The notes beneath the pieces were generated by a model. It saw only the letters and a program-made list of their open reading frames with translations, was not told where the DNA came from and searched no databases. A program made the position numbers and the translations under genes. Below, piece by piece: positions 1-34,809 of a stretch of 34,809 nucleotides of DNA (position 1 is its first letter; each line of letters starts with the position of its first letter). The stretch comes from Verrucomicrobiaceae bacterium. GTDB taxonomy: Bacteria > Verrucomicrobiota > Verrucomicrobiia > Chthoniobacterales > Chthoniobacteraceae. The stretch is from NCBI GenBank assembly GCA_005791535.1, contig SXWH01000159.1, positions 1 to 34,809 on the forward strand. The letters run 5' to 3'.

Positions 1-1
1 C

Positions 2-571
2 GAGGAACTCATCATGCCGTTCCCGAAAATCATGCGCGCATTCAATCCCGCCAACGGAAAGGAACTGTGGAGCGCGGACGGGATGAACCCGCTCGTCTAT
101 TGTTCACCCATCGCCGCCGAAGGCATCGCCGTCGGCATGGGCGGGTATTTTGGAACAAGCATCGCCGTTCCCTACGGCGGCGATGGCGATGTGACGGGGA
201 CTCGGCTCTGGCAGAGCGTCCGGACCAAGAACCGGCTCGGGACCGGCGTGATCCACGGCGGACACATTTACGTTTTCAACACGGACGGATTCGCCGAGTG
301 CATCGAACTCAAAAGCGGCAAAACCGTTTACATGGAACGCGTCAAAGCCGCAGGACCGAAAGGTGATTCGTGGAGTTCCTCGGTGTTGAGCGGCGACCTC
401 ATTTACGTGCTCAATCAAAGCGGCGACTGCCACATCATCCGCGCATCGCCGAAGTTCGAACTCGTGGCCACCAACGCCATCGGCAGCGAGCTGACAAACG
501 CATCGCTGGCTGTGAGCGACGGGCTGCTGTTCATCCGCACGCACCAGCACCTTTGGTGCATCGGAAAGTAA
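2..571 (+). CDS. PQQ-like beta-propeller protein, C-terminal part (5' end outside window)
   Basis: The reading frame is open from the first complete codon at the window edge to TAA at 569-571, so only the last 189 or so residues are present. The ATG at 14 is internal and not a likely start. The sequence shows propeller blades of the PQQ/BamB type: a strand such as NGKELWSADG, a second blade with a GTGVIHGGHIYVFNTDG strand followed by a K-S-G-K-T turn, then SGDLIYVLNQSGDCHIIRA, and a final LWCIGK strand. Such proteins are exported or periplasmic propellers that bind ligands or scaffold complexes; some bind PQQ and act as dehydrogenases. No catalytic residue can be assigned from this fragment. 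The oxidoreductase gene follows about 60 bases downstream on the same strand, a common pairing in PVC bacteria that suggests a shared catabolic cluster. Confidence 0.8.
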   Translation, partial: EELIMPFPKIMRAFNPANGKELWSADGMNPLVYCSPIAAEGIAVGMGGYFGTSIAVPYGGDGDVTGTRLWQSVRTKNRLGTGVIHGGHIYVFNTDGFAECIELKSGKTVYMERVKAAGPKGDSWSSSVLSGDLIYVLNQSGDCHIIRASPKFELVATNAIGSELTNASLAVSDGLLFIRTHQHLWCIGK

Positions 572-634
572 GGCTCGCAAACTTCCGCTAATTTCCCCAT
601 GTCCTCCCCGGTTACTGACACGCACTCTCTCACC

Positions 635-2125
635 ATGATCCACTCGAACATTAATCGCAGAACATTTCTCAAGACCACCGCAGTCGCGGCCATCGGCTTT
701 CCGGCAATCGCCCGCTCGCAATCACCGAACAGCGAAATTCGCGTGGGCATCATCGGCTTCGGCGGCCGCGGGCAGGCGCACATCGGCGATTTGCTCAAGC
801 AGAACGGCGTAAAAATCGGCGCGCTGTGCGACATCGACGAATCGATTCTCGCCAAAGGCAAGGACCAGCTCGCGAAGAAGAACCAGGACGTGAAGACGTT
901 CGTGGACGCGAGAAAGATGCTGGAGTCGAAGGAAATCGACGCCATTTCCACCGCGACACCGAACCACTGGCACGCACTCCTCGGCGTCTGGGCCTGTCAG
1001 GCGGGCAAGGATTCGTACATCGAGAAACCGATTTCGCACAATGTGTTCGAAGGCCGCGTGCTCGCTGAAGCGGCGAAGAAATATGGACGCATCGTGCAGT
1101 GCGGCACACAGAGCCGTTCGACCGTTGGGCTTCATCAAGCCGTCGCATGGACGCAGGCCGGCAACCTCGGCAAATTGCTCTGGGCCCGCGGCACCTGCTA
1201 CAAGCGCCGCGCGAGCATCGGGAAGGTGGATGGCGAACAGCCGTGGCCCGCGGGAATCGACCGCGACCTTTGGTTCGGCCCCGCGCCAATCAAGCCGCTC
1301 ATGCGGAAGAAACTGCACTATGATTGGCACTGGGTCTGGGACACAGGCAACGGCGATTTGGGAAATCAAGGCATTCATCAGATGGACATCGCGCGCTGGT
1401 TCATGGGCGAAATGGAGCTGTCGCCAAAGGTCTGGAGCGTCGGCGGCCGGCTCGGCTACGTGGACGACGGCGAGACACCGAATACGATGTTCGTCGTGCA
1501 CGACTACGCAAAAGCGCCGCTCATTTTCGAAGTCCGCGGACTGCCCGCAGCCGACCAGAAGGGCGACATGGACAAGTATCGCGGCAACAACGGAGTCGGC
1601 GTCTATCTCCAGTATGAGAATGGCTACGTCGTCGTGCCCGACTACAACAGCGCCGCGGCATTTGGAAAAGACGGCAAGATGGTGAAGCGCTTCGGCTCCT
1701 TCCCCGCTCCGAAGGACGGCCCCGACCCCGGCAAGCCGGACAATTCGGGCCAGGGCTCGCACCACGAAAACTGGACGAAGGCAATCCGCACCCGCAAAGC
1801 CACGGAGCTCAACGCGGAGATTCTCGAGGGGCACCTCAGCAGCGCGCTCTGCCACACCGGGAACATCTCGCTCCTGCTTGGAAAGAAGCAGGCACCCGGC
1901 GCAATCCTCGAAAAAGTCAAAGCCCACAAGGAGGCGACCGACAGCTACGAGCGAATGGCGGAACATCTCGGGAAAAACGGAGTCGATATCGCCAAGGAGC
2001 AACTCACGCTTGGTGAATTCCTGACGATGAATCCGAAGACCGAGAAGTTCATCGACAACGCCGCCGCGGACAAACTCCTGACCCGCGAATACCGCGCGCC
2101 ATACGTCGTTCCGGAGAAGGCATGA
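635..2125 (+). CDS. Tat-exported Gfo/Idh/MocA-family oxidoreductase
   Basis: A 496-residue NAD(P)-dependent sugar or polyol dehydrogenase-type protein. The N-terminus carries a twin-arginine signal (NRRTFLKTTAVAAIGFPA, residues about 7-24), so the folded enzyme is probably exported to the periplasm. A Rossmann nucleotide-binding motif IIGFGGRGQAH follows at about 39-49, the family EKP motif (lysine usually catalytic) at 130-132, and the C-terminal-domain segment GNQGIHQMDIARWF, with the expected catalytic-region histidine, near 248. Length is normal for the secreted subfamily. The frame can also start at ATG 599, adding 12 residues before the Tat region. I prefer 635 because it gives a compact n-region; neither start has a clear Shine-Dalgarno site. 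The stop overlaps the next start (ATGA), so the two genes are probably translationally coupled. The substrate cannot be read from the sequence. Confidence 0.93.
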   Translation: MIHSNINRRTFLKTTAVAAIGFPAIARSQSPNSEIRVGIIGFGGRGQAHIGDLLKQNGVKIGALCDIDESILAKGKDQLAKKNQDVKTFVDARKMLESKEIDAISTATPNHWHALLGVWACQAGKDSYIEKPISHNVFEGRVLAEAAKKYGRIVQCGTQSRSTVGLHQAVAWTQAGNLGKLLWARGTCYKRRASIGKVDGEQPWPAGIDRDLWFGPAPIKPLMRKKLHYDWHWVWDTGNGDLGNQGIHQMDIARWFMGEMELSPKVWSVGGRLGYVDDGETPNTMFVVHDYAKAPLIFEVRGLPAADQKGDMDKYRGNNGVGVYLQYENGYVVVPDYNSAAAFGKDGKMVKRFGSFPAPKDGPDPGKPDNSGQGSHHENWTKAIRTRKATELNAEILEGHLSSALCHTGNISLLLGKKQAPGAILEKVKAHKEATDSYERMAEHLGKNGVDIAKEQLTLGEFLTMNPKTEKFIDNAAADKLLTREYRAPYVVPEKA

Positions 2126-3102
2126 AGCCCGTTCTGGCAGTCGTCGCCGTAGCCCTCGGCGTGGTCGCGTTTATTCTGAACGGAAAAATCGCGGGCCTCG
2201 AATCAGAGAACTCCGCACTGCGCGCAGAACTCGCGGCGATGCGGGCGGAGAATCAGATCTCCGCAAACATCCGGAAGAAGGCCGAGGACGAGGCGGCAAG
2301 TGCCGCCGAGAACGCAAAACGACTCGCCGCCGAACGCGACGCCGCGCTCGCAAGATCCGCCGAATCCCCCGCCCCGCCCACCGTTGCTGCTGTCGAGAAA
2401 CCTCCAGCAGCAGCCGCGGATCTGACCAAGGGATTCGCGGAAATGTTCAAGGGCGAGGAAGGGAAGCAGATGCTCAAGATGCAGGCCGAAATGGGCACGC
2501 GTCTGATGTATGGCGATTTCATCAAGAAGCTCGATCCCTCGACCTCGGACGCCGTGATGGCGCTCCTCGCAGAACGTCAGGGAAAAATGACATCCGCCGG
2601 CCTGGAAGCCATGAACGCCGCCGACCCAAAGGCCGCGCAGGCGAAAATTCTGGAAGAGAAAGCCGATTTCGACAAGCGCCTCAAAGCAATGATCGGCGAG
2701 GGAAAAATGGCGGAATTGGAAACCTACGAACGCACCATCGGTGATCGCATGATGTTCGGTCAGGTCGAGAGCCAGTTTAGTTCGGCAGGAACTCCGCTGA
2801 GCCCAGAACAGCGCGAGAGCGTTCTCTCATTGATGGCTCAGGAGCGTGTGAAGATGCCACGCTCACCGCTCGAGCAAGGCAACACCGACCCGACCGAAGG
2901 GATGCGGGCGCTTCAGGACGACAAGATGGTATCCGAATGGCTGAAGAGTGAGGAAGCGCTCCACAATCGAGTTCTTTCGCAAGTGAACGGAATCCTTTCC
3001 CCCGACCAGGTGAACACATTCACGAAATCACTCCAACAAATGCGCGACATGCAGAAGTTCGGGATGGAGATGGGAAAGAAGATGTTCGCGCCGAAAAAGT
3101 GA
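2122..3102 (+). CDS. Membrane-anchored or secreted helical protein, unknown function
   Basis: A 326-residue protein starting inside the stop of the oxidoreductase gene (ATGA overlap). Residues 3-20 are hydrophobic and form an uncleaved anchor or signal. A coiled coil follows at about 22-80 (LESENSALRAELAAMRAEN pattern), then a Pro/Ala linker at about 83-100. The rest is helical and appears internally duplicated: GTRLMYGDFIKKLDPSTSDA...LLAERQGKM around 127-155 resembles GDRMMFGQVESQF...LSPEQRESVLSLMAQERVKM around 207-245, with a further LSPDQVNTF near 292. These LSPxQ elements recall the LTxxQ motif of Spy/CpxP-like periplasmic helical proteins, but that is only a resemblance. No catalytic motif is visible. 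The overlap suggests co-expression with the exported oxidoreductase. Confidence 0.8.
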   Translation: MKPVLAVVAVALGVVAFILNGKIAGLESENSALRAELAAMRAENQISANIRKKAEDEAASAAENAKRLAAERDAALARSAESPAPPTVAAVEKPPAAAADLTKGFAEMFKGEEGKQMLKMQAEMGTRLMYGDFIKKLDPSTSDAVMALLAERQGKMTSAGLEAMNAADPKAAQAKILEEKADFDKRLKAMIGEGKMAELETYERTIGDRMMFGQVESQFSSAGTPLSPEQRESVLSLMAQERVKMPRSPLEQGNTDPTEGMRALQDDKMVSEWLKSEEALHNRVLSQVNGILSPDQVNTFTKSLQQMRDMQKFGMEMGKKMFAPKK

Positions 3103-3166
3103 TACCGCGGTCGGGATGGTGAAACGTGCCAGGGTGCGGGTTCTTCCTGATGAGCACCGCAGCGAC

Positions 3167-3180
3167 CGGCTAAAGCCGGC
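3167..3180. repeat. Short perfect hairpin in intergenic region
   Basis: The 157-base gap between the convergent genes ending at 3102 and 3260 contains the perfect palindrome ccggct-aa-agccgg, a 6-base stem with a 2-base loop. It is followed by ccggcaaagcacgcg. There is no T-run on either side, so it does not look like a rho-independent terminator. It is more like a fragment of a dispersed palindromic repeat. The string ccggcaaagc also occurs on the minus strand beside the large inverted repeat at 12205-12273. Confidence 0.4.
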
Positions 3181-3259
3181 AAAGCACGCGTTCCCGAGAA
3201 TGACGACCACTCGCCGGGGTGGATTACTACAACGCGAAGGCCGTCTGCGCATCCCGGAA

Positions 3260-4954
3260 TCACGCTCGAAAAAGCGCGCCCATCTTCTTTCCGAGAATCT
3301 TGCTCGCGACGGCGATTGTGAGCCCGAGGAAGACCATCGCCCAGACTCCGAGCGCGGCGGCCAGATACTTTCCGTCGCCGATTAATTGAAAGAGCTCATA
3401 GATGGCTTTTGTAATAGGGAAATCCTGCTGTTTCACAGCGAGAATCAGTGAGTCGCTGACTTCGAGCATCGCAAAACTGAATGCGAGCAATGCACCGGCG
3501 AGAATGTTTGCCGCAATGAGCGGAAAGGTAATGCGCCGCAATGTTCGGAAGGGTGTGCAGCCTAGATTCTGTGCAGCTTCTTCAAGCGTCTCGCTTGTTT
3601 GCTGAAGCCCCGCAACAGCACTCCGAACCACATACGGTAGACGCCGGACGCCGTAGGCGATGATGAGTAGATAAGTTGGATCGCGGGAAGGATCGAGCCC
3701 CTCAAACAATCGCCCCGGCCGCGTAATCGCCAGATACCCGAATGCGAGAACCAATCCGGGCACCGCGAGCGGCAGCATTGAAATTGCATCAAGAAGTCCG
3801 CGCCCCGGCAGCTTCGTGCGAACGATGACATACGCGATGGCGAGTCCGAGAATCACATCAAAAATGACGCTGAAGCCCGCATATTTCAGGCTGTTTATGA
3901 TACTCGGCACGGCCAGATAATGACCGAGCGCAGCATCGTAATGTTCCGTCGTCCACTGCGCCGGAAGCACGGTTCGATACCATTCTTTCGCGAAGCTCAC
4001 GAGCACGACGCCGAAATGCGGCATGAGCGCGAGCAGCGTGATTCCCAGAAAGAACAGGAAGCAAATCATTCCGCGAATCCCCGTCAACGGGCGACCGCCT
4101 CCGACGGTGGCCGCTTTGGAGGTCATGGCGTATTGATTGCGCCCGAAAAAGAGCTTGCTCGCCATGTAGAGCAAAAGCGTCGCAACCAGCATCACCACGA
4201 CCAAAGCGAACGGGAACGGGTTGCCGTCGATTTCCTTGATGCCGTAAAAAATCTGAACGCTGGTTACGCGCGAATAATCGAAGATGAGCGGAGCACCGAG
4301 TTCGGTGAACGCGAAGATGAAAACAATCGTCCCGCCCGCAAAGACTCCCGGCATAATCAAAGGCATCGTAATCTTCCGGAACCTGCGCCAACCGGTGCAG
4401 CCGAGGGTCACCGCCGCCTCCTCCATCGCCGGATCGACGTTCGCGAGCGCGGCGGTGAGATTTAAAAAGAATATCGGATAGAGGCTCAGCGATTGCACAG
4501 CCACAATTCCCCAAAACTGGCCTTTTCCTAGCCAGTCGATCGTGTCGGACGGGCCCATGAACCCCAGATTGATTAGCAACGCATTGAGTGCCCCATATTG
4601 CCCAAGCATCTGCTTCAATCCGATCGCACCCACGAATGGAGGAAGAATCATCGGGACCAGCAGCAGGGCCGAAAGCGCTTTCTTGCCAAAGAAATCGAAT
4701 CGGTCGCTGAGATACGAGAGAGGCAGCGCAATCGTGAGCGTCACCAGCGTCGTGCAGCACGCCAGCGAAAACGAGTTTAGAAGCCCCTCGCGATAATTGT
4801 GATTCGCGAAAATCTCAGCGACGTAGGCGAACGTAAATTTCCCATCCGCATCGAAAAATGCGCGATTCACTGTAGCCGCTATCGGCCAGATGAAAAAGCA
4901 TCCGAGCAGCAAAGCTGTAACGGTCCAGACGATCCACGCGACGGGTTTCGACAT
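3260..4954 (-). CDS. Fused two-domain ABC transporter permease, Fe(3+)-type (FbpB/SfuB-like)
   Basis: A 564-residue inner-membrane protein with about 12 predicted membrane segments in two homologous halves. Each half ends with the EAA loop that contacts the ATPase: EEAAVTLGCTGWRRF near 178-192 and EEAAQNLGCTPFRTL near 458-472. This length and duplication match the FbpB/SfuB/AfuB-type permeases of ferric-iron importers and related thiamine or phosphonate systems. The assignment to iron is inferred from the family, not from a substrate residue. The frame extends to a GTG at 4975. I chose ATG 4954 because the protein then begins MSKPVAWIVW directly before the first membrane helix; neither start has a good ribosome-binding site. 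No ATP-binding protein or periplasmic binding protein lies beside it, which is unusual. Confidence 0.9.
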   Translation of the reverse strand: MSKPVAWIVWTVTALLLGCFFIWPIAATVNRAFFDADGKFTFAYVAEIFANHNYREGLLNSFSLACCTTLVTLTIALPLSYLSDRFDFFGKKALSALLLVPMILPPFVGAIGLKQMLGQYGALNALLINLGFMGPSDTIDWLGKGQFWGIVAVQSLSLYPIFFLNLTAALANVDPAMEEAAVTLGCTGWRRFRKITMPLIMPGVFAGGTIVFIFAFTELGAPLIFDYSRVTSVQIFYGIKEIDGNPFPFALVVVMLVATLLLYMASKLFFGRNQYAMTSKAATVGGGRPLTGIRGMICFLFFLGITLLALMPHFGVVLVSFAKEWYRTVLPAQWTTEHYDAALGHYLAVPSIINSLKYAGFSVIFDVILGLAIAYVIVRTKLPGRGLLDAISMLPLAVPGLVLAFGYLAITRPGRLFEGLDPSRDPTYLLIIAYGVRRLPYVVRSAVAGLQQTSETLEEAAQNLGCTPFRTLRRITFPLIAANILAGALLAFSFAMLEVSDSLILAVKQQDFPITKAIYELFQLIGDGKYLAAALGVWAMVFLGLTIAVASKILGKKMGALFRA

Positions 4955-5051
4955 GAGTATCGTTCTAGAGGACACGGACGCCCGCGTCCAAGCTCGTAAT
5001 CAATTTACCACGCTCTCGGATGCCGAAAAAATCCACGGCACCCGCCGGGCC

Positions 5052-5612
5052 TCACATCTCCGCGATTTCCGAGACCGCCGGCATTTCTACGAATACAGGC
5101 GGGGTGCAAACCGCTGCAGGCGCTGCTACCAGCTGAAAATCACCGCTTCTCTCAATCACAGGCGATGCCGCCTGAATACGAGCAATCAATTCTTCAGCCG
5201 TCTTTGGAAGATCCTTGGTTTGCAACTCACCGACAAGCGACTGAACTGCCTGCCCTGCGGTAGCGAGTTTATCGACTGTGCCGCCTTCCTGCCAGAATGC
5301 GGGCCGAGTGAGCGCATAGGCGGTGCCTGCAGCAAGAATGGCAACCGCTGCCGTCTTGCGGAGAAAGCCTTTAAAGGTCCATGCAGGTACCGCAAGCACA
5401 CGATTCCGTTGCTCCGTATCAAGCAAGAACTCAGGGTTCTCCTCACTCTCGAGTCCCTCTTTGAGCATCTCGGACAACTCCAGCATCTGGTAAACGTCGT
5501 TGCGACACTCCTCCGAAACCGCGAGCATGCTCTCAACATAGAGCCGTTCATCGGGTTGCAGCTCGTTGAGCGCATAATCCGTCAAATCCTGATCTGATAC
5601 TTTTCCTCTCAT
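5052..5612 (-). CDS. Putative membrane anti-sigma factor, partner of the upstream ECF sigma factor
   Basis: A 186-residue protein that starts about 10 bases after the stop of the ECF sigma gene, so the two are very likely one operon. The N-terminus (SDQDLTDYALNELQPDERLY, about 6-25, then an acidic helix to about 58) resembles the cytoplasmic sigma-binding region of anti-sigma factors. A single membrane segment lies at about 87-103 (AAVAILAAGTAYALTRPAF). The C-terminal 80 residues would be periplasmic and include a helical stretch around 125-150. The HxxxCxxC signature of zinc-binding anti-sigma factors is absent; only one Cys (C36) lies in the N-terminal region. The role is inferred from gene order, topology and N-terminal similarity. 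Confidence 0.72.
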   Translation of the reverse strand: MRGKVSDQDLTDYALNELQPDERLYVESMLAVSEECRNDVYQMLELSEMLKEGLESEENPEFLLDTEQRNRVLAVPAWTFKGFLRKTAAVAILAAGTAYALTRPAFWQEGGTVDKLATAGQAVQSLVGELQTKDLPKTAEELIARIQAASPVIERSGDFQLVAAPAAVCTPPVFVEMPAVSEIAEM

Positions 5613-5622
5613 TTAGTTTGTC

Positions 5623-6183
5623 CTAGGAGGCCGCTTGTTTTGCCAAATAAATGATTTTCTCGTCCTTCTCGTCGCGCTCGATCTTCGTACGAAGATTGCG
5701 CATTGCCGCGTTGAGGATAAAGCCCACGTTACCCACGCTCAGCCCAGTAATCTGGCTAATCTCCTGATAGCTGTGATTTCCATGGAAGCGCAGACGGACG
5801 ACATCCTGCTGATTGCGGGGAAGTGATTTCACGTGCTCCATCAGTCGAGCGATTTGCTCACGGCGCGCCATGTCTTGAAGAGGAGTCACACTTTCAACCT
5901 TACGGTGCTCGAATTCCTCGTGCTCCACGTAGATATACCGATCCTCCTTTTTGATCGATTTGAGCGCACAATTGCGGCACACGGTGAAAAGCCACTGCGA
6001 AAGGTGCCCCTCAATGTTCGCCTGCTCCTGTGTGTGAAGCCGCATGAACGTCTCCTGCACGGTATCCTTGGCGCGATCCAAATCCTGAACGATGCTCAGC
6101 GCATATTGGAGGAGCGGGCGCTCGAAGCGCTCAAGGGCGCTCTGGACCCATGCTGATTTTTTCTTGGCCTTTGATTGGAACAT
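5623..6183 (-). CDS. RNA polymerase sigma factor, ECF (sigma-70) family
   Basis: A 186-residue sigma factor with the minimal ECF layout. Region 2 is at about 22-85, with DRAKDTVQETFMRLHTQ (region 2.1-2.2) and LSQWLFTVCRNCALKSIKKE (2.3-2.4). Region 4 is at about 112-165, with LPRNQQDVVRLRFHGNHSYQ leading into the ISQITGLSVGNVGFILNAAM helix-turn-helix. It would direct RNA polymerase to a small regulon. The partner anti-sigma-like gene follows directly. The 78-base upstream gap contains ttgaaa about 18 bases before taaaca on the minus strand, a weak promoter candidate, and a small gcgaacgc-centred hairpin. No GGAAC-type ECF autoregulatory site is obvious to me. Confidence 0.93.
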   Translation of the reverse strand: MFQSKAKKKSAWVQSALERFERPLLQYALSIVQDLDRAKDTVQETFMRLHTQEQANIEGHLSQWLFTVCRNCALKSIKKEDRYIYVEHEEFEHRKVESVTPLQDMARREQIARLMEHVKSLPRNQQDVVRLRFHGNHSYQEISQITGLSVGNVGFILNAAMRNLRTKIERDEKDEKIIYLAKQAAS

Positions 6184-6261
6184 AACGTGTTACTGATTTG
6201 GATTATCCGCGTTCGCGGGATTGTTTAGAAAAAAGTTGAAGGGTTTTTCAAATGCAGCGGC

Positions 6262-9200
6262 TCACTTCTTTTTCGCTGCTTCGTTGGCGAGATTCAACAG
6301 GTATTGTTCAACCATCGCTCCGTACTCGGACGGATATTTATCGCCGAGTGACTGCTGGATGGCCTCGCGCTCGCGGGCGGGTAGACCGATGAAGTTTGCC
6401 TTCTTCAAAGCTGCTTGACGGGCCTGTCGCTCGACCGCCTGCGGCTCGGAACCGGGCTTGTAATCTTCCGCACCTTCCGATGGAGCTTCATTCGCGGCAG
6501 TCTGTTTTTTTCCGGTGCTGGAGCCACGTCCCGGTTGCTGGCCCTGACCTTTCATTCCAGGACCAGGCTCCTGACCCTGCCCGGACTGCTGTCCCTGCCC
6601 TGCTGACTGCTGGGAGACACCCGCCTGCTGCACAGCCATCATCGCCGCAGCCTGGGAAAGCTGCTGGGCCGCCTGTTGCGCGGCCTGCTGCGCGGGCACA
6701 TTCTGACCGTTCATAGCTTGTGCGGCACCATCGGCGAGTTGCTGCGCCGCCTGTTGCGCAGCTTGCATCAACTCTGGCGACATCGCGCCATTCTGCGCAA
6801 CAGCCTGTCCAGCCTGCTGCGCGGCTTGCGATAATTGTTGTGCGGCCTGCTGCATCGCCTGTTGGGCGGACTGCTGCCCATTTTGCGCCATCTGCGCTGC
6901 ATTTGCCGCCATCTGCTGCGCCTGCTGCGCGGATTGCGCAGCCTTGTTCGCGGCCTGCTGGGCTGCTCCAGCCTGCTGTGCGGCCTGCATCCTGGATGGC
7001 TGTGCGCCGGCCTGCTGTGCTGATTTTTGCGCCTGCCCGGCGGCTTGAGCGGCTTGCATGGCGGCTTTCGCAGCCTCGCCCGCCTTGTCCGCAGCCCGCT
7101 GCGCGGCAGCCATCGCCTGTTGACCGGGCATGGACGCCGATTGCGCCGCATTCATGGCCGCCTGTTGAGCTGCCTGCTGCGCGGCCTGAGCCGATTGCGC
7201 CGCGTCAGCAGATTGTCGTGCGGCATCCGGATTCGACGCCTGCATCGCCTGCTGTTGCGCGATCTTGGCAGCATCGGCGGCCATCTGAGCGGCTTGCGCA
7301 GCCTGCATCGCTGCCTCGGCGGCGTTCTGCGCCGCCTTCTGGCCCATTTGCTCCGCGGCCTTTGCGAGAGCCTCCTGCGCGCCATTCACTTCCTGCAAAG
7401 CCTGCATGATCTGGTTCGCCGCCTTCGCCATTTCCTCGGGAGTCGCCGGCATGTTCGCGCCCATTTGCTTCATCGCATCAGCGACCTGGCTGCCCATTGA
7501 ATTCTTCGCAGCAAGCATCTTCTCAATCGCCTTCTGCGCTGCCTCACGGGCTGGCGCTGCGTTGCCGGCCTCCAACTCAGCACGCGCGGCTCCCATGTCC
7601 GCCAATGCATCATTCAACGCCTGCGACGCGCCCAATTGCGCAGCGCCGAGCGCGGTTTTAAATTCCTCGGTCTTCTGCTGAACGGCCTGCTGCATCTTTG
7701 CCAGCCGCTCGAATTCCTCCTTCCCCCGCTTTTCGCCAAGCGCCGCAGCCTTCGCCGCATCAAGGTCGATCGACTGCTCCTGCTCGATCAGCTTCGCAAG
7801 CTCACCGAGCGACGCGAGTGCATCCTGCGCGAGTTGCTTCGCTGCGTCGGTTTTTGCAATTTCCTTCGCAATCTCCGCAGCCGCCTTCGCGAGGTTGTTC
7901 GCGGCCTGCGCTGCCTCCTCGCGGCCTTTGTTCAAATTCGAATCCGCCATGGCCTGCTCGCTATTCTTCGCATTCGCGACGGCGCTTTTCAAAGCCTCGG
8001 CCGCAGCCGGAGCCATCTCCGCGGCACGCTCGGTCATCTTTTCAGCGCGACGTGCGACATCCGCCTGCTGGGCTCGTTCGGGTTTCGCAGCCTGCGCCAC
8101 GGATGCCTCCTCCTTCGCGAGATTCTCAACCGCGTTCTTCAACATTTCCAGATTTGCCGCCTTGTCCCCTCCACGAGTCGCGAGCATCTCAGCCTCCTCG
8201 GCGCGACGCCGCACTTCGTCGCGGGCTGCAGACATTTTTTCAATCGCCGCCGCCTGCTTCGCCGCGGCATCGGATGCATTCATCGCCTTCAGCGCGGCCC
8301 GCGCTTCCTGCATCGCCTTGTTTGCGTCCTTGAGCGAGCCGGCAGCTCGCGCGACATCCGCCAAATCCTGGCCAAGAAAATCGTTCTTAATTGCAAGTTC
8401 GCTTTGCTGATCCTCCATCCGGCCGAGCACCGCACTGCTTTGGTTCATCTCCTGATTAAACTTCGCCTGAATCTCCGGGCTTTGCTTGAGCTGCTCCAGC
8501 GGCTTTCCGCGAAACTCGCGCCCTAGTGCTTTTTGCGGGTCACTCGAAGCCGCGCGGTCTGCCAGCCATTTGTCAAAATCCTTTTCTACCGGATGCCTTG
8601 CCGTAGAGCCGCGCACCATTTCCTGTTCATCGATCATCCGCCCGAGTTCCGCCTCGGCCTTGCGAAGCGCCTCCGCGCCGCGCTCCCTCGGAGCCACTGC
8701 GCGCGCGGCCTTTCGTAATTCATCACGTCCCGTCATTTCCTGCGCAAGCGCAGCCTGAAGCTGCCCCATCCGCAACTGCTCCGCGGCAGCCTGCGTGTCG
8801 GCTTCCACCTTCTTCAATTGCGCCGTTACCTGCTGCAAATCGCGCGCTGCTGCGGCATCCATCGGACCTTCGGCCAGCTTTTGAAGCCGACCCGCCGCAA
8901 GCTGCACCTCCTGCGCAATCGCCGCCTGTTCGCCCCGCTGCGTCTCCATTTGCGCGTTCCGCATCGCCTCGAAATTCCCGCCGCCCGGCCACTGATTCAT
9001 CCGCGCAAGCTGGATGCCGTCGCGAAGATTTCGTGCCTGACGGTCGGCGAGCTCATTCAGGCGTTTGGAAACCTCCGCAGCCTCGGCCTGGCGCGAGTGC
9101 GCCGCAAGGATGCGGGCCATTTCCACCGAGATGCGCTTTTGCGCCGAAAATGCGTCCGCCACCGTCTGCGCCGCGGCACCGCGATCCTGCACGGCTCTCG

Positions 9201-9492
9201 CCTGCTGAAGCAAATCCACCACGGTCCTCATTTCCTCGATACTCAGCCGTTCGAGATTTGCCCTTAATCCTTTCACCGTCAGCGCCTCATCGCCGCCGAG
9301 ATTGTTGCGCTCGTACTCGCCAAGCATCGTGTCCAGCGCGGCAACAAGATTGCGCGTCTGCGAACCAATCTGCTCCTGCCGCTGCTCCGCATCGCGAATT
9401 GGTTCGGGCGAAATCGGGGCCGCCAAAATCGAGCCGCTGCACGAGGCGACGATGACCATCCGGCATGCAAGACGAAGTGAAGAGTGTTTCAT
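6262..9492 (-). CDS. Giant Ala/Gln-rich coiled-coil protein, exported (DUF4175-like C-terminus)
   Basis: A 1076-residue protein of extreme composition, dominated by Ala, Gln, Lys, Glu and Met. Starting at ATG 9492 gives an export signal (MKHSSLRLACRMVIVASCSG then AAP at about 24-26). The frame is open to 9558, but the extra residues carry no feature. The middle is long amphipathic helix with heptad-like spacing (residues about 60-700). Residues about 700-1000 are near-repeats of the form AQQAAQQA/AMQAAQAAQ. A Gly/Gln/Pro-rich linker precedes a conserved-looking end: IGLPAREREAIQQSLGDKYP, then EYGAMVEQYLLNLANEAAKK. That end resembles the C-terminus of the Gln-rich DUF4175-type proteins of PVC bacteria; this is my recollection of the family, not a search. 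Structural or envelope-spanning roles are plausible, and no enzymatic motif is visible. Confidence 0.85.
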   Translation of the reverse strand: MKHSSLRLACRMVIVASCSGSILAAPISPEPIRDAEQRQEQIGSQTRNLVAALDTMLGEYERNNLGGDEALTVKGLRANLERLSIEEMRTVVDLLQQARAVQDRGAAAQTVADAFSAQKRISVEMARILAAHSRQAEAAEVSKRLNELADRQARNLRDGIQLARMNQWPGGGNFEAMRNAQMETQRGEQAAIAQEVQLAAGRLQKLAEGPMDAAAARDLQQVTAQLKKVEADTQAAAEQLRMGQLQAALAQEMTGRDELRKAARAVAPRERGAEALRKAEAELGRMIDEQEMVRGSTARHPVEKDFDKWLADRAASSDPQKALGREFRGKPLEQLKQSPEIQAKFNQEMNQSSAVLGRMEDQQSELAIKNDFLGQDLADVARAAGSLKDANKAMQEARAALKAMNASDAAAKQAAAIEKMSAARDEVRRRAEEAEMLATRGGDKAANLEMLKNAVENLAKEEASVAQAAKPERAQQADVARRAEKMTERAAEMAPAAAEALKSAVANAKNSEQAMADSNLNKGREEAAQAANNLAKAAAEIAKEIAKTDAAKQLAQDALASLGELAKLIEQEQSIDLDAAKAAALGEKRGKEEFERLAKMQQAVQQKTEEFKTALGAAQLGASQALNDALADMGAARAELEAGNAAPAREAAQKAIEKMLAAKNSMGSQVADAMKQMGANMPATPEEMAKAANQIMQALQEVNGAQEALAKAAEQMGQKAAQNAAEAAMQAAQAAQMAADAAKIAQQQAMQASNPDAARQSADAAQSAQAAQQAAQQAAMNAAQSASMPGQQAMAAAQRAADKAGEAAKAAMQAAQAAGQAQKSAQQAGAQPSRMQAAQQAGAAQQAANKAAQSAQQAQQMAANAAQMAQNGQQSAQQAMQQAAQQLSQAAQQAGQAVAQNGAMSPELMQAAQQAAQQLADGAAQAMNGQNVPAQQAAQQAAQQLSQAAAMMAVQQAGVSQQSAGQGQQSGQGQEPGPGMKGQGQQPGRGSSTGKKQTAANEAPSEGAEDYKPGSEPQAVERQARQAALKKANFIGLPAREREAIQQSLGDKYPSEYGAMVEQYLLNLANEAAKKK
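6600..7370 (-). repeat. Degenerate coding repeat for Ala/Gln-rich units
   Basis: Within the giant coiled-coil gene, the DNA is built from repeated gcctgctgcgcggc-like words (plus-strand reading) that encode QQAAQQA units on the minus strand. Period and wording vary, so it is a degenerate low-complexity tandem repeat. Because its base content is so biased, other frames also stay open here, producing spurious antisense reading frames. Confidence 0.75.
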
Positions 9493-9569
9493 GGGCGGCA
9501 TAAGCAGAGTGTACGGATTGCCGCTTATACCCGTCCGGCCGCCGCTTGTCTTGGCCAATTGTCAGATAT

Positions 9570-10532
9570 TTAGACCATCCGCGGAGCACGCTTCGGCACC
9601 GCCGGCGACACAGGCTGAGCGTTTTCGATGACAGCGGCCGCACCGGCTTCGCGGAAATCCGGAGGAATCGGCGCAACCAGCTCTAGCCGCTCGCCGGTCC
9701 TCGGATGATTAAAGCCGAGCTTCCACGCGTGAAGCATTTGCCGCGAAAATGCACCGCGCGAACCGTACGTTTCATCGCCCGCGAGCGGATTTCCAAGATG
9801 TTTCATGTGAACGCGGATCTGGTGCGTCCGGCCCGTGTAAAGCGTGCATTCCACCAGCGTGCCGCCGGTGACCTCGCCGAGCACGCGCCAGCCCGTCTTG
9901 GCTTCCTTGCCTTCACCCGGTCGCGCCACCGCCATCTTCTGCCGGTGCACCCGATGCCTGCCAATCGGGACATCCACAATTCCCTCGCGGCGCTTCATCG
10001 CACCGGTCACAATAGCAAGATAGACCTTCGTTACATCCCGCTCGGCGAACTGCTCCACGAGCGACTGGTGCGCGGCATCATTTTTTGCCGCGACGAGGCA
10101 ACCGCTCGTCTCCTTGTCGAGCCGATGCACGATTCCCGGTCGCTCCACGCCGCCCACACCGCTCAGTTCATCGCAGTGAAATAGCAACGCATTGACCAGC
10201 GTTCCATCGTGGTGACCCGCAGCCGGATGCACGACAAGTCCCGGCGGCTTGTTGATCACGATGACGTCCGCATCTTCAAAAAGAACCTCCAGCGCGATGT
10301 CCTGTGCCTCCGTGGTGCTCGCGACAGCCGGTGGTTCAATGAGCACGATTTTCTCCCCGCCGCGAAGCTTGTGATTCGGACGCACGATCGCCCCGTCAAC
10401 CGTGAGATGCCCGTCGCGAATCCACTGCTGGAGCCGCGAGCGCGAATGCTCCATCCCGAGTTCGCCGAGATAGTGATCGAGCCGCGTTCCGCGTTGCGAA
10501 GGCTCTACGATGAATTCCCGTGGACTGGCCAT
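9570..10532 (-). CDS. RluA-family 23S rRNA pseudouridine synthase (RluD-like)
   Basis: A 320-residue enzyme that converts uridines to pseudouridine in structured RNA, most likely 23S rRNA. An S4 RNA-binding domain is at about 15-65 (RGTRLDHYLGEL, then GHLTVDGAIVRPNHKLRGGE). The synthase domain follows, with NKPPGLVVHPAAG at 94-106, the family signature GIVHRLDKETSGCLVAAK at 133-150 with catalytic Asp139, and the RTHQIRVHMKHLGNPLAGD segment at 235-253. The presence of the S4 domain and the length fit RluD or RluC rather than RluA. The start ATG 10532 immediately precedes the domain and matches the usual length. The last 25 residues (Ala/Pro/Val-rich) form a family-atypical tail. The NIL-domain gene ends 48 bases upstream, so the two may be co-transcribed. 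Confidence 0.93.
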   Translation of the reverse strand: MASPREFIVEPSQRGTRLDHYLGELGMEHSRSRLQQWIRDGHLTVDGAIVRPNHKLRGGEKIVLIEPPAVASTTEAQDIALEVLFEDADVIVINKPPGLVVHPAAGHHDGTLVNALLFHCDELSGVGGVERPGIVHRLDKETSGCLVAAKNDAAHQSLVEQFAERDVTKVYLAIVTGAMKRREGIVDVPIGRHRVHRQKMAVARPGEGKEAKTGWRVLGEVTGGTLVECTLYTGRTHQIRVHMKHLGNPLAGDETYGSRGAFSRQMLHAWKLGFNHPRTGERLELVAPIPPDFREAGAAAVIENAQPVSPAVPKRAPRMV

Positions 10533-10580
10533 GTGCGATTTCCCTGCCCAGTGCTCAAATCACACCGAACTCCGGGATGA

Positions 10581-10823
10581 TTACCCTTCGATTGTCTGAA
10601 TCTCCACCGGTTCGACTTTGATCCCCTGCTCCTCCAGCCAGGCAATCGCCGATTTCACCACATCGCGGTCGCCCTTCAGTTCCATCGAAACGAGCCCGAT
10701 TTCATCGTTCACGCTTGCCTGCCGGATGTTGAACTCCACATCGAATTTCTTCGCGAGTTCGCAAATGACCGGTCGGGTGACGTGGCGGCTCGGATACATG
10801 AGCCAGAGGCGTTGGGTGTCCAT
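10581..10823 (-). CDS. Stand-alone NIL-domain protein
   Basis: An 80-residue protein consisting almost only of a NIL-type (ACT-like ferredoxin) fold: LWLMYPSRHVTRPVICELAK, then FDVEFNIRQASVNDEIGLVS, MELKGDRDVVKSAIAWLEEQ and GIKVEPVE. NIL domains are best known as the C-terminal methionine-sensing domain of the MetN ATPase, and also occur as small free-standing proteins and with ferredoxins. The start ATG 10823 leaves only 4 bases after the stop of the upstream gene (TGA tttt ATG), implying translational coupling. The frame continues to 10853, but that adds only residues overlapping the neighbour. Ligand unknown; an amino-acid or sulfur-related regulatory role is a guess from the family. Confidence 0.82.
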   Translation of the reverse strand: MDTQRLWLMYPSRHVTRPVICELAKKFDVEFNIRQASVNDEIGLVSMELKGDRDVVKSAIAWLEEQGIKVEPVEIQTIEG

Positions 10824-10827
10824 AAAA

Positions 10828-11211
10828 TCAGTAGGAAAACTTCGGCGAGCCAAGGTTCAGCGACGCCGCCGTATCGGCCGCTGCGCCGTCTACTTTTGCA
10901 GTCGCAATCGCAGCCGCCGGAGTTGCACGCGCCGCGCCGGAGACTGAAAAGGAAAGCTCGCCGTCCGCTTTTACACAAGCATCGGGAACCGCGGAAATCT
11001 CGCCGCACGGAACATCGAGATTCAAGAACTTCGACGCCGGATTCACCACCGCAGAACCCACGGTCGGGACGGACGCCTCCGCCACAATCGCCGCACCGCC
11101 CCGAACTGGCGAAGGCCCGACGCTCATCGCAGTTATCGCAAAATCACCGGTCGGTGCTCCGGTCAACGGCACACTTACGTTCAGACGCGGATTGGCTTCG
11201 GGCGTTGTCAT
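10828..11211 (-). CDS. Hypothetical protein, beta-rich, unknown
   Basis: A 127-residue product that I do not recognise. It is rich in Ala, Val, Ser, Gly and Pro with alternating hydrophobic strands (NVSVPLTGAPTGDFAITAMS, SVPTVGSAVVNPASKFLNLD, ADGELSFSVSGAARATPAAA), suggesting a small beta protein. There is no signal peptide or membrane segment. The frame extends to ATG 11241, ten residues longer. I prefer ATG 11211, although its agaagga purine run lies directly against the start codon. It is supported as a gene by its tight 4-base junction with the NIL gene and protein-like composition, while the antisense frame is an Arg/Pro/Ser-rich shadow. Confidence 0.6.
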   Translation of the reverse strand: MTTPEANPRLNVSVPLTGAPTGDFAITAMSVGPSPVRGGAAIVAEASVPTVGSAVVNPASKFLNLDVPCGEISAVPDACVKADGELSFSVSGAARATPAAAIATAKVDGAAADTAASLNLGSPKFSY

Positions 11212-11274
11212 TCCTTCTTTTACACCACGCGCCCCAGGCATTCAATCGCGGAACCAAAATATAATCCCGCTCCG

Positions 11275-12168
11275 CTAAATCTCGTCATCGTCCTTCACCC
11301 GCGGCGGCTCCTGCCACTTGATCGGGCCGTAGCCGATATCATCCTCATCAAACCGCGCGAGCTCCTTGTCCTCCTCGATGGGCTCCGGAGCGACATCGAG
11401 CTCGTCCTGACCAATGAAGAGTTCCCCGCAAAACACACCGCCCTTCTCCACGGTAATTGCCCGCGCATACACCGTGCCTTCGAGCCACCCGCCTTTGTCG
11501 ATGATAACCTTGTCCGCGATAATCTTCGCCTGCGATTTGCCACGCACGGTGAATTCCTTGCACTTCATCGTGCGGACAAATTCCACGTCCGCTTTTTTGT
11601 CCACGACCAGATTCTTGCAATCTATCCCACCGGTCACGCGGCCCTTCATGCGCAGAGTCGCCGTGCCGGTGCAGACAAGATATCCCCGCAGGCTGCCTTC
11701 GATTTTTGCCGAACCGCAGGCGATCTTCGTGCTGGTAACATCGCCTTTCGGCGCGATGTGCAGTTCGCCAGCAGTCTGCACGCTGCGGCTGAACGGAGTC
11801 GTGATTTTGAAATCCCGCAGGTCGATGTAAGACCCGCAGTCCGGACACATCGTGCTCTGCGCCTCTGTGCTCAAAATCTGCGTGTGCGCGCACGTGAAAC
11901 ACACCACTTCCCGCTCCTTGATGCCGAACATCATCTTGTTCAGCTTATCGAAGAAGCCCGGCGTTTTTACGATCTTCGCATCCTGCCCGTCCGGCGCGTG
12001 CTCAAGTGGATACTCGTTGCGGCACTTCCGGCAAATGGTTGTTCGCAGCAGTACAGACTCATCCTGCACGTGTCCGCAATGCGGGCAGACGGCGGAGAGT
12101 TTTTCGGTATTGCGGCGCTGGTTTTTTGCCACGGAAGGATCTGGGCGTGCGAATGTAGGCGGGCTCAA
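11275..12168 (-). CDS. Bactofilin-family (polymer-forming cytoskeletal) protein with two N-terminal zinc ribbons
   Basis: A 297-residue protein. Two four-cysteine ribbons come first: CPHCGH with CRKC (C28, C31, C46, C49) and CFTC with CPDC (C90, C93, C108, C111). From about 117 to 255 there is a right-handed beta-helix of the bactofilin type, with repeated short strands such as KIEGSLRGYLVCTGTATLRM, KGRVTGGIDCKNLVVDKKA and GWLEGTVYARAITVEKGGVF. The end is acidic. Bactofilins polymerise without nucleotide and scaffold cell-shape or wall enzymes; the zinc ribbons may add a partner-binding module. The start is TTG 12168, supported by a ggag Shine-Dalgarno motif 8 bases upstream; the next candidate (GTG 12132) has none, and the first ATG would remove both ribbons from the frame's conserved part. 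The short bactofilin gene lies 140 bases upstream on the same strand. Confidence 0.87.
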   Translation of the reverse strand: MSPPTFARPDPSVAKNQRRNTEKLSAVCPHCGHVQDESVLLRTTICRKCRNEYPLEHAPDGQDAKIVKTPGFFDKLNKMMFGIKEREVVCFTCAHTQILSTEAQSTMCPDCGSYIDLRDFKITTPFSRSVQTAGELHIAPKGDVTSTKIACGSAKIEGSLRGYLVCTGTATLRMKGRVTGGIDCKNLVVDKKADVEFVRTMKCKEFTVRGKSQAKIIADKVIIDKGGWLEGTVYARAITVEKGGVFCGELFIGQDELDVAPEPIEEDKELARFDEDDIGYGPIKWQEPPRVKDDDEI

Positions 12169-12204
12169 ATACGGGGCTCCGGGTCTCTACCCGCAAACAG
12201 AGCA

Positions 12205-12273
12205 CCCACACCGCACTCCACGGGACCGGACTCAGCATTTGGAGACGCTTTGCCGGTCCCGTGGTGCGGGTGC
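12205..12273. repeat. Large imperfect inverted repeat between the two bactofilin genes
   Basis: A perfect 12-base arm, ccacgggaccgg at 12218-12229, pairs with ccggtcccgtgg at 12253-12264. After a 2-base bulge the stem extends by ccgca (12211-12215) against tgcgg (12265-12269). The loop is about 23 bases. There is no following T-run in either direction, so a rho-independent terminator is unlikely. It could be a palindromic repeat element or a structured leader of the zinc-ribbon bactofilin mRNA, whose start lies about 37 bases away. Confidence 0.55.
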
Positions 12274-12307
12274 AAATATTGATGATTCCGCCGACTGGCG
12301 GGCGCTT

Positions 12308-12700
12308 TTAGCGTCCCGCTCCGCCCGCGCCGGTCACCGGCGTACGAACGATTTCAGGCTGGCGCATCGAAACCTTGTTTGGAGTCACTTCGGATTTTCC
12401 GACGAACGTCGCGCCATCTTCGATCACGAGTCGGGTCGCCTTCAAGTCGCCGTGAAGGATCGCGTGCGACTTCAGTTCGCAACGCTCTTCCACCGTGATG
12501 TTGCCATGGACCTTGCCGAGAATGGTGACCGACTTCGTCTTGATCTCGCCTTTGATCTCCGCGTTCTCGCCGACGGTGAGGACTCCCGACGAGGTGATCT
12601 CGCCTTCGATCTTGCCGTCGATCGTCAGTTCGTTTTGGAATTTGAGCGAGCCTTTGATTTCGACGTCGCTGCTCAGGATGTTCTTGGATATATCAGCCAT
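12308..12700 (-). CDS. Bactofilin (polymer-forming cytoskeletal protein)
   Basis: A 130-residue protein of standard bactofilin length. The core beta-helix is at about 12-105, built from repeated units such as DVEIKGSLKFQNELTIDGKI, EGEITSSGVLTVGENAEIKG, EIKTKSVTILGKVHGNITVE and LHGDLKATRLVIEDGATFVG. Short unstructured ends flank it (MADISKN and a Gly-rich tail), as is usual for the family. It should assemble into filaments that anchor other proteins at the membrane. The start ATG 12700 has no strong Shine-Dalgarno site. A candidate promoter with a consensus -35 lies about 110-135 bases upstream. The following gene encodes a second, larger bactofilin with zinc ribbons, so the two may co-assemble. 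Confidence 0.92.
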   Translation of the reverse strand: MADISKNILSSDVEIKGSLKFQNELTIDGKIEGEITSSGVLTVGENAEIKGEIKTKSVTILGKVHGNITVEERCELKSHAILHGDLKATRLVIEDGATFVGKSEVTPNKVSMRQPEIVRTPVTGAGGAGR

Positions 12701-12807
12701 TGTGTGTTGGGCGGCTTTTGTTGATTAAAGATGCCGTCCGAGCCACCGGCAGACATCCCGGATTTCGCGACGGAAAAGCACCTGTTTTCCATCCGATATC
12801 CGTGTGA

Positions 12808-12835
12808 AGTATGGGTTTCGAAAAGAGCGTGTCAA
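12808..12835 (-). promoter_or_regulatory. Candidate sigma-70 promoter for the bactofilin operon
   Basis: On the minus strand a perfect -35 TTGACA (12835 to 12830) is followed after 16 bases by CATACT (12813 to 12808), which matches 4 of 6 positions of the -10 consensus. Transcription would start near 12801, giving a leader of about 100 bases before ATG 12700. It sits in the divergent gap between the bactofilin and acetyltransferase genes. Confidence 0.42.
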
Positions 12836-12942
12836 CACTACTAATGGTGGTTTTTCCGCCCAGTGACACAATATATGGAAAAACCGGTGAACCGCATAAA
12901 GACTTGCTCGGCGAGCCATACCACCCTCTCCTTCAAGCATCC

Positions 12943-13440
12943 ATGCACATCCGTGCCGCAACCACCGCCGACATCCCGCAGATTCGCTTGCTCGCACACG
13001 AAATCTGGCACGCACACTACCCGTCGATCATCACCGTGGAGCAGATCCACTTCATGCTCGAATGGATGTATTCCCCCGCCGAAATCGAGCGCCAGCTTCG
13101 CGAGGGTCCGCACTGGGAAATTGCCGAACTTCACGGCCAGCCGATCGCGTTTACGAGCTACGGCATCGAGTCCGACGGGCGCGTGAAATTGCACAAGCTC
13201 TACGTCGCAACAGCCCACCAGCGCCAAGGAATCGGTCGCGAATTGCTCGCGCATGTGATGACACAGGCGGCCCGACTTGGCGGGAACGAGGTCTGGTTGC
13301 AGGTAAACAAGCGCAACACGTCCGCCATCGAAGCATACACGAAAGCAGGGTTCCACATTGAAAAAGAAGCCACATTCGACATCGGCCACGGCTTCGTGAT
13401 GGACGATTATATCATGTGCAAACGCACCGCGGCCTCGTAG
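12943..13440 (+). CDS. GNAT-family N-acetyltransferase
   Basis: A 165-residue acetyl-CoA-dependent acetyltransferase. It begins with the typical first strand MHIRAATTADIPQIRLLAHE. The acetyl-CoA pyrophosphate-binding motif is VATAHQRQGIGRELLAHVM at about 88-106 (Q/R-x-x-G-x-G). The C-terminal motif B region is VNKRNTSAIEAYTKAGFHIE at about 121-140. The frame continues upstream to 12811, but the extra 44 residues are not family-like and would run into the promoter region; ATG 12943 begins the fold exactly. The acceptor is unknown. A SMI1/KNR4 gene follows 63 bases downstream on the same strand. Confidence 0.92.
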   Translation: MHIRAATTADIPQIRLLAHEIWHAHYPSIITVEQIHFMLEWMYSPAEIERQLREGPHWEIAELHGQPIAFTSYGIESDGRVKLHKLYVATAHQRQGIGRELLAHVMTQAARLGGNEVWLQVNKRNTSAIEAYTKAGFHIEKEATFDIGHGFVMDDYIMCKRTAAS

Positions 13441-13503
13441 CCGGCAACTGCTCAAATCCCTTTCCCCGCCCGTAACAAAAGCCCTCAAATCCCGGAACAC
13501 ATT

Positions 13504-13977
13504 ATGAGCCCACTGATTGTCCCAATTCTCGCAAAACACCGCACCACACAACCCGCCCCCGAGTCACAGATTGCAGAGTGGGAACAACAAAACGGCGTGC
13601 TGATGCCGGAATCGCTCAAAGCGATCTACCGACTTTCAAACGGACTCCGCATGGGCCCCGATGACGACCCAACGTTCCTTCTTCATCCCATCGAAGAGGT
13701 CGAGACCATCTCAATGGCGATATATGGAGAACCACCCGGCGAATCCGGACCGCCGACTATGTTTGGGCTCATCCGGCTGCACGACGGCGACTACGCAGCA
13801 CTGGACCTGGCCGCACGCTCGGAATCCGACCCGTATCGAATCGTGGACGGATTTACCGAAACGATTCATCTCACGTGGAAGAACCCGAAGGTCATCGCTG
13901 CGAATATCGAGGAATTCTTCATCAAAGCCGACCGGCACCTGACGAAACCGTGCGCCTATTGGTGGCTCAATGGTTGA
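13504..13977 (+). CDS. SMI1/KNR4 (SUKH)-family protein
   Basis: A 157-residue protein with the N-terminal SUKH signature: IAEWEQQNGVLMPESLKAIY near 23-42, then RLSNGLRM, a conserved helix with a hydrophobic PE-shaped turn. Later elements (FGLIRLHDGDYAALDLA near 87-103, and the WKNPKVIAANIEEFF helix near 125-139) complete the fold. SUKH proteins include immunity proteins against polymorphic toxins as well as free-standing proteins of unknown role. No toxin gene is adjacent here, so an immunity role is not supported by context. The start ATG 13504 fits the domain boundary. Confidence 0.82.
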   Translation: MSPLIVPILAKHRTTQPAPESQIAEWEQQNGVLMPESLKAIYRLSNGLRMGPDDDPTFLLHPIEEVETISMAIYGEPPGESGPPTMFGLIRLHDGDYAALDLAARSESDPYRIVDGFTETIHLTWKNPKVIAANIEEFFIKADRHLTKPCAYWWLNG

Positions 13978-13999
13978 ACGCCGGACGCCGGAATGAGCC

Positions 14000-15205
14000 T
14001 CAAACTACGAAACGCTCCGGGGCCATCACATCTCGCTTCTTTGTCAAACGCCCGATCAGTCGATCCCAGCTTTCCTGTCCCCGGATGATTTCCACTTCGA
14101 TGCGAAGGTAATAGATGGGCACTTCCAGTTTCTCGATCCCCGCAATCTTCGCAGGGAAACGCACGGCGTCTTTCTCCGTGGTTACGATGCAATCCAAATC
14201 GCGGTTCACGGCGCGGGTCACAAAATCGCGCAACTCCTCATCATTGAAGCGGTGATGATCCGCAAACCGTGCTGTGATCACCGAATTCGCCCCGAGTTTG
14301 GTCAGAGATCCTTCGAAGCTCTCGGGGCGTGCGATTCCGCTAAGCACCCCGATATAGCGGCCTTTGAGGAAGTCGAGCGGACGCCGGTCGGCGGGATCGT
14401 AGAGGTTCTGCAAATACTGTGGCTTGTGCGCGCACTCGATGATTTCCGCCGTCGGGTTGTAGCTCTGGATGCGCTGGATCAATTCCTCGTTTTCCCCCGC
14501 GACTGATTTGGTGATGAGGACATACTGCGCACGCCGGATGTTTCCCGGCGGTTCACGCAGAGTTCCGCGCGGCAGCAGAAATTCGTTTCCGAACGGTGCA
14601 CCGCGGTCCACGAGGCATATATCAATCCGGTGCTCAATGTCCTGATACTGCATGCCGTCATCGAGCAGCAGAAGGTCCGCATTATATTCGCGGATCGCGT
14701 GTCTGCCGGTTCGCGCACGGTCACGGTCCACGAGCACGAGAACATCACCAAGTGAGCGCGCGAGCATGAATGGCTCGTCGCCCGCCCACGCCGAATCCAG
14801 CAGCAACCGTCGCCCGTCATGCACGACGCGTGGCTTAAACTTCCCGAAAAATCTCCGCCGGAAACGCCGGTGAAACGGCAGCTTCACACTCTTGTAGCCG
14901 CGCGACAAAATCGCCACCTTGCGACCGCCATCGGTAAGTTCCCGCGCGAGCTTTTCCACAACCGGCGTTTTGCCCGTTCCCCCGACCGTGAGATTTCCGA
15001 CGCTCAGGACCATGACGCCAAGCTGCCGTCCTTTCCGGATGCGCTTTCGGTAAAGCCACAACCGCGTCTGCACGCCGAAGCGAAAAATCCACGAGAGCCC
15101 GTAGAGGAACCACCGCAAGAAAAGCGCACGCTTCCCGAACCGGCGCTCCAAAATTACATCGGTCGCAAACTGCTCAAAGCGGTCCAGGCTGTCGCGGAGT
15201 GCCAT
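14000..15205 (-). CDS. lpxK: Tetraacyldisaccharide 4'-kinase LpxK (lipid A synthesis)
   Basis: A 401-residue inner-membrane kinase that phosphorylates the 4' position of the lipid A disaccharide precursor. A hydrophobic N-terminal anchor is at about 28-52 ([20 protein letters not shown]). The P-loop region reads [20 protein letters not shown], with GGTGKTP at 75-81, then SRGY at 101-104 and the family motif [13 protein letters not shown] at about 178-190. All match LpxK, and the length is slightly above the usual 330-370. The frame is open 101 codons further upstream, but those overlap thrB and look like shadow sequence. ATG 15205 lies 2 bases after the thrB stop, so thrB and lpxK are almost certainly co-transcribed. 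It implies a lipid A-bearing outer membrane. Confidence 0.95.
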
Positions 15206-15207
15206 GT

Positions 15208-16065
15208 TCAGATAAGGACAGTAGCGCCGCGATTGTCTGCGGATCGGATTAACGTGTAAGCACCCGCATTTCCGCTCGCAGTCTTCATCGCAGCGGCGAT
15301 CGCATCGGCATTTTCCAAAGCGACACAACAAATCGTGGAACCGCTTCCGCTCAGGAATCCGCCGATTGCCCCGGCATTCTCCGCTGCTGCGATAACCTTT
15401 CCGAGAAACGGAATCAGTCGCTCGCGATAGGGCTGATGCAGCCCGTCGGCAAAACTCCCGCGCAGGAGCTCGTAGCGCTGGGTAAGAAACGCCGCCGTAA
15501 TCCGGCAAGCGTTCGAGGAACTCATCACGGCGTCCCGTCTCGGAATCGAATCCGGCAGGATGCTCCGCGCCACCGGCGTGCTCACTTCGAAATCGGGAAT
15601 CAGCAACACAAACTTCAACTCCGGCGCGACCTCGCAGCGAATCGTCTCCGCGCCCGAACGCGAAACGGCAAAGCCACCGAACGCCGCCGGCGCCGCATTA
15701 TCAGGATGCCCTTCGAGTGCTGCGCACAACTCGAAAAGCGCATTGGGATTCAACGGCGAACCACTCAGCGCATTCAATCCGTGCATCACACCGAGTCGCA
15801 CTGTAACGCTGCTTCCCAGCCCGCGCGACTGCGGCACTTCGCCTTCGATTTTCCAATCGAATCCGAAAGGCGCGACGCCCGCTGCTTTGAAGAATGCATC
15901 CGCCGCACCGGAAAAAACCGCCGGATGCTCCGTGCGCGCGCTGCGTGAAATCGTGACTTCATTGGAAAGCCCGAGCGCGATGCCCAGGCTGTCGAAGCCG
16001 GGACCGAGATTCGCCGTCGTTCCGGGAACGCGTGTTGTGACCGTTTGCTGCATCGCCGCCAGCAT
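15208..16065 (-). CDS. thrB: Homoserine kinase (GHMP family)
   Basis: A 285-residue enzyme that phosphorylates homoserine with ATP in threonine synthesis. N-terminal GHMP motif TRVPGTTANLGPGFDSLGIA; ATP-loop motif 2 VPQSRGLGSSVTVRLG, where the usual GLGSSA is GLGSSV; EGHPDNAAPAAFGG; and the C-terminal motif GGFLSGSGSTICCV. Possible starts are ATG 16065 (ggaa about 5 bases upstream, MLAAMQQTV) and ATG 16053 (MQQTVTTRV); I chose 16065 for the better ribosome-binding site. The frame reaches 16161, but the extra residues precede the fold and overlap the divergent rph start. lpxK follows with a 2-base gap. Confidence 0.93.
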   Translation of the reverse strand: MLAAMQQTVTTRVPGTTANLGPGFDSLGIALGLSNEVTISRSARTEHPAVFSGAADAFFKAAGVAPFGFDWKIEGEVPQSRGLGSSVTVRLGVMHGLNALSGSPLNPNALFELCAALEGHPDNAAPAAFGGFAVSRSGAETIRCEVAPELKFVLLIPDFEVSTPVARSILPDSIPRRDAVMSSSNACRITAAFLTQRYELLRGSFADGLHQPYRERLIPFLGKVIAAAENAGAIGGFLSGSGSTICCVALENADAIAAAMKTASGNAGAYTLIRSADNRGATVLI

Positions 16066-16138
16066 TCGTTTCCGCGCGATTGCGTCAAATGCGAATTCAG
16101 CATTGCGCGAAGCATTCCAAACCGCCATTCGCTCCCGC

Positions 16139-16864
16139 ATGTCACGACACGATGGCCGCAATCCCGATCAACTCCGCCCGCTTTCCTTCACCCCGGACTT
16201 CGCTCCGAATTCGACCGGCTCGGTCCTGATCTCGACGGGCAACACCCGCGTGATCTGCTCCGCCATGGTCGAGGAATCCGTTCCGCGCTGGATGAAGGAG
16301 CAGAACGTCACCGGCGGGTGGGTCACCGCTGAATACTCGATGCTCCCCTACTCCACCGAGCAGCGCAAAGCGCGCGACATCAGCAAAGGAAAACTCGACG
16401 GCCGATCGTCGGAAATCCAGCGCCTCATCGGACGCTCGCTCCGCGCCGCCATCGACCTTGAGAAGCTCGGCTCGCGCACCATGTGGATCGATTGCGATGT
16501 CCTCGCCGCAGACGGCGGCACCCGCACCGCGAGCATCACCGGCGCAAGCGTCGCTGCCGCACTCGCGTGCAAAAAGCTCATGGCTGCCGGCCTCATCAAG
16601 GAATGGCCCATCAAACAGCTCGTCGCCGCAGTGAGCGTCGGCATGTTCAACGGTGAGGCCCTGCTTGACTTGAACTACATCGAGGACCGTGACGCTGCGG
16701 TGGACATGAACGTCGTGATGACCGAGAGCGGGCAATTCGTGGAACTTCAAGGCAGCGGCGAGGAGAGCACTTTTTCCGAAGCTGAGATGGCCGCGCTGCT
16801 CGCACTCGCGAAAAAGGGAATCGGCGAGCTGTTCGACGGCCAGCGCGCCATCATCGCCCGCTGA
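16139..16864 (+). CDS. rph: RNase PH (phosphate-dependent 3' exoribonuclease)
   Basis: A 241-residue enzyme that trims tRNA 3' ends using inorganic phosphate. It begins MSRHDGRNPDQLRPLSFTPD, a family-typical start, and contains STGNTRVICSAMVEESVPRW, QRLIGRSLRAAIDLE (about 94-108), CDVLAADGGTRTASITGASV (about 119-138) and YIEDRDAAVDMNVVMTESGQ (about 180-199, with the catalytic-region aspartates). The usual QGTAEGxPF segment near the C-terminus is QGSGEESTFS here, a moderate departure. The frame is open far upstream (to 15560), but that part is antisense to thrB. ATG 16139 gives the normal length. The gene diverges from thrB across about 73 bases and is followed 2 bases later by a methyltransferase start. 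Confidence 0.94.
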   Translation: MSRHDGRNPDQLRPLSFTPDFAPNSTGSVLISTGNTRVICSAMVEESVPRWMKEQNVTGGWVTAEYSMLPYSTEQRKARDISKGKLDGRSSEIQRLIGRSLRAAIDLEKLGSRTMWIDCDVLAADGGTRTASITGASVAAALACKKLMAAGLIKEWPIKQLVAAVSVGMFNGEALLDLNYIEDRDAAVDMNVVMTESGQFVELQGSGEESTFSEAEMAALLALAKKGIGELFDGQRAIIAR

Positions 16865-16866
16865 GT

Positions 16867-17514
16867 GTGCCCTCGATCTACTCCATCTACGCCCGCTGGC
16901 AGCCGAAATTCCGCGCGGCAAGGATGCGGCGTTTCCGCGAAACTTTCGCGCCCGGAGAAAGTACGACGATTCTCGACGTCGGCGGAAACTACTACGACTG
17001 GGAAACGCTCGGCGTGGACTGCCGGTTCACCATTCTCAACGTGGACGACATCCCGTCGTCCTGGAACATGCCGCCGAATTTCCGCTATGTCGTCGGCGAT
17101 GGATGTGCGTTGAAGCTGCCGGACGCCTCGTTCGACATCGCGTACTCCAACAGCGTCATCGAACACCTCACGACATGGGACGCCCAGCAGCGCTTCGCCT
17201 CCGAACTGCGCCGCACCGGCAAGGGTGTTTACGTGCAAACGCCAAACCGCTGGTTCCCGATCGAGCCGCATTTCGTCGCCGTCTGCATCCACTGGCTTCC
17301 GCGCTCTTGGCACCGCTTTCTGTTCCGCTGGTTCAGCGTGCGCGGCTGGCTCCGGCGCGGCGACAATGTGAATCTCGAGCAACTCGTCGGCGAACTCCGC
17401 CTGCTCACGTATCGTGAAATGCGCACGCTGTTTCCCGATTGCGAAATACGCCGCGAAAGATGGCTCGGTATGACGAAGAGCTTCATCGCCGTGCGCCTGC
17501 CGTTGAAAGGTTGA
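16867..17514 (+). CDS. Class I SAM-dependent methyltransferase
   Basis: A 215-residue protein starting at GTG 16867, 2 bases after the rph stop. SAM-binding motif I is TTILDVGGNYYDWETLG at about 33-49, the acidic strand end ILNVDDIP is at about 56-63, and motif IV is DIAYSNSVIEHLTTWD at about 90-105. These are typical of the methyltransferase type 11 group. The C-terminal part is Trp/Arg-rich (HWLPRSWHRFLFRWFSVRGW), suggesting an amphipathic, possibly membrane-near or substrate-binding region. The substrate is unknown. The tight junction points to an operon with rph, though the two functions need not be related. Confidence 0.88.
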   Translation: MPSIYSIYARWQPKFRAARMRRFRETFAPGESTTILDVGGNYYDWETLGVDCRFTILNVDDIPSSWNMPPNFRYVVGDGCALKLPDASFDIAYSNSVIEHLTTWDAQQRFASELRRTGKGVYVQTPNRWFPIEPHFVAVCIHWLPRSWHRFLFRWFSVRGWLRRGDNVNLEQLVGELRLLTYREMRTLFPDCEIRRERWLGMTKSFIAVRLPLKG

Positions 17515-17517
17515 CTC

Positions 17518-17856
17518 CTATTTGGCTCCCCAGTTCACGAACTGCGCATACAGCCACTTCCAAAAGCCCGCAAAAAACGCGATCACAAGCACGAGCGCGA
17601 CAATCCGCCATCCCGGATGCAGTCCTTTTCTTTCCGGCGCCTTCCGCTGGCGGAATTTGGGACGCGCAATTTTTTCATCCTCATCCTCATCCTCATAAGA
17701 ATAGTCGGGCAGATCGAGACCGTCGTAGATATTGGAAATCTCATTCCATCCGCTCTCGTGGCACGCCCCGCAACCGCGACACGCCTTTGCATTGCGCGGG
17801 ACATCCTCTCCGCACACAGGACAAACTTCGGGATTCGGGCGATTTCTACCGGCCAT
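17518..17856 (-). CDS. Small zinc-ribbon membrane protein, unknown function
   Basis: A 112-residue protein with an N-terminal zinc ribbon (C12PVC15 and C26RGC29, with a further Cys32-His33). A strongly acidic stretch (YEDEDEDEK near 54-62) and a basic stretch (RPKFRQRKAPERK, about 65-77) follow, then one C-terminal membrane segment at about 83-102 (WRIVALVLVIAFFAGFWKWL). The likely topology puts the ribbon in the cytoplasm, tail-anchored in the inner membrane. Small ribbon-plus-helix proteins of this shape are common and mostly uncharacterised. It converges with the methyltransferase gene, ending 3 bases from its stop. Confidence 0.8.
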   Translation of the reverse strand: MAGRNRPNPEVCPVCGEDVPRNAKACRGCGACHESGWNEISNIYDGLDLPDYSYEDEDEDEKIARPKFRQRKAPERKGLHPGWRIVALVLVIAFFAGFWKWLYAQFVNWGAK

Positions 17857-17950
17857 GTGGTGCAGACGCTAAGATGCGTTCACGTAAATGAAAAGCCGCC
17901 ACTTCGATTGAGCGTTGCGAGCGGTGGGATTTTCATCGCATCGTGCCGCC

Positions 17951-18766
17951 ATGAAATTCGGCATCTGCAACGAAATCTTCCAAGGATGGTCTCTCGACGA
18001 CACATTCGCCTACGCGAAAAAGGCCGGCTACGACTTCGTGGAAATCGCGCCGTTCACGGTCGCGAAATACGTGACCGAGATATCCGCAACCGAACGAGTA
18101 AGGATTCGCGACAGCGCGGCACGGGCCGGCATCGGAATCAGCGGACTCCATTGGGTGCTCGTGCAGGCCGAAGGAATGTATCTCACCTCGCCGGATGCAT
18201 CAGTGCGCACGAAAACATCGGCATATTTCCGTGAACTCGTCGATTGCTGCGCAGACCTCGGCAGCAATCGAATCATCGTCGGCTCGCCGAAGCAACGCAA
18301 CGTGATGGAAGGGGTCGCCTACGAGCAGGCATGGGCCTGGGCTACAGACGTCTTTCGCGACGCCGTGAAGCGCGCGGAGGATCGCGGAGTCGTAATCTGC
18401 TTCGAGCCGCTGGCTCCGGCTGAGACAAATTTCGTGAACACTGCCGAGGAAGGCATCCGCTTTGCAGCGCAATTTGGCAGCCGCGCCATGAGCATTATTC
18501 TCGACGTAAAAGCGATGTGTTCCGAAGCAAAGCCGATCCCTCAAATCATCCGCGAGAGCGCGGGCCGTTTTGAATACTTCCACGCCAACGACGCCAACCT
18601 CAAGGGCCCCGGCTTTGGTGAGGTGGATTTCCGCCCCATCGCAGCCGCCCTGCGCGAAACCGGCTATGACGGAATCGTGAGCGTGGAAGTCTTCAAGTTC
18701 GAAGAAGGCCCCGAAGCTATCGCCACCCAAAGCCGGAACTACCTGCGCGAAACGTTCGGCGAATAG
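17951..18766 (+). CDS. Sugar phosphate isomerase/epimerase-type TIM-barrel protein
   Basis: A 271-residue protein of the xylose-isomerase-like TIM barrel superfamily. It begins MKFGICNEIFQGWSLDDTFA with GYDFVEIAPF at about 26-35. Metal-ligand candidates sit in their usual places: Glu152 (ICFEPLAPAETN), Asp185 (IILDVKAMC), His211 (YFHANDANLKG) and Glu246 (IVSVEVFKFEEG). The family interconverts keto and aldo sugars or epimerises them using a divalent metal. The exact substrate is not readable. The frame starts at 17915, but ATG 17951 begins the first barrel strand directly and is preferred; no clear Shine-Dalgarno site is present. It is monocistronic, converging with the giant kinase gene across a 118-base gap. 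Confidence 0.87.
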   Translation: MKFGICNEIFQGWSLDDTFAYAKKAGYDFVEIAPFTVAKYVTEISATERVRIRDSAARAGIGISGLHWVLVQAEGMYLTSPDASVRTKTSAYFRELVDCCADLGSNRIIVGSPKQRNVMEGVAYEQAWAWATDVFRDAVKRAEDRGVVICFEPLAPAETNFVNTAEEGIRFAAQFGSRAMSIILDVKAMCSEAKPIPQIIRESAGRFEYFHANDANLKGPGFGEVDFRPIAAALRETGYDGIVSVEVFKFEEGPEAIATQSRNYLRETFGE

Positions 18767-18884
18767 ATATTCGATCGCTCGAGGTTCACGCAGATCTTGC
18801 CACCTGCCGTAATCAATTTCACTGCCTGAGATGAACAGTGCTTTGTTTCGTTCCGTCCGTTACGAAAAGGCGATTTTGCGTAGA

Positions 18885-21800
18885 TCAGCGGTCAATTTTG
18901 CACTTTGGTAAAAGCCTTCGGAGTTCGGCGACTGCTGCGGGCGGAATCTCAGTATCACGAATATCAAGCTCGTGTAGCGTGCGCAGGCTTTTTAGCGGCT
19001 CAATTGCGTCAGCGGTCAGCTTGGTCCCGTTCAAGACGAGCGTTCCCAGGGATTTGAATTTGCCGAGAATCGCGAGTTGGGAGTTGGAGATACCGCTGCC
19101 CGGCATTTTGAGCGTATCGAGGGCAGGCAATGCTGCGATTGCGGCGAGTTGTTCATCGGAAATGTTCTGAGCGCTGAAACCGACGCTGGTGAGCTTTGGG
19201 AGTTTGGCGAGTGCCCGGATTCCGGCCGGCGTGAATGAATCGGATGAGCGCCCCATCATGATCGATTCGAGCCGCGGGAAGGAATTGGCGATGACCATGA
19301 GGGCTGAATCTGTTCCGGGACGCGATGGCGAGAGCGTGATCGCACGTGTCGCATTTGTTCCGGTGATCTTCGCCAGAAGCGGCACATCAGTCGCATCAAT
19401 TTCGAGAGACTCGAGTTTGCGCATCGCACCGATGAAGCCCAGGTCCAGGCCAACGAGCGGGCTGTTCTGAAAGCTGAGATGTTCGAGCTTCGATTGCTCC
19501 ATGGATTTCCAGCCGGATGCAGGGAGATTCTGGCAGTTATTGAATGTCAGTTTGGTCAAAGCCGGCAATGATGCGATTGCCGTGAGTTGCTCGGCAGTGA
19601 TTGCCGGACGTTCAATGATGATTTGCTGCAACTCCCGCGCCTTTGCGAGCGTGCCCGCGGGCAGGAATGAGCCGGCAGTTCTGACTTCAATTTGGTGCAG
19701 ACTCGAAATGCACGGCAGTTCGGAGAACCGCGCGAGGGTGAAGTCCTTTCCGCCACGCAGAACGAGTCGTCGTAGTTTTTTGGAACGCGAGAGCGCCGAA
19801 TAGACGGCGTCTGTGAGGACTTGCGAATCAATCACAAACTCATTGAGCTCTTCAGCCTGAGAAAGGAATCCGAGACCCGCTCCGGTGATTGGCGCGCCGC
19901 GCAATTCAAACCGCCTTAATCCAAGCATCGGCGCGAGTTGCGCGAGATCCTCATCGGTGGGGATTTTGACATCCTTCACGAGTTTGTCCGGTGTCGCCAG
20001 TTCCAGAATCTCAAATTGAGAGTGCGGTATTTCGTCGGGCCCGGTGATCGGAACGCGTTTCCCGCCCTCCTCGAGAACCACACGCCAGCGGGCCGCGAGC
20101 AGAAACTCCAGCGCCTCGCGGCCCTTGAGTTTGCCCGCGGGAATCGCGACTGGAGCAAGCGCTTGCGTCGCATCGAGCGCGGGCTTCAGCCAGTCGCGCG
20201 CAATTTCCTCGCGTCGCGTCTTCACCAGTTGAGCATCGTCGAGACGCTGGCGTAGTGTGAGCGCCTTCTGGTTTTGGTCGAGGAGCGCATCATACCGCGC
20301 GTGCAAAATCTTCGCCTGGGTGAATCTCGCATGATCCAATTTTATGAAGTTCTTACGCCAGTTATCCCGGAGCTGAATGAGCGCAGGGTGCGTAGGCGGA
20401 GGATTCACATCTTCATGCGGTGCCTGAGCTCCAACGCGGATCCGCTCGTTCCGCCAGATCAGAGCTTCGTCAAGGTTGTTGGCCTGACTCGCAGCAGCAA
20501 TGTTCCTGTCGAGCGTGGCGATATATTGCTGGCGCAGTTCCGCGACTGCTTTTTCGAACGGAGCCGTGACATCGCGTTGGAAAATCGGATTCCACTGAGC
20601 TTCAGCCGCCGCAAGCCATTTTGCTGTTTCGGATTCGACAACAGGAACCGGCGGCGTGACCGGTGCAGGAGCGACCGGCACCGGAGTCGCGGGCATGGGA
20701 GCATCGGACGGTGCCTTCATCGGTCCCTGCTCAGGAACGGCAGGAACAGCCGCCGGTGGCTTCGTGTTTGCAGCAAAGGTGGCGGGAGATGGCTCGAGAC
20801 TCAGCAACTCAAACTTTGAGACCGACTGCGCGCTTTCTTTCCTGATCCACAAGTACGGCTGACCCTCCTTCGGCTGAGGGTCGCGTGCGGCCAGTATACG
20901 ATCATTTGCCCTAACGATGATCAGATCCCCGACAGCCTGAATCTCTACGCTCATCTGCGACTTCGGCGCAGGTTGTGGAGCGACCTTTAGTTCGGGACTC
21001 AGCAACACCGACGACCGATCGCCGATCAGAAATTTCTCCAGCTTCACACCAATATTACCCGCACCATTTGCCCCGGTGAATGCGAGGCGAATCATCGACT
21101 CCCCATCGTTGCGTACGCCGATTTGCACGCTACTCGCCGTCGTCCAATCAAACGCTACGCGAATCACTCCATCGCGCATTTTTACGTCCGACTGCCAGGT
21201 CGATATCGCGCCTGCCGGGTGAGTCAGCACCCCGTCGGCAAACATCCAACCCTCCGGCGGGATCACTCCGGCAAACGCATCCTTCCATCGGTCCTTTTCC
21301 GCAGCATCACGAGCAGCAAGCGTATCGGTTCGCGACTCGAGGATGAATCCACGACACCTCGTCGGAAAATCGGTGCGGGCCGATTCAGCCTGCGTCTTGT
21401 CGCTCCATGCGAGCCCTCCGCCTTTTGCCGGCGAGAGGCGCGAGAGAACCAAATACAACGGGAATTCCGTGGCTTTCGCCGAATTGTGGCTCGGCTCTCC
21501 TTGCGCCCATCCTTGATAGTTCCACTCCTCGTCACCAAGCCATTGCCACGCTGATCCGGCTTTCAACCGATATCCTCCGAGCATCGCGAAGCTCCCCTGC
21601 GTACCCAGCGCCGGAGAGTATGCCTGGCGGAGAAAATCATCCTTTTCCTTGCTTGTGACCGTCGCGAGACGTCCGGCCAGCGATTCCGCGACCAACCTCG
21701 CTTCGTCCCACGTCAGCGAACCGTGGACGAGTTGGAATCGGGAACCGTCGAATGATGCAATGTCACTCGCATCCTGAATCGGGATTGCCGGTGACTTTGG

Positions 21801-23636
21801 AGTGGGCTTCGGGGTGGGTTCGGGTTTCGCTTCAACCTTCGAATTGCCCCCTCTGGCTGCGAGCGCCCTCTCAGCCTCGCTCAGCCCTTCGTTTCGGCCT
21901 TTCGGCCACAGAATGATCGCAAACGCAATCGCCGCAACCGCGCCACCGCCGATATACATTCCTTTCCGCGAGCGCGGTTGCGCAGCAGTCGCAGGTCTCG
22001 GTAATTGGGGGACGACCTTTCCAACAGCCTGAGGTCCTTTGACTGCAACGGGCACCGGATGTTGCGTTCGGATTGCACGGATCGCAGCCTTCATTTCGCC
22101 GCATGTCTGGTAACGCCGATCTCGTGCCTGCTGCATGGCTCTGAACACAACCGCATCAAGCCGCGCATCCACAGCAACGCGCTTCGAAGGCGGGTCAAAG
22201 ACGCCGCACGGGACCTCTCTCACCAACATTTCGTAGAGCATCACTCCCAGCGAAAAAATATCAGCTCGATGGTCCACCGGTGTGTTATGCAACCGTTCCG
22301 GCGCCATGTAATCCGGCGTCCCAATCACCACTCCCGTCGCCATTCCTGTGGATTGAGCTCCCGGCTGGCTCAAACGTGCGAGGCCAAAGTCTGCAACTTT
22401 TGCACGACCTTCCGCGTTCACGATCACATTCCCCGGTTTTACATCGCGATGCACAACGCCCTTGCCATGCGCATAATCGAGAGCATCAAGAACATCCTCA
22501 AAGATTGTTAAAGCCCGCTCGGGCTCGAGCCCATCGACGTGGATAATCTGATGCAGATTGTCGCCTTCGACAAACTCCATCACGAAAAACAGATGCCCTT
22601 CCGACGTCTTTCCGAACTCGTACACCGCCACGATGTGCGGGTGATTCAGGTAGGCCATCGTCTTTGCCTCCTGCCCGAATCGCTCCGCAAATTCCGCATT
22701 CGCGCTCACCTCGAGAGGCATCAGTTTAATCGCCACCGTCCGCTCCAGTGTCGCCTGCCGCGCTTTGTACACCGCCCCCATCCCCCCATGCGCGATCAGT
22801 GAAAGAATCTGATATTTCGGAAAAAGTCGTATCACTTCATCGAGACCCGGAGGCGTCCAGGTCATGTGGTCCGACACCGGTTCATCCACACGCATCGCAC
22901 ACTCAAACCACTGCTCCGGTTCCAATCCCGCGAGCCTCGACGGAGCTGGTGCAGAAGCGGTCGGTCGATGCACGCCCGATACGGCTGCACGAAGCACTTT
23001 CACTTCCACATCGATCTCGGCCGGATTGGCGACCGTGTCTCCGACGACCGAGCGCAGAATTTCACAGAAGCGCCGACGAACCGCGGAGATCCCCACTCCA
23101 ACTCCCTCAGGCGCGCCATTGTCCGAGCCACTCAGATGGGGCAATACCTTCGACAGAGCTTCCTGTTTTTCCGGCGATGAATGCTCTGAGCGCAACAAAT
23201 CAACCGCTATCTCCAATACCGTGAGCGCCCAACGCCTATGGAAAATTGCATCCGGATCACCCTCAGGTTCGCGTGCGTAACGATCTTCCGCCCACTCCGC
23301 GTCCAGACCAATCGGCGGAACTCCGAGCAACTTTACACCCCGCTCCGCGAGATTCCCGACCCGCGCAATCGCCCATTCCCTCATTGAAAGTGAACCCGCA
23401 TCGTCCAAACGCGGCGGCTCGGGACCAACCCACCGCTCAAATGCCCCTTCAGTTGCAAAGACTGCCTTCTTCGCAGGAAGTCCGGCCCTCCGCCACCAGG
23501 CATAAATCGGATACCAATATGGTGAACCGAGCTTCCGAATGTCATTGTCCGCAATCGTTCGAACTCCAGCGAGCACGTTACACCACAGACCATTGAACGA
23601 GTAATGGTTCGCACCATTCTGCGGATTGGTATTCAT
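18885..23636 (-). CDS. Giant serine/threonine protein kinase with decayed ECF-sigma N-terminus, C-type lectin-like and leucine-rich-repeat regions
   Basis: A 1583-residue protein. Residues 1-225 follow the planctomycete/verrucomicrobial ECF sigma template: YWYPIYAWWRRAGLP (40-54), LDAEWAEDRYAREPEG (111-126), FHRRWALTVLEIAVDLL (132-148), AVRRRFCEILRSVVGDTVAN (185-204). The DAQDLTQ region-2 motif and most of the region-4 helix-turn-helix are lost. The kinase domain is about 275-520: GGMGAVYKA (284-292), Lys304, HRDVKPGN (396-403, catalytic Asp398), DFGLA (416-420), APE (445-447), so it should be active. A membrane helix is at about 560-577 and a Pro/Lys linker at 602-618. Then come a C-type lectin-like domain (about 630-767), a LamG-like beta domain (about 785-948), a Pro-rich linker, a coiled-coil region (about 1003-1160) and leucine-rich repeats (about 1210-1583). 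Kinase inside, sensor outside is the likely topology. Confidence 0.92.
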   Translation of the reverse strand: MNTNPQNGANHYSFNGLWCNVLAGVRTIADNDIRKLGSPYWYPIYAWWRRAGLPAKKAVFATEGAFERWVGPEPPRLDDAGSLSMREWAIARVGNLAERGVKLLGVPPIGLDAEWAEDRYAREPEGDPDAIFHRRWALTVLEIAVDLLRSEHSSPEKQEALSKVLPHLSGSDNGAPEGVGVGISAVRRRFCEILRSVVGDTVANPAEIDVEVKVLRAAVSGVHRPTASAPAPSRLAGLEPEQWFECAMRVDEPVSDHMTWTPPGLDEVIRLFPKYQILSLIAHGGMGAVYKARQATLERTVAIKLMPLEVSANAEFAERFGQEAKTMAYLNHPHIVAVYEFGKTSEGHLFFVMEFVEGDNLHQIIHVDGLEPERALTIFEDVLDALDYAHGKGVVHRDVKPGNVIVNAEGRAKVADFGLARLSQPGAQSTGMATGVVIGTPDYMAPERLHNTPVDHRADIFSLGVMLYEMLVREVPCGVFDPPSKRVAVDARLDAVVFRAMQQARDRRYQTCGEMKAAIRAIRTQHPVPVAVKGPQAVGKVVPQLPRPATAAQPRSRKGMYIGGGAVAAIAFAIILWPKGRNEGLSEAERALAARGGNSKVEAKPEPTPKPTPKSPAIPIQDASDIASFDGSRFQLVHGSLTWDEARLVAESLAGRLATVTSKEKDDFLRQAYSPALGTQGSFAMLGGYRLKAGSAWQWLGDEEWNYQGWAQGEPSHNSAKATEFPLYLVLSRLSPAKGGGLAWSDKTQAESARTDFPTRCRGFILESRTDTLAARDAAEKDRWKDAFAGVIPPEGWMFADGVLTHPAGAISTWQSDVKMRDGVIRVAFDWTTASSVQIGVRNDGESMIRLAFTGANGAGNIGVKLEKFLIGDRSSVLLSPELKVAPQPAPKSQMSVEIQAVGDLIIVRANDRILAARDPQPKEGQPYLWIRKESAQSVSKFELLSLEPSPATFAANTKPPAAVPAVPEQGPMKAPSDAPMPATPVPVAPAPVTPPVPVVESETAKWLAAAEAQWNPIFQRDVTAPFEKAVAELRQQYIATLDRNIAAASQANNLDEALIWRNERIRVGAQAPHEDVNPPPTHPALIQLRDNWRKNFIKLDHARFTQAKILHARYDALLDQNQKALTLRQRLDDAQLVKTRREEIARDWLKPALDATQALAPVAIPAGKLKGREALEFLLAARWRVVLEEGGKRVPITGPDEIPHSQFEILELATPDKLVKDVKIPTDEDLAQLAPMLGLRRFELRGAPITGAGLGFLSQAEELNEFVIDSQVLTDAVYSALSRSKKLRRLVLRGGKDFTLARFSELPCISSLHQIEVRTAGSFLPAGTLAKARELQQIIIERPAITAEQLTAIASLPALTKLTFNNCQNLPASGWKSMEQSKLEHLSFQNSPLVGLDLGFIGAMRKLESLEIDATDVPLLAKITGTNATRAITLSPSRPGTDSALMVIANSFPRLESIMMGRSSDSFTPAGIRALAKLPKLTSVGFSAQNISDEQLAAIAALPALDTLKMPGSGISNSQLAILGKFKSLGTLVLNGTKLTADAIEPLKSLRTLHELDIRDTEIPPAAVAELRRLLPKCKIDR

Positions 23637-23916
23637 GAAATTCCGGGGTGGGACATGGACCGTCGCTCAAAGCTCGACTCAGCGAATGAATGTGCGCCTA
23701 TTCGTTCACAACTGGTGACGGCAACCATAGGAATGGCGCTGCTGTTAACACCTGCGCCTTAATTATCCAAGGAGGAAATGAATCTCCCTCCTCCGTCTGA
23801 AATGCCAACTGCCACAACTAGAGCCTTTCATGCAGTGACTCGACACGCAACGCGCCATCCACACCACTTCGCATTGCGCGAACAGCAGGGAACACAATGG
23901 TCCCGCAAGCCACTTA
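23637..23916. other. Intergenic region between cyclase and kinase genes
   Basis: A 280-base gap on the minus-strand reading between the cyclase stop and the kinase start. It holds an aaggagg string at 23769-23775, just before ATG 23778 on the plus strand, and a 5-base inverted repeat (ggagg 23771-23775 with cctcc 23790-23794). I see no convincing promoter or terminator. The distance allows either a separate kinase promoter or read-through from the cyclase gene. Confidence 0.35.
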
Positions 23917-26019
23917 CTACTTTGAAAGCAAATCAATCACTCCGTCGACGCACGGTTTGTTACTGGCGAGGTGGGCGAGGTAGTATGCAGCGACAGGGTC
24001 CCCTTTGCGGCCGCGGCGGGTGTTGGCTTCTTCAAAGAGCTTTTGCGCGGACGGGCGATCGTTTTTTTCAAGGAAGGAGAGGGCTTCGTGGTGAGCGGTG
24101 ATCCAGTCGGGCTCGGCCTCCCGCCGGGCAGGACCGATGAGTTCGTGTACAATCGCGATTTCGATTCGGCCCTTCATTCGGAACTTGCCAACGCGGCGAG
24201 TACGGTAGTCGGTGCCGATATGCTGCTTTACCTCCTCGGTGATGAGGATGCTGGTGCCGAACACCTTGTTGAGTCCTTCAAGTCGCGCGGCGCTGTTCAC
24301 TGCGTCTCCGATGACGGTGTAATCGCTGTGTTGCTCCGTACCGATGTAACCCGCGACGACATCGCCAAAGTGGATGCCGACCCGCGTGCGCAACTCCTGG
24401 CCATCCACGACGAGTTTGTCAGACTCGTGGAGCTTCCATGCGGCATTCACCGCGTTTTTTGCGGCATCGGGGTCCGGAACCGGAGCGCCCCACACGGCGA
24501 CAATGGCATCGCCGATGAACTTGGTTATAGTGCCATTATGATCGAAAATATGACCGGTCGTGCGCCGGAAATAATCGTTGAGCGTGGCGACAATTTGCTC
24601 GGGGTTCTTCACGTTTTCGCTCATTTCGGTGAAGCCTTCGATGTCAGTAAATAGGATCGCCGCCATGATGCGCTCGCCGCCCGGCTTCACGTCGTAGCCG
24701 CGCGCCTCCAATTGTGTGAGCACTTTGGGAGAGACGAGTTTGGCAAAGGCCTGCTTCAGACGACGCTGCTCTTCGGACAGGCGGAGTTTGAGAAAGCGCT
24801 CGATGTAAGCGCGACTTCCGATCGCCCAAACCAGTGCAACGGGAATCTGCACAAACGCCGGAACGCTCCACGGAAACCACACGCCCACGTAATGCACCTT
24901 CCAAACGCCATAGGCGATCAGGAGAATCGTGACTGCAACCGCCGCGCCCACCGCCTTGAAAGGACGGAAGAGCGACAGCAAAACGCCTGCAGCGATGCCA
25001 GCGCCAACGATGAATGCGTAATCAAGCGCGAGTGGTGTGCGCGTGAGCCAGTTGCCCTTCAAAAGATTTGCGAGCGCATTGGCCTGGAGTTCGACGCCAC
25101 TCATGAGCGGGAGATTACTCCGGTGATGAAGTCGATGAAACGGCGTAGAGAATAAATCCTCGCCAGCAGCCGCTCCCACGATACCGGGAGCCCCGCCGAC
25201 AATGACAATCTTGTTCCGGAATAGACCCGGCGCGGCACCTTCCTTCAGGTCCTTCCAAAAATACGAAGCGATGGCCGGTGTGGCATTCGGATCCTCCGGG
25301 TTCGGAGTCGGGCCTGCATAGTTCAGCCAGCGCGGTTTCAGGCGGGTTGTTTCATCAAGCTTTGCTCCCAGAGCGAGCGCGGCTTTCCAGGTCATGGAGG
25401 GTTCATCGGGCGTGCCCGTCATCAGCTCACGAACGGTGAATCGTTCATCGTGGACGAATGCGACAATTCCTTTGTCTTCGCCGGACGGATCACCAGCGTC
25501 GGAGATCACGTCGGTGGGCGGGATGAGCCGCTCGCCCTGAACGCCCGTTTTTCGGATGGATTCGCGAATAAACGCGAAAAACACCGGACGTTGTTTCTGG
25601 CCGGCAATTGCCTTGTTGTCGGCGTCCACTCCACGAAACTTGCGAATGGAAGCCGCGAAAGCCTCGTCCACTTTCGGGTCCTTCCACGGGGCTTGGAAAT
25701 CGAGATCATACAGCACTGCGGCTGCGCCGTTCTCACCGAGTATGTCGAGCAGCTTCGGCTGCGCTTTGCGGTCCACGGCGTCACCGTCGGTTTCGTCCAT
25801 ATAAACAATGGCGATGTTCTCAGGCGTGCCGCTGCGGTGGAAGATGAACGGAAGGTCGTAGCTGAGCGTAACGACGCTACCGCCGAGTCGCGTCAGAGCC
25901 AGCACACCGGAAGCGACCGCGAGCAATAGTCCGACGATCGCCGCAATGAGACGGGTGCGCCCTTCCGTAATTTGCACAATGCCGGGGAATCGACTGCGTG
26001 ACTGGTTGGACGCGGGCAT
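23917..26019 (-). CDS. CHASE2-domain class III adenylate cyclase
   Basis: A 700-residue inner-membrane enzyme making cAMP from ATP. One N-terminal membrane helix is at about 24-42, an extracytoplasmic CHASE2 sensor domain at about 45-320 (DLPFIFHRSGTPENIAIVYM, then LYDLDFQAP and KIVIVGGAPG), and three membrane helices at about 330-402. The catalytic domain is about 450-630: metal Asp459 (LFTDIEGFTEMSE), adenine-specifying Lys500 and metal Asp504 (TITKFIGDAIVAVWG), and DYTVIGDAVNSAARLEG, where the transition-state Asn575 and Arg579 are present and the second specificity residue is Thr568, as in class IIIb cyclases. All catalytic residues are intact. The C-terminal 70 residues look TPR-like. 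ATG 26019 follows the stop of the FecR/TPR/barrel gene by 4 bases, indicating translational coupling. Confidence 0.94.
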   Translation of the reverse strand: MPASNQSRSRFPGIVQITEGRTRLIAAIVGLLLAVASGVLALTRLGGSVVTLSYDLPFIFHRSGTPENIAIVYMDETDGDAVDRKAQPKLLDILGENGAAAVLYDLDFQAPWKDPKVDEAFAASIRKFRGVDADNKAIAGQKQRPVFFAFIRESIRKTGVQGERLIPPTDVISDAGDPSGEDKGIVAFVHDERFTVRELMTGTPDEPSMTWKAALALGAKLDETTRLKPRWLNYAGPTPNPEDPNATPAIASYFWKDLKEGAAPGLFRNKIVIVGGAPGIVGAAAGEDLFSTPFHRLHHRSNLPLMSGVELQANALANLLKGNWLTRTPLALDYAFIVGAGIAAGVLLSLFRPFKAVGAAVAVTILLIAYGVWKVHYVGVWFPWSVPAFVQIPVALVWAIGSRAYIERFLKLRLSEEQRRLKQAFAKLVSPKVLTQLEARGYDVKPGGERIMAAILFTDIEGFTEMSENVKNPEQIVATLNDYFRRTTGHIFDHNGTITKFIGDAIVAVWGAPVPDPDAAKNAVNAAWKLHESDKLVVDGQELRTRVGIHFGDVVAGYIGTEQHSDYTVIGDAVNSAARLEGLNKVFGTSILITEEVKQHIGTDYRTRRVGKFRMKGRIEIAIVHELIGPARREAEPDWITAHHEALSFLEKNDRPSAQKLFEEANTRRGRKGDPVAAYYLAHLASNKPCVDGVIDLLSK

Positions 26020-26023
26020 TGCG

Positions 26024-29000
26024 TTAGAAGCTAAAGCGGCAACGCACGAAGAAAGTGCGCTCGTGCGGCAGTTCCCGCAGATAGGTGAGCGGGCTCAGTT
26101 GGTAGTCGGTGTCGTTCAAATTCAGCACACCTGCGCTGACCTCGCACAAATTGTTGCGAAACCGGTAACCGAGCTGCGCATTCACCTGCCAGAAGTCATC
26201 GCCCGGCTGGCCGTTTGTGCGCGCTCCCGCCACCGCGCCATCAAGCTCCTGCGAATACCAGTTGAGTTCGGCCCGCGCAAATAAGCCGGAGGGCGAGTTC
26301 CAATTTGCGTACACCGTGCCCTCGTGCAGCACGGCCTGATCGAATTGATCCGCTCCTCTTTCGATGCTGACCGGCACTTCCTGGAAAATTGTGCGTAGTT
26401 CTGCATAGGTGTGCCGGTAGCCAAGGCCAACCGCCCATTCACTGCCAATCAGCTGATTGAGCCCCGCGCTGAGAACTTCCTCACGGTATGCGAGTGTCTG
26501 CGTCGTGCCACCGGGTAAAGATGCTGCCCCGGCTGGAAAAATCGGATGATTGATCAAATCGAACGCGCCCAAAGTTCGCTCCACGTCCTGCTCCAAGATG
26601 TTGAACGAAGCGCCCCACCAACTTCTGGTCGGCAGTGCGCCCTCAATGCTGAGGCCCCAGTTTTTATAAAGCGGCGTTTCCACCGAACCCGCAATGTCCT
26701 CGGAAATGAGCGTGCGGAAAGCCTGATTGAACCCTGCAAGTTGACTGGGCTCCAGACGTACACTTTCGTCAAACGTCACGCCGCCCAGCCCTTCCGTATA
26801 AACGCCGCGAACCGTGAACCAGCGCGAAGGCGAGAGCGTGAATCCAAACTTCCCGTTCAGCCGCTCGACTTCTGTCTGCCGTTCGCTCACTGGCGGATTG
26901 CGGAAGTTTTCCGGGCGTTCGATATGATCCCACGAGGCTCCCGCGATGAGCGTAATCCACGGAGCAGGCTTCATGAAATCGTAGGCATAGAGGCTGTGCC
27001 GCTCGAAATCCAAGCTCACATGCTGGCTGACGGCTGGCAGTGGATACAGCCCTTGGTTAACCGGATTGAGCAGCCCGAGCCGGGTATCCGTCTCAAACTC
27101 GCCACCCTGCCAGCGCCCACCGAGGATCAGCGTGTTGTGCTTCGTATCCCAGATATGCTGAACCTCGCCGGTATAAATCTCGAACTGCCGCAATGTCGCG
27201 AAACTGAATTGTTCGCTATTGGCGGATGCCACCGCTCCGCGCCCCAGAAATGGTGCGAGACCACGGAGAAATTCACGAGAGTAAGTCAGCGACTGGTCGG
27301 GATTCTGAACCACCGCTGGTATTTGACCAGAAACGGCGGACTGATTCAAAAATGCGCCGAGCTTTGGATTCGGCACGCGAGTGAGCAGCAACTGCCTCGT
27401 GGCTGGATCTGTGAGCACCTGCTCCGCCGCCAGCCGCCCGCCAAGGAAAAGCGTATGCACACCGGGAGCCCAGCGATGGTTCCACCCGCCCAGAAGCAGT
27501 CCCGGCTCCTGTTTTTCCTCGAAGTCCAGACCGAGGCTTCCCGGCAAATTGCCATAGTTCTGAAAAAGGTCGCCGCTCTCTTGATCCTGCCATTTTCCAA
27601 GCGTGTAGAAGACATCGTCCGGCGACGCCTGATACTTCGCCTGCCAATACACCTCCTCGCGCGAAGTCTCGCTGTTCGGGCGGTCGCCGTTGTCGTAAAG
27701 GTAGGAGAAATCGAAACCGAGGCTCAGTCGCCCGTAGGTGGCGAACACCGACGCCCGCTGGTCGAGTCGCCCATTATCTCGCCACTCGCCGGAGTAGCTC
27801 CCGCCCACGCCCTCGGCCTCCAGCAGCTTTGAATATTCCTGCTGCGAAACAAACTGCGACAGCGGCCCGCCGCCGACCGGTGCGAGCAGATACGCCAGCA
27901 GCAGTTCGTTGAACCACACCGTCTCATAGCGAAGCGAAATGCGGTTCGGGTCGCGCAGTGCGTCGAAGCTGTTCGACAGGAAAAGATGCGCCGAAGCGTT
28001 CGTGTAGTCGCTCTCCACAGCTCGAGTCGCCTCGCGCACGGCAAGATCCGTCATCCCCGCATTTTGGTAAACCTTCGCGAGATTCGAGCTTCGTATGGCT
28101 CGATCCTGATCCAGTAAGAACTGGGAGCGATAAATGCGGCGGTTGTCATTCAGTCGGAGCGATTCCTCGATGTCGCCAATCGCTGCGTTGTAGCGGTTCT
28201 CCTGCTGGTGTTGCACCGCCGAGTAGAGCCACGGCGTCGGGTCGTTCGGGTCAATCTGCTTTGCCAGATCGAGGTCCTTGCGCGCATCGCTCTTGCGTCC
28301 CTCCGCGCTGAATGCCTTGCCGAGATAGCTGTGGAAAATCGCCGACGCTGGCTCCACCGTTGCCGCCGTCTGCAAGTCGGCGCGACCTTCCTCCTGCCGA
28401 CCGCTTTTGATTCGCACCAGCCCGCGTCCAAGCCACGCATTTCCGAGTGCGCCGTCGAGCCTGATGGCTTGTTCAAACGCATCTTGCGCGGCACGAATGC
28501 GGTTTTCCGCGCTCAGGATGAACCCGTGCAGCGCGTGGGCCTGCGCATTCTTTGGCGTAAGGGATAGGCCCTTTTCCAGCGCCCGGCGAGCAGCGGCAGT
28601 CCGCCCGAACGAAAACTCCAACTCCGCCACGCGCGTCCACGCATAGCCATTCTGCGGCGCACCGGCGGCGGCTCTGCGTGCGGCAGCCAGTGCTCCCTCA
28701 AGATTACCGCGCGATTGCAGGAAATAGCTCTCCGCCATTTCTTCCGACACGCTTACGCCAGAAGGGTCTGGATTCGGCTCATTGGCATTACGATCCATGG
28801 AAGGGCTGTAATTCACCGCCGCGATCATCCGCTCCAGTGCACGGCGTCCCGGATTACTCACATCAACGGAACGTAACGCCACACGCGCTTCATCCACGCG
28901 ACCGACGGCGACCAGGACGCCCGCTTTGTACAGCCTGCCACCCGTGTTGCCCGGCGCGCGATTGGGATACTTTTCCAACGCACCGAGTAGATCGCCTTCC

Positions 29001-29716
29001 CGATAGGCAGCAAGCGATGCTGCAACTGCTCGCTGCTCGGCAGCGCTCATGCCGAGTTCCGACGGGTCGAGCACCCCGGGATAATAGAGCGCCCATTGCA
29101 GAATGTTCTTCGCGGAGATGGACGCGGTCTTTCTCGGAGCGCTGCCCGGCGCGGCTTCGCCTGCCTCGCCGGCATTCAGCAAGACGCGTCCGTGCGAGTT
29201 TCCCATCTCCACACTACCCTCGATCACATGGAAGAAAGAGCGCCCGCCCGACACTTGCACGAAAAGCTGTGTTCCTTTGAGAGCTCCGTTCGCGGCGGGT
29301 GTCTTGATTCCGATCTCCCCGCCTTCCTCGCGGCTAAAGATGAACGCCGCACCTCCCGAAAGATTGAGCTCCGGCTTCCCTCCACTGACGAGCTTCGGCG
29401 AAATCTCGATGGTGGTGAATTGCTCCATCCGCATCGTGTAGAGATCCGTGAGCTTGACCGTCGCGCGGCTCTTCTGACGGGTGCGGATGCGGTCGCTGAC
29501 GGCGAGAGATTGCGCATCAGTCGCCGCCGCCCACGCCGCCATACCGCTCTTTGCGACCTGAACGATGTTCTCGATTTCCAGAATCTGCGCGTCTTGTCCG
29601 AATGCGAAGGATGCAAACGCCACGAGGGGCAAAAGCAGACTGGGAGCCCCCAACAAATTTGGAGTTTTCACGTTTCCGTTGATCCCCGGTTGTTCGATTG
29701 AGCAGCGTCGTTTCAT
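26024..29716 (-). CDS. FecR-domain, TPR-repeat, outer-membrane beta-barrel fusion protein
   Basis: A 1230-residue exported protein. From ATG 29716 it has a signal peptide (basic MKRR, hydrophobic LLLPLVAFASFAFGQ ending near 40). The FecR domain is about 45-200, with the classic AVSDRIRTRQKSRATVKLTD near 72-91 and IGIKTPAANGALKGTQLFVQ near 135-154, then EGSVEM. TPR-like repeats run about 205-560 (AEAR/ALEKGLSLTPKNAQAH-type units, DAFEQAIRLDGALGNAWLGR, LDLAKQIDPNDPTPW). From about 630 to the end is an outer-membrane-type barrel of alternating strands, rich in Tyr, Trp and Gly, ending in RCRFSF with a terminal Phe, the usual assembly signal. No TonB plug domain is visible. The frame extends to GTG 29803, but this would bury the signal peptide. 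The CHASE2 cyclase follows 4 bases downstream. Confidence 0.87.
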   Translation of the reverse strand: MKRRCSIEQPGINGNVKTPNLLGAPSLLLPLVAFASFAFGQDAQILEIENIVQVAKSGMAAWAAATDAQSLAVSDRIRTRQKSRATVKLTDLYTMRMEQFTTIEISPKLVSGGKPELNLSGGAAFIFSREEGGEIGIKTPAANGALKGTQLFVQVSGGRSFFHVIEGSVEMGNSHGRVLLNAGEAGEAAPGSAPRKTASISAKNILQWALYYPGVLDPSELGMSAAEQRAVAASLAAYREGDLLGALEKYPNRAPGNTGGRLYKAGVLVAVGRVDEARVALRSVDVSNPGRRALERMIAAVNYSPSMDRNANEPNPDPSGVSVSEEMAESYFLQSRGNLEGALAAARRAAAGAPQNGYAWTRVAELEFSFGRTAAARRALEKGLSLTPKNAQAHALHGFILSAENRIRAAQDAFEQAIRLDGALGNAWLGRGLVRIKSGRQEEGRADLQTAATVEPASAIFHSYLGKAFSAEGRKSDARKDLDLAKQIDPNDPTPWLYSAVQHQQENRYNAAIGDIEESLRLNDNRRIYRSQFLLDQDRAIRSSNLAKVYQNAGMTDLAVREATRAVESDYTNASAHLFLSNSFDALRDPNRISLRYETVWFNELLLAYLLAPVGGGPLSQFVSQQEYSKLLEAEGVGGSYSGEWRDNGRLDQRASVFATYGRLSLGFDFSYLYDNGDRPNSETSREEVYWQAKYQASPDDVFYTLGKWQDQESGDLFQNYGNLPGSLGLDFEEKQEPGLLLGGWNHRWAPGVHTLFLGGRLAAEQVLTDPATRQLLLTRVPNPKLGAFLNQSAVSGQIPAVVQNPDQSLTYSREFLRGLAPFLGRGAVASANSEQFSFATLRQFEIYTGEVQHIWDTKHNTLILGGRWQGGEFETDTRLGLLNPVNQGLYPLPAVSQHVSLDFERHSLYAYDFMKPAPWITLIAGASWDHIERPENFRNPPVSERQTEVERLNGKFGFTLSPSRWFTVRGVYTEGLGGVTFDESVRLEPSQLAGFNQAFRTLISEDIAGSVETPLYKNWGLSIEGALPTRSWWGASFNILEQDVERTLGAFDLINHPIFPAGAASLPGGTTQTLAYREEVLSAGLNQLIGSEWAVGLGYRHTYAELRTIFQEVPVSIERGADQFDQAVLHEGTVYANWNSPSGLFARAELNWYSQELDGAVAGARTNGQPGDDFWQVNAQLGYRFRNNLCEVSAGVLNLNDTDYQLSPLTYLRELPHERTFFVRCRFSF

Positions 29717-30150
29717 TTGCTGTGCGGCGGTTATGGGATGGAGCGGCGTGTGTTGGCGACTCCGAGGTGATCGTAGAGGTTGGATGCGACGTATGTAATG
29801 CACCTTCCTTTCGATTCGCAGGTACCGGTGAACACATTAAAGTTCGCAAAAATTCGTGCTAACGTCTTCGCGAATACCGCACCAACACCATTCAGGCCTA
29901 ATGGTCGCATAGTTCCGCAAATATTGCCGTCGCAGACCCGCTCCACCTCGGCACAAGGACTGACAACCACATGCGCCGTATGCACCTCGCGGCCATCAGT
30001 AGTTCGGGGCGCCTTTCTATACATTCGCGCGCAAGCTGAGCATGGAACTGCGGCAAGAACTCCGATTACACCCACCGCGAAGCGATGCGGGCAGTTCTTG
30101 AAAGATTCGAACGATAGGGATGTCGGCATGGATCAAATGATGGAAGCGCA

Positions 30151-30177
30151 AAAAAACGGCGCTCTCTCAGCGAGCGC
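30151..30177 (-). terminator. Candidate rho-independent terminator with no recognised gene upstream
   Basis: Read on the minus strand, gcgctc (30177-30172), a 7-base loop and gagcgc (30164-30159) form a 6-base GC-rich stem. Two bases later comes a run of seven T (30156-30150). This is the classical form. It would stop a minus-strand transcript started somewhere between about 30180 and 30630. Confidence 0.48.
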
Positions 30178-30578
30178 GTGCATAGCGAATCCAACTGCGA
30201 ATTCAAACGATGAAAGCGCATTCCGTCCCAATGCGTGTCAGGCGATTTCGGATAAGATGACTGGATATCTGCTGGTTCCGAGGTTTTGGCGCAGACCGTA
30301 GCAACTGACTGACCAAAGTATGCTTTTGCGAAACGGCAGCGACACATTTCCCAGGACGATTGCTTTCAACGTGGATCGCGTGAATGAATACCAAAAGACT
30401 TTCGCGCGCATTTCGCCCGTGATCTCCATACTCCAGACCAGCCGACCATCTCCGGCGGTGCGGCATTGATTGCTTCAATGTGGAAGTTAATCGGGCGGAT
30501 TAAGGCCCCGCTCAAGCGATCATCGACTGTCCTCCCAAAATGCCCAACGAAGGTGCTGATTAGGTTCCATGAAGATTG

Positions 30579-30600
30579 AATCGCGGCAGGATGCGCGATT
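30579..30600. promoter_or_regulatory. Inverted repeat upstream of the PD40-protein gene
   Basis: aatcgcg (30579-30585) and cgcgatt (30594-30600) form a perfect 7-base inverted repeat with an 8-base spacer, ending 34 bases before ATG 30635. Its size and place fit a dimeric regulator site or a leader hairpin. No regulator gene is adjacent. Confidence 0.3.
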
Positions 30601-30634
30601 GTAAGTGACCGAGCTGGTGCTTACTTTAGCGCAC

Positions 30635-33600
30635 ATGAAAACAGCGTTTCGCTCCCAAGGTTTGGTTCTCCTCGTTTTCACCATGCTTTCGTTAACCCTG
30701 CGGATCCCAGGGTTCGGCGCGACGGAAATTGTCAGTGTTAGTACGGGAGGTGAGCCGAGTAGCTTTTCTCCAAGTCGAAACCCGGCGGTTTGCGCGACTG
30801 GGCGCTGGGTTGCCTTTGATTCCGCGTCAGGCGAGCTGGTCAGCAACGACCAGCTCGACAAGCGGGATGTGTTTGTCCGCGACCGACTCACGCGTGAAAC
30901 GATGCGCGCGAGCGTGGGCATCGGAGGAGAGGCTAACGACGACAGCACTGACCCTGCGATCAGCGCGGATGGTCGCTTTGTTGTTTTCACGTCATCAGCT
31001 ACGAACCTGGCCTCGTCCGACACGAATGGAGTGAGCGATATTTTTGTTTTTGACCGTCAGACGGGGAAGATATTGCGTGCAAGCGTGGCCACCGGCGGGA
31101 CGGAGGCCAACGGCTCGTCGTTCTTCCCTGCCATCAGCGGAAACGGGCGGTTCGTTGCGTTCATTTCGAGCGCGAGCAATCTCGTGTCAGGGGACACAAA
31201 CGGTCAGGACGACGCATTTGTGCATGATTTGGTGACAAGGACGACTACGCGGGTGAGTGTCCGCTCGGATGGGGTACAGACGCTTACCGTGCATAATTTC
31301 ACTGGTCCGCCAGACCTCAACCATGACGGGCAGCGGATCGTTTTCACCTCGTCTGCCAGCGACCTCGTGAGTGGCGACACCAATGGTGTCGCCTCTGATA
31401 TTTTCCTTCATGATCGCGTGGCGAAAACAACCGTCCTCGCAAGCGTTACCGCTGGCGGCGCGCAGGCGAATGCCTTCGCAGCAGACGGCAACATCAGCGA
31501 CGATGGCCACGTGATTGCATTCGTTTCGACTGCGACCAACCTCCCGGGCGGCAACGGCCAGCTGCACGTTTTCGTGCGCGACCTTCGAACAGGAGTGGTG
31601 TCGCGACCCCGACCTTCGGCGACCTACTCGTATGGTCCGCGACTTTCCGCCGACGGTAGCCGCATTGCGATGGTTTCAAAAGTTGCGGGCACAAGCGAAC
31701 AAGTGGAGATCGTGGACAGAACCAGTGCCAAGGTCTTCATGCCCGCACGCTTTCCGGACGGCACAGACGCCGGTAATTCGTCCGGCGCTGGCGTAAGCGC
31801 CGATGGGCGCGTAGCGGTATTTGTCGCAAGTGCGAATGGCATCGTTGCCGCGGACACCAACAACGCCGGCGATGTATTCGCGCGTCAGCTTTTCGATACG
31901 ATCAGTTTCTCTAAGACCGCTTATTATGCGCCGGAGAGCGACGCGAACGCTCAGGTCGTTGTGAAGCGCGACGGTGTTCTCAATGGCGCAGTCACCGTGC
32001 AGTATGCGGTTTCCGCTGCTGGCGACACTGCGATTGCCACCAAGGATTATAATGCGGCGGCCAAGGCTGGTACACTCACATGGCCCGCTGGCGATTCGAC
32101 CGATCGCATTCTCACGTTTCCGCTCATCAATACATCCGAAGGCGACGGCTATCGCTTTTTCACCGTTGCACTGACATCGCCGACTGGCGGCGCGGCAACA
32201 GGTAATGCTGAGACCAAGGTAGTGATCCGCGACACGGAGAGTGATCCGGTGGAGAACCGAGTCGGGCACGGACTGAAAATCACGCGAATCGAGTCACGCG
32301 GCACGAATTGGGACAGCGGACTTTTTCGGGCATTGTTTACGATCAAAAATCCCGCACCCCTGCCTTCGTTCCCAGGTTTCATTGAGTTTCGCTTCGACGG
32401 AAACGTCATCGCAAATGCGAACTTTGACTCCGTCCCTGCGAACGGCGAACTGGTCGTGGATGCGGTTGCAAGTCTCGGAAACGGTCCGGACGGAGATGTT
32501 TTCGCGTTATTGTTTGAGACGACCGACAACGGGGCTGTGCTCCAGGACAGCGGGTTCGCAGCCGGCTTTTTTGGCATCCTTGGATCCGCGCCACCAGAAG
32601 GTGGCGTGACTCAGCCGAATGTCGGTCTCAAGGCACCTGATATTACCGTTCCCACGATCAAGAGCATCGTTATCGAAGGTCCGGCAAACGTGAACGAAGG
32701 CGCTTTTGCAGACTACACCGCAAAGGTGACGCTGTCCGACAACACGATTCTCGCCAACGTCACACCCGGCTGGCGAACCTCGTTCTTCAATATCAGCGGA
32801 GCCGGGCGCTTCACCGCGAGCGATGTCGCTGCGGACAAGCCCGTGCAACTCACAGCGACTGTTACTCGCAACGGTGTTGCGAAAACTGCCACGCGTCAGA
32901 TTACTGTCAAAAATGTCCCGACCACACCCATAATAACGAGCAGCGCGACCGCCTCAGCCACACGAGGCAAACCCTTCACCTACCGCATCACCGCACGGCA
33001 TGAGGCAACCAGCTTCGATGCAATCGGGCTTCCCGCCGGTCTCAGCGTGAACACGAGCACAGGTACTATTTCCGGCGCTGCCGATACAGCCGGCCCTTTT
33101 GCTGTCCAAATCAAGGCCACCAATACGATCGGCACCGACACAAATCCTCTCACCCTCACCGTGTTTGAACCCAGCCCGCTCACGATCCAGATCGCCGGCA
33201 ATGGCACGGTTTCGCCAGACCCGAATGGCCAGCTCCTCGACGTTGGCAAAACTTACAAACTGATCGCTAAACCCGGAACCGGCCAGATTTTCGCCGGTTG
33301 GAGTCATGGCATCACGAGCCTGTTTCCCACGCTCCAATTCGTTATGGTTGCGAATCTCGTCCTCGACGCCACCTTCGTCGCAAACCCGTTTCCCACGCGC
33401 TCGGGCAGCTATACCGGCATCATCACTTCCGTTCCAGCGTCCCATGCCGCGGGCGGCCTGTTTCAGGCGAAGATCACCTCCTCCGGGCTCGCCACCGGCA
33501 AAATCGTGATCGGGGGTAAACCAGTCCCGTTCAAAACAAGCCTGCGAGCTGACGGGCAAGCGCCGCTCCTCACATTAAAACGCCCCGGTGTGCCATCCGT

Positions 33601-34417
33601 TTTACTGACATTTCAACTCGATGTAGCAGGCACAGGCAAACTCAGCGGCTCGATCACCAATGGTCCGCTCAGCGCGACATTCGACGCCTACATCGCCGCG
33701 CCAGATGCCGCCCTCGCCGGCCCATACACTATTACCCTGCCCGGCCCCGACGCGCTTGGAGGCAATGGCAACACACCGGACGGGTCGGGATTTGCCACGG
33801 CAAGAATCTCCACTACGGGACTCGTAAAAATCGCAGGCGTCCTCGGTGACGGTACGCCCTTCGCAACGTCCGGCTCGATTGTCTCTGACGGCTACCTGCC
33901 GATATACGCACCGCTCTACGGCGGCAGCGGGTCCATTGCAGGAATGGCGGAATTTTCCAACCTTGCCGCCAGCGACTTCAGCACGCTGCTCGCATGGTTC
34001 AAGCCCGCCCGCCTGACAGACAAATTCTATCCCGAAGGCTGGCCAGCAGGCCTTACTCAATCCCTTCTCGCCGCGCGCTACGAGCCATCCCCGGTGTTTC
34101 CCGGCCTCGGAGTTCCAGACGGCGATGGAAATGCTATGACCCAAATCAGCGGCGGCGGCATTCCCGGCGTGCTCAACCAGACTCTCAATCTCTCCGCAAA
34201 TGGATTTCCCGCGCTCGTCGCTCCCCCGCTGCAAAAGTTCAAACTTACCATCAAAGGAAGCACGGGCCTCTTCTCAGGCACATTCTTCGATCCTTCGACA
34301 GTCAGCACATTCGTATTTGCCGGAGCCGTTCAGCAAAAGCTTCAACTTGGTCAGGGACTGTTCCGCGGCATTGAAAAGCGCACGGGTGCCGTTCTCATCG
34401 AAAGCAATTCGCCGTAA
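30635..34417 (+). CDS. Large secreted beta-rich protein: PD40 propeller, Calx-beta, Ig-like and InlB-type repeats
   Basis: A 1260-residue exported protein with a signal peptide (MKTAFRSQGLVLLVFTMLSL then ending near GFGA, about 39). Residues about 50-430 are PD40/TolB-type propeller blades with the recurring pattern ISADGRFVVFTSSATNL, SSDTNGVSDIFVFDRQTG, repeated about six times. A Calx-beta-like domain follows (about 424-540, ISFSKTAYYAPESDANAQVV), then CARDB/Ig-like stretches (about 545-760) and a putative Ig domain (about 760-845, GLPAGLSVNTSTGTISGAAD). A divergent InlB B-repeat-like unit is at about 849-915 (GNGTVSPDPNGQLLDVGKTY, FAGWSHG). The end, about 920-1260, matches a beta module common in verrucomicrobial secreted proteins (SGSYTGII, DGYLPIYAPLYGGSGSIAGM). 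The frame extends to 30605, but ATG 30635 gives the clean signal peptide. Probably surface-exposed and adhesive; no enzymatic motif is seen. Confidence 0.88.
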   Translation: MKTAFRSQGLVLLVFTMLSLTLRIPGFGATEIVSVSTGGEPSSFSPSRNPAVCATGRWVAFDSASGELVSNDQLDKRDVFVRDRLTRETMRASVGIGGEANDDSTDPAISADGRFVVFTSSATNLASSDTNGVSDIFVFDRQTGKILRASVATGGTEANGSSFFPAISGNGRFVAFISSASNLVSGDTNGQDDAFVHDLVTRTTTRVSVRSDGVQTLTVHNFTGPPDLNHDGQRIVFTSSASDLVSGDTNGVASDIFLHDRVAKTTVLASVTAGGAQANAFAADGNISDDGHVIAFVSTATNLPGGNGQLHVFVRDLRTGVVSRPRPSATYSYGPRLSADGSRIAMVSKVAGTSEQVEIVDRTSAKVFMPARFPDGTDAGNSSGAGVSADGRVAVFVASANGIVAADTNNAGDVFARQLFDTISFSKTAYYAPESDANAQVVVKRDGVLNGAVTVQYAVSAAGDTAIATKDYNAAAKAGTLTWPAGDSTDRILTFPLINTSEGDGYRFFTVALTSPTGGAATGNAETKVVIRDTESDPVENRVGHGLKITRIESRGTNWDSGLFRALFTIKNPAPLPSFPGFIEFRFDGNVIANANFDSVPANGELVVDAVASLGNGPDGDVFALLFETTDNGAVLQDSGFAAGFFGILGSAPPEGGVTQPNVGLKAPDITVPTIKSIVIEGPANVNEGAFADYTAKVTLSDNTILANVTPGWRTSFFNISGAGRFTASDVAADKPVQLTATVTRNGVAKTATRQITVKNVPTTPIITSSATASATRGKPFTYRITARHEATSFDAIGLPAGLSVNTSTGTISGAADTAGPFAVQIKATNTIGTDTNPLTLTVFEPSPLTIQIAGNGTVSPDPNGQLLDVGKTYKLIAKPGTGQIFAGWSHGITSLFPTLQFVMVANLVLDATFVANPFPTRSGSYTGIITSVPASHAAGGLFQAKITSSGLATGKIVIGGKPVPFKTSLRADGQAPLLTLKRPGVPSVLLTFQLDVAGTGKLSGSITNGPLSATFDAYIAAPDAALAGPYTITLPGPDALGGNGNTPDGSGFATARISTTGLVKIAGVLGDGTPFATSGSIVSDGYLPIYAPLYGGSGSIAGMAEFSNLAASDFSTLLAWFKPARLTDKFYPEGWPAGLTQSLLAARYEPSPVFPGLGVPDGDGNAMTQISGGGIPGVLNQTLNLSANGFPALVAPPLQKFKLTIKGSTGLFSGTFFDPSTVSTFVFAGAVQQKLQLGQGLFRGIEKRTGAVLIESNSP

Positions 34418-34782
34418 GCAGATTTCTCCCAGAGCGATTCCGCGATTCTGACCGTTCAAGGCGTGGCGCAGCAATTTTACAGAAAAGCCCCCTCGGAATC
34501 CTTCGACCAAGAGTAAGAAAGCATAACACTGAGAAAACCGGGGACCGTGAAACAACGGCCCTTCAGAGCGAAAGCGCTTAGGGAGAGCACGCATCAAGAA
34601 CCGTATGCCGTCTCCTCTGAAAGCCCCGCTCGTCGCTGCAATCAACATCGCTTTACCGTCACCACCGTGAATGCTGCCCCATGGAGCCGACCGGCCATCT
34701 TTTCACCCGAGCAAAACGCCACAATCGGATTGGATCAAAAAGCCGCCTAAAATCCCTGAAACTGGGATAAAATCAGAGGGAG
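34418..34782. other. Intergenic region before the tRNA gene
   Basis: About 365 bases with no gene I can support; the short frames here (34547-34750 plus, 34274-34648 minus) are not protein-like or overlap the preceding gene. On the minus strand, downstream of the tRNA, atccc and gggat (34768-34752) can form a 5-base stem followed by scattered T residues, a weak terminator candidate. Confidence 0.4.
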
Positions 34783-34809
34783 TGGCTGGACCCGGAATCG
34801 AACCGGGGA
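34783..34809 (-). tRNA. tRNA gene, 3' part only (5' part and anticodon outside window)
   Basis: Read on the minus strand the last 27 bases give a T-arm of five-base stem ccggg/cccgg with the invariant-type loop ttcgatt, then a seven-base acceptor strand tccagcc and discriminator A. The next bases are ctc, so CCA is not encoded. The anticodon lies beyond the window edge, so the amino acid cannot be named. Confidence 0.82.

Follow-up and report, generated by a model that had tools for sequence, protein, structure and literature searches.

A degenerate ECF sigma factor at the N-terminus of a verrucomicrobial Hanks-type kinase

Introduction

How does a domain that resembles a transcription-initiation factor come to form the N-terminus of a Ser/Thr kinase, and what might it do there? 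The question is raised by a gene in the window – the whole stretch of DNA analysed here, 34,809 nucleotides from a Verrucomicrobiaceae bacterium (GCA_005791535.1, contig SXWH01000159.1). A reading made from the letters alone (the sequence-only reading) had proposed that a decayed ECF sigma factor is merged with the kinase, its fold kept either for docking, on RNA polymerase or an anti-sigma factor, or for regulating the kinase. To our knowledge, no mechanism has been worked out for the sigma–kinase pairs of the PVC group.

Architecture of the fused gene

The open reading frame at 18885–23636 (minus strand) runs as a single, uninterrupted frame of 1583 amino acids, whose residues 1–225 correspond to positions 23636 down to 22962 and contain the peptides quoted in the sequence-only reading. 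Its parts are as follows.

18885–23636, minus strand: whole fused gene, 1583 aa; sigma-like domain, Hanks-type Ser/Thr kinase, one membrane helix and a lectin-like/LRR-like C-terminal part
22980–23594, minus strand: degenerate ECF sigma domain, residues 15–219 (profile and column comparison with canonical relatives; AF2)
22824–22979, minus strand: linker between the sigma-like and kinase domains, residues 220–271
22053–22814, minus strand: Ser/Thr kinase domain, residues 275–528 (PF00069 at residues 275–478, E 6.6e-49; NF033483 to residue 528)
21906–21962, minus strand: single predicted membrane helix, residues 559–577 (hydropathy maximum 1.89 over 19 residues)
21480–21719, minus strand: weak C-type-lectin-like match, residues 640–719 (PF00059, 18.2 bits, under the cut-off of 22.6)
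18888–19826, minus strand: leucine-rich-repeat-like C-terminus, residues 1271–1583 (PF23598, E 8.9e-09, 35 bits, under the cut-off of 40)

The Hanks-type catalytic motifs VAIK, HRDVKPGN and DFGL are all found, and the lectin-like match and the kinase domain lie on opposite sides of the predicted membrane helix. In the linker, LEPEQWFECAMR is the counterpart of the SPDELFARGM motif that stand-alone partner kinases carry close to their N-terminus. Because two other genomes encode the same fused protein (59–60% identity over 1601 alignment columns), the merger is real and no assembly slip.

Sigma ancestry of the N-terminal domain

Direct scans of the sigma-like domain returned no Pfam or NCBIfam match at E ≤ 1, so that a profile of the domain's own clade was needed. 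Aligned by hhalign, 12 degenerate rows matched 20 canonical sigmas with Prob 100 and E 1.9e-55 over 217 columns, the E-value being that of this single comparison. Among the four canonical relatives scanned, PF04542 was above cut-off in three (L003, L025, L027) and TIGR02937 in one (L025), and homology to sigma regions 2 and 4 is thus reached from the clade profile through the canonical relatives to these two families. Sequence comparison thereby places residues 1–225, as a degenerate member, among the kinase-linked ECF sigmas of the PVC group, which is the origin and group that had been proposed; the sigma similarity expected of a profile search appeared with the clade profile and not in the direct scans. 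Elsewhere in the same genome 11 more places match the domain (best E 1.1e-14), so that the resemblance exceeds chance; the weakest of them (L012, E 0.0185) does not resemble a sigma gene.

Against PDB sequences, the degenerate-clade profile found no match at E ≤ 10, and the search from 20 canonical rows gave five, the best being SigE at E 1.2e-05. An AF2 model of residues 1–241 (pLDDT 87.8, pTM 0.84) retains the sigma-like helices, as had been anticipated. Foldseek, the less favourable part of the structural check, returned no match at E ≤ 0.001, its top entry being the ECF sigma SigE (E 1.6, probability 0.21); a canonical control model likewise had none at that threshold, with ECF sigmas as its best matches (E 0.01, probability 0.99–1.00). 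Since model and control both came back empty at E ≤ 0.001, Foldseek alone is insufficient to prove sigma origin, and the predicted fold is best described as sigma-like, yet changed.

Lost and kept sigma elements

Columns were counted over 14 degenerate rows (eight stand-alone, six fused) and 51 canonical ones; L031 (two fragments), L100 and L006 were omitted from these counts and from the sigma tree. The elements concerned lie at the following positions.

23427–23480, minus strand: former region 2.2, residues 53–70; KAVF-ATE in place of DAED-LTQ, Thr62 kept
23316–23342, minus strand: site of the missing region 2.4 KRGGG element, residues 99–107 (alignment columns)
23211–23315, minus strand: retained group-specific segment IGLDAEWAEDRYAREPEG...FHRRWALTVLE, residues 108–142 (alignment columns)
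23082–23132, minus strand: region 4 helix-turn-helix (HTH), first helix deleted, about residues 169–185 (alignment; AF2 helix lists, window versus canonical control)
22983–23048, minus strand: retained C-terminal tail VVGDTVANPAEIDVEVKVLRAA, residues 197–218, including T201 and E211 (alignment columns)

In region 2.2, where the sequence-only reading had rightly seen an altered core, HDAQDLTQEFFARL of the window aligns without gaps with KKAVFATEGAFERW of the canonical relatives. D60 and Q63, each present in 48/51 canonical rows, are found in 0/14 degenerate ones; seven of the 14, the window among them, have Glu at position 63, and T62 is common to both sets (45/51 and 13/14). Position 57, the first acid of DAED-LTQ, is acidic in six of the eight stand-alone rows and in none of the six fused ones. 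With K57, V59, F60 and E63, the window has no acidic beta'-clamp motif. The –10-reading KRGGG element of region 2.4 has its K and R in 51/51 canonical versus 0/14 degenerate rows, leaving no basic region there – a loss absent from the sequence-only reading.

The shortening of region 4 reported earlier proved to be a gap of 12–13 residues, NGAPEGVGV replacing YxxxAxxxGMxxxA, so that the window, its first helix absent, has no complete HTH. Region 4 is kept in 12/14 degenerate rows (8/8 stand-alone, 4/6 fused), the –35 HTH being gone from two fused copies, those of the window and G004; the recognition-helix Arg185 persists in 4/13 letter-bearing degenerate rows versus 50/51 canonical ones. W136 is invariant in both sets (51/51 and 14/14), T201 and E211 occur in 51/51 and 13/14 rows, the alignment of G004 being gapped at this point, and W47 and G24 are clade-specific residues fixed in 14/14 degenerate rows each. 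Of the positions that canonical sigmas conserve at 85% or more, 7/14 are lost within regions 2.2–2.4 and 1/23 elsewhere; a Fisher test of lost positions by region, counting the HTH as functional and using region borders that we drew ourselves, gave p = 0.019.

The pattern suggests that the degenerate domain has lost sigma activity, and stand-alone members may still bind polymerase, given the acid at position 57 in six of the eight and Glu63 in half of the degenerate rows. These acids, the region 4 kept in most copies and scaffold helices predicted with high confidence would suit a domain that continues to dock, on RNA polymerase or on DNA, and so takes the kinase to transcription complexes. 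Polymerase docking, one of the roles first suggested, is nevertheless disfavoured because none of the 14 rows retains D60 or Q63, and none of the six fused ones the position-57 acid; the missing KRGGG, the scarcity of Arg185 and the absent HTH of the window and G004 tell against docking too, which we consider the least probable of the readings weighed here.

Clade and fusion history

In the sigma tree the degenerate rows, stand-alone and fused, form a monophyletic clade on one side of a 100/100 branch, in the phylogeny that the sequence-only reading had called for. The clade was found only in the window's own verrucomicrobial family, where the stand-alone gene is maintained in three genera. 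Because stand-alone members, like fused ones, lack D60, Q63 and KRGGG, degeneration started before fusion: by this comparison, loss of sigma function appears to have begun ahead of the joining with the kinase, and trimming of the HTH in the window and G004 copies to have followed it. The fused rows form one group beside the stand-alone L018 at a bootstrap of just 62–67%, for which reason a single fusion origin is favoured over several events, and no more than favoured. A frame change interrupts the G030 copy, which was taken uncorrected and did not enter the trees. Two further candidate fusions (G263:C1, G667:C26) were rejected, their sigma and kinase lying in separate frames, and two more long frames that contain sigma region 2, in G004:C60 (at 26581) and G039:C40, are apparently ordinary sigmas behind spurious open frames. 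We give even chances to the living members forming a transition series, from intact sigma plus kinase, through degenerate sigma plus kinase and then fusion, to fusion without the HTH.

Selection

Between the fused copies of G031 and G032, dN/dS is 0.094 for the sigma domain and 0.105 for the kinase; three pairs of separate members give 0.104, 0.138 and 0.231 for the sigma domain. In these close pairs the degenerate domain is under purifying selection. In the window's own copy the sigma domain has changed more rapidly than the kinase (dN 0.36 versus 0.17 against G031, with dS >1), and this, together with the HTH deleted in two of six fused rows, is what one would expect of a relic carried as non-functional baggage since the fusion. 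That reading is quite improbable in view of the low ratios, the fixed W47 and G24 and the separate gene retained in three genera. The earlier word 'decayed' therefore holds for the polymerase and –10 motifs and not for a domain that is found clade-wide, with dN/dS of 0.09–0.23 in close pairs.

Partnership with the kinase

The 16 degenerate loci found (G030 counted by its true kinase frame) comprise nine that adjoin a kinase and seven in frame with one, and in 16/16 the kinase lacks a Zn-ribbon start. Where flanks were available, a kinase gene stands beside the canonical sigma in 30/52 rows, 26 of these 30 kinases starting with a Zn ribbon, and no kinase is in view in 22/52. In the midpoint-drawn sigma tree the canonical rows closest to the degenerate clade are L042, L078 and L085 (weak branch, 94/37); they already have a PADLL-type partner kinase without the Zn ribbon, which falls beside the clade's kinases in the kinase tree. 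Sigma subclades recur in the kinase tree, except for the long row L033, and from this broad agreement it follows that the sigma–kinase pair was inherited as a unit. The window's other genes do not recur beside the loci of 13 relatives, within limited flanks, and an operon shared with the CHASE2 cyclase was rejected on the same comparison.

In one genome, G018, a degenerate pair occurs alongside a fused copy and a canonical PADLL pair. This co-occurrence would suit a mimic of the PhyR kind, in which the domain would sequester a regulator – either an anti-sigma-like protein or a kinase whose proper targets are canonical sigmas – and thereby release the real sigmas; the available part of PMC8103513 supplies the precedent of a sigma-like domain that is joined to a signalling module and works by mimicry. 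However, the partner that can be seen for this sigma group is a kinase, and a close canonical PADLL sigma (at least 382 bits) occurs in only 2/40 family genomes (G017, G018), the window's not among them. We consider such mimicry unlikely.

Another possibility, modelled on EcfP/PknT, is a phosphorylation-activated sigma: the fused kinase would phosphorylate, for example, Thr62, and the restored negative charge would allow binding to the beta' clamp, loss of DAED marking the inactive state. The altered DAED and the Hanks kinase partner fit, Thr62 lies in the same helix in 13/14 rows, and in one of six fused rows the third DAED residue is itself Thr; the available parts of PMC8103513, PMC8999054 and PMC13147305 describe the mechanism in ECF43, and that of PMC13147305 adds phosphorylation of EcfK in the sigma2–sigma4 linker, so other sites could serve. 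Yet the ECF43 phospho-Thr is the third DAED residue (PMC8999054, PMC13147305, available parts), from which Thr62 is three residues removed; the window has Val59 there, and Thr occupies that position in 1/14 rows, a fused one. Thr62 is the Thr of DLTQ, inherited from canonical sigmas, and one stand-alone member has Cys instead. The protein has a predicted membrane helix besides, and charge alone is unlikely to give a working sigma because the –10 element, and in the window the HTH, are gone. We judge this distinctly unlikely.

Proposed conversion into a kinase-associated domain

The reading towards which we lean, if only somewhat, is that an ex-sigma factor now serves as a kinase-associated domain, for regulation or docking, at the cytoplasmic face of a receptor kinase in the membrane; a kinase-regulating domain, the third option of the sequence-only reading, is on balance the best explanation here. 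The starting point is an ECF sigma of the PVC group, whose genes often lie beside Hanks-type kinases. Within a single clade, confined to one verrucomicrobial family, much of the polymerase-holding region 2.2 motif and, likewise, the –10-reading region 2.4 element were lost while the sigma was still a separate gene ahead of the kinase. In-frame joining of the degenerate sigma to the kinase would have come next and, in the window copy, later trimming of the –35-reading HTH. The domain retains its helical scaffold, its RRWALT segment and, at the C-terminal end, the DTVxxPxEIDxE tail; with them the old surface for sigma–kinase recognition would have been kept, so that the domain could act in cis where fused, or as a partner protein where separate, gating the kinase or presenting substrates to it, controlled from the far side of the membrane by the lectin/LRR-like part.

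In this proposed regulatory role the domain would contact the kinase, with regulation presumably running from the former to the latter; adjacency and fusion would be expected too were the domain a kinase substrate. Nor is the conserved tail proof of a kinase-facing surface, because it also occurs in the canonical sigmas that have no kinase in view. Whether a transcription-initiation factor has become a kinase subunit – a domain of sigma descent that regulates receptor kinases independently of RNA polymerase – seems to us evenly balanced. The degenerate clade separates the two halves of a sigma–kinase system: it dropped the polymerase and –10 contacts and kept the kinase, and its still-conserved residues are therefore candidates for the kinase-facing part. 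The RRWALT segment, T201 and E211 make a short list for communication within canonical pairs, and the clade would offer a clear stepwise example of a transcription factor turning into a signalling domain.

Comparison with known systems

Among the literature matches listed, no paper describes a fusion of a degenerate ECF sigma with a Ser/Thr kinase, and the ECF classification literature may hold an earlier mention. The nearest kin are the kinase-linked ECF sigmas of the PVC group, including relatives in this genome, which belong to the same sequence family end to end and share the sigma-then-kinase order. They remain separate proteins and keep DAED-LTQ and KRGGG, unlike the degenerate clade, and most of their neighbouring kinases begin with the Zn ribbon that the clade's kinases lack.

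The ECF43 systems EcfP/PknT and EcfK/PknS likewise combine an altered DAED with a Hanks kinase partner; as described in the available parts of PMC8999054 and PMC13147305, however, ECF43 is a working sigma and a separate protein with its phospho-Thr inside the DAED positions, whereas the window's clade also lacks the –10 element and has its common Thr elsewhere. PhyR, too, carries a sigma-derived domain inside a signalling protein and acts other than through transcription, but it belongs to the alphaproteobacterial EcfG–NepR system and has a receiver domain (PMC8103513, available part); a Pfam scan found no receiver domain in the window protein, which has a kinase domain instead. IutY and ECF48/52/53, ECF sigmas that bear fused regulatory or membrane extensions, similarly tie a sigma to a membrane part in one chain. 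Their sigma is functional, IutY being freed by proteolysis (PMC8999054, available part, for both points), whereas the window's domain has lost the functional residues and has a kinase as its partner.

The fused gene and its neighbours

The window's fused gene and the annotated genes around it are as follows.

18885-23636, minus strand: fused sigma-kinase gene, a single frame of 1583 residues
Residues 275-528 of its product: Hanks-type kinase (PF00069 at 275-478, E 6.6e-49; NF033483 extends to 528)
Residues 559-577 of its product: single hydrophobic helix
23917-26019 and 26024-29803, both minus strand: CHASE2 plus adenylate/guanylate cyclase gene and FecR-TPR protein gene
30605-34417, plus strand: 1270-aa protein with WD40-like PD40, Calx-beta, He_PIG and InlB-like repeats
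14000-15508, minus strand: LpxK (PF02606, E 3.8e-79)
15560-16864, plus strand: frame with RNase PH (PF01138), the match beginning only at residue 204

VAIK, HRDVKPGN and DFGL are all found in the kinase domain, and past the hydrophobic helix lie weak lectin-like and leucine-rich-repeat matches, each under its curated cut-off. The cyclase gene sits four bases behind the FecR-TPR gene – whose product has a weak TonB-receptor-barrel match – and the two have the look of an operon located upstream of the fused kinase gene. Across 13 loci compared, neither this pair nor any other gene of the window was found again beside relatives of the fused gene. The 1270-aa repeat protein is probably a surface protein; the late start of the PF01138 match suggests that the true start of the RNase PH frame is internal.

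Sigma origin of the N-terminal domain

Pfam and NCBIfam scans of residues 1-235 gave no match (E up to 1). Within their own genome, the same residues match 11 further places (E 1.1e-14 to 0.0185), mostly stand-alone ECF sigma genes, with a kinase frame close behind three of them (L004, L006 and L007); the weakest match, L012 (E 0.0185), appears unrelated. Family scans of ten proteins covered four canonical sigmas – separate proteins with the DAED-LTQ and KRGGG motifs – and six degenerate ones that have lost KRGGG and much of DAED-LTQ. All four canonical proteins match Sigma70_r2 (E 1.6e-07 to 4.1e-05, cut-off exceeded in three) and TIGR02937 (E 2.6e-12 to 2.0e-05, cut-off exceeded in one), and none of the six degenerate ones matches either, although one of them gave an isolated match of 15.7 bits to another sigma-70 model. 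Profile-profile comparison of 12 degenerate with 20 canonical sequences returns a probability of 100 (E 1.9e-55, 217 columns). We take the ECF sigma origin that the sequence-only reading had proposed as settled.

AlphaFold2 models residues 1-241 (42 sequences) as nine helices (mean pLDDT 87.8, pTM 0.84), and L025, a canonical control run on the same 42 loci, as eleven (pLDDT 88.6, pTM 0.83). Comparing the helix lists, we read three differences in the window model: the short helix that precedes region 4's long one is absent, the region 2.3/2.4 helix is reduced to 85-99 from the control's 94-113, and two of the control's early helices are merged. The best Foldseek matches in the PDB are ECF sigmas for both models, with a probability of about 0.2 for the window and near 1 for the control, and neither has a match at E<=0.001.

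A 12-row profile was searched in 213 genomes of the order and in samples, with overlapping draws, of 384 from the class and 387 from the phylum. With at most 13 or 7 candidates scored per genome, at least 13 places reach 250 bits or more, all in the window's own family among the matches listed; the next full-length score is 182 bits. Sixteen degenerate loci result from adding G030, G018:C139 and G004, despite their being broken, partial or very divergent. In G030, whose assembly is fragmented, a frame change interrupts the stand-alone degenerate sigma (L099), which may be an assembly artefact.

Motifs lost and kept

The -10 element is read by region 2.4, and the recognition helix is assigned to region 4. 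Sixty-five sigma domains were aligned, 51 of them canonical and 14 degenerate. D60 and Q63 are each present in 48/51 canonical and 0/14 degenerate rows – in line with the altered region 2 core noted in the sequence-only reading – with Glu at position 63 in seven degenerate rows, the window copy included. The Lys and Arg of KRGGG go from 51/51 to 0/14. Loss is graded, since the motif's first acid (D or E at position 57) occurs in 47/51 canonical, 6/8 stand-alone and 0/6 fused rows. Region 2.2 contacts the beta' clamp, according to excerpts of PMC8103513, PMC8999054 and PMC13147305.

Retained are G52 (49/51 canonical, 14/14 degenerate), W136 (51/51, 14/14), T62 (45/51, 13/14), and T201 and E211 (51/51, 13/14, the remaining row being gapped there); W47 and G24 are newly fixed in the clade (each 14/14, versus 2/51 and 0/51). 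After thinning at 80% identity (44 canonical and 11 degenerate rows), positions with 85% or higher conservation among the canonical sigmas were counted as lost when kept in less than 25%: 3/7 in region 2.2, 4/7 in regions 2.3/2.4 and 1/23 elsewhere (Fisher p=0.019 with the helix-turn-helix grouped with the functional regions, whose borders we drew ourselves). The proposed shortening of the region 4 helix-turn-helix also holds: the window copy lacks 12-13 of its residues and the fused copy of G004 most of region 4, while all eight stand-alone rows retain the region. As these deletions (2/6 fused rows) are confined to fused rows, fusion may have made the helix-turn-helix dispensable. The G004 copy (L101; G004:C60, locus 2925-6434), with region 4 nearly absent, is the most divergent fused one, and a TPR array replaces its lectin/LRR-like part.

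Linked kinases and order of events

In the sigma tree (midpoint-rooted, bootstrap not fully settled) the degenerate rows are set apart on a long stem by a branch with 100/100 support, and split into seven stand-alone rows and a group of L018 (stand-alone) with the six fused rows; G017, G018 and G019 each hold members of both groups. Because D60, Q63 and KRGGG are missing in 8/8 stand-alone rows, degeneration began before fusion. The phylogenetic check unites stand-alone and fused forms in one clade, and amends the picture of a merged, decayed sigma by putting the degeneration first.

A kinase is present at all 16 degenerate loci, adjoining the sigma in nine and in frame in seven (that of G030 taken from its own frame reading), and none has a Zn ribbon. 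Among the 52 canonical rows, 30 have a kinase between -60 and +400 bases in the sequence available around them (26 with a Zn ribbon, four without); the remaining 22 show none there, in some cases because that sequence ends. Three of those four (L042, L078 and L085) keep DAED intact in the sigma, and their kinases have a PADLL-like motif similar to the SPDELF motif seen in the degenerate clade's kinases. In the sigma tree these three are the closest to that clade, on a weak branch (94/37); in the kinase tree they stand beside its kinases. They are possibly living relatives of the degenerate pair's ancestor. The kinase tree has the same subclades, L018 again adjoining the fused rows, except that the long row L033 is placed differently; in the concatenated tree L018 adjoins the fused rows, themselves grouped at only 62-67% bootstrap.

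Selection and putative function

When the fused genes of G031 and G032 are compared by the Nei-Gojobori method, the sigma domain has a dN/dS of 0.094, the linker 0.218, the kinase 0.105 and the remainder 0.145; three separate-gene degenerate sigma pairs give 0.104, 0.138 and 0.231, and two canonical pairs 0.129 and 0.180. Such low values in fused and separate pairs alike mean that the domain is not decaying freely. The window copy does change faster than its kinase; against G031 its sigma domain has a dN/dS of 0.274, at dS >1.

A working sigma factor is unlikely, as the protein is membrane-tied, has lost the -10 element and the greater part of the motif that contacts polymerase and, in the window copy, has no complete -35 reader. 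Apart from the scaffold, two elements of this sigma group are kept: the RRWALT segment and the DTVxxPxEIDxE tail. Their retention, the adjacency at 16/16 loci, the co-inheritance and the fusion jointly point towards the kinase as partner. For the window copy we lean slightly towards a regulatory or docking role. Phosphorylation of the domain as an ECF43-like switch fits poorly: in ECF43 the phospho-Thr lies within DAED (excerpts of PMC13147305 and PMC8999054), whereas Thr62 here is the ancestral Thr of DLTQ. A Thr does occupy the ECF43 site in a single fused row. A PhyR-like sigma mimic is possible.

Among the matches listed – a scope outside which fall the ECF re-classification and earlier planctomycete surveys – no paper describes a degenerate ECF sigma fused to a kinase. 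We rate the kinase-linked ECF sigma as the known kind, and as new here a sigma turned into part of the kinase.
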